From a virus: a stretch of DNA of 49,905 bases. This document shows, in pieces, positions 1-49,905 of this stretch; the first letter of the stretch is position 1; each line of letters opens with the position of its first letter. A program made the translations under genes and the position numbers. Location of the stretch: positions 1 through 49,905 of the IMG/VR virus record IMGVR_UViG_3300043424_000947; one strand, 5' to 3'. The notes under the pieces were generated by a model. It did no database searches. It was not told the DNA's origin and was given only the letters and a program-made list of their open reading frames with translations.

Positions 1-182
1 AAATATTCCAATTTTAACTCCTTGTAAATTACAAAATAGATTATTCAAAAAATATCGACATTGTGAAATAAATGATACTTTTGAAATAAGTTAGAAATGT
101 GACAAAGTAGAGTTAAATACAAATGTTTTTCAATGACATTAAATGAAATGGTTGTTCAGCTATTTTGCAAAACTTACTAATC

Positions 183-1115
183 TCACCTATAATACCTCCA
201 ATGCTCCCTAATCCAATTTGCCCTAGCTTCGTTGTGGTCGTTTAGTGTGGGAGATTTGCGGTTTTGGAGGAAAAGTATTTTTTGTAATTGAGGTTTGTAT
301 TCTGAAGGTGATTCAGTGAGGTATTCGTTACATGCTAAAATGAAATCTTCTTTTTTAACACCTGTAATGTATTCATCTTTTGTAAATACCCATATAAATA
401 ATCTTTTATAAGCATTTACTACTTGTTTAAGTTTGGGGTTTTGTTCCCAATTAGGGTATTTACGAGTTATTTCTTCACCTTTTCTATACTTGGTATTGAT
501 AATAATTTGAGCAATTCTGCAAATGGTAAAATACTGTGAGATTTTCTCTTTTATTTTGTATAAATCAAATCCATCATAATGCATTCTTATTAATCTTGTT
601 GCTTCAAATATTACAGGACGAATAGGATTTAAGGATTGTAAATGAATGATATAATCAACCGAACTATGCCTAATGGCTTTAAATGCTGATTGGATTTCAG
701 TCTTTTCAAATGAAATAGTGTACTTGTTTACATCTTCTAGCAAACACATTCCACCTCTGTAATTGGTGCAAATGGTAACCATAGTTAAGAGCATTTGAGG
801 TTGATTCATTGGCTCTTTGTACACAGTGAAAGGTGCTATAATAAAGATACCTGGAGGAAGTTTTTTGAGGTTTTTTTCTGATTGTGTGACTATACGGATT
901 CCTTTTTTTGCTTCTTCTTTCTTAGCCCTTTGTATTTCCATAATGTCAAAATGAATAGCTGGAAATTTATTCCAAGATTCTTCAAAATTGGGGTCAAAAA
1001 TCAAAATCGACCTCTTGGGATGGGCTTTGGCATAAGCTCTTACCATTTGTTCGGTAATGTAACTTTTACCAATTCCCATCAAGCCTGTTGCTAAGGTTAC
1101 AAAGGTTTCTCTCAT
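183..1115 (-). CDS. P-loop ATPase (Zot/packaging-ATPase-like), function uncertain
   Basis: 310 residues. A Walker A motif, GLMGIGKS, lies at residues 11-18 right at the N-terminus. A hydrophobic strand ending in acidic residues (GGMCLLED, residues 121-128) fits Walker B. I see no transmembrane segment. The early P-loop and overall size recall Zot-type or small phage packaging/assembly ATPases. That link is inference, since no signature beyond the P-loop is visible. It is the last gene of a minus-strand run and follows a membrane protein gene after a 42-base repeat-rich gap. With the nearby lytic transglycosylases and small membrane proteins, a role in virion assembly or DNA/protein transfer through the envelope is plausible. 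The start is the ATG at 1115. Confidence 0.65.
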   Translation of the reverse strand: MRETFVTLATGLMGIGKSYITEQMVRAYAKAHPKRSILIFDPNFEESWNKFPAIHFDIMEIQRAKKEEAKKGIRIVTQSEKNLKKLPPGIFIIAPFTVYKEPMNQPQMLLTMVTICTNYRGGMCLLEDVNKYTISFEKTEIQSAFKAIRHSSVDYIIHLQSLNPIRPVIFEATRLIRMHYDGFDLYKIKEKISQYFTICRIAQIIINTKYRKGEEITRKYPNWEQNPKLKQVVNAYKRLFIWVFTKDEYITGVKKEDFILACNEYLTESPSEYKPQLQKILFLQNRKSPTLNDHNEARANWIREHWRYYR

Positions 1116-1157
1116 TTGAGTTCAGAGTTTAGAGTTCAGAGTTTAGTGTTTTGAAAC

Positions 1158-2060
1158 TTATTCTTTCTTTTCAGAACTCTCAACCTTTGACTCTGAACTC
1201 TTAACCTCCTTACGAAGTGCTGCGAAATGTGCATCCAACCTTTTCAGATACAAATCATTACTCTTTTTAACTTCAAGAATGGTTGGAATTAAAAACAAAG
1301 CAAGCATGATAACAACTCCAATTGCCAATTGAACTCCAACAGGAATACTAGTTTCAATTCCTTTTTCTACGCAAAGAGCTTGTAATGGCTTTTTGATTTG
1401 GTCTTTGTACCATTCTGGAATAATAAAACGGTCTTTATTTTCTTTATTCCTTTTGGCAATGTCCTCTTTTAGTGCTAATTGTGTGGCTTCATCTATGATT
1501 GGGTCTTCCACCACCGAATCCGAAATTTTCACCACATAAGTACCCATCAATTCGGGTAAACCATGCTCAAAATTGTTCCATAGCAATTCTGATGTTGTAA
1601 CACCCATTTGCCCGGTTAGATTCTGACTTGCAGTTAAATTTGGGTCAATTGGTTCTTGAAACTGCATAGTTGGTACTTGCACTTCAGAACTTGGAATTTC
1701 AATGTTTTCTATGGTTGGTTCTTGCTTAACATCTTCCTTTTTGAAGAAATTAAACAATGGTTTCTTCTCTTGTTCAATTTCTTTAGGTATTGATTCTGAA
1801 TGATTTTTTACATTTTCAACACCACTCATTTTATTCAATTGAGCTTCGGGATTGGTGGCATATTCACGTTCTACCACAGGCTCAAACATCTTTGATAATT
1901 CAAAATTTTGTGGTGCTGGAGCTGTATTGATTATGGTATCAATTTCTGTTTCAGCATTTCCATTATTTACCGATTCCAAAACTTTGGTAATATCCTCCAA
2001 TTCTGAATTAGATTCAGCTTGATTTTCAATTGGAATTTTTGAATCTAACTTTGCTGACAT
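1158..2060 (-). CDS. hypothetical single-pass membrane protein with long acidic N-terminal region
   Basis: 300 residues. The first ~180 are polar, low in complexity and rich in Glu, Asn, Ser and Pro, so probably disordered. One strong membrane helix lies near residues 240-262 (VGVQLAIGVVIMLALFLIP). A short charged, probably coiled tail follows and ends in Ser/Glu/Lys repeats. I recognise no family. The gene overlaps the preceding DnaA-IV-like gene by 16 bases, so the two are probably translationally coupled. Its position just before the P-loop ATPase gene suggests a membrane partner for that ATPase, which is inference only. The ATG at 2060 is the start. Confidence 0.7.
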   Translation of the reverse strand: MSAKLDSKIPIENQAESNSELEDITKVLESVNNGNAETEIDTIINTAPAPQNFELSKMFEPVVEREYATNPEAQLNKMSGVENVKNHSESIPKEIEQEKKPLFNFFKKEDVKQEPTIENIEIPSSEVQVPTMQFQEPIDPNLTASQNLTGQMGVTTSELLWNNFEHGLPELMGTYVVKISDSVVEDPIIDEATQLALKEDIAKRNKENKDRFIIPEWYKDQIKKPLQALCVEKGIETSIPVGVQLAIGVVIMLALFLIPTILEVKKSNDLYLKRLDAHFAALRKEVKSSESKVESSEKKE

Positions 2061-2503
2061 GTTGATATAGAATTTTGAATATTAGCTTCATACAGTTTAA
2101 TCACAGCATTGATATTGCGTTCAATGATGCACACATTTTGGTCGAGATTGTATAGCCTAGCCTTCATTCTATCAATTACCTTGTGGTGTAAAATGCAAAT
2201 CTTTGAAGGGTAAGTTTTGAAGTATTCAGCAATAACTTCGTAAGTAAAATTGGGATTGTGTCGCTTATTTAAAAGATAATAACAAATCCCCCTTAACTCC
2301 GAAAATTGACCACGTTTCTTTAAATTGACAATATTTTGTTTGTCAACATTAAAGTAAATTGCCACAGAACTAATCACACATTCAAAAATAAAAATGCGTT
2401 CTAATTGTCGAGGTGGATTAGAAATGTCAAGTATAGTAGAGCAAATTTCTTTAATTGATTGTTCACGTTCTACCAAAGGAATATTAGATGGTTTAGTGTT
2501 CAT
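2045..2503 (-). CDS. DnaA domain IV-like helix-turn-helix protein
   Basis: 152 residues from the ATG at 2503; an upstream TTG at 2530 is possible but less likely. The middle (about residues 58-110) has the layout of the DnaA C-terminal DNA-binding domain: a basic stretch with KKRGQFSELRGICYYLL, then a YEVIAEYF helix, then PSKICILHHKVIDRM, which matches the position of the DnaA signature loop and its histidine. The DnaA AAA+ domain is absent. Proteins with an isolated domain IV occur on phages and plasmids, where they may bind the element's own origin or regulate transcription. The gene overlaps the upstream gene by 11 bases and the downstream one by 16. The domain call rests on pattern recognition alone. 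Confidence 0.6.
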   Translation of the reverse strand: MNTKPSNIPLVEREQSIKEICSTILDISNPPRQLERIFIFECVISSVAIYFNVDKQNIVNLKKRGQFSELRGICYYLLNKRHNPNFTYEVIAEYFKTYPSKICILHHKVIDRMKARLYNLDQNVCIIERNINAVIKLYEANIQNSISTCQQS

Positions 2504-2957
2504 CTGCAATATTATTTGAAGTACTGACAATCATTTTAGGTTCAGTGATAATTTCACTTTTAGCTTCTTGAATTTTACTTAAAATTGCTGTAACCAAGTA
2601 TTTAAAAGGAAATGTACCACCTTCAATTTCAAGTGGTTCTATATTATCTTCAATAATTTTAACCATAATTTCACCATCACGAACTGCAAGACAAAACACC
2701 ACTTGTTTGCCCACTTCATTACCGATATGATTAATAGCTTCAATAATATAAGGAGCAAGTAAAGTCAATGTATTTTCTGATACTTCATGTATATCAGCTT
2801 CTAAGGGCTTTCCGTCTAACAAGCGTTTTAACCTTGGTTTGTTAGTTATGCCTGTTTGATGAATGAAATTTTGAACATTTTTGGGTAGTCTGTTCATTAC
2901 AAAATCTAGCCCTTTGTCAGTAGCTAAACCTTTGAACATATTCATTAACATATCCAT
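2493..2957 (-). CDS. hypothetical protein
   Basis: 154 residues with no recognised family, signal peptide or membrane helix. The N-terminal half is basic and helical. The C-terminal half alternates strands and acidic residues (VVFCLAVRDGEIMVKIIED). The last 11 bases overlap the start of the DnaA-IV-like gene, so the two are probably co-translated. A large hairpin at 2995-3060 lies between its start and the gene upstream. Two in-frame ATGs lie close together at the N-terminus (MDMLMNM); the first is taken. Confidence 0.65.
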   Translation of the reverse strand: MDMLMNMFKGLATDKGLDFVMNRLPKNVQNFIHQTGITNKPRLKRLLDGKPLEADIHEVSENTLTLLAPYIIEAINHIGNEVGKQVVFCLAVRDGEIMVKIIEDNIEPLEIEGGTFPFKYLVTAILSKIQEAKSEIITEPKMIVSTSNNIADEH

Positions 2958-2994
2958 TTCTGAGTTAAGAGTTTAGGGTTAAGAGTTTAAAGTT

Positions 2995-3060
2995 GGTACT
3001 GGGTACAGAGTACAGAGAAAAGTATCTAGCATTTTTTCTCTGTACCCTGTACTCAGTACT
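2995..3060. repeat. large imperfect inverted repeat (27-base arms) between genes
   Basis: The arms at 2995-3021 and 3034-3060 pair at 24 of 27 positions around a 12-base loop. The sequence is built from GTAC/GAGTACTGAGT-like units also seen near 25023, 25744 and 25965. It separates the acidic 142-residue protein gene from the gene after it, so it may act as a transcription attenuator or be a dispersed intergenic repeat. Just upstream (2961-2992) is a run of GAGTTnAGAGTT units. Confidence 0.75.
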
Positions 3061-3065
3061 CACTA

Positions 3066-3494
3066 CTATTTTATCTTTTCAATTAAATAGTATGGTTTCA
3101 TCAAAGCCTTTTTGACTTCTGAAATCCTGAAACTCCCAACAATTTCACCTTTGGTAAGATGCTCACATGGATAGTTTAGGGCTTTGAGTTCTGTAGCCAA
3201 AAGCTTGGTTTTTCCAGCTTGAAAAAGTTTGTTTAAAATGGCTTCTTTGATTTCAGATTCTGATTCGTCCTCATCTGTTTCATTGTCGAATTCATCTGAA
3301 ATGAGTTCACAAATTTTGTCGTCTAATTCACGAATCGCCACTTGAATTGCTCGAATATCTTCGGGGTCGTTTTCGTCTTCATCAAGGTCTTCTTCCAAAT
3401 CATTTAAAGCTGTGATAACTTGTTTGATTTCATTTGGAAGTGCGGTTTCTTGAACCTTTAATTTGTTTAAAAGTGCTTTATATTTTAGTGCCAT
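3066..3494 (-). CDS. hypothetical acidic protein
   Basis: 142 residues. The centre (about residues 33-85) is very rich in Asp and Glu (NDLEEDLDEDENDPED and DNETDEDESESE). The C-terminal ~50 residues are basic with a winged-helix-like pattern (ELKALNYPCEHLTKGEIVGSFRISEVKKAL). No family is recognised. It opens a likely transcription unit running to position 183, since the 209 bases upstream are non-coding and contain an inverted repeat. The start is the ATG at 3494. Confidence 0.65.
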   Translation of the reverse strand: MALKYKALLNKLKVQETALPNEIKQVITALNDLEEDLDEDENDPEDIRAIQVAIRELDDKICELISDEFDNETDEDESESEIKEAILNKLFQAGKTKLLATELKALNYPCEHLTKGEIVGSFRISEVKKALMKPYYLIEKIK

Positions 3495-3703
3495 TTTGAG
3501 AGGGTTTTATTGATTTTTGATGCTCAAAACTCGCTCAATGTGTAGGCATTACCAAAGCTGTTACCCTTATATAGAATAAATTATTTATCTCAAAAACAGG
3601 CAATTGTATTCAAAAAAAATTACTTGTTTATTCTGTTTATTTTGGAATATAGAATAAACAGTTTAAAGGTTTTTAACTAGTTAAAATTGTATAATTTGTA
3701 GTT
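3495..3703. promoter_or_regulatory. non-coding region with inverted repeat and repeated ATATAGAATAAA box
   Basis: This 209-base gap lies upstream of the acidic-protein gene. Perfect 10-base arms, TGTTTATTCT (3625-3634) and AGAATAAACA (3651-3660), flank a 16-base loop. The box ATATAGAATAAA occurs about 80 bases apart. TGTAGGCATT at 3541 recurs at 34341 upstream of the giant helicase gene, at a similar distance from the start codon (47 and 43 bases). A promoter/operator region for the minus-strand genes is inferred. Confidence 0.45.
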
Positions 3704-4324
3704 CTAAAATTTTGTATTTTTTGATTTAAAGTAGAAAAAAATTACCGTTATAATTCCAACAGAAACCAAACCAAAAAACAACTGTTTCCCAAATCTGAAT
3801 CTAGCTGTAAATTCGGATAATTTATTGGCTGGAATTTTAGCTCGAATAAAAGCTTTGAAATCTGAAACAGTAATTACTCCGTCTTTATTGACATCAATTC
3901 CAGCATTTTGAGTGTAACCAATTCCGTAAAGTGGAATAATGTAAGTGTCAGGTTTGCCCACAGCCACAGGATAGAAAACAAGCAAATACAAATCGTCATA
4001 ATCCTTAATAGATATTCGACCAATATTTCTTAATTGTTTGTGAATGTATTTCTCCACCCAATCCAATTGTTCCACATTAGAAAGTGAAGCCAAATATGAG
4101 GTGGTAGTGCCTAAATCTTGTGCTGTTCGAGGCATGAATTGAATTAACCCTACCGCACCACTACCACCCATATTGTAAATATCTGGTCTAAAAGTTCCAC
4201 CAGTTTCGCTATTAATCAGGGCCATAAACCAATTTGGATTGGCATTAAAAGTTTTGGCTAATTTCTTAACCCTTGCAATAAATGCAACTCTGTTTTGCGT
4301 TACTTTTTCTTCAAAGAGAAGCAT
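3704..4324 (-). CDS. lytic transglycosylase with EF-hand and C-terminal membrane anchor
   Basis: 206 residues. The SLT (goose-lysozyme-like) fold is shown by the catalytic Glu in ALINSE (E40) and the GAVGLIQFMP motif at residues 56-65. An EF-hand/dockerin-type loop, DVNKDGVITVSD, covers residues 144-155 with calcium ligands in place. A membrane helix (about 182-198) and a short basic tail end the protein. It should cleave peptidoglycan glycan strands and sit anchored in the membrane. Such enzymes open the wall for phage entry, conjugation or secretion machines. A second transglycosylase gene lies directly upstream. Start at the ATG at 4324; the region between them carries GAGTTnAGAGTT repeats. 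Confidence 0.88.
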   Translation of the reverse strand: MLLFEEKVTQNRVAFIARVKKLAKTFNANPNWFMALINSETGGTFRPDIYNMGGSGAVGLIQFMPRTAQDLGTTTSYLASLSNVEQLDWVEKYIHKQLRNIGRISIKDYDDLYLLVFYPVAVGKPDTYIIPLYGIGYTQNAGIDVNKDGVITVSDFKAFIRAKIPANKLSEFTARFRFGKQLFFGLVSVGIITVIFFYFKSKNTKF

Positions 4325-4428
4325 AATTTGTTATTAGTTATTAGTTTAGAGTTAAGAGTTAAGTGTTTTCAATACATTTTTTTTAAGGTTTTCATTACTC
4401 TGAACTCTAAACTCTTCACTCTAAACTT

Positions 4429-5079
4429 CTAAGCAATTGAAAGAACAGAATTTATCCCACCCAATTTTTTGATATAGGCTTGACTTACAGCGTTGGCAGA
4501 ATTATATATAGTTTCTTTACTTGCTCCTTTAGGGAATTTTGTAAAGAAACCTTTGTTGTAACGAAGTACAATTTTATCCAAACGAACAATATTATTTTCT
4601 ACATGTTCATCTAGTAAAATGCCTAAATAAATTGAGCCAACTAGAATATTAAGTTCAGGTTTGAGTAAATCTGATTTGGTAAAAACATAACCAAGATTGT
4701 TGTTGCATTTGAGTTTATGCCCCATGTACTTCATGGATAGAATGCAATCAAGCCTCGAACCAAGGTATTTCCGAAGCAAAGCTTTTTCAGTATCACCCAA
4801 ACGATTCTGTTTGTTTTCAAAGAAAATAATGTCTCCAGCTGATGTATAATCCACTTGCATCAAACCAATGGCTCTACCCGAAACAACATTAACTTTGCCT
4901 TGTGATTCAATAAAAATCATGGCATAAATTAGCTTTTCCGGTACTTTGGTCATAGCTGAAATTGAAGTAATTATACTGCCATAATCAGCTTTTATTTGAG
5001 CCAAAACCTTGGCATTATTGCTTATATCTTTTGATTGATAATAAGCTTTATTGATAAATGGAAGTTGAATGTCTGCCAT
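4429..5079 (-). CDS. lytic transglycosylase (SLT domain)
   Basis: 216 residues. The SLT-type core has catalytic E58 in AMIFIESQG, an AIGLMQV motif at residues 70-76 and a late RYNKGF segment near residue 193. No signal peptide or membrane helix is visible, unlike its neighbour, so it probably relies on a partner or on virion packaging to reach the wall. The two transglycosylases share little sequence beyond the motifs and so are not a recent duplication. The start is the ATG at 5079. Confidence 0.85.
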   Translation of the reverse strand: MADIQLPFINKAYYQSKDISNNAKVLAQIKADYGSIITSISAMTKVPEKLIYAMIFIESQGKVNVVSGRAIGLMQVDYTSAGDIIFFENKQNRLGDTEKALLRKYLGSRLDCILSMKYMGHKLKCNNNLGYVFTKSDLLKPELNILVGSIYLGILLDEHVENNIVRLDKIVLRYNKGFFTKFPKGASKETIYNSANAVSQAYIKKLGGINSVLSIA

Positions 5080-5131
5080 TTTAAGTTTAGAGTTAAGGGT
5101 TCAGAGTTTAGAGTATTTAATTTTCAAATGA

Positions 5132-5296
5132 CTAATTTGTAAAATTTATTACTCTACTTGATTTTGCATCAGAAGTGACTACTTTTTGAGAGGCAATAAT
5201 AATTTGCTTTTTATCATAAGCTTGTTTCCAAAAGTAGCAAATAGTACCAGTTACCACAGCCAAACCAACAAACATGAATACATATTTATATTGCAT
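5132..5296 (-). CDS. small single-pass membrane protein (54 residues)
   Basis: Reading the minus strand from the ATG at 5296 gives a 54-residue frame ending at a TAG at 5132-5134. A short basic start (MQYKYVF) leads into one membrane helix (FVGLAVVTGTICYFW) and a basic polar tail. It fills the gap between the transglycosylase and the coiled-coil protein and is co-oriented with both, starting 12 bases past the coiled-coil gene's stop. Small helix-plus-basic-tail proteins are common in phage membranes and spanins and in transfer machines. No family is assigned. Confidence 0.7.
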   Translation of the reverse strand: MQYKYVFMFVGLAVVTGTICYFWKQAYDKKQIIIASQKVVTSDAKSSRVINFTN

Positions 5297-5308
5297 AAAA
5301 CATTGATT

Positions 5309-5890
5309 TTAAGCTTCTACCTTTTCAGTTGCTTTTTCTTTATGAGCTTTTTGTTTGTCTTTCACTTCTGAAATCATTTCGTCCATTTCGGAGTTGAAAG
5401 CCTTGATAAAAGCATCATTTTCAGAACTGATTCCGCCCAAAGCTTCACGCAAACTTCTTAATGCTAAATTGAAGTTTTTCTTAGCTTCAGCTAAAGCATC
5501 AATGTTGATTTTCATTACTTTCTCTCGGCTCAATTCCTTTGAGACTGCACGTTTTACAGTTCCTGCAATTCCTTGGGCAATGATTGTACTTACTCGTTTT
5601 TTCACAACCGGATGATTGGCTCTCTTTTCCCTTTGAGTTCCCTCGTATCGGTGAAGCAAGGTTTTCAATTCGCTGATTAAAGTCTGACATTGGTTGCGTA
5701 ATTTTTCGTGTGAAATAGACCTTTTTTGTTTTTTTACTTCTTGCTCGTTTTCAGTTGTAAAAGCTTTTATTTCAGCTTCAACCGTTGCAATTTTTTTATC
5801 AAAGGCATCTTTCTCATCTTGCTCCACCATTGCTTCTCGGATGCGTTTGTATTTGCTTAGTTTTTCGGATAATTCATTTAGCGTTGCCAT
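5309..5890 (-). CDS. hypothetical coiled-coil protein
   Basis: 193 residues, mostly charged helix with heptad character, rich in Lys, Glu and Ala. It has no Cys motif, membrane helix or signal peptide. The C-terminus (MISEVKDKQKAHKEKATEKVEA) is highly charged. It lies between two small membrane-protein genes in one co-directional run (11 bases after the upstream stop), suggesting a scaffold or structural role. That is inference from context. Confidence 0.7.
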   Translation of the reverse strand: MATLNELSEKLSKYKRIREAMVEQDEKDAFDKKIATVEAEIKAFTTENEQEVKKQKRSISHEKLRNQCQTLISELKTLLHRYEGTQREKRANHPVVKKRVSTIIAQGIAGTVKRAVSKELSREKVMKINIDALAEAKKNFNLALRSLREALGGISSENDAFIKAFNSEMDEMISEVKDKQKAHKEKATEKVEA

Positions 5891-5901
5891 ATTTTTAAGG
5901 A

Positions 5902-6480
5902 TTATTTTGTTTGAACTAAAACATAAGTACTTGGGTCAAATTTCCAGCCACCACGATACAATTGTCCACGTAATTCAGAACCTGGATTAATGTTGATTGA
6001 AGGTTTGTCATTTGCCCATTTTTCTTCCGTTTTGATTTTGATAGCCAATGCATCAGCTTCTAAAACAGTAAGTTTCTTGGTTTTTCTGGCATAGATATAA
6101 CCATTTATACATCGTCCATCAAGTTCTTCAGGGCAACCAAAAGCTGGTTCAAAATTGCTATCAGCCAACTGTTTTTTGACGATTTTAGTTTCTGCGGTTT
6201 CCGTTCCCCAATTATCAAAACCTACTTGCATTCGGATAGGAGAGCCTGCATATTTGTATTGACCTCCTTGTTTATTAAAAATTTGACGAACCAAATTATC
6301 CGCATCTTTACAAGTAAGTTGTGGCAAAACAACAGGCGGTGTGCTTAAAACAGGTTTGTCAGTAACGGTAATAGGGGAGGTTACATTTGCTACCTTAGAT
6401 TTTAGGTAGAAGAAAAAATAATAAATCGCTCCACCGACAAATATCAATGAAGCGATTATAATAGCTGATACATTTTTCAT
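5902..6480 (-). CDS. hypothetical membrane-anchored protein
   Basis: 192 residues from the ATG at 6480 (MKNVSAIIIASLIFVGGAI). A longer reading from a TTG at 6510 is possible but would add a basic leader before an obvious membrane helix. The N-terminal helix is followed by a Pro/Thr/Val linker and a periplasmic-type domain with three Cys, two of them in FGCPEELDGRCINGY. It is first in the minus-strand module. A 27-base element found 64 bases upstream recurs upstream of the giant helicase gene. Fragments of its start region recur at 7736 and 8316. Confidence 0.7.
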   Translation of the reverse strand: MKNVSAIIIASLIFVGGAIYYFFFYLKSKVANVTSPITVTDKPVLSTPPVVLPQLTCKDADNLVRQIFNKQGGQYKYAGSPIRMQVGFDNWGTETAETKIVKKQLADSNFEPAFGCPEELDGRCINGYIYARKTKKLTVLEADALAIKIKTEEKWANDKPSININPGSELRGQLYRGGWKFDPSTYVLVQTK

Positions 6481-6533
6481 CTTTGGCTTTCGTTTAATTT
6501 GAATGCCCAAAGTTGAAAAGGAACTACGTTATG

Positions 6534-6559
6534 TTGGAGAGGATTTTACCGTTATGGGG
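6534..6559 (-). promoter_or_regulatory. shared upstream element, copy 1
   Basis: On the plus strand it reads TTGGAGAGGATTTTACCGTT followed by ATGGGG. Its TTTTACCGTTATGGGG core (6544-6559) lies 64 bases from the ATG at 6480. The near-identical core at 34360-34375 lies 62 bases from the start of the giant helicase, and a third copy sits at 8401-8425. Equal spacing to two unrelated genes argues for a common promoter or activator site. Confidence 0.5.
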
Positions 6560-6604
6560 TATAATTCTTGGGTCAGTGACCCAAAAATTTGAGAATAAAA
6601 TGCA

Positions 6605-7582
6605 TTATTCTTGGTTATATTCAAAGTTTATTCGGTCTTGATCAATTAATTGTTTTAATTCTTCTTCTTTGGGCAAATATAAGAGGTACTTGCTTGCAAA
6701 GAGGTTGTTTTTATCATTTAGTACCGAATATTTTACAATTGTTTCGTCTTTTTCAGTACAGAGCAAAATACCGATGGTGGGATTATCGTCTTGCCCACGT
6801 TTTAGGTCGTCATACATACGTACATACATATCCAATTGCCCAATATCTTGGTGCGAGAGTTCGTCAGTTTTAAGTTCTATTATTACAAAGCATTTTAATA
6901 AATAGTTATAAAACACTAGGTCTATATAAAAATCGTGGGTATCGGTTACAATATGTTGTTGCCTAGCTAGAAAGGCAAATCCTTTACCAAATTCGAGTAA
7001 AAAGCTTTGCAGATGATTGATGATGGCTGTTTCAATTGTTTTTTCACTATTTTTGCTATCCTGTGCCAGTCCCAAAAAATCAAAGATATTAGGGTCTTTG
7101 AGTATATGTTCTATACTTGGCTTTTCGTTGGCTTCAAGATGTTTTACTACACGCTCAAATGATAAGCTATTAACTTCTCTTTGCAACTGCCTACTATTAA
7201 GGTTCTTTTCAATGGCCTCGTTTAGATAGTTGTGTCGTTTTTTTTCAGTTTCTACTCTTGATAGAATCCTATAATGACTCAAGCTTAATTCGTGACGCAA
7301 TGTGTCACGAATTGGGAATGCCTTTTAAAATGTTCTCATATTCCTGAGATTACTATCATCATATCCTTTTCCAAATTCTAAAGTTAGCCTTTGTGAGAGA
7401 TTTTTTAATGTAGCCTTTCCATATTCAGCTTTTGATTTTCCTTTTTGTTCGTCTTCTACTATTATTTTGCCAATTGTCCAATAAGATTCAAGCAAAGCCG
7501 AGTTAGCTACACGAAAAACTCGCTCTCTGGCATGAAGAATAACGAGTCTGATATATTCGAATAAATTGTCTTGTAATACCAT
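6605..7582 (-). pseudogene. DUF1016 (YhcG-like) PD-(D/E)XK nuclease, interrupted by an in-frame TAA
   Basis: The N-terminal DUF1016 domain runs from the ATG at 7582 to a TAA at 7325-7327 (ending GYDDSNLRNMRTF). Immediately after it and in the same frame come KAFPIRDT and LRHELSLSHYRI, then the C-terminal nuclease domain to 6605. Intact relatives read continuously through this point, usually with an aromatic residue where the stop lies, so a single Tyr-to-stop change explains the break. The C-terminal part keeps the nuclease core (DFYIDLVF then FVIIELKTDEL). Total length (~325 codons) is normal for the family. The C-terminal half could only be made from a TTG at 7300 or by readthrough. YhcG-like proteins associate with restriction and other defence islands. 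Confidence 0.85.
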
Positions 7583-7735
7583 TATTAACTTAAAATTAAC
7601 CAAGTAATTAACTCAAAAATTTCTTTCGCAAATTTACTATTAAAATATTCAGTTTAAATGAGTTTATCGATTAAATATAAAACAATCAATCAAAAAAAAC
7701 TACAAATTGAGAGGTATCATTTTTATAAACCAAAT

Positions 7736-7776
7736 CTCTCCACCTACAAATATCAATAAAGCGATTATACAAATGT
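7736..7776. repeat. degenerate copy of the 6428-6470 gene-start region
   Basis: CTCCACC(T/G)ACAAATATCAAT and AAGCGATTATA match the start-proximal coding region of the 192-residue membrane protein gene (6428-6462) with a few changes. A third copy lies at 8316-8350. The copies bracket the antitoxin remnant, which suggests repeated insertion or duplication at this site. Confidence 0.6.
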
Positions 7777-7918
7777 CTGAACTGTGATTTACTTTATTTT
7801 TAGGATTTACAAGATTGAATTGTCTTGAAACATTGTATACGCAATGCGAACCCAATTGAATTGGACGCATCTTCGATTACTCATGAGCATAATTGATGAA
7901 TTCTCTTTTGTTTGTGTT

Positions 7919-8017
7919 TTATTTTTTTTTAACAACTAATTCTTGCTCAACCCTTGTTGGACTTATACCCAATAAGCTAAATGCATTTTTGTTGGTAGCC
8001 TGAAAAGTGCATACCAT
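7919..8017 (-). pseudogene. short open frame, probable gene fragment
   Basis: Thirty-two codons from an ATG at 8017 to a TAA at 7919-7921 (containing ATNKNAFSLLGISPTRVEQE). It looks protein-like but I do not recognise a family. It starts on the last base of the antitoxin fragment's stop codon, in another frame. Given the decay on both sides, a fragment of a lost gene is more likely than a functional peptide. Confidence 0.35.
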
Positions 8018-8115
8018 CAAAGGCGAAAAGACAAAAAGTCGTCTATAAAAAATAGCGAACCCTTTCTCGCTTTTTTTACTTTTGCAAATAACTTATCATC
8101 AATACTTTGAATCAT
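8017..8115 (-). pseudogene. truncated DUF6088/AbiEi-type antitoxin fragment
   Basis: The frame begins at the ATG at 8115 and gives MIQSIDDKLFAKVKKARKGS and then LFFIDDFLSF before ending at 8017. This closely resembles the N-terminus of DUF6088 proteins, the antitoxins of AbiE-like type IV toxin-antitoxin pairs, which normally run to about 200 residues. Only the first 30 remain. AbiEi antitoxins repress their own promoter by binding two inverted repeats. Exactly such a pair lies upstream (8133-8159 and 8209-8237). No AbiEii-type toxin gene remains beside it, although a nucleotidyltransferase of that type is at 29138-29749. Confidence 0.65.
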
Positions 8116-8132
8116 TATTTATTATTAGTTAT

Positions 8133-8237
8133 GTCGCAAATATAGTAGATATTTGCGACTTATTAATGTAATATCATTGCAAATATTGTAAATTTGTTGT
8201 TATAATTCTGTCACAAATATTATCGATATTTGTGACA
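8133..8237 (-). promoter_or_regulatory. two matched palindromic operators upstream of the antitoxin remnant
   Basis: Site 1 (8133-8159) has arms GTCGCAAATAT and ATATTTGCGAC around AGTAG. Site 2 (8209-8237) has arms TGTCACAAATAT and ATATTTGTGACA around TATCG. Both are perfect palindromes with 5-base centres, and they differ from each other by one symmetric base pair (G/A). Centre-to-centre distance is 77 bases. A half-site (TTGCAAATATTG) lies between them. Pairs of inverted repeats are the known autoregulatory target of AbiEi antitoxins. Confidence 0.7.
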
Positions 8238-8315
8238 AATTTAACTATCTTGATTTCCAAATAGTAGGGTAGGGATGATTTTAAAATGATAGTCTAAAAC
8301 CTTTTTATAAATAAT

Positions 8316-8425
8316 CGCTCCATTGGGAGATATCAATGAAGCGATTATAATATTTATTGATCTTTTTAGAAAAACTAATATGATATTAAACTATGTTAAA
8401 TTGGAGTAGATTTACTGTTATGGTG
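8316..8425. repeat. degenerate copy of the gene start and upstream element of the 5902-6480 gene
   Basis: ATATCAATGAAGCGATTATA at 8332-8350 matches 6441-6460. TTGGAGTAGATTTACTGTTA plus TGGTG at 8401-8425 matches the element at 6534-6559. Order and orientation are kept, with about 23 bases missing between the two parts. It abuts the last BREX gene, so the BREX operon appears to have landed at or next to a duplicated module edge. Confidence 0.6.
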
Positions 8426-8431
8426 ATACCA

Positions 8432-9298
8432 TTATCTATAGTTATTAAATGCAGTTTCCAGAAGAAATCTGAAAATTTCAATTTTTTGTTTTAATTCATT
8501 TTTTGATACTCGAATTCTATAACTACCCCAAGAGTTATCATAGCCCATATCATCTAGTTCTGCTTCTTCAATTTTACTTTGTATTTCTTCAGATTGGTTT
8601 AATTTGATTTCAATATTTAAGTCTTTCTTTCTAGGTCTAAAAATTGCAAAATTATTAGTAATACCATCTTTTGCTAATCCGATATAGAATTTATTGTATT
8701 TCAATTCAAAACCATTTGAGAAAGTTTTGATAATATCAAGCATATCATCAGCCAACTTAACAGTATCTTGAGAACCTCTTTTTAACCAGTATTCTCTATT
8801 AGTTACCTCTCTCACTTCTTCGTCTTCATCAACTAATCCACGTTGCATTTCATTAAGTACTTTTGTGAAAATTAATGCAATATCATCTCCATACTTATAT
8901 GCTGACATTTGTATAGCAATAATAGGAATTGAGCCATTAAAAAGACTAATAACATTCAAAAATCTACTTGTAATATCTTCTGCAATTATTACGGCACAAT
9001 GTTCATATTGAGGATATCTTTTTCTTTCAATATCCCAATATTCAATAGTCCTAATTAAATGAGCCTCATCTGTTTTGCCTAATTGAACTTCTACTTCGTA
9101 TCTACGCTTTGAAACTGCATCTTGCAATAGTAAATCCAAGCGACCCGCTCTTGGTTGCGACCTTTCTTTGTCTTTTAAAATTAAATCTCCTAATTCAAGA
9201 ATCGAAGGGTCGTTGGCAATTTGATCTTGGATCCATGATTCCTTTATGATAGGATGATTGAGAAGAGATATTTTTTCAGGTTTATATAATTTTGCCAT
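8432..9298 (-). CDS. PD-(D/E)XK nuclease-like protein, last gene of the BREX operon
   Basis: 288 residues. The N-terminal region has a NucS-type restriction-nuclease pattern: GRLDLLLQD (D55) followed by the strand YEVEVQLG (E70 and Q72 at the ExK position) and helix AHLIRTIEYWDIERKRYP. The C-terminal ~90 residues form an alpha/beta region of unknown role. It follows brxL by 5 bases in the same direction and so is part of the operon. It is not one of the six canonical type 1 BREX genes. A DNA-cleaving effector or a DNA-recognition helper is plausible. The Gln in place of the usual Lys may weaken or alter catalysis. Confidence 0.75.
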   Translation of the reverse strand: MAKLYKPEKISLLNHPIIKESWIQDQIANDPSILELGDLILKDKERSQPRAGRLDLLLQDAVSKRRYEVEVQLGKTDEAHLIRTIEYWDIERKRYPQYEHCAVIIAEDITSRFLNVISLFNGSIPIIAIQMSAYKYGDDIALIFTKVLNEMQRGLVDEDEEVREVTNREYWLKRGSQDTVKLADDMLDIIKTFSNGFELKYNKFYIGLAKDGITNNFAIFRPRKKDLNIEIKLNQSEEIQSKIEEAELDDMGYDNSWGSYRIRVSKNELKQKIEIFRFLLETAFNNYR

Positions 9299-9303
9299 TT
9301 TTT

Positions 9304-11349
9304 TTAATCCAATAAAGTTTTAATTAGACAATCTTTCAAATCAGTATAATACTGAATATTGATTTTTGTAATCATTTCATCAGATAAATCATTCAATTGT
9401 TTTCGAGAATTAAGAGGTATAAGTAAAGTTGTTGCTCCCTTTTCAACTGCAATCTCTGCAAGGTTAACTGCATTGTAAACCATATCTAATGAGCCGCCTA
9501 AATTCAATTGGCCTACAATAACAAGACCACCTTTTGTGTTTTTTTCAAGCATTGAACTACACATACCCATCAAAACAGCCATTCCCATACCATTGCCACT
9601 TTTAGAAGCATCAAAGGCTCTTAGTTGTATAGAAAATTCATTATACCTAGCATCTCTGTCTCCAATTAATTCTTTGCTTTTGCTATACAAATTTTGTTCT
9701 GCATACCTAACACATTCCTGAAACTGTGGAGGTGCTGGTTTATTCATAATTTTTACTCCAGAGCCTGGGCTTGAATTAATTTCAATTTTATATAAGCCTG
9801 TTGTTTCTTCTTGACCGCCAGCATTTAACGCCCATATCTGTCCAGGAGGTAATGGGTCTTCACTTATGGTATTTTCGCTATGAATTTCAGGTGTAGTTAC
9901 AAAAGTTTCTACACCTTCCTCGCCAATTCGGTAACTGAAATGGGTATTTCGAAATTCAGCTGAACCTATTCTTTTTTGTTGTTCTTTAACTCTTCTACGG
10001 TATTCTAATGAAATTTTAATTGCCCATTCAAGAAGTTCATCAGAAATCGGAACATCAGGATTAGGTTGCATCAATTTCAATAAACCGTTTAAGGTTTTAT
10101 TGACCGCTGTGGTATCTCTACCACTTAATGCACCACCATAGTCAATACGTGGTAATACTGAAGATATGCGACTAGTATCTCTTAACCTTGTCCAACATTC
10201 AGCAAGGAAATCACTAACTAATCCAAAGTGTAAAGTAAAATATGTTTTGTTGAGTTTCGGAAAATCCCAACCAGGAGCAAAAGCATGGATACGATCCATA
10301 AATGCTGTATCGTCTCTCATTTCTTTTGGCATTGGACCGAATAAATGACTGATGCGTTGCTGATGTTCAACATCAACATCAAAGTTACCAACCATTACCA
10401 CACCACCATCTGCACGTATGGGTTCTTTACCACGGCTAAACTCTCCGCTTTCCATGTAACCTTTCATAATGTTAACACCATCTTTCTGATCAAAGGAAAC
10501 ACCTGAAACTTCATCGAAACATACTACATCGTATTTGCATACAAGACCTCTTTCACCACTACCCATGTTTACAAACATTTTGGCAACAGTTGCTTTACCA
10601 CCTGATACCAAATGAGAATAGGGGGAAATCTGTTGATAGAGATGAGACTTTCCTGTACCTCTTGGACCTAATTCAATTAAATTATAATTTCGTTCGACAA
10701 AAGGTATCATACGAGCAAAAAGAACATTTTTTGCTTTTTCAGATAGATTGGAGGGTTCCATACCTACACTTCTAATCAAAAAATCTTTCCACTCTTCTAA
10801 TGTAAATTTTTCTCTACCTTTATAAAGAATATCTAATACATTTCTTTGAGATAATTGTATTGGGCGAATATTGCTGATTCCAAACGGACTGCCATTGTTT
10901 TCTTGTGCAATAGCAGCATCATATTCCAATTCAATTTCAGCATAAAAGCCACCAGTTAACATTCTGTCATTTGAATTTACAATCTCTGCCGATATACGAA
11001 CCTTGTTTAGTTGTAAACTTGGTAAAGATGCAATATAACTATCAGAAGAGGTATCTAACTTTGCTGTAATAATGTCTATGAGTTTGATAGAGCCTTTTTC
11101 TCTTGCTTTTGATTTAAAATATTCTTCTTCACCTGGTCTAACAGTTCTATCCTGTAATTGTCTTTTAACAATCTCCAAACCTTCTTGAATTTCCTCTTCA
11201 TTAGTAGTTGCACAATATCTACCCAACAAAAATTCTATAACATAAGTAGGAACAGGATAAGTTTTTCTGAATTGCTCCAGTAAATCTTTTCTTACAATAT
11301 AACCTTCAAAGGCTGTTGCTGCTAATTGGTCAATTTTGTCTAATTCCAT
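9304..11349 (-). CDS. brxL: BrxL, AAA+ protein with Lon-like C-terminal domain
   Basis: 681 residues, the usual BrxL length. Walker A is GPRGTGKS (about residues 227-234) and Walker B is VVCFDEVSGV. The C-terminal ~130 residues have the Lon-protease fold pattern (FDASKSGNGMGMAVLMG, then GGLVIVGQLNLGGSLDMV). The Ser of the Lon GPSAG motif and the downstream catalytic Lys are not visible at the aligned places, so proteolysis is doubtful. BrxL is the DNA-engaging motor of type 1 BREX and is needed for phage restriction rather than host methylation. It starts 12 bases after pglZ. Confidence 0.93.
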   Translation of the reverse strand: MELDKIDQLAATAFEGYIVRKDLLEQFRKTYPVPTYVIEFLLGRYCATTNEEEIQEGLEIVKRQLQDRTVRPGEEEYFKSKAREKGSIKLIDIITAKLDTSSDSYIASLPSLQLNKVRISAEIVNSNDRMLTGGFYAEIELEYDAAIAQENNGSPFGISNIRPIQLSQRNVLDILYKGREKFTLEEWKDFLIRSVGMEPSNLSEKAKNVLFARMIPFVERNYNLIELGPRGTGKSHLYQQISPYSHLVSGGKATVAKMFVNMGSGERGLVCKYDVVCFDEVSGVSFDQKDGVNIMKGYMESGEFSRGKEPIRADGGVVMVGNFDVDVEHQQRISHLFGPMPKEMRDDTAFMDRIHAFAPGWDFPKLNKTYFTLHFGLVSDFLAECWTRLRDTSRISSVLPRIDYGGALSGRDTTAVNKTLNGLLKLMQPNPDVPISDELLEWAIKISLEYRRRVKEQQKRIGSAEFRNTHFSYRIGEEGVETFVTTPEIHSENTISEDPLPPGQIWALNAGGQEETTGLYKIEINSSPGSGVKIMNKPAPPQFQECVRYAEQNLYSKSKELIGDRDARYNEFSIQLRAFDASKSGNGMGMAVLMGMCSSMLEKNTKGGLVIVGQLNLGGSLDMVYNAVNLAEIAVEKGATTLLIPLNSRKQLNDLSDEMITKINIQYYTDLKDCLIKTLLD

Positions 11350-11361
11350 AATCGTATATTT

Positions 11362-13677
11362 TTAACCACCTACTGTGGTGGGTTTTTTATCCAAAATGCG
11401 TTCGTTTTCATCCAACAATACAATAGTAGCAGCTTGCGACTCGGCACTATCATCAACCATTAAAGTAGCAGTATTTCCCTTTAGTTCTTTGCTCTTTGAT
11501 AAAACAATTGATGTGTTTGAATCATTGTATTTTGTTCGTATATCAACTGAATATCCATCAGGCACTTCACTGGTTTGAATGGTACATTTCAAATTTACCC
11601 ACTTTATTACTTTCACTTCAGCTACAATATTCTGAACATTTGGATTTTCTATAATCAGCGTGGGTACTAAACATTCGTGGATTGAAATACCTCCGTGAGC
11701 ATACTCTTCATTAGCTTTAAAAAATGAAATACCTGGAGCATAGGCAATGAAAATGGAAGGGTTCCATCTCCAAGGTAGATGTAATAAATCAGTAGATGCA
11801 TTTTCTTTAATTAATGCACAACGCCCCCAACGAGTTTCAGCCAAACCAGCATTAAGTTGGGTTTTAGGTAAACCGCCAGGAAGTAATAACCAGCCATGAT
11901 CTGTTACTATTTTTATACGTTTGATTCCTCTTTCAAATGCTACATTCAAAGCTTCATGTACTTGATCAAATAATTCTTCAATTCGTTTAACCATATCAGC
12001 TTGTTCTTCGTGCCCTTTGGTATCTATGTCACCGATTTCCTGCCAATACTTTCCTTCGCCTTCAATATTGTTTGCATTGGTTACCAATTTAAAATCAAAA
12101 GTTTCTAAAGCACCACGAAATATTGGAGTAAGTAGGTCTTTGCCATTTTGTAATTGAGGTCTAAACTCTGTAATGCCACTTTGTTTTGAAATTGAGGTTG
12201 CAATTGGTGAAACATTGGGTTTTGCCGTTGGAGTTAATGAAGGAATTGCAGACCAACCGGCTTGTAGCGAGACTTTTATTTTTTGTTTTTCCAATCGTTT
12301 GCAAAACTCTTCAGCTAATTCATATCTAAAGGCATCTACAAACAATACAAATGATTCAGTTTTAGCAATTGCATTTTGAGTAGTAAATATGCTGGCATCC
12401 TGTTTCACCAATTTTTGGAATTTATTGGTGATGTTTTCTAACCAAGGTTGGTAGAACAAATGGATGATGGATTTTACAATGGTTTTGTCTTTCTCTGATT
12501 TTACAACTGCTAATGCTTTACGCATAAACTGATCAACTGAAAATCCATTTGTTGTATAATAGATTTTTATAGCTTCAATGGAAGAAGATGAAAATGTTTC
12601 ATTTGCTTTTGCAGCCATTTGAACCAAATAATGCAAAGCATCCGCCATTGGCGATTTTCCTAATTCAAACCAAACCCAGTTTCTTCTTACACTGTGTTCA
12701 TTTTCTAAATCTTGCAAGGTGGCCAATGCTTTTGCTGCATCTTGTTTTGCAGCTTTTGATAACGCCTGAGCTAATAATTCCTCTTTTTGTTCGTTTATTT
12801 GTGGCCAACTTTCATCTGGTAATGCAAAAACACCGATGCCTAAATCGGCAGGTTTTGCCAAACGAAGTAAACCTTCTATTTCGGGATACTTGTGTGGTGC
12901 AGTTGCATATAATTGCCAAACGTATTTCCAAGAGTTTTTCTGAGAACCCAATTTCTCTGCAATGGCTTTTATGTTTTTGTAGTCGGGCTCAAATTCGTAT
13001 TGAGATTTGCATAAATTGGAAAATACTTCCTGCTTTCCAGAATCCATTTTATTAAAAAACACATCGCCTTTGCACATCCAATTTAGAATTGTTGGTATAA
13101 TATCTGGAAATAATTGATTGTTTAAAAAATCTGCATCAATAAATGTTCTATTAGAGAATACATCTCGATCTTGAAAAATAGAAGGCAGGGTTTTCTTTAA
13201 TGCATCTTTGGTAGCATTGTCTTTTGCTACCTTAATGCCTAAACCGTTGATGGGGTTTTCTACAAAAGCCAATATACTACATTCTCTACCATTTTCTTGT
13301 AAAAATAGTGTTCCGGTGTATTGATATTCTAATAAAGGTTGAAAATTGAAGACCGCATTTTCTACATTTCGCAAATCCGACTTTGCAACTCCAGGAAGGT
13401 AAATAATGGGAATGGCATCCATATCCCAATTTGCTTCGGGCAGTACTTTCGCAATCATACATTTTAACCAAATGGCTGGCCCTTGTTTTTTTGAAGGTTC
13501 AAAGTTGCCATAGATGAGAAGATGGGGTATGCTTTCTTGCAACACCTCCATTACATCGAACCATTGGTTTTCAGGATCAGGCCAAAGTATTACCTCCGGC
13601 TTTACCATTACATTACTGTTATGATTTTCTGCCTGATTTAATGCATTTACTAATTTGTCATATATAGATTTGCTCAT
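11362..13677 (-). CDS. pglZ: PglZ, alkaline-phosphatase-superfamily BREX protein
   Basis: 771 residues, slightly shorter than many type 1 PglZ proteins. The PglZ domain shows a metal-binding start (SFVLFVDAFRYELAEEF, about residues 440-456) and the later VTDHGW motif (about 590), which carries the usual Asp and His ligands. The family belongs to the alkaline phosphatase superfamily and is a core partner of PglX in BREX methylation and exclusion. Its start overlaps the parA-like stop by 4 bases (ATGA), so translation is coupled. Confidence 0.93.
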   Translation of the reverse strand: MSKSIYDKLVNALNQAENHNSNVMVKPEVILWPDPENQWFDVMEVLQESIPHLLIYGNFEPSKKQGPAIWLKCMIAKVLPEANWDMDAIPIIYLPGVAKSDLRNVENAVFNFQPLLEYQYTGTLFLQENGRECSILAFVENPINGLGIKVAKDNATKDALKKTLPSIFQDRDVFSNRTFIDADFLNNQLFPDIIPTILNWMCKGDVFFNKMDSGKQEVFSNLCKSQYEFEPDYKNIKAIAEKLGSQKNSWKYVWQLYATAPHKYPEIEGLLRLAKPADLGIGVFALPDESWPQINEQKEELLAQALSKAAKQDAAKALATLQDLENEHSVRRNWVWFELGKSPMADALHYLVQMAAKANETFSSSSIEAIKIYYTTNGFSVDQFMRKALAVVKSEKDKTIVKSIIHLFYQPWLENITNKFQKLVKQDASIFTTQNAIAKTESFVLFVDAFRYELAEEFCKRLEKQKIKVSLQAGWSAIPSLTPTAKPNVSPIATSISKQSGITEFRPQLQNGKDLLTPIFRGALETFDFKLVTNANNIEGEGKYWQEIGDIDTKGHEEQADMVKRIEELFDQVHEALNVAFERGIKRIKIVTDHGWLLLPGGLPKTQLNAGLAETRWGRCALIKENASTDLLHLPWRWNPSIFIAYAPGISFFKANEEYAHGGISIHECLVPTLIIENPNVQNIVAEVKVIKWVNLKCTIQTSEVPDGYSVDIRTKYNDSNTSIVLSKSKELKGNTATLMVDDSAESQAATIVLLDENERILDKKPTTVGG

Positions 13678-14654
13678 GAATTTACTTTTTCAAGGATTTT
13701 CTCTGTCAATAACTTAAAATCTGTATATGCCCTTAAAACAGCTTGGTAATGTGCGCCAATTGCACCATCCGCAGGTTTTAATAAGAAAATAGGTTTTCTT
13801 ACCTCCATTGCCATAGGCATTAAACTATGGTAATGCTTTAACAGTGCTAAACAATTGTGATCATTTTCAACTTTTATTTCTGTGCTATTTATAATACGCA
13901 ATACAAATTCATTGAAAACAGAAGGTATCCTATTTGCCCATCTTAAATAAGATTGAACAGGCCGACTTTCTTTAATTCCATGTTGCATAACAACATATCC
14001 AAGTGGTATAATTTCACCATTAGGTAGTGACAAATCTGTTGCTCTATTGCGTGAAATTCTATCTCTCCATTCATCTTTCCAAATATTTAAACGTTTACCT
14101 AAGTTTCTTAATCCCTGAAGTGAGAATAAATCAGCTGCCATGGGTACAATAACATAATCAGCTGCAATCAAGGTAGCTCGATTTAAAGCACCAAAATTTG
14201 GACCTACATCAATGATGCAATATTCAGCCTCAAATCTTTGTGATTCATTTTCTATTATTCTTGAGAACGAAGAAACAATTCTAAAGGCAGCTTCATCTCC
14301 ATCCACGCACTTACTCCAATTGGCACTTAATTTATCTTCAAAAAGTGACAAATCTAAATCTCCAGCCAAAAGACCAATATTGCTTGTAATGCTATGGACA
14401 TTTACAGTTGCTATATCACCTATACCTCTATCAAGTGGTTTTATACCAGATATTAATGTCTCTCTATCTGTATCTTGTCCATAAATCCTTTCCAGTTCAT
14501 CATCCGATAAAAACATAGAACTTAGATTAGCTTGAGGGTCAAGGTCAACTGCAAGACATTTATGGCCTAACTCTGCTAACATATATGTAAAGTGATAAAC
14601 TAAAGTAGTTTTACCTACTCCACCTTTATTGTTAAAAAAGATGATTGTTTTCAT
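13674..14654 (-). CDS. ParA/Soj-type ATPase embedded in the BREX operon
   Basis: 326 residues. The deviant Walker A motif KGGVGKTT (residues 10-17), the DLDPQANLS motif (38-46) and the CIIDVGPN segment define the ParA/MinD family. The first glycine/lysine pattern and the second Lys are intact, so it should bind and hydrolyse ATP as a dimer, possibly on DNA. No parB-like gene or centromere-like repeat is adjacent, and it lies between the AlbA_2 gene (1-base gap) and pglZ (4-base overlap). An operon-specific BREX role is therefore more likely than plasmid partition. It is not part of the canonical type 1 set. Confidence 0.88.
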   Translation of the reverse strand: MKTIIFFNNKGGVGKTTLVYHFTYMLAELGHKCLAVDLDPQANLSSMFLSDDELERIYGQDTDRETLISGIKPLDRGIGDIATVNVHSITSNIGLLAGDLDLSLFEDKLSANWSKCVDGDEAAFRIVSSFSRIIENESQRFEAEYCIIDVGPNFGALNRATLIAADYVIVPMAADLFSLQGLRNLGKRLNIWKDEWRDRISRNRATDLSLPNGEIIPLGYVVMQHGIKESRPVQSYLRWANRIPSVFNEFVLRIINSTEIKVENDHNCLALLKHYHSLMPMAMEVRKPIFLLKPADGAIGAHYQAVLRAYTDFKLLTEKILEKVNS

Positions 14655-14655
14655 G

Positions 14656-15837
14656 CTATACCTTTTTAAATATTTTCACTAAAAATGAAGTTGGTTGATC
14701 TTTAATAAATTCAGGTTCAGGGCTGCCATTCTTATTTAGTGCAGCTATTGCGGCTTTAACTCCAACATTAAATCCATTCACATAGCCCAGATTTTTGACT
14801 GCTTCAGATAAGCCTGGATTACGGTAATCATTTTCGTTAGGGAAATTTTCTGGACGTGCTTTACCATACAAACCACCAGCATTTGAAATCTCTATCCGGT
14901 CTGAAAACTCGTAAAATTTGATGGGAGCATTTGATTGATAATCTTTATGAATAACAGCATTAAATAGCAATTCTTTTACCGCTCGTAATGGATAGCTAGT
15001 TACATACTCTCCACCAAGTTCAGGTAAAACAACTTTCACAATATTTGCTTTAATGAACTCTTCCATTTGCCCTAATTGGGTTGTTAAGTCACCTTCGAAT
15101 CGGTGCTCAAAATCAAAATCACTCGCTTCATCTTCCCCCTTGAAGCGAACATATTGTACACTTGCACCAGGAATAAAAAAGCGAGGATTTGTTCCAAACA
15201 TCAGAATACCAGCATAGCTTGGACAATCTTCTTTGATGTCATAAAATTTCAAGGAAGCCAATTGTGATTTTAATTCTCTACCATTTTCTGCTAACGTATC
15301 TGCATCTATAGCAGAAGGCAAATACCTAAGTTTAAAAAGTTCAATACTAATATCCTCCAATGTACTACCCTTACAAGGTAGTACATCAAATGAACGAGCA
15401 AATGCAGAACGTTTTTCTGTTAAAATCCTTTCCTCTGCTTCATTGGCTGTTCCTTTTCTAATACCTGCTCTTACGCATAATTTACCTTTGAAACGAACAG
15501 GAGGTAAAAAATGAGGCTGTACTTCTACTACAGCCAATTCGCCATCAGGATATTCAAACTTAGTAACAATTATGCTTGGGGGAGGTACGATTCTTCCATC
15601 TGTCCTAAAATCAAGCAGTGTTTGAAGATTCTGCTCTGTAATGGTCATACCTGCTTTTGAACCATCATCATGTACCCCCACAATGAGGTAACCAGGTTGA
15701 TTATGGTTGGCTAAATCATTGGCAAATGAACAAATTGCTTCCCCAAATTTATTGGCATCATTTACAGAAATGGTTTTTTCTATTCGGTCTTGCTCCAATT
15801 GAGGAAGCAATTGTTCTAATTCTTCTTTAGTAATCAT
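14656..15837 (-). CDS. AlbA_2/Schlafen-like ATP-binding protein (COG2865-like) in the BREX operon
   Basis: 393 residues from the ATG at 15837, 4 bases after pglX; a longer frame would start inside pglX. The N-terminal AlbA_2 domain (about residues 15-130) includes ICSFANDLANHNQPGYLIVG and VHDDG at 36-60. The C-terminal half has a GHKL-type ATPase N-box (AVKELLFNAVIHKDY, about 278-292) and a DRIEISNAGG segment. This architecture is usually annotated as a putative transcriptional regulator or ATP-dependent helicase-like protein. Schlafen-like domains in some systems act as nucleases. Here it is followed by ParA and pglZ and is presumably part of this BREX variant. Confidence 0.85.
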   Translation of the reverse strand: MITKEELEQLLPQLEQDRIEKTISVNDANKFGEAICSFANDLANHNQPGYLIVGVHDDGSKAGMTITEQNLQTLLDFRTDGRIVPPPSIIVTKFEYPDGELAVVEVQPHFLPPVRFKGKLCVRAGIRKGTANEAEERILTEKRSAFARSFDVLPCKGSTLEDISIELFKLRYLPSAIDADTLAENGRELKSQLASLKFYDIKEDCPSYAGILMFGTNPRFFIPGASVQYVRFKGEDEASDFDFEHRFEGDLTTQLGQMEEFIKANIVKVVLPELGGEYVTSYPLRAVKELLFNAVIHKDYQSNAPIKFYEFSDRIEISNAGGLYGKARPENFPNENDYRNPGLSEAVKNLGYVNGFNVGVKAAIAALNKNGSPEPEFIKDQPTSFLVKIFKKV

Positions 15838-15841
15838 AATT

Positions 15842-18800
15842 TTACTTCTTAATTTTTTCTCTTGCAGCCTGTTTTTCTTCAAGACTAAGATGTATATCAT
15901 TATCCCTTACTTCTCCCCAATGACTTCCGGCAGGATTCTTTCCTCTATCCACACCCCATTTTACATTGAATCGGCTTCTGAGAACACCAGCCTCCACAAA
16001 CGGACGAATGTTTAATCGTACACCATCATTCAAGTCAGGTTCCCAACCGATGGGTTGTTGCTCTAGTGATTTCCAACGAACGAAAATGTCGTAAGGGGCT
16101 TCACCATGGAGGATGGCTACCAAGTTTTCCTTTAGTTTTTGTGCTGCACTGAACAAACCTTCCGCACCGCTTTCGCCAGCATTCTTTTTGGCTTCACAAC
16201 CGCGAATCCAATCATTTAAATATGTATATATGAGTTTGGAAAGATTATCCTTATCTAATTTGTGGTAATTGACCAAAGCAGAAAATCCATCTTTGCGGCC
16301 ATCCCAAATATGCCAGATGAAAGGTCTGTTTTGAAACTCTTTGCAATGTTGCACAAAAAACTCATCCCGCAGCCAGGCTTCTAAATTGGTGGAGTTTGCA
16401 CCTTCTTTTTGCAGGAGCTGGGTAATGGTTTGGTTGTTCCATTCTCCGGCAAAAACCTGTTGCAAATAATCTCTTAACCTTTCTGCACCGGCTTGTTCTG
16501 CATTTACGGATGGAATACAGAAAATACCATCCTCATCGGCTAAATGGTCAAAGGCTTTTATGGATTCTATTAATACTCTGGCTTCATCAGCCAATTCCAT
16601 TTCCGTATCACTCTCCGCAGGCCAGCGATAGCCCAGTACCCTGGCTAATCCAACTTGCAGTGGGTTTTCTGTTTTGATTGGATGCCCATGAAATAACCAC
16701 TGCGTAGGGTCATCGCTGTAAGGTTTGGGGAGACCGTTTGGATATTTTTCTTCAGCAACTTTCGTCCAATATTCAAAGTCAAAAGGGACTTTCGATAATG
16801 TTGAGTTTGTTATATTTAATTTGTTGTCAATTTTTCGTAAATCTTCTAAATATTTGGATGAGGAACAATAAGCCCAGAGGGCAGGTAAATGAAGTTCATC
16901 ATATGGAGTTATAATGGCTGTATTATTATCGAAAAGTTGCCCTAAATAAATTGTGCATGGTAAATTTGACATTTGCGAAACAGCAATTCCTTTCTTTCCC
17001 CATGCCTCTTTCCCTCTGAATGTGGCTCCATCTTGACATACTTCAGTCATTCGACCAAAACCATCCTCCCAAAATAAAATCATCTCTTTCCCTCCGTACA
17101 AAATGGGCGAGTCTACAGTTCCCTGTTCATATTTCCACCCAGAAAATAGTTTGTATTGTTCCCAAAAAGATTGTGTAAATCTCGGTTTATCACTAGACGC
17201 TATACCTTGCCATCCGTTTGCATAATTATTCAACAATTCAATATCTTCTAACTCTTCAAGCACTATTCTAGAATCAGGGTTTTTTAATTGTCCGTCCTGA
17301 ATTGTTTTCTTGAGATCTACACTTTTTAAAGAATAAGCTTTCCCTTCAGGCAACATTTCAGTAGAGACATCCATGCCAAAAAAAGAATGATTTTTAATTG
17401 GCTTTTCGCCAGACAAAACTAATAGCATTGCCTTCACAACCTCTCCTGATATTTCTATAAATGCACCTGGACCTAGCTTAACAATAAGATTGAATATTTG
17501 ATATTGCAATAATTGTTTTCTAAAACTTTCATAAGTTTTCAGAAATAACCAATTTTGGGGAATTACACAGCTAATAGTACCTCCCAATTTCAGCTGTTTT
17601 ATTAATCGATCTAGAAAAATAGTTGCTAAGTCTTTCCTTGCCTTAATAAAATATTGATCAACATACTTGATAAGAATATCAGTTTGTTTATTTCTACCGA
17701 GGTATGGAACGTTAGTGATTAAAAGCGTAAATTTTCTTGCTAATAATTGCCCTGCTTTTGCAATGCCTGCGGCCATCACCCCACGTTCCAATTGTTCTGT
17801 ATCAGCTTCATTCTCTAATGCTTTTTTTAATACCGGTTGTAGTTCTTCAAAGCTTGCAGTAAATGCATCTGCTTTAATAGTGGCAGGATCAATCAAGCTG
17901 CCCAGTTCAGGTGCTAATTGAAAATGTTCGTACAACATCTTCATACCGTTTTCCAAACGAAGTTTATCATCAGCTTTTTCTACTTTACCAACCAACTTCA
18001 TCCAATCTTCTACCTTGCCTTTTGGTGCAATGCCACTGCAAGCCAAATTCATTTCGGGTAGCTCTTTGTAATGCCCACAAAATTTCCAGGCGGTGAGTGC
18101 CAAATTAAAAGCGGCTATTTGCGTACATCTTGCATCCAATTCTAAGCCGTGCAGGTTTTCAGCAATTACTTTGTCGGTTGCTTGTTCTTTGGTTAAACCT
18201 TCTTCTTGCATTCGCAAAGCCGCAAATACCGGAAACAGCGAAGCCACAAAGTGCCCAGAACCCATGCAAGGGTCTAAGGAAGTTACTTCAGCAGTTTTAT
18301 CTGGCCATCCTTCAAACTTACCTGCGGCAGGCGTTCCATCTTCCAACAAACGCAGGTACTCAAACTTTATAGGTGGTTTTACTCCCGGGTTGCGGCTTAC
18401 CCACCATGCACCCAAAGTATTGTCTATCAGAAAATGAACCATGTAAGGCTCAGTAAACAACTGCGTAACGGCAGGCAGTTTTTCGCCATCTATCTTTTCG
18501 CCACTTTTATTGATTTTCTCTTTTGCTTCGCTTTGCCAAAACTGATACACCCAACCCAATGCATCATCAGCTATGAAGATTTGGTTTTCTAAGGCATCAA
18601 TAATGGTTTCCAGTTTTATGCGTTCGTCTGTTGCATAAGTAACCTGCATCAAAGGGTCATCTGTTCTAAAAATAACAGGTAGCATTTTGCTGGCATAGTT
18701 GGCGGCTGCATCCCATTTATCAACAAAGCCTTCTTCCTTTGCCAACTCTTCGCATTCTTCCATAGTTACTGGTACACCATCCGTATGCATCAGCATTTCA

Positions 18801-19096
18801 TTGGCTTCAAGGAACTTGGCAAACAACATTTTGTGCCAAGTTTCATAAGCTAGTTCATAACTAAGGTGGTCAATTTTTTGAGCTGCGCTACTAGGTAAAG
18901 CATCACCCAACAAACTGGCTTTACTCCGCAGGCTATTTCGTAAGTTGCGTTGCTCATTTGTCATGTGTGCAAAGGGCTCCGGATGGTCCACAGCCATGCC
19001 ATGTAATGCATTGAATGCACCTATTTCTGCCACTCTTCGTGCCTGCTTTACGGCTGTTTCCAGCGTATTTCGTTGTTGAGGTGTAAGTACTGCCAT
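15842..19096 (-). CDS. pglX: PglX, BREX adenine-specific DNA methyltransferase
   Basis: 1084 residues. The SAM-binding motif DPCMGSGHF lies near residues 275-283. The catalytic motif IV region reads TNVPYLGR near 459-466, so the usual NPPY is NVPY. PglX methylates a non-palindromic adenine motif to mark self DNA and is part of the exclusion complex. The ~600-residue C-terminal region is expected to hold the target recognition domain and helical parts. Base composition looks higher in GC than the flanking backbone. The start shares one base with the brxC stop. Confidence 0.93.
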   Translation of the reverse strand: MAVLTPQQRNTLETAVKQARRVAEIGAFNALHGMAVDHPEPFAHMTNEQRNLRNSLRSKASLLGDALPSSAAQKIDHLSYELAYETWHKMLFAKFLEANEMLMHTDGVPVTMEECEELAKEEGFVDKWDAAANYASKMLPVIFRTDDPLMQVTYATDERIKLETIIDALENQIFIADDALGWVYQFWQSEAKEKINKSGEKIDGEKLPAVTQLFTEPYMVHFLIDNTLGAWWVSRNPGVKPPIKFEYLRLLEDGTPAAGKFEGWPDKTAEVTSLDPCMGSGHFVASLFPVFAALRMQEEGLTKEQATDKVIAENLHGLELDARCTQIAAFNLALTAWKFCGHYKELPEMNLACSGIAPKGKVEDWMKLVGKVEKADDKLRLENGMKMLYEHFQLAPELGSLIDPATIKADAFTASFEELQPVLKKALENEADTEQLERGVMAAGIAKAGQLLARKFTLLITNVPYLGRNKQTDILIKYVDQYFIKARKDLATIFLDRLIKQLKLGGTISCVIPQNWLFLKTYESFRKQLLQYQIFNLIVKLGPGAFIEISGEVVKAMLLVLSGEKPIKNHSFFGMDVSTEMLPEGKAYSLKSVDLKKTIQDGQLKNPDSRIVLEELEDIELLNNYANGWQGIASSDKPRFTQSFWEQYKLFSGWKYEQGTVDSPILYGGKEMILFWEDGFGRMTEVCQDGATFRGKEAWGKKGIAVSQMSNLPCTIYLGQLFDNNTAIITPYDELHLPALWAYCSSSKYLEDLRKIDNKLNITNSTLSKVPFDFEYWTKVAEEKYPNGLPKPYSDDPTQWLFHGHPIKTENPLQVGLARVLGYRWPAESDTEMELADEARVLIESIKAFDHLADEDGIFCIPSVNAEQAGAERLRDYLQQVFAGEWNNQTITQLLQKEGANSTNLEAWLRDEFFVQHCKEFQNRPFIWHIWDGRKDGFSALVNYHKLDKDNLSKLIYTYLNDWIRGCEAKKNAGESGAEGLFSAAQKLKENLVAILHGEAPYDIFVRWKSLEQQPIGWEPDLNDGVRLNIRPFVEAGVLRSRFNVKWGVDRGKNPAGSHWGEVRDNDIHLSLEEKQAAREKIKK

Positions 19097-22000
19097 TATT
19101 TTAAAATGATTGAGCTTGATGCTTTCAATAAGGTTTCTAATTCAGTTTTCAGTTCTGCTACATAGCTATCTATCTCTGCTTGATTGCTGATTGTTTTGCG
19201 AGGAAGGCTGAATGTTTTTGCCTGAGGTGCAGATAATAAAATTGCATCTTCCAAAGCCGATTGAAACTGGCCAGGCAATGCAGCTTTTTTAGTATCCCAG
19301 GTATATAAAGAAGCTTTTTGTAATTGATTGAGCAATGCATAAGCATCAAGTGATTTAATCTCTGGCTTTACCAACAACTGATGTTTTGCTAAAATGCTAT
19401 GCTTTTGTTCAGGTGTGAGTTTTTTGAAATATTCATTGGCCTGTAAATCGGCAAAACGCAAATCATAGAGGATATTGTATTGCTCTTTGCGTTTGTTTAA
19501 TATAGTTAACAGCTTGTCTGATATAGCATTTAATATTGGTTGAATTAAATCAGGCTCTTGTAACAACAATCTGTTAATTTTTATTGCAGCGGTTTCAATT
19601 TTGAGTTGCTCCATATCAACTTCATCTGGAGCATGGTTATTTAATTCCACCAACAAGTTCCATTGAGGTTCTCTAGCTTCTACAAGTTTTGCCTTTGCAC
19701 TCCAATCGGTAAACTTATTATATAAGTCATCTTTTTGTTGAAGTATATCTAAGAGCCTTTCGTTGCCTTCTTTGTTTTCAATTTCCTTGATAAAATCAAT
19801 ATTGATAGGTTCTGGTCGTGGAGCATCACCACTTACTTTAGTAGCAAGAATTTTTAATTTATTTAGATAATCATTCGAGTATGGAAATATTTCATGGTTT
19901 GTTGGGCAGGTGATACCAGCATCCTGAAATAATTTTTTAATTGAAATTTTATCTTTAGCTGAAAGTACAATTATCTCCCTTTTGAAAGAGGCTTGGCTAA
20001 TTCGGGCAACATTTAAGTTAGTTTCGGTCGTAGATATATGCTGCATATTTTTCAGTACAACCAGCAATGTATCTATTGCATCCTGACTCCAACCATAAGG
20101 TGCTTTCATAAATTGATTTCGGATATCTTTACCAGTTTTAGAGCTATTGCCCATAAAACGTAGGATTTCAGAAGCAACAGGATGCTTGTCTATATCACCA
20201 GTATAGTTCACTGTATTTAATGCATCAGGATTACCTGCCAATGCTTTTGTTAAAGCTTGCCCCCAGTTTAAGAAATCTGCTTTGCTTTTGAACTCAGGAA
20301 ATTGTCTATCAGCTATACTGTTAAGGGCTTCTTGGATATTTTCTTTTAATGTGCCGGTTTGAACCTTGTTTCCACCTGCAAGTAGAATAATGGTTTCATT
20401 GCAAATTTTCTCAATCAAATCCTGTACAGCAGTTTTAGCCTGCGATTGACGGGTTTCCATACTCTTCTTTGCTTGTTCACCTTCCGGAGTAGAGGGTAAG
20501 CCCATTGCATTAATAGCTAAACCGGCAGCTAAGAATTTGATAATTTCCGTTCTAATTTCAGGGTCTCTGAATTTTTTTACAAAGGCATAAGCCAATGGAG
20601 CATTGTTACCTGCGGCACGAATTTCATTCTCTACGGTTGTTTCATTTTCAAACCACCCATCCCGTATCCATAAATTCAATTTATGATCGGTATTGGGTTC
20701 GGTGTCTTTGTCCCATAATTCAAAATCACGGACTATTTTTGAAGTTCCATGAGTAACACTAATTCCTTTGGTTTTGTCTTTGAAGTGAGCCACTATTTTT
20801 TCTCTTCGCAGAGAAAGAATTTGATCTTCACCTGAATTATTGAGTTTAATGTATTGCTTGGTAAATTCTTGTTCCCATTCAGCTCCAATTTTTGTTTGCA
20901 GTTTGTACTCATCATTAATTGGCATCAGTACCTTTTCATCCACCAATTTTTTAATCAGTCCTTTTACTTTGGTGCGGAATGCATCTGAGTTTACATTCAG
21001 ATTATCTATTAACAAATCCGCAATTGTATTATCATTGGATTTGATACCAGTATCAGAAATATTAGTAGAGATTTGGTCTAAAAGAAAAACAGCACTCAAT
21101 ATTCTGCCTTCTATTTCTTCATCACCACCTTTTGCTTTTTTACCTTGAATTAAATTGCTGGTGTCGTTCATTAGTAACCCTGATTGTATAAGGTCTGCAC
21201 GGGTTTGCGTAAAAATGAAATCAGCAGGTACAATAGCACCTACTTCTTTTTCTGCGATTGTTTTTAAGCTATCATCAATTAATCGAAGTTGATTACGTAA
21301 CTGACCTGATGTACCTGCTACATCCACAACCTGTAATACTTTGTACCATAACTTTCTTGTGGATGGTAGCAAAGGGTAATCAGCAACCAAAGTGTTTTTA
21401 TCGTCGGTGAGATATCCAAAAACTGTTCCTTCCAGATTACGTGAAATCTCACCTGAAGAAGCATTCAGCTTTGTGTTTAAAGGAGTAATGGCAGTAGGTT
21501 TCTTATCTAAAATTGTTTTACGAATAACAGTTTGAATATCTGTATTGGTTAACTGAATAGGAACCCTGAAACGTGCCATTAACCTTTGTAAATTAGGCGT
21601 ATCAGATAGTGCATTCTGTCCTGTTCCAATCAAAAAAAACTTCCCATCAAAACGTGAACTTAGATCCTCGGCTAATAATTGAACATCAAAAGCAAGATTT
21701 GCATCGGTTCCAATAAATTGTTGCACCTCATCCAAAATAATGATAGTGCAAGGGATTTTATTGCCAAATGTTAATGGAAGTATTTCTTCCCTGATGGTTT
21801 TTATAAAATCCTCACGGCCAATAGTTTCTGTCTTTGAAAATTGAGAAGTGAAAAGGTCTAACAATTTGCCTTCACTCTCAGCCAACTCTGGCTTCAATTG
21901 AAGAACAGCATTTGCAAGTGAGGTAGAAACAAAAATGTTTTCAATTTCGTTTTTTAAATTCTTACGATTTGTTTCCAAAATAGCTTTAACCCCATCATAG

Positions 22001-22530
22001 ATATTTTCTTTATGCAGCCAGTGTACAAATTTAAAATGATGATATTGTAGTGGAAGCCCTAATGAATTAAGGAAAATTTGTAAAAATGAATAGCGAATAT
22101 CTTTTGATGGAAAATCTCGTAGCGTGCCTGCGATAGATAACTTGCCTTGAATTTTCTGTTTACGATCAATTTCTACAAACAAGTCTTTAATATCCTGTGG
22201 TAATGGCTTTATACTTCGAGCTGTTTTACCATTCGGAAATTCAAAATCATTCCAAAGGTAACTAGCCATTTTTACCAAATGTGACTTACCGCTACCATAA
22301 AATCCACTTACCCAAAAAGTGGGTTGCACGGAACTATTATAGTTTTGAAGATAATATTCTAATATTTTTCTAAGTCCTTCATGATACTCGCCTTCACAGA
22401 CAAATGTTTTTAACTCATATTCAACGATTGAAAGGTCTTCTTTTTCATTAATAGTACTTATCTTGGCAACTCCTTCATTTCTGAGGTTTACTTGCTCTGG
22501 ATTCAGGGTAAATAATTCTTTATTCTTCAT
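19096..22530 (-). CDS. brxC: BrxC, large BREX P-loop ATPase
   Basis: 1144 residues. Walker A is GFYGSGKS at residues 76-83 and Walker B is TIIILDEVQQF near 264-274, followed by an LIGTGQNAL sensor-like segment. This is the typical BrxC/PglY arrangement, with an N-terminal AAA-like ATPase and a long helical remainder. BrxC is required for both methylation and restriction in characterised BREX systems. It is placed between brxB (10-base gap) and pglX (1-base overlap), the canonical type 1 order. Confidence 0.93.
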   Translation of the reverse strand: MKNKELFTLNPEQVNLRNEGVAKISTINEKEDLSIVEYELKTFVCEGEYHEGLRKILEYYLQNYNSSVQPTFWVSGFYGSGKSHLVKMASYLWNDFEFPNGKTARSIKPLPQDIKDLFVEIDRKQKIQGKLSIAGTLRDFPSKDIRYSFLQIFLNSLGLPLQYHHFKFVHWLHKENIYDGVKAILETNRKNLKNEIENIFVSTSLANAVLQLKPELAESEGKLLDLFTSQFSKTETIGREDFIKTIREEILPLTFGNKIPCTIIILDEVQQFIGTDANLAFDVQLLAEDLSSRFDGKFFLIGTGQNALSDTPNLQRLMARFRVPIQLTNTDIQTVIRKTILDKKPTAITPLNTKLNASSGEISRNLEGTVFGYLTDDKNTLVADYPLLPSTRKLWYKVLQVVDVAGTSGQLRNQLRLIDDSLKTIAEKEVGAIVPADFIFTQTRADLIQSGLLMNDTSNLIQGKKAKGGDEEIEGRILSAVFLLDQISTNISDTGIKSNDNTIADLLIDNLNVNSDAFRTKVKGLIKKLVDEKVLMPINDEYKLQTKIGAEWEQEFTKQYIKLNNSGEDQILSLRREKIVAHFKDKTKGISVTHGTSKIVRDFELWDKDTEPNTDHKLNLWIRDGWFENETTVENEIRAAGNNAPLAYAFVKKFRDPEIRTEIIKFLAAGLAINAMGLPSTPEGEQAKKSMETRQSQAKTAVQDLIEKICNETIILLAGGNKVQTGTLKENIQEALNSIADRQFPEFKSKADFLNWGQALTKALAGNPDALNTVNYTGDIDKHPVASEILRFMGNSSKTGKDIRNQFMKAPYGWSQDAIDTLLVVLKNMQHISTTETNLNVARISQASFKREIIVLSAKDKISIKKLFQDAGITCPTNHEIFPYSNDYLNKLKILATKVSGDAPRPEPINIDFIKEIENKEGNERLLDILQQKDDLYNKFTDWSAKAKLVEAREPQWNLLVELNNHAPDEVDMEQLKIETAAIKINRLLLQEPDLIQPILNAISDKLLTILNKRKEQYNILYDLRFADLQANEYFKKLTPEQKHSILAKHQLLVKPEIKSLDAYALLNQLQKASLYTWDTKKAALPGQFQSALEDAILLSAPQAKTFSLPRKTISNQAEIDSYVAELKTELETLLKASSSIILK

Positions 22531-22540
22531 TGTTGTTATT

Positions 22541-23086
22541 TTATAATGTTATTGGCCTTGCTAAATAATCCCATCCATCTCTGGCATCTAACAAACGATA
22601 ATGATTCTGTTCAAACTCCCCTGGAAAAAAGATTAGTAAACGACCTTTAAAATCTTTGTCGCAGCTTTTAATTATTTCTGATAGTCGTGCAAAGCCAAAA
22701 ATTGAAGATACATCTTTTAATGCTATCAATGTATCCTCATCTTGTTCAATTTTATTTATCTCATTTTTTAAGAATTGAATCGCAAAAGGAATAAAAGAAG
22801 CTTCCAACTGATCCACTATCACTTTTGGTTTTTGAAAATAGCTTTCTTTGTATTCATGGTTAGCCATCCAAGAAGGGAAGCATTGTTTTAATGAAATGTC
22901 TTTCCATTTTTTACCTGCTTTAATGGCAGCTCTTTCAAAATCACCTAAATGCAAATCAACCTTACGTTGTTCTGCTGGGTCGTACACCAAAAACCAAATT
23001 CTTTCTTGGCCTGACAATGCAGATGACCACGGTTCATTTATAACCTTTTCATAAGCCTCAACCAATAGATCAATTCGTGTTTTCAT
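22541..23086 (-). CDS. brxB: BrxB (DUF1788)
   Basis: 181 residues, a typical DUF1788 length. The C-terminal signature LLIFFPGEFEQNHYRLLDAR then DGWDYLARPI is diagnostic for BrxB, a small core protein of type 1 BREX whose biochemical role is not settled. It overlaps brxA by 17 bases and precedes brxC by 10 bases. The start is the ATG at 23086. Confidence 0.9.
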   Translation of the reverse strand: MKTRIDLLVEAYEKVINEPWSSALSGQERIWFLVYDPAEQRKVDLHLGDFERAAIKAGKKWKDISLKQCFPSWMANHEYKESYFQKPKVIVDQLEASFIPFAIQFLKNEINKIEQDEDTLIALKDVSSIFGFARLSEIIKSCDKDFKGRLLIFFPGEFEQNHYRLLDARDGWDYLARPITL

Positions 23087-23804
23087 TTATTTCAATTTTG
23101 TTTAAGAGGTTGGTAAAATTTATTGCAGTTACACTACCTGCATATTGATACTGCATTAAATCTTTCTTTGCACATTCGATAGCCAATTCTCTGAGCTTAC
23201 TTTCATAAAGGCACAAAGCATTTACACCGATACTGCCCCAAATAAAATCTCCTCTGTCACCATTGATATAAGCAAGTAAAAAGGCAAAGCAAGCAACACG
23301 ATAGGTTATTTCAGGTTGTGTTCTGATATTCTTAACCTTACCATCAATAAAACCAGCTTGTTTCCATGAACTTGCAAGGTTTTGAGCCATTGACCGACGG
23401 GTATTTGCTGAATATTTATTGGGATGATATTTTTCTATATTTTCTTCAAAAGATTCAACAGTTGTTTTATTTCCAATTGTTGTATTTGAAATTACGTTAA
23501 CACTTTGAGCCAATAAATAATCTTGATTTATAGCATATATAAAGGCAATTAAGGGCTTCTCAGATGAATCTGAAATCATCCAAAAATATTTTAATGCTTT
23601 AAAAAATGGATTTTCAAGATCGAAAGAATATATCTTTGTAAGAAATATTGTAGTACGCTTTATTCCATCCGCAGATTTTTTCCCTGTAACATTATTAGAC
23701 ATTGCTTCAATATATGAATCGTTTTCGATTGCATTAGCCATAACTTTCTCAAGTTCCGAGAACATAATTGTCCGATGCGTATGGATGGTTATAGATTTAT
23801 TCAC
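23070..23804 (-). CDS. brxA: BrxA (DUF1819-like), first gene of the BREX operon
   Basis: Up to 244 residues from a GTG at 23804, or 231 from the ATG at 23765; neither has a clear ribosome-binding site. The central region (KYSANTRRSMAQNLASSWKQ then AGFIDGK) has the layout of BrxA/DUF1819 winged-helix proteins, which bind DNA. Position before brxB supports the call. It is longer than typical BrxA (~200 residues). A promoter-like sequence and an inverted repeat lie about 120-200 bases upstream. Confidence 0.82.
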   Translation of the reverse strand: MNKSITIHTHRTIMFSELEKVMANAIENDSYIEAMSNNVTGKKSADGIKRTTIFLTKIYSFDLENPFFKALKYFWMISDSSEKPLIAFIYAINQDYLLAQSVNVISNTTIGNKTTVESFEENIEKYHPNKYSANTRRSMAQNLASSWKQAGFIDGKVKNIRTQPEITYRVACFAFLLAYINGDRGDFIWGSIGVNALCLYESKLRELAIECAKKDLMQYQYAGSVTAINFTNLLNKIEINENTN

Positions 23805-23920
23805 GTATTATTTTTATTTTTTGTTAGAATTCTAATATCTAACATATTTAAAACAATTGACAATTTGTAAATTTTTACAAGTAAATTTACTTATACTTCT
23901 ACCAATGTGTCATTTATTTT

Positions 23921-24023
23921 CAAATATAAGAAAAGACACGAACAGGTATTAATGTAGGTTTGATTTTCTTAAATTAAATCTACATTAATACAAATATACT
24001 TCAATATACCTAACATACAACAA
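23921..24023 (-). promoter_or_regulatory. BREX operon promoter with overlapping inverted repeat
   Basis: On the minus strand a perfect Bacteroidota -7 box, TATATTTG (plus-strand complement at 23991-23998), lies 19 bases downstream of a TTG at 24018-24020. A second TATATTTG box is at 23921-23928. Directly downstream of the first box an inverted repeat with 14-base arms (23948-23961 and 23976-23989, one wobble) overlaps the predicted transcription start. This suits an operator for a repressor. It could also be a hairpin in the leader. Confidence 0.45.
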
Positions 24024-24026
24024 TCC

Positions 24027-24443
24027 CTACCTCAACTCCACATTTTCTCCTTCCAAATGCAAAATCACCTCCAAAGTTGGAGCATAAGTAGTTTTCAAAT
24101 CGCTGTTTATCACAAAACAATAATCACCTTCTTGTATAAGGTAAAGTTGCTCGTTTGGATAGTAAATAATTTGGTCAAAAATAGGAGGGGTGATGAGTTG
24201 GTTTTGCTCATTTTTGATTCCTAGTTTGTCTAAATGAAGTACATAATTGGTGTTATCAGCAGTAAATTCTTCTTTAAATTCTATTTCTTTAAAAGCATTG
24301 AGAAATGAGTTTTTATCGAATTGAATATGCACATTAGGGAAATGCTTAAATATATCTACTAAGCTTTCAAATGTTTGATATACATTTGCTTGTAGTAATA
24401 CTTTGTATTTAGATGCAGAATAATAGATGGATAAAGCTTTCAT
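24027..24443 (-). CDS. hypothetical protein
   Basis: 138 residues, no signal peptide or membrane helix. The C-terminal half (FDQIIYYPNEQLYLIQEGDY) has a weak resemblance to WG/KWG beta-repeat units, which is not enough for a family call. It begins one base after the stop of the SPFH-like gene and is probably co-transcribed with it. It ends just before the BREX promoter region, marking the right edge of the BREX cargo. Confidence 0.6.
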   Translation of the reverse strand: MKALSIYYSASKYKVLLQANVYQTFESLVDIFKHFPNVHIQFDKNSFLNAFKEIEFKEEFTADNTNYVLHLDKLGIKNEQNQLITPPIFDQIIYYPNEQLYLIQEGDYCFVINSDLKTTYAPTLEVILHLEGENVELR

Positions 24444-24444
24444 G

Positions 24445-25008
24445 TTAGTTATGATTTTCTAATGAAAAATTGTCAAACTCTATCATAATCCCAAGTTTAT
24501 CAAGCACTTTTGATATTTTTGCTTTAATTTCTGAGTATTTATATAAAATTGCAATTGGGTTATCTTTATCGCATTTCAATACTTCTTTGGTGGTGATATT
24601 TAATATCTGTGCAGAAATATGGTGTTGTATCTTTTCGTGCGTTGCATCGGTGCTGTAGAAATTAAATACTTTTATTGGGTCTATTATTTTGTATAGCACT
24701 CGCCCTGAAATTTTTATTTTCAATTCAGTATTTAAGTATGGAGCTTTGGGCATATTCCAAGTTAATTTCTTTAGGTATTTATCAAATTTATACACTACTA
24801 TTTTTTGATTTGGCTGAATGTCGCTTTGGGTAATTGTACCCATTTTTATCGTTCTTACTAGCGTATTATTTTCATAAATTAAAGCAATGGTATTGTCGTC
24901 TATTTTAATACTATTGCCATTGTTTAATAAGTTGTAAGGTATAGTGAATCCCAATTTTTCAGGTGCATGTATTGGGTCGGGTTGGATAAGTTTTGGGTCA
25001 ATAATCAT
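24445..25008 (-). CDS. SPFH/band-7-like protein, paralogue 2
   Basis: 187 residues. It is clearly paralogous to the product of 25157-25720: same length, with shared blocks such as KMPKAP/NMPKAP, NTELKI, IDP and DATH followed by HIS, and a matching end (KISKVLD then FGIM/LGIM). The core (tandem beta strands, TELKIKISGRVLYKIIDPI, then a helix after DATH) resembles an SPFH domain without a membrane anchor. SPFH proteins oligomerise at membranes or on protein shells. The assignment is tentative. A repeat-filled 148-base gap separates the paralogues. Confidence 0.6.
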   Translation of the reverse strand: MIIDPKLIQPDPIHAPEKLGFTIPYNLLNNGNSIKIDDNTIALIYENNTLVRTIKMGTITQSDIQPNQKIVVYKFDKYLKKLTWNMPKAPYLNTELKIKISGRVLYKIIDPIKVFNFYSTDATHEKIQHHISAQILNITTKEVLKCDKDNPIAILYKYSEIKAKISKVLDKLGIMIEFDNFSLENHN

Positions 25009-25156
25009 GGTTGGTATTAAGTATTAGGTACAGGGTATAGAGTACTGAGTGTAAGGAATTAATAATTAAGATTTAGTAAGTCTTAAGTCTTGATTCTTAA
25101 GTCTTAAGTTTAAACTCTAGACTCTAAACTCTTAACTCTCAACTCTCAACTCTCAA
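25009..25156. repeat. intergenic simple-repeat tract
   Basis: This gap between the paralogues consists of AAGTCTTAAGT-like and ACTCTAAACTCTTAACTCTC units (25078-25157) and a TAGGTACAGGGTATAGAGTA segment near 25023. Related tracts occur at 1116-1210, 2961-2992, 4335-4430, 5085-5115 and 25728-25770. Confidence 0.7.
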
Positions 25157-25720
25157 TTAATCATAGCTTTCTATCATAAAATTATTGAACACAACCATGA
25201 TTCCGAAGCGGTCAAGAACTTTGGAGATTTTTTCTTCAACAACAGAGTCTTTGATTACAATATCTTGTGGGTGCAAGTAGTGGCAATTCATTACTTCTTT
25301 AGTTAAAATATTGATAATATGCACTGAAATATGATTTTGTACATGCTGATGTGTAGCATCTGTACCATATTTTTCAAATATTTGAGCTGGGTCTATCACA
25401 TTGAAATGTATATTTCCTGTAATTCTTATTTTTAATTCAGTATTGATAAATGGAGCTTTGGGCATTTTCCAACATACTTGTTGCAAACAATCTTCAAATT
25501 GGTAAAACACTATTTTTTGCTTTGGAGTAATATCTTGTTTGGTAATGTTACCGATGCTAATTGTATTTATCAATTTGTCGTTTTCATACACAAGTGCAAT
25601 TGAACTTTCTTGAATTTTAAAACTAGCTCCATATTCAAATACCTCATAAGGAATTGTATAGCCCAACTTTTTATTTGCTTCTACTTGGTTGATTTGGATT
25701 AAGGTTTTGTCTATTTTCAT
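25157..25720 (-). CDS. SPFH/band-7-like protein, paralogue 1
   Basis: 187 residues, aligning without gaps along its whole length with the product of 24445-25008. Conserved positions include GYTIPYEVFEYG/GFTIPYNLLNNG, ITKQDI/ITQSDI, MPKAPFINTELKI/MPKAPYLNTELKI and GTDATHQHVQNHIS/STDATHEKIQHHIS. No membrane helix or signal peptide is visible. The SPFH-like reading is tentative, but the gene duplication is certain. The pair may form a hetero-oligomer. The promoter probably lies in the 574-base non-coding region to the right, shared divergently with the 26295 gene. Confidence 0.62.
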   Translation of the reverse strand: MKIDKTLIQINQVEANKKLGYTIPYEVFEYGASFKIQESSIALVYENDKLINTISIGNITKQDITPKQKIVFYQFEDCLQQVCWKMPKAPFINTELKIRITGNIHFNVIDPAQIFEKYGTDATHQHVQNHISVHIINILTKEVMNCHYLHPQDIVIKDSVVEEKISKVLDRFGIMVVFNNFMIESYD

Positions 25721-26294
25721 GGTTAGTACAGAGTGGTTAGTAAAGGGTATAGAGTACTGAGTCCAGGGTATTAATTCTCAACTATAGGTATCACTTGATT
25801 TTTTTTAAAAAGGTTGGAAAGTGTATTAATTATTTTTTTGGGAAAAAGTATTTACATTTTACAAAATGCTCAGTAAATAGAACTTAATACTCAAAAAGTG
25901 GGAAAGAATGTAAATTGTTTTATCGAAAGAGGAATTTCTATTTTTTTATTATATTTTACTTAATACTCTATACTCAGTACTAAGTACTATGTACAAAAAA
26001 GTGTATAACTTTGATTGGTTTGTATTCTTAAGTGTTTGAAATTTAGTTTATTATGATTGTATAATAAAGAAAGTGCGAGCAAAATGTAACCTTTTGTCAA
26101 AAAATGAGTACAAGTACATAAATCAAAGCAAAACAATACAAGGATTTAAACGCAAGGTATTGTTTCAAAGTTGCCACTATTTTGTACAAAATAGTAAAAT
26201 AATCTCTAAAATTTCTTAACCATCTATTAATCAGTATTTACAAAATGCTGAAATACTAAACTATGTCTAATAATTTCCAAAATTGTTAATTAAA
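25721..26294. promoter_or_regulatory. 574-base divergent intergenic region
   Basis: No convincing gene in either strand. It holds intergenic repeat units near 25725-25770 and in opposite orientation near 25962-25994, and TTTACAAAATGCT at both ~25857 and ~26236. A TAACTTTG (-7-like) box is at 26006-26013. It probably carries divergent promoters for the SPFH-like pair and for the 26295 gene. Confidence 0.4.
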
Positions 26295-26648
26295 ATGAAA
26301 AATGCACCTGTTTATTTAATAAAACCTTACCGACAATTAAACACTTGGATGTTTGACGATGAATCGAGAAATATAGAACAAGAACCATTTGTGGTTGGTA
26401 TTCCTGAAATGATAGACACTGTTTTAGCATTGAAAAGCATAAAGGCTAAACAGTTTTCGATGCAGTTTTCTGAAAATGAAATAATTAACAGTGATTTGGT
26501 TTTGGAAATTGATTACGAAGTGTCAGATGGTGCTTGGTATAAGATTCATAATAATCCAGAGGTAAAAGGCTGGCTTTGTCCGGTTATTCATAAGTATTTT
26601 AATACAGTACCCGAAAAAATATTTATTCAAATTAACTTAATAAACTAA
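26295..26648 (+). CDS. DUF6717-like hypothetical protein
   Basis: 117 residues from the ATG at 26295; a TTG 12 bases upstream is less likely. The layout, with VYLIKPYRQLNTWMFDDESR near the start, PFVVGIPEMID in the middle and a WLCPVIHKYF segment near the C-terminus, matches my memory of the small DUF6717 family, whose function is unknown. It precedes the sigma factor gene by 8 bases and is probably co-transcribed. Confidence 0.6.
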   Translation: MKNAPVYLIKPYRQLNTWMFDDESRNIEQEPFVVGIPEMIDTVLALKSIKAKQFSMQFSENEIINSDLVLEIDYEVSDGAWYKIHNNPEVKGWLCPVIHKYFNTVPEKIFIQINLIN

Positions 26649-26656
26649 TTAATACC

Positions 26657-27217
26657 ATGAACAATCACACCTACTTAAAAACCGAACAATTAACACTCAA
26701 TTATTTAGTGAATAAATCTGATTCAAATTTTGATGCATTAACTATTCATTTGAATAGATGTTTTAAGGATAAATTAAAGACGGATAAAACATTGTCTTAT
26801 GATGATACGCAAGATATTATTTGGTTATCAATGACTAAAATTTGGAAGAAATTAGAAACAGAATTTACTGTAAATCAGTTAACACATGGTTATTATGCAA
26901 CAATACTGATTAATATGTTATGTGATTTTAAGTCAAAGAGAATCAATTATGCTAACAGAGTTCCTTTTGATGCACTTTATACTGAAGAAATTCAATATGG
27001 ACAAGCAAATCCGTTTAAATCGTATGAAACAAAGCAATTATTAGAGGAAGTGTTTCTGTATTTATCCAAAAAAGATATTGATTTTATTATTCTCCGACAT
27101 ATAAAAGGATATAAACAAGCTGAAATTGCCGAAATTTTAAATAAACCACTTGGTACTATTAAATCTCAGGAATTTGAATTGAAGAAAAAAATTAAAGAGA
27201 TTGTTGGGGCATTGTAA
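26657..27217 (+). CDS. sigma-70 family RNA polymerase sigma factor (ECF-like)
   Basis: 186 residues. The C-terminal region 4 is clear: FLYLSKKDIDFIILRHIKGY, then KQAEIAEILNKPLGTIKSQE with a helix-turn-helix, ending in a basic helix. The N-terminal part (SYDDTQDIIWLSMTKIWKKL) fits region 2. It would direct RNA polymerase to a specific promoter set. Target sites could be the shared 27-base element at 6534 and 34350, but this is speculative. No anti-sigma gene is recognised beside it. Confidence 0.85.
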   Translation: MNNHTYLKTEQLTLNYLVNKSDSNFDALTIHLNRCFKDKLKTDKTLSYDDTQDIIWLSMTKIWKKLETEFTVNQLTHGYYATILINMLCDFKSKRINYANRVPFDALYTEEIQYGQANPFKSYETKQLLEEVFLYLSKKDIDFIILRHIKGYKQAEIAEILNKPLGTIKSQEFELKKKIKEIVGAL

Positions 27218-27300
27218 AATGCTTAAGATTAAATACTTAATACATAAGATTTAAGACTTATAATTTATTAAATTTTTTTAATTTCAACAAAGATATTAAT

Positions 27301-27783
27301 ATGGGAGATTTGCTAGCAAAGTCAATTTCAAAATCTGAAGCCATAAAAGAATTCAAAAACATAGCCGAGGAAATTGTTGAACACATATTGAAATTATTTA
27401 TTTATCAGAATTCACCCATGTCTAATAAATGGAAAAACGAAATTGCAAATTATCTTCAACAAAGTGGCTCTATTACTGTAAATCCAAGCAATGGTAAATT
27501 AAACCAAAGTGTTTATTTTAAGGCTATGTTTGCTTATGTAGAAACAGATATTGACATGAGCAATAAATACAAAGTAACAGTGTGCAAGTTTCAATTAAAC
27601 GCTATAAGACATGATATTAAAAATATTGAAGAACCTATTCCTTATATTTTTTTTATTAAATATGTAGATAATATCATCACAACTCTCAAAGAAATATCGT
27701 TTTATTTGTCACTAAATATAACTGTTTGTGATAATGAAATAATTTTAATACTCAATAAAAATTTGCCTTATGATATATCTTGA
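27301..27783 (+). CDS. hypothetical protein
   Basis: 160 residues, no recognised family, signal peptide or membrane helix. The N-terminal part is helical and basic; the C-terminal part is strand-rich and hydrophobic (YIFFIKYVDNIITTLKEISF). It lies 83 bases after the sigma factor gene in the same direction and ends before a hairpin at 27800-27858. Start at the ATG at 27301. Confidence 0.6.
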   Translation: MGDLLAKSISKSEAIKEFKNIAEEIVEHILKLFIYQNSPMSNKWKNEIANYLQQSGSITVNPSNGKLNQSVYFKAMFAYVETDIDMSNKYKVTVCKFQLNAIRHDIKNIEEPIPYIFFIKYVDNIITTLKEISFYLSLNITVCDNEIILILNKNLPYDIS

Positions 27784-27799
27784 AGTTTTTTGTTTTAAA

Positions 27800-27858
27800 T
27801 ATTAGGTACAAAGTACAAATAAGTGGAATACTTAATACTTTATACCTTGTACCTAATA
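27800..27858. terminator. inverted repeat between convergent genes
   Basis: Arms TATTAGGTACAAAGTA (27800-27815) and TACCTTGTACCTAATA (27843-27858) pair at 15 of 16 positions. The repeat lies between the convergent 160-residue protein gene and the transglutaminase-like gene and may stop transcription from both sides. It belongs to the GTAC-rich repeat family seen at 2995-3060. Confidence 0.55.
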
Positions 27859-27883
27859 CTTCCTACCAAATACTTTAAAAAAA

Positions 27884-29134
27884 TCAACTATTCGGTGAAT
27901 TATAATACAGAATCCCATGTGAAGTAATTGAATTTTCTGGGTTATAGTAAATGATTATATCACCACCTTGGGGTCTGTAATTTAGGGTAAAAGTTGTGCC
28001 ATTTTTAGTAAAATCAATTTTATTTCCATTTTCTAATAAGTACATTTTTTCAACATCATTAATACTAAATTCAAACCTGTATGATTTACCAATTTGTAAG
28101 TTATTTTCAAATGGGAAATCAGCATAGTTGAATTGATGTGGAAATTTGTAAGTGTAGCACATGCTACTTATATTTCTATTTGTTAATGAGTTAAATAGAT
28201 GTTGAGAATTAACTTTTAAGTTAAAAATGCTAACATTTACATAAGGCATATTTTCAAAAACTTCTTTGGCAATAGGCGATTCAAGGCATTGATATTCATT
28301 GTTTTCAGGTAAATGACTAAGAATAAACTCTTCTGGTTTGGTATTGAACCAATAGGTGTCATATTCTTGAAAAGTTACCAATTTCCCGTTATCATTTTTA
28401 CCATAACCTGAACCCCAAGTAGCATCCATTAATAACCATTTTTGGTTAATTTTTATGGCGTTCCAAGCATGGTTCGATTCATTTATTCTTGTTCCTTCCT
28501 GATATCCATACCCTTTTGAATACCCATGTACTTCAATTATTTCAAGTCCCATAGCTTTACCAATGGCTACAGCCAATGTGCTATAACCTGCACAAACCCC
28601 AGTTTTAGATTTAAAAACAGCTTCTGCACTTTGGTTTGTTTCATCGGTTGAATTGTTGTTATAATTGTAATCGTCGTAACGAATATTGTGCGTTAACCAA
28701 GCATATAATAAAAGTGATTTGTCGTATTCTGAATTTGATTTTTCGTTAATGCAATCGGCTAATTCATTTATTGAAGTAATTTGATCATTATCAAAACCTT
28801 TAACCAATGAATCTATGCCTAAATAGTTGGATTTAATAGTTTTGGGGTATTGAATACTATTTTCAATTTCATTTCCTGCTGAATCTATGATTTGTTGTTC
28901 ATAACTTTCATTAATGACAAAATCATTGTTTTCAAAGGTTGGGCTTTCCTCAAAATTATCTGTTGAATGAGACTTATTTCTTGCAGAAGCCAATAATTCT
29001 TTTCCCCATTTTTCAATCAATGATGGCAAATCGGCAATGTAATTATTTACTTTGTGTTTAAATTTTGGATTTTCACTGTAGAAATACACAAACAAAATAA
29101 CCGAAATGATTAGTAGAATATGTCTAGTTTTCAT
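27884..29134 (-). CDS. membrane-anchored transglutaminase-like cysteine protease-fold protein
   Basis: 416 residues. An N-terminal helix (HILLIISVILFVYFY) anchors or exports the protein. The transglutaminase-like core has the full triad: C181 in GVCAGYSTLA, H222 in NESNHAWNAI and D237 in LLMDATWGSG. A C-terminal beta-rich region (about 300-416) follows. Such domains in bacteria act as peptidases or amide-forming enzymes outside the membrane. It follows the nucleotidyltransferase gene by 3 bases, so the two form a transcription unit. Confidence 0.88.
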   Translation of the reverse strand: MKTRHILLIISVILFVYFYSENPKFKHKVNNYIADLPSLIEKWGKELLASARNKSHSTDNFEESPTFENNDFVINESYEQQIIDSAGNEIENSIQYPKTIKSNYLGIDSLVKGFDNDQITSINELADCINEKSNSEYDKSLLLYAWLTHNIRYDDYNYNNNSTDETNQSAEAVFKSKTGVCAGYSTLAVAIGKAMGLEIIEVHGYSKGYGYQEGTRINESNHAWNAIKINQKWLLMDATWGSGYGKNDNGKLVTFQEYDTYWFNTKPEEFILSHLPENNEYQCLESPIAKEVFENMPYVNVSIFNLKVNSQHLFNSLTNRNISSMCYTYKFPHQFNYADFPFENNLQIGKSYRFEFSINDVEKMYLLENGNKIDFTKNGTTFTLNYRPQGGDIIIYYNPENSITSHGILYYNSPNS

Positions 29135-29137
29135 GGC

Positions 29138-29749
29138 TTAAATGCTTTTAAATGAGTTAATAAAGTTGGTTATAGTATTACAGTCAATGTTGTATTTTTT
29201 TTGCTCCTTTAAGTACATGTTGAGCTTTACTTTGTCTAATTTATTTTGTTGAATCAGTGCAATTGCATCATCTAAGTCTTTGTTTCTACCGAGTAATATT
29301 TTTTGAATTATTAAAAGTTCGATAGCAATAACCTTGCATTCTACATTGCCAATAATGGTAGTTTGGTATTCCGATACTATTAATTTGTGTAGAGGGTGTG
29401 GAATTGATTTTTTGTTTAAAATATCAATATTAAATTCAGGAATTGTAATGCCAATAGTTTGATTATTAAAATCTAGTAAATTTTGATAGGCTAAATTATT
29501 GAATTCTAAAATAGGAGTGAGGCTTTCAAAATTATTGAATAAATAATCTAAATCTGGAGTTAAATCTCTACCTGATTGTAAATGATTAACCACCGCAGTA
29601 CCTCCAATCAATATGGCATTTTTCAGATTGTTGTTTATCCAAATAATGCCATTTTGCATTTTTGTTATATCATCTGAGCTTAATAACTGTATTTTATGAT
29701 ACAAGTTAGTTGAACTGAATGCTGTAGGATTATTGAGATTTACTATCAT
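29138..29749 (-). CDS. nucleotidyltransferase, AbiEii/type IV toxin-like
   Basis: 203 residues from the ATG at 29749. A longer frame from a TTG at 29824 would begin inside the terminator hairpin at 29807-29847 and is rejected. The nucleotidyltransferase-fold motif AILIGGTAVVNHL is followed by GRDLTPDLDYLF with the metal-binding Asp pair, and FNIDIL gives the third acidic position. AbiEii-type toxins transfer nucleotides to tRNA or protein. No antitoxin-like gene is adjacent, and the only antitoxin trace is the fragment at 8017-8115. It may thus be a stand-alone enzyme. Confidence 0.75.
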   Translation of the reverse strand: MIVNLNNPTAFSSTNLYHKIQLLSSDDITKMQNGIIWINNNLKNAILIGGTAVVNHLQSGRDLTPDLDYLFNNFESLTPILEFNNLAYQNLLDFNNQTIGITIPEFNIDILNKKSIPHPLHKLIVSEYQTTIIGNVECKVIAIELLIIQKILLGRNKDLDDAIALIQQNKLDKVKLNMYLKEQKKYNIDCNTITNFINSFKSI

Positions 29750-29806
29750 ATCTTTTGATTTTATAATAGTAGCACTCTTAAAAAGTGTAAAAGGTTGGGA
29801 GGGAAT

Positions 29807-29847
29807 TAAAAAAAAGTCAGGCAAATAATTTAATTTATTGCCTGACT
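29807..29847 (-). terminator. Rho-independent terminator of the helicase gene
   Basis: Perfect 10-base arms AGTCAGGCAA (29815-29824) and TTGCCTGACT (29838-29847) are followed on the minus strand by a run of T (complement of the A tract at 29808-29815). It starts 12 bases after the giant helicase stop codon. Confidence 0.88.
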
Positions 29848-29858
29848 AAATCTATTCA

Positions 29859-32800
29859 TTAAGCCGCCTCACCAACCAAAATCTCCAACCCTTCAATTCT
29901 CAAAGCAAGATTTTCATTTTTAGGGTCATCCAAAAGCATTTCTTTTAAACCTTCCAGTCTTAATTCAAGCATTTCTTTAGAAGGTTTCCTTTTGGGTTTT
30001 GAGTTAGCTTTTTCTTTGATAATTGGTTTAACTTCTTCATTAATTGGCTCAGTTTTTTCAATTACAACTTGTTCAACCACTTCCTCTATAACCACCAACT
30101 TATCCGCTTTTTTCATTTTAAATTCCATATAATGATTGAGATTGGCAAATTCTTCAACCCTTTCATTAATGGTTTTTAACTGTTTCAAATAAGCTTCTCG
30201 TTGAACTTGATTCGTTTTAGAAAGCTCGTCTAATTTGGCAGGAAGTTCAGCGATTTCTTTATATAAGTCGTTGATTTTGTTTTTCTTTTCCTCTACAATA
30301 TCATTCAATTGATTCAAACTTAAATTCATTGATTCCAAGGTTTCAACACCTTTGATGAAATCTGATTTTACAGCCCTCCAAGATGAAATCATATCTTGTA
30401 ACACATAATAACCAAGGTTATTTACCTCAGTAATTACATTGTCTTTTAGCTTCTGCATTACTAATACCAACCTACGATTGATACGCTCAATGTAGTTTGG
30501 ATTGTAATTATTTACCTCAAATTGTTCAGCAATATATGCTTCATTTTCAGGGTTGAATTTGCTTTTATATTCAGTTTCTTTGCCTTTAGTTTTGGCTTGT
30601 TGTTTGGCTTCCCATTCTTGTTTGGCTTTGGCATCTTCAAGCTCGTCTTGCTCTTTTAAGTAAGTTGCATATTTGATATTAAAATCATTTACACTTGCCA
30701 CAATTTTAGGGTGTAGATTGCCAAAAACTGTATTTGCTTCTTGCAAACCAGTCAAACGGTTTAACTCATTTTTGATAACTGCAATTTCAAGTTCCTTTTC
30801 CTTATTGAAACGCTTGATTTGTAGTTTTGCTTTTACCCTTGGGTCGGTAATCAAATTCTCTTTGATTTCCTCTGGGTTCACATCGTCCAAATCCAATTGT
30901 GATTTTTTAGAGTTTCTATCAAGCAACTCTTTCAATCGTTTGGTTTTCTCTTGTAGCTTTTGGAAAATGAAAACATCCGATGTATCAGCCATCAAAATAT
31001 TTACAATCCTCACATAAGCAAATTGATTTCCTTGTCGCCAAATTCGACCCTTAACTTGGTTGTAATCCGTTGGATTCCAGTCGGGAATTAAAATATATAG
31101 AACTGTACTTTTATTTTGCAAGTCAATTCCTTCTTTGATAGTGCCTGAACCAATAATAATTTTAACCTCACCAGCAAGGAAGCGTTCTTTGATAGATTCT
31201 TTTTTCTCTTTGGTAATTTCTCCATAAACAAGCTCAACTTCATTTGGCTTATAACCAATTTCTTTCACAAGATATTCCTTCATTAAATGGAAATATCTTG
31301 TGCCAGCATTCATGTAAATTACTTGTCCTGATACTTCTTCTTTGCGTGTTTCGTGGTATTCTTTTACCGTTCTGATACACTTCATCAAATACTCCAACTT
31401 CGGACTTTCATTGATGTATTCAAGGTAAGTCGGACAAGGTAAATCATTACAAGCGAACAGATACGGTGATACAGCAAGTAGTTTTTGAAAACTCAATGCA
31501 CGAAGTATTCTTGTTGCATCCGCTTCATCGTCAGCATCATCCAATTTCTGCATATCATGCAAATACTCACTTGTGTAAGTACACATATTTTCATTCTCCA
31601 ATGCACCTTGACAAACATCTACCAAAGTAAACTTTTCATCATTTAAGTATTGTTGAATTTTGCTCATGTACATTCTCTGCAAAGCATTCATTTGAAGGAA
31701 TGTTTCTGCACCTCCCCATTTTTTATCTTTACTTAAATCAGGAATTGAAATTGCTTCAGGACGAATCACCATTGCATCTTCACCAGTTTTGTAGTCGATA
31801 ATGTCGTAAATCATTTGTCTTAATTCTGGCAAATGTCTAAAACCAACAACCACAGGTTTCACCTCAGGTAAGTTCTTGGCATTGATTACAATTTGATTTT
31901 CTTCCTTGATGAAAGTATCAAAAAATGATTTTAAACTATCTTTTCCTGTATCAACCAAACGCTGATAATTGGTTAAGGCAAGCATAGAGAAAACTTCCAA
32001 TGGTGAATTGGTAAAAGGCGTAGCGGTTAACATTAAATTACAACCTTTTGCCACTTTTTGAATGTATTGAGATAAACAAAACGCATGAATCCCTTGGTTA
32101 CTTGGCTGACCAGAATCAAGATTATATCGGGCTGTTTCCCTTTTTACATAACCAGATTTATCCAATCCAGCATCATTGCCTTTAATGACATCTCCAGCTA
32201 CTCTAGTAAATGATTTCTTCATGTTGTGGGCTTCATCAATTACAAGCATGTCCACTTTCATGTCATCAATCATTAACCTGGCATCACGCATTGATGTACC
32301 AATACATTCATCAATCTTTTTCACCAATTGTGCTTCTTCTTTGGGTTTTAATTCACCTTGTGAAAGCACAGTATAAAGTCCATCTCTCAACACAGAACGG
32401 GAATTATCATTCAAGCCAATTCTCACCATTCCTGTATAATTCACCAAAATGATTGTGTTTTCTGGAATAGGTTTAATAGCTCCAAGATTGTAAATGGCAA
32501 TATTAATTTCTGATTCAATTTCGACTTTGGTATCAACAATACCTTTCCAAATAATTTTAGCATCTAGCTTTTTAACTTTCTCAATTTTAAGACTTTTGTA
32601 CTTTGTAATGAGGTCAGGATATAATAGTTTATTATCTGAAAGTTTGTAGAGAATTGCCACAAGTTTATCACAAAGTTCATCGAAATGTTCTGCGAAGTAT
32701 TCTTGCATTCCAAGTAATCTTGCTAACTCTTTTTTAGAGAGAATTAAATCATTTATTAAAGCTTTTTCAGGTTCAGAATAATCACGTATTTCATTGAAAG

Positions 32801-34298
32801 TGATTTCAGTATTTAGATTCCCCCAAGCCAAAAGATTGACATTAGGCACAGCTCCGTAAATCCAAAATCCGTCTTTATCATAACCACCGCTGATTTCCAT
32901 AATCCACTTTTTATAAGTAGCATCAGGAACAACCACCAAAGCACGTTTAGCATCGCCCATTGCAAAAGCATTGGCAATACAAGCGATAGAAGTAATGGTT
33001 TTACCGACTCCAACATCGTAGCCCAACATGGCAGATTTTTTCACTTGTCGGTAAGCAACACCATTTCTTTGAGTAGTAGTAAGTAACAATGGGTCACCAC
33101 CTTTAAAGACTTGTGAAAACTCGAATGTAACAGGGATTTTGTTCCAATCGGTTTCTACTACACCATTGAATTTTCTATTCCATTCCGCATTGATAATTTG
33201 AATATCATGTTCATGTAATTCTTCTTCAAGGAACTTGGTAAACAAGCGGTCACCTTCATTTTTGGCTTTTTGTTTACGGTCTTCAATAAGTTCTTTTTGC
33301 TTTTCTTCGGCAATGCTACGCTTTTCAATTTCAGACAAAAGTAAACGTTTGTTTTCAACGTATTTCAGCACATCTTCTTTGCTGAATGAGCCAGTAAATT
33401 CACGTTCTTGCAAACGTCTTAAAAACAGTAAAAATACTTCGTACAAACTAGTTGCACCATTGAAAAATAGTTTACTACCTTCTCGAAGTTTGGTAATCAA
33501 ATATGTTTTACAAAACTCATTATGAGGGACTAAATAGATTTTATCATCAGGATTAACAGCATCAATACGTTTTGCAACAGGCAATACTTTTTGTAATTCT
33601 GCAATTTGATAATTTAATTGTGAATCAGAAATCTTCGTACTTTCATTGGGGTTTTTCTGTAAAACTAATCTTGCAACAGAATCCAATGTTTTAGCCACAT
33701 CACCAGACAAATACAAATAACGATAAGCCAATTTAATGTTGTTTGGATTAGAAACATCGTACATCAACAAACCTTTGGCAATCAATTCATCTGGAGTAGA
33801 TTTTGGTTCAAAATATTGGTTTAGAATATGTTTTGGAAACACATACAACCAAGCATCTAATTCGTCTTGGGTGATTTGTTTATTGTAAAGCTCATAGATT
33901 TCTTTGTAACCCGATACCAAATCTTTGGGATTACCTTTCACCAACGTTTTCATAGACTTTTCAAACTTCTTTTTGGTAGAAGCTTTGTCTGTGATGGTGT
34001 TTAGGATGATTTGTTCAGGTTTGATAGTTGGTGTTTCTTCAACTTTTTGAGTATTTTTTTCAACTACTTTTGGTTGAATAATAGGTTCGGTTTCTTCTTT
34101 TTTCTCTTCACCAAGTGAAGTTGGAAACTTGGATTCTAAAGCTTTGATAAGGGTATTTAATGAAGCCTGATTTTCGGAATCAATGCTAGAAAAATTGGAG
34201 GTTGCTATAACTAGATTATCGTATAAGTCTTTGATTTTAGAGTTTTCAACTTTAGACCAGTTTACTAATCCTTGGAAAATGATGTCTTGCGTTTTCAT
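29859..34298 (-). CDS. giant SNF2-like superfamily 2 helicase
   Basis: 1479 residues from the ATG at 34298; a TTG 30 bases upstream could add ten. The helicase core runs from about 410 to 1120. Motif I is GYDVGVGKT (~425), motif II is VIDEAH (~686), motif III is MLTATPF, and motif VI is GRIWRQGNQ (~1085), typical of SNF2/DEAH helicases with a Q-rich end. The N-terminal ~370 residues are of unknown fold; the C-terminal ~350 are strongly coiled-coil. Bacteroidota mobile elements often carry a huge methylase-helicase fusion. No methylase motif (DPPY/NPPY) is visible here. It is likely an element-encoded replication, transfer or anti-defence helicase. Confidence 0.85.
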   Translation of the reverse strand: MKTQDIIFQGLVNWSKVENSKIKDLYDNLVIATSNFSSIDSENQASLNTLIKALESKFPTSLGEEKKEETEPIIQPKVVEKNTQKVEETPTIKPEQIILNTITDKASTKKKFEKSMKTLVKGNPKDLVSGYKEIYELYNKQITQDELDAWLYVFPKHILNQYFEPKSTPDELIAKGLLMYDVSNPNNIKLAYRYLYLSGDVAKTLDSVARLVLQKNPNESTKISDSQLNYQIAELQKVLPVAKRIDAVNPDDKIYLVPHNEFCKTYLITKLREGSKLFFNGATSLYEVFLLFLRRLQEREFTGSFSKEDVLKYVENKRLLLSEIEKRSIAEEKQKELIEDRKQKAKNEGDRLFTKFLEEELHEHDIQIINAEWNRKFNGVVETDWNKIPVTFEFSQVFKGGDPLLLTTTQRNGVAYRQVKKSAMLGYDVGVGKTITSIACIANAFAMGDAKRALVVVPDATYKKWIMEISGGYDKDGFWIYGAVPNVNLLAWGNLNTEITFNEIRDYSEPEKALINDLILSKKELARLLGMQEYFAEHFDELCDKLVAILYKLSDNKLLYPDLITKYKSLKIEKVKKLDAKIIWKGIVDTKVEIESEINIAIYNLGAIKPIPENTIILVNYTGMVRIGLNDNSRSVLRDGLYTVLSQGELKPKEEAQLVKKIDECIGTSMRDARLMIDDMKVDMLVIDEAHNMKKSFTRVAGDVIKGNDAGLDKSGYVKRETARYNLDSGQPSNQGIHAFCLSQYIQKVAKGCNLMLTATPFTNSPLEVFSMLALTNYQRLVDTGKDSLKSFFDTFIKEENQIVINAKNLPEVKPVVVGFRHLPELRQMIYDIIDYKTGEDAMVIRPEAISIPDLSKDKKWGGAETFLQMNALQRMYMSKIQQYLNDEKFTLVDVCQGALENENMCTYTSEYLHDMQKLDDADDEADATRILRALSFQKLLAVSPYLFACNDLPCPTYLEYINESPKLEYLMKCIRTVKEYHETRKEEVSGQVIYMNAGTRYFHLMKEYLVKEIGYKPNEVELVYGEITKEKKESIKERFLAGEVKIIIGSGTIKEGIDLQNKSTVLYILIPDWNPTDYNQVKGRIWRQGNQFAYVRIVNILMADTSDVFIFQKLQEKTKRLKELLDRNSKKSQLDLDDVNPEEIKENLITDPRVKAKLQIKRFNKEKELEIAVIKNELNRLTGLQEANTVFGNLHPKIVASVNDFNIKYATYLKEQDELEDAKAKQEWEAKQQAKTKGKETEYKSKFNPENEAYIAEQFEVNNYNPNYIERINRRLVLVMQKLKDNVITEVNNLGYYVLQDMISSWRAVKSDFIKGVETLESMNLSLNQLNDIVEEKKNKINDLYKEIAELPAKLDELSKTNQVQREAYLKQLKTINERVEEFANLNHYMEFKMKKADKLVVIEEVVEQVVIEKTEPINEEVKPIIKEKANSKPKRKPSKEMLELRLEGLKEMLLDDPKNENLALRIEGLEILVGEAA

Positions 34299-34349
34299 AG
34301 TACTTGCAGATATGTAATTTTTCTGCAAGTACTGTTAATTTGTAGGCAT

Positions 34350-34375
34350 TGGGAGTGAATTTTACTGTTATGGGG
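34350..34375 (-). promoter_or_regulatory. shared upstream element, copy 2
   Basis: TTGGGAGTGAATTTTACTGT then TATGGGG matches the 6534-6559 element. Its core TTTTACTGTTATGGGG (34360-34375) lies 62 bases from the helicase ATG, against 64 bases at the other locus. TGTAGGCATT directly before it (34341-34350) is also found at 3541-3550. Confidence 0.5.
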
Positions 34376-34504
34376 GGATTTTTAGTAATTAAATATCAGG
34401 TTTAAAGACCTGTTTTAATTATCTAAAAAAAACGAAAATTAGAAATCATTGAAATTAAATAATTATCTCAAACAATTATTTATTCTCATTTGTGTTAAAT
34501 TTTA

Positions 34505-34945
34505 TTAAACTTGTTCCAATGGTGAAACCCAATATTGCATAATATTAGGGTAAATGTCAGAAAGGGAATCAACAAAACTGCCAGTAAATGTTGCTCTAAT
34601 TCTTAGCTTTGAATCATTTGTAATTCTATCTCCATCTAAGTTAATTGAAGTGTCCCAGCTAAACGTAGGAAAATCATCTCCTTTTAGTTCATTATTTTTC
34701 CAATGCAACAATTGAAGATTTCTAATATTGTCGTCACCTCCTTTGCTTAAAGGAAACATGTGGTCAATGGTCCATCCGAATTCTGTTTGATTACCATATT
34801 CACTTTTTTTAATTATAGCTCCAAGGTCGTCAATTCGATATTCATCAGGGTCAAGATTTATAGGGCTTTTATATTTTGATTGAAGAAGTTTGATATTATT
34901 TACTTCTCTAAGATTTTCCCAAAGTGTATTTATTTTTTCTTTCAT
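34505..34945 (-). CDS. HNH endonuclease
   Basis: 146 residues. The HNH core is TIDHMFPLSKGGDDNIRNLQ followed by LLHWKNNELKGD: D61-H62, N76 and H81/N85 fit the metal-binding and catalytic pattern. The zinc-knuckle Cys pairs of many HNH proteins are absent. An N-terminal RIDDLGAIIKKSEYG segment is usual for this small stand-alone type. Its role may be restriction, recombination or homing; there is no partner gene. It sits alone between non-coding spacers of about 160-200 bases. Confidence 0.85.
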   Translation of the reverse strand: MKEKINTLWENLREVNNIKLLQSKYKSPINLDPDEYRIDDLGAIIKKSEYGNQTEFGWTIDHMFPLSKGGDDNIRNLQLLHWKNNELKGDDFPTFSWDTSINLDGDRITNDSKLRIRATFTGSFVDSLSDIYPNIMQYWVSPLEQV

Positions 34946-35107
34946 AAATAAATATTAAATAACTTTTTTGTAAAGTTAACATATAAAATAATAGATTTCA
35001 AAGTTGTAAGTCATTACCTAATTTAAACCTTAATCTTTGTCATACTTTTAGCTTAAGAAAATATAGGTTATTTACGTAAAAAAGCATTATAAAATATAAT
35101 GTATATT

Positions 35108-35830
35108 TCAAAACAACCTCATCTCCAACTCACTATACAGAAACTTACTTCTAACTTCTTCAACATTAGAATTTGCACCTTTGGTTGAGATAAGTTTAGA
35201 AATTGTATAAGCCTCTATCAAATTTTCATCAAAAGGTTTAGCAAATGAAAGTATTTCATTTTGAGTAAGAGAATTATTTAACCAAAGTGATTCATTTTCA
35301 GGTGTTAAAATCACAGGCATACGTTTACCTTCATTATGAATACGAGCCATTAATGGGTTTGCTTCACATGTAAGTATTGAAAAAGATTGTATAAAATCGC
35401 CTGTTTGTGGGTTTTTCCAAGTATCATAAATGCCTGCCATTGCAAATGGCTCATTGTCAATTAAATGGATGTAATGAGGGTATTTCTGTTTGTTAAATGT
35501 CATCCATTCATAAAATCCATCACTCAAAACCAAACACCTATTTGATTGAATCGCTGTTTTAAATGAAGGTAATTCAAAAGCTGTTTCTGAACGTGCGTTC
35601 AAGGTTTTAGACCTATACTCATTTATTTTTGTGCTATCCTTCACCCAATTAGGTATCAAACCCCACGACATTGAATCGATTACTCCTGGTGTAGTTATTA
35701 CCGACCATTTAGGAAAATCAAATCCATTGGCATGAAAAATTGGCTTATAAACATATTTGTTTTTCAACTCAGCTTTAAAACGATTTTCAAGTTTTTTGGC
35801 TTCGGTGGTGAGTGAATTATGAAAACACAT
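35108..35830 (-). CDS. SRAP domain protein (HMCES/YedK family)
   Basis: 240 residues, a normal SRAP length. Catalytic Cys2 follows the initiator Met (MCFHNS). Other active-site residues are N78 (LNARSETA), E108 (SDGFYEW) and H165 (HNEGKRMP). SRAP proteins form a covalent thiazolidine link with abasic sites in single-stranded DNA and protect them. They are often near translesion polymerase genes in bacteria; here a umuC fragment sits 3 bases upstream. Start at the ATG at 35830. Confidence 0.93.
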   Translation of the reverse strand: MCFHNSLTTEAKKLENRFKAELKNKYVYKPIFHANGFDFPKWSVITTPGVIDSMSWGLIPNWVKDSTKINEYRSKTLNARSETAFELPSFKTAIQSNRCLVLSDGFYEWMTFNKQKYPHYIHLIDNEPFAMAGIYDTWKNPQTGDFIQSFSILTCEANPLMARIHNEGKRMPVILTPENESLWLNNSLTQNEILSFAKPFDENLIEAYTISKLISTKGANSNVEEVRSKFLYSELEMRLF

Positions 35831-35833
35831 ATT

Positions 35834-35962
35834 CTAAATTTTTATCGTTAAAAGTTCATCAAAACGAGTGGTATAACGTGGCGAAAGCTTTTCTTGTTTC
35901 ATTTTCCATTGTTTACCCAAACCCTGTGCAGCCAAACGAATAACAACCAATAAGGCTATTAA
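35834..35962 (-). pseudogene. umuC (Y-family polymerase) C-terminal remnant
   Basis: The minus-strand frame ending at a TAG at 35834-35836 reads VIRLAAQGLGKQWKMKQEKL and SPRYTTRFDELLTIKI. This is the C-terminal DUF4113 tail of UmuC-type translesion polymerases (compare the SPRYTTRW pattern). An in-frame TGA at 35963-35965 precedes it and the polymerase core is absent. So a umu operon was partly deleted, leaving the tail joined to the intact SRAP gene. A 37-codon frame from an ATG at 36026 overlaps it in another phase and is probably not real at its 3' end. Confidence 0.82.
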
Positions 35963-36085
35963 TCAACTCTTCATGTGTTTCTACTATTAAACACAAATCA
36001 TTTCCTAATAAATCTAAATTTTCCATTTTCTTAATTCTTTTAGTTCGTTTGAATATTTAATCAACTCTGCTTTATCAAAATCACT

Positions 36086-36265
36086 TTAACTATTTTTCAT
36101 AAATCGTTTAATTTTAACTCTATTCCCATTTGGCAAAACGAACAATGAATCATTTGATTCTGAATCAAAAACCACATAAGGAAGTCCCTTAGCGTGTTTT
36201 TCTTCTTGAACACGTTTTATTGCTACATTACCAGCATCTATAATTTTATTAAATATGTCGCTCAT
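36086..36265 (-). CDS. small hypothetical protein (59 residues)
   Basis: The start is taken as the ATG at 36265 (MSDIFNKIIDAGNVAIKRVQ), 2 bases after the stop of the preceding 48-codon frame. A longer reading from a TTG at 36418 would run out of phase through a conserved frame and is rejected. The protein ends YVVFDSESNDSLFVLPNGNR then VKIKRFMKNS, a compact strand-rich tail. No family is recognised. It is third in a run of small genes made by tandem duplication. Confidence 0.55.
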   Translation of the reverse strand: MSDIFNKIIDAGNVAIKRVQEEKHAKGLPYVVFDSESNDSLFVLPNGNRVKIKRFMKNS

Positions 36266-36267
36266 TT

Positions 36268-36414
36268 TCAATTTTTTATGTTGAGTTTCATTTTCAACCA
36301 TTCCGACGCCTTTTTCATGTCTAGCCTTAATGATTCCTTTTCTTCTTCCGTTAAAGGTATAGAGCCATTTAAGATATTGTACCTCTCTTTTGGGAATTGT
36401 GTTTCTTCGGTCAG
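36268..36414 (-). CDS. 48-codon frame B2, in phase after the stop of A2
   Basis: It begins with CTG directly after the TGA that ends A2 (36415-36417), in the same frame, and ends at a TGA at 36268-36270. The translation (LTEETQFPKERYNILNGSIP and a SEWLKM end) matches B1 at most positions, and many base differences are silent in this frame, so the frame is coding or was until recently. There is no ATG or GTG near its start. Readthrough of the A2 stop, or a CTG start, is required. Confidence 0.5.
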   Translation of the reverse strand: MTEETQFPKERYNILNGSIPLTEEEKESLRLDMKKASEWLKMKLNIKN

Positions 36415-36708
36415 TCAATCAAATGACTTTTTGTTTGGAAACTCTTCTCTTAACTTTTTAAGTATTCCCTTATATTTTTCTACTTCAACTCTTACAAAAT
36501 CTTTATCTTGATTTACTTGTAAATTTTCATAAATCAAATGAGTTTCGATAGCTTTATTTCGATAAAGACTATCTAATTCAATGTCTCCATTTTCTCTAGC
36601 TTTCCTTGCTAAATTACTATATTTAGCAGTAAGGCTTGGCATTATTTCTTTCAAATCTTCTGCTAATTCAAAGGCTTCAAATCCAAAATAGTCTATTTCT
36701 TTTTCCAT
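36415..36708 (-). CDS. hypothetical protein A2 (tandem duplicate)
   Basis: 97 residues from the ATG at 36708 (MEKEIDYFGFEAFELAEDLK). It is a close paralogue of A1: shared SLTAKYSNLA, ARENGD, NKAIETHLIY and KKLREEF blocks. The protein is helical and charged and lacks A1's extra polar N-terminus. It ends at TGA, followed by CTG and the conserved B frame. Function unknown. Confidence 0.65.
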   Translation of the reverse strand: MEKEIDYFGFEAFELAEDLKEIMPSLTAKYSNLARKARENGDIELDSLYRNKAIETHLIYENLQVNQDKDFVRVEVEKYKGILKKLREEFPNKKSFD

Positions 36709-36710
36709 AT

Positions 36711-36857
36711 TTAATTTTTTATGTTGAATTGCATTTTCAACCATTCCGACTTTTTTTTCATGTCTTGCATTAATAATTCCTGCTCAGATTCAGATAACGG
36801 AATAGAGCTATTTAAGATATTGTATCTCTCTTTTGAAAATTGTGTTTCTTCGGTCAG
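36711..36857 (-). CDS. 48-codon frame B1, in phase after the stop of A1
   Basis: It starts with CTG directly after the TAA ending A1 (36858-36860), runs 48 codons in the same frame (LTEETQFSKERYNILNSSIP to SEWLKMQFNIKN) and stops 2 bases before the A2 ATG. Length, frame and sequence match B2 exactly in layout. The stop differs (TAA against TGA), yet the following CTG and frame are kept. Confidence 0.5.
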   Translation of the reverse strand: MTEETQFSKERYNILNSSIPLSESEQELLMQDMKKKSEWLKMQFNIKN

Positions 36858-37223
36858 TTAGTCAAATGTCATTTTGTAATGAAACTCTTCTCTTAACTTT
36901 TTAAGTATTTCCTTATACTTTTCTACTTCAACTTTAACTAAAACTTTATTACGATTTAATTTAAGTTCTTTATATATTAAGTGAGTTTCTATAGCTTTAT
37001 TTTGATAAAAATCATCTAACTCATTGTCTCCATTTTCTCTTGCTTCGCTTGCTAAATTACTATATTTAGCTGTAAGGCTTGACATTGTTTCTTTTACATC
37101 TTCTGCCAACAAATAAGCATCAAATCCAAAATAGTCGATTTCTTTTTCTGAATTAGATTCTGTTTGTACATCTTGATTAGAATTTGATTCATTTCCCGAA
37201 TTTGTATGGTCTTTTGCTTTCAT
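36858..37223 (-). CDS. hypothetical protein A1 (tandem duplicate)
   Basis: 121 residues from the ATG at 37223; a TTG at 37271 upstream is less likely. A polar N-terminus rich in Asn, Ser and Glu (about 25 residues) precedes the conserved helical region EKEIDYFGFDAYLLAEDVKE, ending in KKLREEFHYKMTFD. It is the promoter-proximal gene of the duplicated run. The divergent plus-strand gene starts at 37386, so regulation may be shared. No known family. Confidence 0.65.
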   Translation of the reverse strand: MKAKDHTNSGNESNSNQDVQTESNSEKEIDYFGFDAYLLAEDVKETMSSLTAKYSNLASEARENGDNELDDFYQNKAIETHLIYKELKLNRNKVLVKVEVEKYKEILKKLREEFHYKMTFD

Positions 37224-37385
37224 ATTTATGATATTTTCAAATTTCTGCAATTTATTATACGTTATTCTCAATTAGCGAGAATGAAAAAATGTCAATAAAA
37301 TTTGTTTAGTTTTATTTAAATTGCTTATTTTAACGTTACAGTTTTAGTATTTGATATTTTATTGTTCGTTTTAAAGGTTTAAGGT

Positions 37386-37793
37386 ATGGGATTAGAGACA
37401 TTTGAAGCAATTTCTCAACAACTAGATGAAACTAGGATGTTGATGATGTTTGGTCAATCGTTTGATTTACCATCAGACAGCATTATTTTAGATTATTTTG
37501 AAAACCTAGCAGTGTATGTTATCACAAATTTTGAGTTGCCACACATTAGTAAAAGCTTACTATGTAATTATTTACAAGTTGAAAGTGTTGTTAATAATTT
37601 GGAAATCATAGATGCACTCAAACAAAAACATCAATCATTAACTCATCAATTCAATATTGAAAAACCATTATTAGCAATAGGAGAGTGCTTTAAAAATGGA
37701 ACTATTCGCCACTTAACAATTGATGAAATTACTAGAATAAATTATTTAATTGCCAAGCTCCATACAGAAATTGCTATGGTTGTATATTCGTAA
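37386..37793 (+). CDS. hypothetical protein
   Basis: 135 residues, all-helical by appearance, with no signal peptide or membrane segment and no recognised family. It is 20 bases upstream of the excisionase-like HTH gene and co-directional, so they probably form a two-gene unit. Start at the ATG at 37386. Confidence 0.6.
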   Translation: MGLETFEAISQQLDETRMLMMFGQSFDLPSDSIILDYFENLAVYVITNFELPHISKSLLCNYLQVESVVNNLEIIDALKQKHQSLTHQFNIEKPLLAIGECFKNGTIRHLTIDEITRINYLIAKLHTEIAMVVYS

Positions 37794-37813
37794 ATAATTA
37801 AAATTTATTTAGA

Positions 37814-38140
37814 ATGTCAACTGAAATTATTATTACAACAAAAGAAGAATTGTCTCAATTAATTAAAGATGCTTTATCTGAAATTTTAAATCAAAATAGG
37901 CAGAATGATTCAATTGTTGAAAATTCAAAAAAGTTCTTAACCGTTGAAGAAACATGTAAATTTTTAAGTATTGCAAGGCAAACATTATATGCTTACACTT
38001 CAAATCGTCAAATACCATTTATAAAAAAGTCTGGAAAGAATTACTTTAAACTAGATGATTTAGAAAACTGGCTTAATTCAGGTAAAATTAAAACTTTTGA
38101 TGAAATTAGAAATGAAGTTTATAATGGTAGAAAACGATAA
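37814..38140 (+). CDS. excisionase-family (MerR-like) helix-turn-helix DNA-binding protein
   Basis: 108 residues. The HTH_17 pattern FLTVEETCKFLSIARQTLYA, then TSNRQIPFIKKSGKNYFKLD and DLENWLNSGK, covers about residues 41-92. An N-terminal helical extension precedes it. In Bacteroidota mobile elements such proteins serve as excision or mobilisation factors, or as regulators. No integrase is visible in the window. Confidence 0.85.
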   Translation: MSTEIIITTKEELSQLIKDALSEILNQNRQNDSIVENSKKFLTVEETCKFLSIARQTLYAYTSNRQIPFIKKSGKNYFKLDDLENWLNSGKIKTFDEIRNEVYNGRKR

Positions 38141-38146
38141 TAATTA

Positions 38147-38166
38147 GGTTGGTTTCACGACTAACC
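38147..38166. terminator. short hairpin between convergent genes
   Basis: GGTTGGT (38147-38153) and ACTAACC (38160-38166) pair with one wobble around a 6-base loop. It lies between the HTH gene and the convergent WYL gene and overlaps the WYL stop codon. Weak U-tract, so moderate support only. Confidence 0.4.
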
Positions 38167-39171
38167 ATAATTTTCCATCATACTTTTAACTCTTTCTTTA
38201 AGTTTTAAAACCAAACTTTCAGGACTAATTACTTTGCACCCTTCGCCATGCGATAAGATAAGTTTTTCTAATTCAAAATTTGGTATCACATTGATTTTAA
38301 CTATTATTCCATTTTCTAGTCTTTCCTTTATGTTTTGTGTAACGTGTATAGGTTTTGTAATGATATAAGGTGCTAAACTAGATTCAAAAAACAGTTGAAT
38401 ATCAATAGACTCTGCACCATCATGTTTGGTTACGCCAATCATTTCTTCAAAATAGTCTCTAAAATTTACTTCTGTTTCTTCGTATTTTTCATCACATTCC
38501 TCTTTAGACACTATTCTATCTAAAGCAAAATTGCTAATGGTATCAAATTGAGTGCTTTTGGCTAGTAAAAACCAACGCAAATTATACTGTTTTAAATAAT
38601 AGGGAGAAATGATATGAATAAATGGTGTTTCGCTTTTAAATGATTGATAGGTAAGTTTTAGTGTTTTTTTGTTATGAATAGCATTAAATAAATCACCTAA
38701 AAAATGTAAACCTGCTAAGTCTACATTTTCATCAAATGATATAATTTCTTGATTACTAGATTTAAATCCAAATGAAGTCTCCAATTTAGGAATCAACTCT
38801 TGTACCCATTCAAACTGAGGCAAACCTTTAAATCTATCAAGTACCATCAATGCAGATTTAATTTGTTCGGCTTCTTGTGGTTTGATTGCTGAGTTAGTAA
38901 TTGAAAAATTTGGATCTTCATAACGATAGTATCGAATTTTACCATCTTTAAACTCTTCTTTAAATTCAACCTGAAACCCTTCTTCCGACTTCATAAAAGC
39001 GATATCATCATATAATTGTCTAACTTTTATACCTTCTCCATCAGGATTCATTTCTAATAATACCTTGTTGATTTCTTCCAAAAGTAACTTAGCAGAATAT
39101 TGTTTACCTGTATTTCTAAAACATTTATCTAAAATTTGGTAACGGATATATGCATTTTTTGTAATTGCCAT
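38161..39171 (-). CDS. WYL-domain transcriptional regulator
   Basis: 336 residues. An N-terminal winged HTH region (about 1-85; AYIRYQILDKCF to VRQLYDDIAFM) is followed by a WYL domain (about 165-240), where the name-giving triad reads RWFLLA rather than WYL, with FALDRIVS after it. A C-terminal WCX-like extension ends the protein. WYL proteins such as BrxR repress defence loci and may sense nucleic-acid ligands. It is divergent from the retron, and a perfect 25-base palindrome lies in the shared intergenic region, so control of the retron operon is likely. Confidence 0.88.
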   Translation of the reverse strand: MAITKNAYIRYQILDKCFRNTGKQYSAKLLLEEINKVLLEMNPDGEGIKVRQLYDDIAFMKSEEGFQVEFKEEFKDGKIRYYRYEDPNFSITNSAIKPQEAEQIKSALMVLDRFKGLPQFEWVQELIPKLETSFGFKSSNQEIISFDENVDLAGLHFLGDLFNAIHNKKTLKLTYQSFKSETPFIHIISPYYLKQYNLRWFLLAKSTQFDTISNFALDRIVSKEECDEKYEETEVNFRDYFEEMIGVTKHDGAESIDIQLFFESSLAPYIITKPIHVTQNIKERLENGIIVKINVIPNFELEKLILSHGEGCKVISPESLVLKLKERVKSMMENYG

Positions 39172-39199
39172 AAATTAGTTTATTATTTGTTGGTTATTC

Positions 39200-39370
39200 T
39201 GCATAGATACCTATTGTTTAAATTACCTATTATTCTAAAGAAATATAAGATAATCAAACTACTCGAAAATTTCGAGTAGTTCAAAAAGAGACTTAATCTT
39301 AAGTCTAATATCTATAATCTATAATCTCTTTTCTTTTGTGCAGATTGAATGCATAGATACTTATTATGTT
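39200..39370. repeat. direct repeat TGCATAGATAC(C/T)TATT, copies 150 bases apart
   Basis: TGCATAGATACCTATTGTTT begins at 39200 and TGCATAGATACTTATTATGT begins at 39350. The copies flank the palindrome at 39257-39281. They could be binding sites for the WYL regulator or traces of insertion. Confidence 0.55.
39257..39281. promoter_or_regulatory. perfect 25-base palindrome, candidate WYL operator
   Basis: Arms AACTACTCGAAA and TTTCGAGTAGTT are exact complements around a single A. It lies 86 bases upstream of the WYL start and 258 bases before the retron RNA, in a region with no gene. Position and symmetry fit an operator for a dimeric regulator. Confidence 0.6.
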
Positions 39371-39538
39371 TGTAAAGTCAAAACGAAATAGCGTTTTTAT
39401 TAATTAAGTAATTTTAGCAAAAGAATCAGTTAAAGAGATTAAAAGTTTAATTGTAATTGCTTAAACTTGAATTAAAAAGAATAAATACAGTTTTGTCATA
39501 TTAAATATTGAATAAAATAAGTATAATTGTAAACCATT

Positions 39539-39850
39539 AAAGTGCCTATATCAATTCATCTATGATTTTGAATTTTGCCAACTGGCTACCGCAAGGTTGC
39601 AAATCGGTTGGTATTCTTCACGCAAGTGATGAATGAATGTTTCTACGGTAATACTGTTCCGTGACATTACGCTTGGGTAAATGAAAAAAGGGAAAGGAAT
39701 GAGAGCGGAGTTGAATGTTCTTGTTGATGATATTGATCTATTATTGATTATTATCATTGTTGATGCCTTTCCTTATGTTCTGATTGTGAAGCGTAAATGT
39801 TGTTGATATGTTATATAAAAAGAAAACACGATGAATAGATAAGGCACTTT
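39539..39850 (+). ncRNA. retron msr-msd RNA
   Basis: The ends pair as retron a1/a2 repeats: AAAGTGCCTATATCAATTCA (39539-39558, then TC) and GATGAATAGATAAGGCACTT (39830-39849, then T) are complementary apart from small offsets. An msr-type hairpin at about 39579-39612 has outer stem CCAAC/GTTGG and an inner ACC-GCAA-GGT stem with a GNRA tetraloop. A probable msd stem has GGAAAGG (39691-39697) pairing with CCTTTCC (39766-39772), with further AT-rich pairing inside. The reverse transcriptase ATG follows the a2 end by 16 bases, the usual retron order. At 312 nt it is long for a retron RNA. The priming G is not assigned. Confidence 0.82.
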
Positions 39851-39866
39851 AATTTTTATTGTCCAA

Positions 39867-41186
39867 ATGGAAATTTCACCCGAAAATAAAGCCCAAATTA
39901 AATCTGCATTTGCAAATTTGAAAACCAAAGATGACCTTTTGGTACTATTAAATATTGCAAAAGAATTGCTTTATGGTGAAAAATTATTTCCATTTCAATT
40001 AAAACAATTGAATTATCATGCTCATTTTGAGTTGAATGAAAACAGATATTTTAAGTTTTCAATAAAAAAGAAATCCGGAGCTACACGTACCATTCATGCA
40101 CCAAACAAAGGCTTAAAAGAAATTCAAAAATGCTTAAACCTTGTTTTACAAATTGTTTATGAAGACCATCAAAGCAAAGCAGCCACAGGTTTTGTACCCA
40201 ACAAATCAATAGTTGATAATGCCAAAGTGCATACCAACATGCATTATGTGTATAATATCGATTTGAAAGATTTTTTCCCAAGTATTGAACAGGCTAGGGT
40301 AAGAGCTCGACTTCAATTAGCACCATTTAATTTAAATGATGCTAACGGAACTACTTTACTAGCCAATGTAATAGCTAATATTTGTTGTCACCAAATGGAA
40401 GTAGAGCGTTGGAATAACGATACGCAAAACTGGGAAATACAAACCCGAAAAGTATTGCCACAGGGAGCACCAACCTCACCAACATTAACCAATATTATTT
40501 GCCAACAATTAGATTTTTATTTAACAGCTGTAGCAAAAAGGTTTGGTTTGCGTTACTCTCGTTATGCTGATGATATTACCTTTAGTTCATTACACAATGT
40601 TTATCAAAAAGATAGCGATTTTTTGATAGAACTACATCGTATTATTAAGGCCCAAAACTTTCATATAAAAGAAGCAAAAACACGTTTACAAAAGCATGGT
40701 TACAAACAAGAAGTAACTGGCTTAATTGTGAACGAAAAAGCCAATGTACCATTACGTTACATTAAAGCATTGAGAATGTGGTTATACCTTTGGGAAAGAT
40801 ATGGTTTTGAAAGAGCTAATGGCTATTTTTTACCAGAATATTTAAAAGACAAAGGGCATATAAAAGATACCTTACCTAATATGATGCAAGTAATTGCTGG
40901 CAAACTCGAATACCTAAAAATGGTAAAAGGGTATGATAATGCTACTTATTTGGGTTTGAAAAGCAGGTTTGATAAGTTAACAAAACCACCTAAAATTAAT
41001 ACTAATCAAAGTAACATTTTATATTCTCCTTTTGAAGATACAAGGGAAATAAAAGAATATAAAAGGATTCTTGAAGAGTTAGATAATATAAAAAAAATAC
41101 AGAGGACAAAACATTTAAATGAAGTTTTAGATGTACTTTTAAAATATGGTTTACATAAAGCCATGAAATTATATACACCAAAGTAA
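39867..41186 (+). CDS. retron reverse transcriptase
   Basis: 439 residues, longer than the common ~310-380. Motifs in order are NAKVH (118-122, the retron NAxxH), DLKDFFPS (132-139, motif A), QGAPTSP (199-205), RYADD (232-236, catalytic Asp pair) and VTGLIVN (283-289, the retron VTG region). It would copy part of the adjacent RNA into branched multicopy DNA. The extra C-terminal ~130 residues are charged and helical and may hold the effector. It is followed by the HEPN gene after 2 bases. Confidence 0.93.
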   Translation: MEISPENKAQIKSAFANLKTKDDLLVLLNIAKELLYGEKLFPFQLKQLNYHAHFELNENRYFKFSIKKKSGATRTIHAPNKGLKEIQKCLNLVLQIVYEDHQSKAATGFVPNKSIVDNAKVHTNMHYVYNIDLKDFFPSIEQARVRARLQLAPFNLNDANGTTLLANVIANICCHQMEVERWNNDTQNWEIQTRKVLPQGAPTSPTLTNIICQQLDFYLTAVAKRFGLRYSRYADDITFSSLHNVYQKDSDFLIELHRIIKAQNFHIKEAKTRLQKHGYKQEVTGLIVNEKANVPLRYIKALRMWLYLWERYGFERANGYFLPEYLKDKGHIKDTLPNMMQVIAGKLEYLKMVKGYDNATYLGLKSRFDKLTKPPKINTNQSNILYSPFEDTREIKEYKRILEELDNIKKIQRTKHLNEVLDVLLKYGLHKAMKLYTPK

Positions 41187-41188
41187 AA

Positions 41189-41914
41189 ATGAGTAAAGAA
41201 AAAAAAGAGCAATTAACTAAACTTCTTGATTTTATATTTGAAATTTCGCAAGAAGATGGAAACCAATGGTTTAAGGAAGAACTAAAAAATAGAGTTTTTA
41301 GAGATATAAACCCCTATTCCAATAAAAATCTGTTGCTCGATTTAAAAAAAGATACTTTTAAAATTTTAGATTTTCTAAATATTTCACCAGAACTATCTAT
41401 TGATTACAGTTTTATAAAACATACACTTTTAAGAAAACGACTTGAATTGGATAATTTAAGAATGGAAAATGCTAGATATGATTTAGTAGAAAAAGACGAA
41501 ATGCTTCGTTTATACAACTACATTATTAACGCTTTTTATCAAATTGAAAATCTAATTAACTTTTACTATCACGAAAAATACAAAACCATAGAGCGTATTT
41601 TGGCTCATTTAGAATCAATAGAGGGAACAAATTTTAAACGAAAAGAAGAACGAAATTTGGGAGATATTACTATTTCTGCAAAAATATTTGCATTTAATGC
41701 AACATTCTATAAGTTTAAAAGTAAAGAAGATTATACTGGATATAATATTGATAGTTTAAGATTAATACGAAACGAGAGTTCGCATAGAATAACTAGAATT
41801 AAAAGTATTGAAAATGAGAATAAACGTTTACACGATTTTCTAAAACACGCCACTTTTGATACTGTTTTAGCTTTGGTTAGAGGGGTAGCTGATAAGGTAA
41901 AGGATAATGTTTGA
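41189..41914 (+). CDS. HEPN-motif protein, candidate retron effector
   Basis: 241 residues, mostly helical. RNESSH at 194-199 is a canonical HEPN Rx4H motif in the right setting: a helical domain with NAFYQIENLINFYYHEKY before it and IDSLRLIRNESSHRI around it. HEPN proteins are typically RNases used as toxins or abortive-infection effectors. It starts 2 bases after the reverse transcriptase stop, so it is very likely translated together with it. In known retrons the product of the RT-linked gene is a toxin held inactive by the RT-msDNA complex; the same role is inferred here. Confidence 0.75.
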   Translation: MSKEKKEQLTKLLDFIFEISQEDGNQWFKEELKNRVFRDINPYSNKNLLLDLKKDTFKILDFLNISPELSIDYSFIKHTLLRKRLELDNLRMENARYDLVEKDEMLRLYNYIINAFYQIENLINFYYHEKYKTIERILAHLESIEGTNFKRKEERNLGDITISAKIFAFNATFYKFKSKEDYTGYNIDSLRLIRNESSHRITRIKSIENENKRLHDFLKHATFDTVLALVRGVADKVKDNV

Positions 41915-41959
41915 GGTGGAATATGATTGTTTTTATGTTTAAATTAAAATTTTAAAATT

Positions 41960-44900
41960 ATGCAGTTTAAAGCAGGATATATAGCAGATAGTATAGCTAA
42001 AGTAATTATTGATTATAAAGCTAAACTAGATAAATATAATGAAAAAGATAATTATAAATTTCTTCAAATTGATGGATTACTGGAGTATGTATCTTCATTT
42101 GATGTAAATTTTAAGGATAATTTAAGCGTAGATTTCCATAAAATAAACCCAGTTTTAGCAACTATAAATAATATTATAACTAGAGGGTTACCAACTAGAT
42201 TACCTGTTTTTATTGAAGAACTTTTTTCGCAAATTGGTATTACAAAACCTAATGAAAGAGAGTTTGAATTTGACTTTTCCAAAGCCAATAAAGATATAGA
42301 ATTTGAAACTATATTTGAATTGTTGCATATTTTGGAACCCAAATTAGAAATTTCTCAAAAACAATATGGAGGTTTACCAGGAAGTTTCTCTGAATGGAAA
42401 TTTTTAGATGAAACATTAAAAGATTATCCATTTGCAAAGCAAATTTTACAATCTCAAAGAGATTTTTCGACAATTGATAAAAAACTTGCAGGAGGTAAAA
42501 CTTTAGATTTTTCATTTGAATTTCCTTATAAAATTATTTCTAATTCCTTAAATGGAAAACTAAGAAAAGGTTTAATTTTTGAATTTGATGGCCCACACCA
42601 TAAAAGACAAGATTTTAAATATTACGATAGGTATAGAGATAATGTAGCGGATGAAAAAGATTTTGAAACTTTAAGACAATCTTATGAAGAATTAGGATTA
42701 AATCCTTTAATGAATGATTTTTTAAAAGAGGATATTTTTAAAATATTTAACATTAACTACAATAGAGAAACAATTGCATTTGAAAATGAATTTTCTTTGA
42801 TATTTATACCATTAGCTGTTGCAAGAATACAAAAAACATTAATTGAGCTTTTAATTAGAAAACCAGATTTAATAAAAAAAGAATGTTTGAAAATAGCTAT
42901 TGTTGAGAGAGATTTTCCATGTGGTGCAATAGCTTTAAAATCATTAAAAGATTTTATAAATAACATTAATTCGTTATTGGAAAAAGATGATAATTTAATT
43001 TTGCCAAAGTTTGATTTAACAATTTTTGATAATAAAAATTGGCTTAAAGACGAAAGATTGCACTTAGACGCTAATAGACAAAATGAAGAATATTTTAAAT
43101 TAAATACATTTGATATTGTAATTGACCATGCAATATTAAGACGTTCAAATATTTATAAAGAAAACGATTTTATTTGCGAAAATGCAATAAAAATAAGGTC
43201 ATCTCATTATTTTGACACTAGCTACGGAAGAAAAATATATTGTTCAGATATACTAAATTATAAGCAATTAGTTGAAAAACAAGATGATGGTTCTTATAAG
43301 TCAATTAAGGAAAATGAAAAGCATATTAACTTTTTTATTCAAAATATTTTTAGAAAAAAAGAATTTAGAGAAGGACAATTACCTATTATTTCAAGAGCTT
43401 TACAACAAAAGCCTGTTATTGGTTTACTCCCAACAGGTGGTGGTAAATCTTTGACTTTTCAATTACCAACTTTTCTTCAGCCAGGTTTATGCTTAGTAGT
43501 TGACCCTATAAAGTCTTTAATGGAAGACCAAGTAAGAGTTTTGAAGGAGAATTGGATTGACTGTTGTGAGTATATTAATTCAAATGATAAAAGACAAGAC
43601 AAAACTAAAAAGTTAATTGATTTTAGATTTGGTGAAACCATGTTCTTATTTGTTTCTCCTGAAAGGTTTGTAATGGAAGATTTTAGGAGTATAATTAAAA
43701 ATATTAACTCTAATAAATTTGGTTTGGCTTTTTCATATTGTGTCATTGATGAGGTGCATTGCGTTTCTGAATGGGGGCACGATTTTAGAACTACATATTT
43801 GATGTTAGGGAAAAATGCCCAAAAATTTGCAACTACAAAAAGTAAAAAGCCCGTTACACTTATAGGCTTAACAGCTACTGCTTCATTCGATGTATTAACT
43901 GATATTGAAAGGGAGTTAAAAATTGAGCATAATGATATTGCTAATGCAATTATCTTGATTGAAAATACAATTAGACCAGAATTATTTTTTAGAGTAATTG
44001 ATGTTTCTGGAAAAAATAGAATGGAAGAGTTGAATAAAGATTTTCAAAATATTGGAAAGAATTTATCAATTATAAATAATTCAGATTTGCTTTTACGTTC
44101 ACAGAAACATCATTTTGAAGAATTTGATAAAAAAGATTTTGCGACAAAAGAAACCAAAGATTTAAATGATAATGCGAAAATAACATTCGAATACAATTCA
44201 AGATATTTAATTGAAAAACCTTTAGAAACATATTCTCAAAATGATTTTTTCTCAATTGTATTTTGCCCTGTAATAGGAGAAAAACTAGATAATAATGGAG
44301 ATTGGTCTAATAAAAATGGAGTACGATATGTAGAATCAAAATTAGACTCAAATTCAAAAGGATTCTTTTTTGCAAGTGATGATGATCAAATTGGTGAAGA
44401 TGTGCATAAACATTTTGAAAATTTTACTACAAATAAAACTAAACATATTGTTTGTACAAAGGCTTTTGGGATGGGGATTGATAAAAAAGATATTCGTTCT
44501 ACTTATCACTATTTTTATTCTGGATCTTTAGAAAGTTTAGTTCAGGAAGCTGGCAGGTCTGGTAGAGATAAAAAAATATCAATTGCAAATATTTTAATTT
44601 CTAAAAGCAGATTTGTTAAACTTGATGTCTATAAGTTTTTTAGAGAAAATATGAATTTAAAACTACTCACTGAAAACAAGGAAACGAGGAAATCTATTAG
44701 ACAAGAATTTGAAAAAGTTTGGATTGAATCTACTCCTATTGATGTGAATTTTTCTACTTATGAAGAAGCAATAAACAAGATAGATAATACAGATTTTAGT
44801 TTACAAAGAAGAGATAATACTAGGTATAATATTTTATCTGATTCAAGTATATTAGATTTGAAATCTAAATTAAAAGAAAAAGATAATGATAATAATTATA

Positions 44901-46327
44901 AATTTATTATTCAAAAATATCATGATAGAAATATTCATGATTACTTTCACGAATTAACTTTTAAAGGGGTTGATATTGAGAAAAGTCAGTTATTAAATTT
45001 ATTTAAAGTCAAAGAATTTCAAATTATTGGTGGGGGATTTATTGAAATACAAAATCAAGATACTTTAATAAATGAATTTGATAAATGTGAAACTGAACAA
45101 TTTAATTTTATTATTACCGCAGAAAAAAAATATACAGATGCAAGTTTAGTTATTTGTCAACTTTTGAATGTTAATCCTGCACAAAATCCAAATTTTGGTA
45201 ACGATACAAATCTAGAAAGGGTTCATAAGGCTTATTTATATTCAAATGACTTTCAAGATTTTCTTTTTCAATTAGAAGAAAAAGATGTTAAAAGACTAAG
45301 TGGAATTTCTGGTAAAGTTAAAGATGATTTACTTTTCGTTTATAATAGAGATAGAGAGACTTCTAGTGACACTGGAAGATTGATTTATCGTATGCATTCA
45401 ATAGGTTTATTAATTGATTATGAAATTGATTACAATAAAAATAATCTTTACAAATGTACATTTAGGAAATATAATTCAATTGAGCCCTATATTGATGAAA
45501 TTGAAATTTATTTAAGACGTTATTTGTCTGAAAATTCTGCATTAGAAAGTATTTGGAAACTGAAAGAAAGATTAACAAAACATGAAATACTAACCGATAA
45601 AATTCTTGAATGTCTATATTTTTTATCTGAGTTTTCTTATAAAGAAGTTGCTGATAAAAGAAAAAGGGCAACAGATGAAATTGAAAGTATTTTAATTAAA
45701 AGTGTTACTGAAACCAACTATATTGAAGATAGTTTTCAGCAAAATTTATTTATCAAAGAGCAAATATTTTTTTACTTTAATGCAAAATATGCAAGAAGTG
45801 GTTTTAAAATAGAAGGAAAACCATATTCTCTTTTAGATGATTATAAAGGTACTTTGCTTACTAAGGAAGAAATATTATATAAGTATTTAGGTACAGAAGA
45901 AAATTTAGGAGTATTTAAATTGGAAGGTACAGAACAGAACAATTATAAACACATGATGGGTTCTTGCAAAAAAATCTTACGTTCATTGAGTGAAACTGAT
46001 TTGAAAAAAGAATGGTTGTTAAGGTTATTGAAAGCTTTTTCAATGTATTCAGTAAATAATGAATCGTATATTTCTGAAGCAAATGAAGATCTTGAAATTG
46101 GTTTTATTAATATATATAATGATTCGGAGTTTCACAAAAATAAATTTGAGACTATTGAGCCAATTTTTAATTATTATTTTGATATTTTAGAAAAAAATAT
46201 TCAAAAGGAAAATAAATCATTCTTGGATATTAAATTAATTAGAAATAAGATTTTAATAGAAATGCAAACTATGTCAATAGATAAACTAATTACAAACAAT
46301 AAATTTAGAACTGAGATTTATGCCTAA
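41960..46327 (+). CDS. nuclease-like domain fused to RecQ-like helicase
   Basis: 1455 residues. Around residues 204-227 a restriction-nuclease or Vsr/RAP-like motif is visible (GLIFEFDGPHHKRQDFKYYD). The helicase core follows: motif I LLPTGGGKS (~489-497), motif II VIDEVH (~595-600) with VSEWGHDFR typical of RecQ, motif III GLTATAS, motif V FGMGIDKKDIR (~833) and motif VI QEAGRSGRD (~861-869). The last ~580 residues are unassigned. RecQ-type helicases unwind 3'-5'. The gene follows the HEPN gene by 45 bases with no terminator, and its 3' end overlaps the next gene. Confidence 0.85.
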   Translation: MQFKAGYIADSIAKVIIDYKAKLDKYNEKDNYKFLQIDGLLEYVSSFDVNFKDNLSVDFHKINPVLATINNIITRGLPTRLPVFIEELFSQIGITKPNEREFEFDFSKANKDIEFETIFELLHILEPKLEISQKQYGGLPGSFSEWKFLDETLKDYPFAKQILQSQRDFSTIDKKLAGGKTLDFSFEFPYKIISNSLNGKLRKGLIFEFDGPHHKRQDFKYYDRYRDNVADEKDFETLRQSYEELGLNPLMNDFLKEDIFKIFNINYNRETIAFENEFSLIFIPLAVARIQKTLIELLIRKPDLIKKECLKIAIVERDFPCGAIALKSLKDFINNINSLLEKDDNLILPKFDLTIFDNKNWLKDERLHLDANRQNEEYFKLNTFDIVIDHAILRRSNIYKENDFICENAIKIRSSHYFDTSYGRKIYCSDILNYKQLVEKQDDGSYKSIKENEKHINFFIQNIFRKKEFREGQLPIISRALQQKPVIGLLPTGGGKSLTFQLPTFLQPGLCLVVDPIKSLMEDQVRVLKENWIDCCEYINSNDKRQDKTKKLIDFRFGETMFLFVSPERFVMEDFRSIIKNINSNKFGLAFSYCVIDEVHCVSEWGHDFRTTYLMLGKNAQKFATTKSKKPVTLIGLTATASFDVLTDIERELKIEHNDIANAIILIENTIRPELFFRVIDVSGKNRMEELNKDFQNIGKNLSIINNSDLLLRSQKHHFEEFDKKDFATKETKDLNDNAKITFEYNSRYLIEKPLETYSQNDFFSIVFCPVIGEKLDNNGDWSNKNGVRYVESKLDSNSKGFFFASDDDQIGEDVHKHFENFTTNKTKHIVCTKAFGMGIDKKDIRSTYHYFYSGSLESLVQEAGRSGRDKKISIANILISKSRFVKLDVYKFFRENMNLKLLTENKETRKSIRQEFEKVWIESTPIDVNFSTYEEAINKIDNTDFSLQRRDNTRYNILSDSSILDLKSKLKEKDNDNNYKFIIQKYHDRNIHDYFHELTFKGVDIEKSQLLNLFKVKEFQIIGGGFIEIQNQDTLINEFDKCETEQFNFIITAEKKYTDASLVICQLLNVNPAQNPNFGNDTNLERVHKAYLYSNDFQDFLFQLEEKDVKRLSGISGKVKDDLLFVYNRDRETSSDTGRLIYRMHSIGLLIDYEIDYNKNNLYKCTFRKYNSIEPYIDEIEIYLRRYLSENSALESIWKLKERLTKHEILTDKILECLYFLSEFSYKEVADKRKRATDEIESILIKSVTETNYIEDSFQQNLFIKEQIFFYFNAKYARSGFKIEGKPYSLLDDYKGTLLTKEEILYKYLGTEENLGVFKLEGTEQNNYKHMMGSCKKILRSLSETDLKKEWLLRLLKAFSMYSVNNESYISEANEDLEIGFINIYNDSEFHKNKFETIEPIFNYYFDILEKNIQKENKSFLDIKLIRNKILIEMQTMSIDKLITNNKFRTEIYA

Positions 46328-47141
46328 TTACGATGAAATCATAAAGCTATCACAAGAAAATGTGTATGCATTAAGTGAAAAACTTAAAGATTTAGATAAA
46401 TTATATCAAGATATAGTTAGTATAAAAACAAAGTCTGAAGTAATTCCATTGGCTTTTGAAGAAAACTTTCAAAAAATAACTGAAGGTTTTAAGGCTCAAT
46501 CTGAATCTTTTAGTGTTGCGATAAATACCTATTTAGATGGCAATAACTCCTTACTAACATCAAAGTTTAAAGATTTTACAGATAAAATTTCTGAATTAGA
46601 TGTAGAAATTACTCGATTAGTTAGCACAGATTTCACTGCATCTTTCAATGAATTACAAAATGTGTTTATTGAAAAAACAAGAACAGATTTAGCAGTAGAA
46701 CTTACTAAAATTGGTGAAAAAACTAAAGATTTTCAGATAAAAATTGAAGCATTAAGTGTTGAAATTAAAAGAATTGAAAATGTAGATTTAGAGAAACATT
46801 TTGATAAACTTCAAAAAACATTATCTGATATTTTTTCATCAATAGCAACTGTAAATCAGACTATTTTAAATCAATCACAAACTTTGAATTCTGTTTTACA
46901 AAAGAATTCAGAATTGGAGCTTTTAGTTAAGAAACAGAGTGAATTAATTGATTTAAATAAACTTGAGATTGCTAAATCTATTGAAAAACAAGATTTGAAA
47001 TTGTCTGAAATTATTACATCCACAAATGAAATCAAATTAGAAAATGGAGAATTAAAAAAAGAATTGAATCAAAATAAAATATTGATTTTTGGATTAATTT
47101 TTATTTCAGTTGTTTCTTTAGTTCTTCAGTTTATAAAATAA
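46320..47141 (+). CDS. coiled-coil protein with C-terminal membrane anchor
   Basis: 273 residues. Long amphipathic helices with heptad spacing cover most of the protein, and a single membrane helix ends it (KILIFGLIFISVVSLVLQFI). The start codon lies within the last 8 bases of the helicase gene, so the two are translationally coupled and probably work together. A tail-anchored coiled-coil partner could tether the helicase to the membrane or act as a pore-forming effector. No family is recognised. Confidence 0.75.
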   Translation: MPNYDEIIKLSQENVYALSEKLKDLDKLYQDIVSIKTKSEVIPLAFEENFQKITEGFKAQSESFSVAINTYLDGNNSLLTSKFKDFTDKISELDVEITRLVSTDFTASFNELQNVFIEKTRTDLAVELTKIGEKTKDFQIKIEALSVEIKRIENVDLEKHFDKLQKTLSDIFSSIATVNQTILNQSQTLNSVLQKNSELELLVKKQSELIDLNKLEIAKSIEKQDLKLSEIITSTNEIKLENGELKKELNQNKILIFGLIFISVVSLVLQFIK

Positions 47142-47156
47142 TTTAATACTTGCTCA

Positions 47157-47194
47157 AAAGTGGGTGCTATTTCCCACTTTAATATTTATTTTTT
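47157..47194 (+). terminator. Rho-independent terminator of the retron/helicase operon
   Basis: Arms AAAGTGGG (47157-47164) and CCCACTTT (47173-47180) are perfect complements around an 8-base loop. A T-rich tail (47181-47194) follows. It lies 15 bases after the coiled-coil membrane gene stop and ends the plus-strand run that began at the retron. Confidence 0.85.
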
Positions 47195-47263
47195 CATCTC
47201 TGCACTTCTACCACACATATAGTATTCATCTTTGTTCTATCAAATCAAACAAAGATATATACT

Positions 47264-48583
47264 ATGAGTTTTTTAGACATTTTAATCAAAAATATGGATA
47301 GCCAAGTGGCAGACTTAGCTACTCAATCATCAACCCACAAACCAAATACTGGTTTTATAAAATCATTATACACCAAAAAAGTTAATGATGATACTACCGA
47401 AAAGGAAGCTGTAGCTACCTACTCTGAACCAATCTCAAAACTCACTCCACAACGTGAGCATTTAACGGATTATGGTTTTGAGCAAGCAGGTTTGGCTGGT
47501 GGGAATTTAGAAAATTTTGTTTCACATTTAGAGTTAATCAAAAACGGTCATTTCCTTGATGCTGACCATAAGCAAAACAATAAACGTGATGAAATTTTAG
47601 CTTTAATCAACCAAATTGAAGAAGAAAAGTCAACCTTAAATCAATATCAAATTGATATTACCCAACTTGAAAAAGGAGAGCTTGAACTTTGTAAGAAAAA
47701 CAAAATCCGCCTTGAAGATGAGATTGATGAACTAAAAACTTCACAAGCAAAATCAGAAGAAGAATCAGAATTTAGCCTATTTTCTGTGATTCAATTTTCA
47801 GTATTCGGACTTGTATTTTTAATAGGAGGGATGTTTTTATATGCATGTATGACCAATTTGGTGTTTTTTAATACTTTAAATATCAATGCCATTACAGCTG
47901 ATAATGTAGGCTCAATGATGAGTTTATTTGCAAGGGTAAACTTTACAAATATATTTTCATCAGTAGTAAGTATCATGTTGGCAGCCGTGATTTTGTTTGG
48001 GGCTACTTATTTAGAATCTCAAAATAAATGGTGGTTAATTGGTGTATTAATTTTTGATTTTATTATGGCATTTGTAATTGAAAATCAAGTTGCTGATATA
48101 AAAACTGCCATGGGTTTAGAAGTAAACATGCAAGATTTAGCATTTGAAGGTCTCACAATTGCCATATTTAGCTTTTTCGGATATTATGGTTTTGCAAAAT
48201 CTATAGCTAAACTAAAAGCTGAATTAGAAAAAAAGAATCCACACAAAGGCTTAAAAATTAAAGTTGAAACTTTAAAAAATAGAATTACTCAAATTGATAT
48301 AGAGATAGTTGCGGTTGAAAGTAAGATTTCTGAAATAAAAAAGAAAGTTACAGCCATTGAAACAGCCATTAAAAAAATAGAAAATAGAATTGAGTATTTA
48401 CACAGTAATGTAGAAGATGTACTTAAGAGTCTGGATTCATTTACAACTGGTTGGTTAAATTATTTGTCAGCTCGAAAAGTACCACAAGAGCAAATTTTAA
48501 ATACTCGTAAAGTTTATACTCAATTTTTGAGCAATAAATCAACCGATGCAAATAGTAATACTGAGCAATTAATTGAAAAATAG
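47264..48583 (+). CDS. four-helix membrane protein with flanking coiled coils
   Basis: 439 residues. A soluble N-terminal part with a coiled coil near 105-160 precedes about four membrane helices (approximately 170-195, 228-250, 255-273 and 290-312). A second coiled coil follows at about 315-385. No known family. It starts a new unit of exported or membrane proteins after the operon terminator. The start is the ATG at 47264. Confidence 0.75.
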   Translation: MSFLDILIKNMDSQVADLATQSSTHKPNTGFIKSLYTKKVNDDTTEKEAVATYSEPISKLTPQREHLTDYGFEQAGLAGGNLENFVSHLELIKNGHFLDADHKQNNKRDEILALINQIEEEKSTLNQYQIDITQLEKGELELCKKNKIRLEDEIDELKTSQAKSEEESEFSLFSVIQFSVFGLVFLIGGMFLYACMTNLVFFNTLNINAITADNVGSMMSLFARVNFTNIFSSVVSIMLAAVILFGATYLESQNKWWLIGVLIFDFIMAFVIENQVADIKTAMGLEVNMQDLAFEGLTIAIFSFFGYYGFAKSIAKLKAELEKKNPHKGLKIKVETLKNRITQIDIEIVAVESKISEIKKKVTAIETAIKKIENRIEYLHSNVEDVLKSLDSFTTGWLNYLSARKVPQEQILNTRKVYTQFLSNKSTDANSNTEQLIEK

Positions 48584-48586
48584 CAA

Positions 48587-48970
48587 ATGAAAAATGTAAT
48601 TATAGTATTGATTTTGAGCTTGATTGGAGTATCAGCTCATTCACAAGCAATGATCGGGAAAAGTTTGAATTTTTTTAAGAAAGAATGTCCAAATTATAAA
48701 ACCGAAATTTTAAAGGGAGATTTGTATTATACTGTTGAAGATGAGTTAGGATTTAGAGCTTTTTATTTTGAAAATAATATTAACACATACTGTATGTTTG
48801 TACCAACCAACGAGTATAAGCATGAATTTATAAAAGCATATAATGAAAAGTTTATTATAAAAGCTGATAGACAATGGGAAGCATTTATTAGCGGAGGTTT
48901 ATTGCAGGTATTTCTTCGATTAAGTGATACCAAGGAGTGGGTATTTCATTACTACTTTGTTCAAGAGTAA
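48587..48970 (+). CDS. small exported protein
   Basis: 127 residues. A signal peptide is clear (MKNVIIVLILSLIGVSAHSQ, with likely cleavage after AHSQA). The mature part is ~105 residues and strand-rich. It starts 3 bases after the previous stop. Function unknown; probably periplasmic. Confidence 0.7.
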   Translation: MKNVIIVLILSLIGVSAHSQAMIGKSLNFFKKECPNYKTEILKGDLYYTVEDELGFRAFYFENNINTYCMFVPTNEYKHEFIKAYNEKFIIKADRQWEAFISGGLLQVFLRLSDTKEWVFHYYFVQE

Positions 48971-48975
48971 ACTTT

Positions 48976-49023
48976 ATCAATACCTGTAAGGTGAACGAGC
49001 TCAGGTAGAGCACAGGTATTGAT
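48976..49023 (+). other. perfect hairpin between the exported-protein genes
   Basis: ATCAATACCTGT (48976-48987) pairs exactly with ACAGGTATTGAT (49012-49023) around a 24-base loop that contains GAGCTC and a second copy of the CAGGT half. There is no clear T tract, so it is not a standard terminator. A leader structure, attenuator, site-specific recombination site or small structured RNA is possible. Confidence 0.65.
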
Positions 49024-49061
49024 TTTAAATTATTTCAATTTAACCCTAAAATTATTCTATT

Positions 49062-49883
49062 ATGACAAATTTCTTCAAAAGTATCGTTTCTATTATTCTT
49101 GTTTGCATTTCTATTTCTGGTTTTGCAACTAGTAACAATTATGTGATTCTATTAGATTTAAGCGATAGAATTACGGTAAAAGGACAAATAGAGCAAGATA
49201 AAGCTGTAATTAAAGCAATCTATGATAAGTTTTATGCTGAGGTAAAGAAAGATATGTTTATCAATTCAAATGCTTCATTTAAAATTGTAATTGCTCCACA
49301 GTCATTTGTGCCTTATGATAAAAATCAATTTGAAGCCGAATTGATAATTGATTTAGCGAATGTAACTATTTTGCAAAAACGCAAAGCTGTTGAAGTTTTT
49401 AGCTCAAAATTTCAAACTACAGTCAATAATTTATACACCAAAGCATATATCAGCAACAATAAAAACCAATATGCTGGTTGCGATTTATGGAAGTATTTTA
49501 ATGATTACCTTAGTTCAGATATTAAAACAAATCAAGCCAATAAAGTATATGTTCTCACAGATGGCTATTTTGATTTTGAAAATAATCCGAACATAAAACA
49601 TGTTGGTAATCAATCAACTTCTACACATTTTTTATCACAATTAAATGTTAATAATTGGAAAGAAGTGTTTGTTTTGAAGAAAATGGGAATTATTCCTATT
49701 CTTAAAAATTGGGCAAATACGGAAGTGAATGTTGTTGGTATTAGCCCTAAATCATCTGACTTAAATGAAATTGAAAAGCTGAAATTTATTTGGGAAAATT
49801 GGCTTAAATCTTCAGGCATAAAACAAGGTAAAATGCTACTGAGTACCAATATTTCAAATATACTAATTCAGTTAAAAACTTAA
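49062..49883 (+). CDS. exported VWA-like protein
   Basis: 273 residues with a signal peptide (IVSIILVCISISGFA). The mature N-terminus YVILLDLSDRI resembles the first VWA motif, though the second Ser of DxSxS is Asp-Arg, and VYVLTDGYFDF resembles the later VWA T-D-G element. It may be a metal-dependent adhesion or assembly domain acting in the periplasm. The stop is 22 bases before the end of the window. The gene shares direction with the two membrane/exported genes before it. Confidence 0.65.
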   Translation: MTNFFKSIVSIILVCISISGFATSNNYVILLDLSDRITVKGQIEQDKAVIKAIYDKFYAEVKKDMFINSNASFKIVIAPQSFVPYDKNQFEAELIIDLANVTILQKRKAVEVFSSKFQTTVNNLYTKAYISNNKNQYAGCDLWKYFNDYLSSDIKTNQANKVYVLTDGYFDFENNPNIKHVGNQSTSTHFLSQLNVNNWKEVFVLKKMGIIPILKNWANTEVNVVGISPKSSDLNEIEKLKFIWENWLKSSGIKQGKMLLSTNISNILIQLKT

Positions 49884-49905
49884 GTAAAATTAATTAACTT
49901 TACTT

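Follow-up and report, generated by a model that had tools for sequence, protein, structure and literature searches.

In bacterial operons that use termination-reinitiation (PMC6728339, PMC10666635, PMC12548453), a stop codon adjoins the start codon of a short downstream gene on the same strand. Reinitiation works best where two genes overlap or lie very close together, its efficiency dropping steeply as they move apart (PMC10666635), and Shine-Dalgarno motifs are hardly used in Bacteroidetes for either initiation or reinitiation (PMC6728339). The locus described here likewise has adjacent stops and starts, short downstream genes, a tight same-strand arrangement and no Shine-Dalgarno motif. However, while the known junctions of the NTGA and TAATG types restart at ATG, GTG or TTG, mostly with a 4- or 1-nt overlap, the restart that we propose here is at CTG and at a distance of 0 nt. 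CTG accounts for 0.024% of bacterial starts and has 0.86% of the efficiency of AUG in E. coli (PMC11497404), and switches of a start codon to CUG are very rare (PMC5622118). As in the bacterial CTG-start genes (PMC11497404), the CTG opens an otherwise ordinary frame; unlike in those genes, it abuts an upstream stop codon in two diverged copies. Programmed readthrough, which yields C-terminally extended proteins, also relies on an in-phase extension behind a stop codon, but here the stop codon is TAA in one copy and the 3' structure is not shared.

The window, by which we mean the whole stretch of DNA analyzed, is the complete IMG/VR record IMGVR_UViG_3300043424_000947 (49,905 bp, G+C 0.316), and most likely belongs to a mobile element or virus of Bacteroidota. 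Table 1 shows the features of the locus and of its surroundings.

Table 1. Coordinates of the features discussed in the text (positions in the window)
Feature	Position	Strand	Description
A2	36858..37223	-	121 aa; start ATG, stop TAA; first gene of the operon
B2	36711..36857	-	CTG + 47 codons + TAA; abuts the A2 stop, in phase
A1	36415..36708	-	97 aa; ATG 2 nt past the B2 stop, stop TGA
B1	36268..36414	-	CTG + 47 codons + TGA; abuts the A1 stop, in phase
C	36086..36265	-	59 aa; ATG 2 nt past the B1 stop, stop TAA
umuC remnant	35843..36026	-	DUF4113 (UmuC C-terminus); no catalytic domain, no start, frame broken upstream
SRAP gene	35108-35830		Adjoins the umuC remnant
Palindrome	37257..37278		ATTCTC-GCTAATT-GAGAAT; in the gap that separates A2 from the divergent gene 37386-37793; read directly from the sequence
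BREX set	9304-23804	-	BrxA, BrxB, BrxC-position ATPase, PglX, PglZ, BrxL; on a record classed as viral
ParA-like ATPase	13674-14654		Between PglZ and PglX
Gene with weak match to pAgo-associated models	14656-15900		Between PglZ and PglX
Reverse transcriptase/helicase group	39867-46327	+	Defence-type reverse transcriptase, then a 241-aa protein, then a 1455-aa RecQ/DpdF-like helicase

The first-pass annotation had described two tandem copies of a gene A, each followed by a stop codon (TAA in one, TGA in the other), CTG and an in-phase frame of 48 codons, and the coordinates bear this out. The order on the minus strand is A2 (stop TAA), B2, A1 (stop TGA), B1 and C. In both copies, the stop of A is followed after 0 nt by the CTG that opens the 48 codons of B, and 2 nt separate the stop of B from the ATG of the gene behind it, so that the spacing by which coupled pairs are recognized (same strand, few nucleotides) was found twice over. 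Starting at codon 2 of A1 (EKEIDYFGF), the duplicated unit reaches to the ATG of the next gene and comprises 438 nt with 71 differences and 0 gaps (84% identity). Within it, A1 and A2 are 73% identical in protein sequence, with an omega of 0.331; A2 has in addition an N-terminal extension of 24 residues that is absent from A1. A second in-frame ATG upstream of A1, at 36744, overlaps B2. The palindrome upstream of A2 is, from its sequence, a possible operator.

It had also been stated that B has no normal start codon, and we found that ATG, GTG or TTG opens neither frame: the earliest in-frame ATG of B1 comes at codon 33, and those of B2 stand at codons 30 and 33. If B is taken away, the operon is left with two gaps of 149 nt for which there is no explanation. 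The in-phase position of B, which had been offered as a clue, does not serve as one: because the gap to the stop of A is 0 nt, B is in phase with A by definition, and phase adds nothing separate. The in-phase tails behind 43 genes checked in the window have a median of 7 codons, and only four exceed 48 codons, all four being ordinary following genes. The third gene, C, had been cited as a weaker case of the same kind. Its tail of 23 in-phase codons (36085-36014) is present, but as the 10th longest of the 43 it falls in the normal range and is at the level of chance; its end overlaps the umuC remnant.

We then compared the two copies of B. The earlier claim that the B proteins match, with many silent differences, stands in part, since silent changes are enriched, but it was overstated: protein identity is 77% (11 of the 48 residues differ), and the 21 nucleotide differences divide into about 7.5 synonymous and 13.5 nonsynonymous changes. 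The dN/dS comparison of B1 with B2 that the first-pass annotation had proposed gave an omega of 0.334 (Nei-Gojobori), equal to that of A. At 15% nucleotide divergence, neither copy has an internal stop or an indel. When the 21 differences were placed randomly on B, the P of a stop-free frame with 11 or fewer residue changes was 0.009. Neutral simulation with the same criterion gave P values of 0.003-0.008 at a transition/transversion (ti/tv) rate ratio of 1, 0.008-0.013 at 2 and 0.020-0.035 at 4; the observed differences are 9 transitions and 12 transversions, which argues against a high ratio.

The codon usage of B was also analyzed. In the sense frame the two copies scored 0.16 and 0.17. Gene stretches as long as B average 0.23 (s.d. 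0.09), and stretches that are off frame but free of stops average -0.01 (s.d. 0.10); only 2-4% of the latter reach the score of B. Of the other two sense frames, one is interrupted by stops in B1 as well as in B2, and the second is open in B1 alone. On the antisense strand, one frame is free of stops in both copies and has an omega of 0.43 and codon scores of -0.16 and -0.17. The omega, the neutral P values (0.003-0.035) and the gene-like codon usage give moderate support to the claim that the frame was kept after duplication. B shows moderate rather than strong signs of coding constraint and is probably, not certainly, protein-coding.

For the translation of B we infer termination-reinitiation. 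We favor the reading in which A2-B2-A1-B1-C form a compact operon for small proteins and B is a real 48-residue protein restarted at CTG, and since CTG is a weak start codon, we hold the probability of this reading at about one half. A ribosome that ends on A would remain on the message and restart at the CTG abutting the stop codon (0 nt), so that B would be made as an fMet-initiated protein. It would then terminate at the stop of B and pass by the same route to A1 or C, whose ATG lies only 2 nt further on; this 2-nt spacing is best explained if ribosomes do get to the stop of B. The poor CTG start would keep B low relative to A, and A and B, which were duplicated together, would be partners encoded in the accessory region of a mobile element from Bacteroidota. 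A CTG start is permitted by NCBI table 11, and an SD-like motif was found at 0 of 34 starts here. Against a restart at CTG, purifying selection would be expected to let ATG, GTG or TTG arise by one mutation, and the keeping of CTG in the two copies counts as a single duplication event.

The first-pass annotation had offered stop-codon readthrough or CTG initiation as explanations. CTG initiation fits the anatomy better (the 0-nt and 2-nt spacings, and TAA in one copy), and readthrough gained no positive evidence. In readthrough, some ribosomes would decode the TAA or TGA to produce an A-B fusion (the 97 or 121 residues of A, plus 1, plus 48), in line with a B that is in phase and whose length and sequence were kept in both copies, and the TGA of A1 is the leakiest stop codon in E. 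coli (PMC11126739). However, the TAA of A2 is the least leaky (PMC11126739), no stem-loop common to both copies was found behind the stop codon (z 0.3 and 0.5), a suppressor candidate is absent, with no tRNA gene within the window, and TAA, TGA and TAG are ordinary stops there (27, 8 and 8 genes). The TAA in one copy, the missing common stem-loop and the missing tRNA gene make readthrough the less likely of the two explanations, and we regard it as distinctly improbable; programmed readthrough at both TAA and TGA, kept through the duplication for the sake of a fixed fraction of A-B fusion, is highly improbable. With sequence upstream of the A1 stop included, the RNA fold was strong (z -3.1), but it had no match at A2 (z -1.1). 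An AlphaFold model of the A-B fusion, with the stop codon read as W, was of low confidence (pLDDT 52) and spoke neither for nor against a joint fold. Stop reassignment under an alternative code was rejected: read with table 11, the BREX genes and others stay open, and TAA, TGA and TAG all terminate genes.

If A-B was formerly a single gene that acquired a nonsense mutation before the duplication, B would be a remnant that is still unbroken and is translated rarely or not at all. Such a mutation would leave B in phase and without a spacer, as observed, and the TGA and TAA stops of the two copies are one transition apart. The neighborhood also holds decayed sequence: the umuC remnant between C and the SRAP gene, recognized by a DUF4113 match (E 5e-15) in a 42-residue frame, has no start and a broken frame, so some genes in the region have decayed, and decay is a live rival. 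It nevertheless appears unlikely, as the omega of B equals that of A after the duplication and neither B copy has acquired a stop or an indel at this divergence; both copies would need to have stayed open by chance. Translation could also be partial, covering only the 16 residues from the codon-33 ATG or a short part that extends the next gene upstream (the MVEN.. ATG), the rest being leader or spacer. The codon-33 ATG is in frame in both copies, and ATGGTTGAAAATG occupies the same position in each, in the frame of the gene that follows; but codons 1-32, with an omega of 0.30, are at least as constrained as codons 33-48 (0.58) and have gene-like codon usage. The omega of codons 1-32 speaks against translation from the internal ATG alone, and we hold partial translation to be clearly improbable. 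That B is under no selection, being open by chance with a similarity merely left over from the duplication, seems very improbable indeed: the 48 codons offer little data, the joint neutral P rises to 0.035 at a high ti/tv ratio and an antisense frame is likewise open in both copies, but the joint P is 0.003-0.013 at ratios of 1-2, and the codon usage of B also stands against it.

The layout is real and tidy, its likely explanation is a modest one, a duplicated coupled pair with a proposed restart at CTG, and the novelty would be small unless readthrough were shown. If B is made from the CTG, the locus would provide a natural, duplicated case of restart at the weakest NTG codon directly at a stop codon, B would be missed by gene finders limited to ATG, GTG and TTG, and the pair would offer a small construct in which to study reinitiation in Bacteroidota, which lack Shine-Dalgarno guidance. 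Readthrough, if true, would be unusual among bacteria; decay, if true, would be ordinary.

We searched for relatives of the genes in several collections. No relatives of A, B or A-B were found in viral contigs by protein search, alignment or three hand-made degenerate patterns, with candidates checked by tblastn, and none in genome contigs, phage records or plasmid records. Profile searches in whole genomes found none in 395 genomes of the phylum of genome G003, in 291 and 390 genomes of the order of genome G002, or in 241 relatives of G002; these draws overlap, and the positive control on the record itself worked. Weak profile matches that we opened were lipoproteins of about 300 residues, BamD-like (helical repeats, judged by eye), and were rejected as relatives; a second set were chance stretches in unrelated proteins. 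The pair is absent from the related elements IMGVR_UViG_3300037833_000032, CALPQG020000279.1 and CALPQG020000115.1. The search for relatives of C found none, and none of A, B and C matched a family significantly in Pfam, PHROGs or NCBIfam.

The window also carries a BREX set. The ATPase at 19096-22530 is called BrxC from its position in the BREX set alone. PglX proteins carried on plasmids of Haliscomenobacter and Runella are about 65% identical to the PglX of the window. Other genes encode an SRAP peptidase, a defence-type reverse transcriptase and a WYL regulator, and the reverse transcriptase/helicase group is probably a defence operon. The window helicase is 89-94% identical in protein sequence to a contig of a metagenome-assembled genome (CALPQG020000279.1). 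That genome is titled Bifidobacterium breve, and since its contigs CALPQG020000279.1 and CALPQG020000115.1 have 89-94% protein identity to this Bacteroidota-type element, the title looks wrong.

At one end of the window, a block of five genes (proteins of 142, 154, 161 and 300 aa plus a 310-aa ATPase; 183-3494, minus strand) seemingly recurs, by eye, in the same order in IMGVR_UViG_3300037833_000032 (6803-10212, plus strand), where the match was confirmed for the ATPase only (42% identity). Most proteins of the block have no family match, and it may be the module for the virion or for packaging in a little-known virus of Bacteroidota. A small unlisted gene at 5079-5309 (minus strand), 3' of the stop of 5309-5890, encodes a probable membrane protein (MQYKYVFMFVGLAVVTGTICYFWK...); it has its own ATG and is an ordinary in-phase neighbor.
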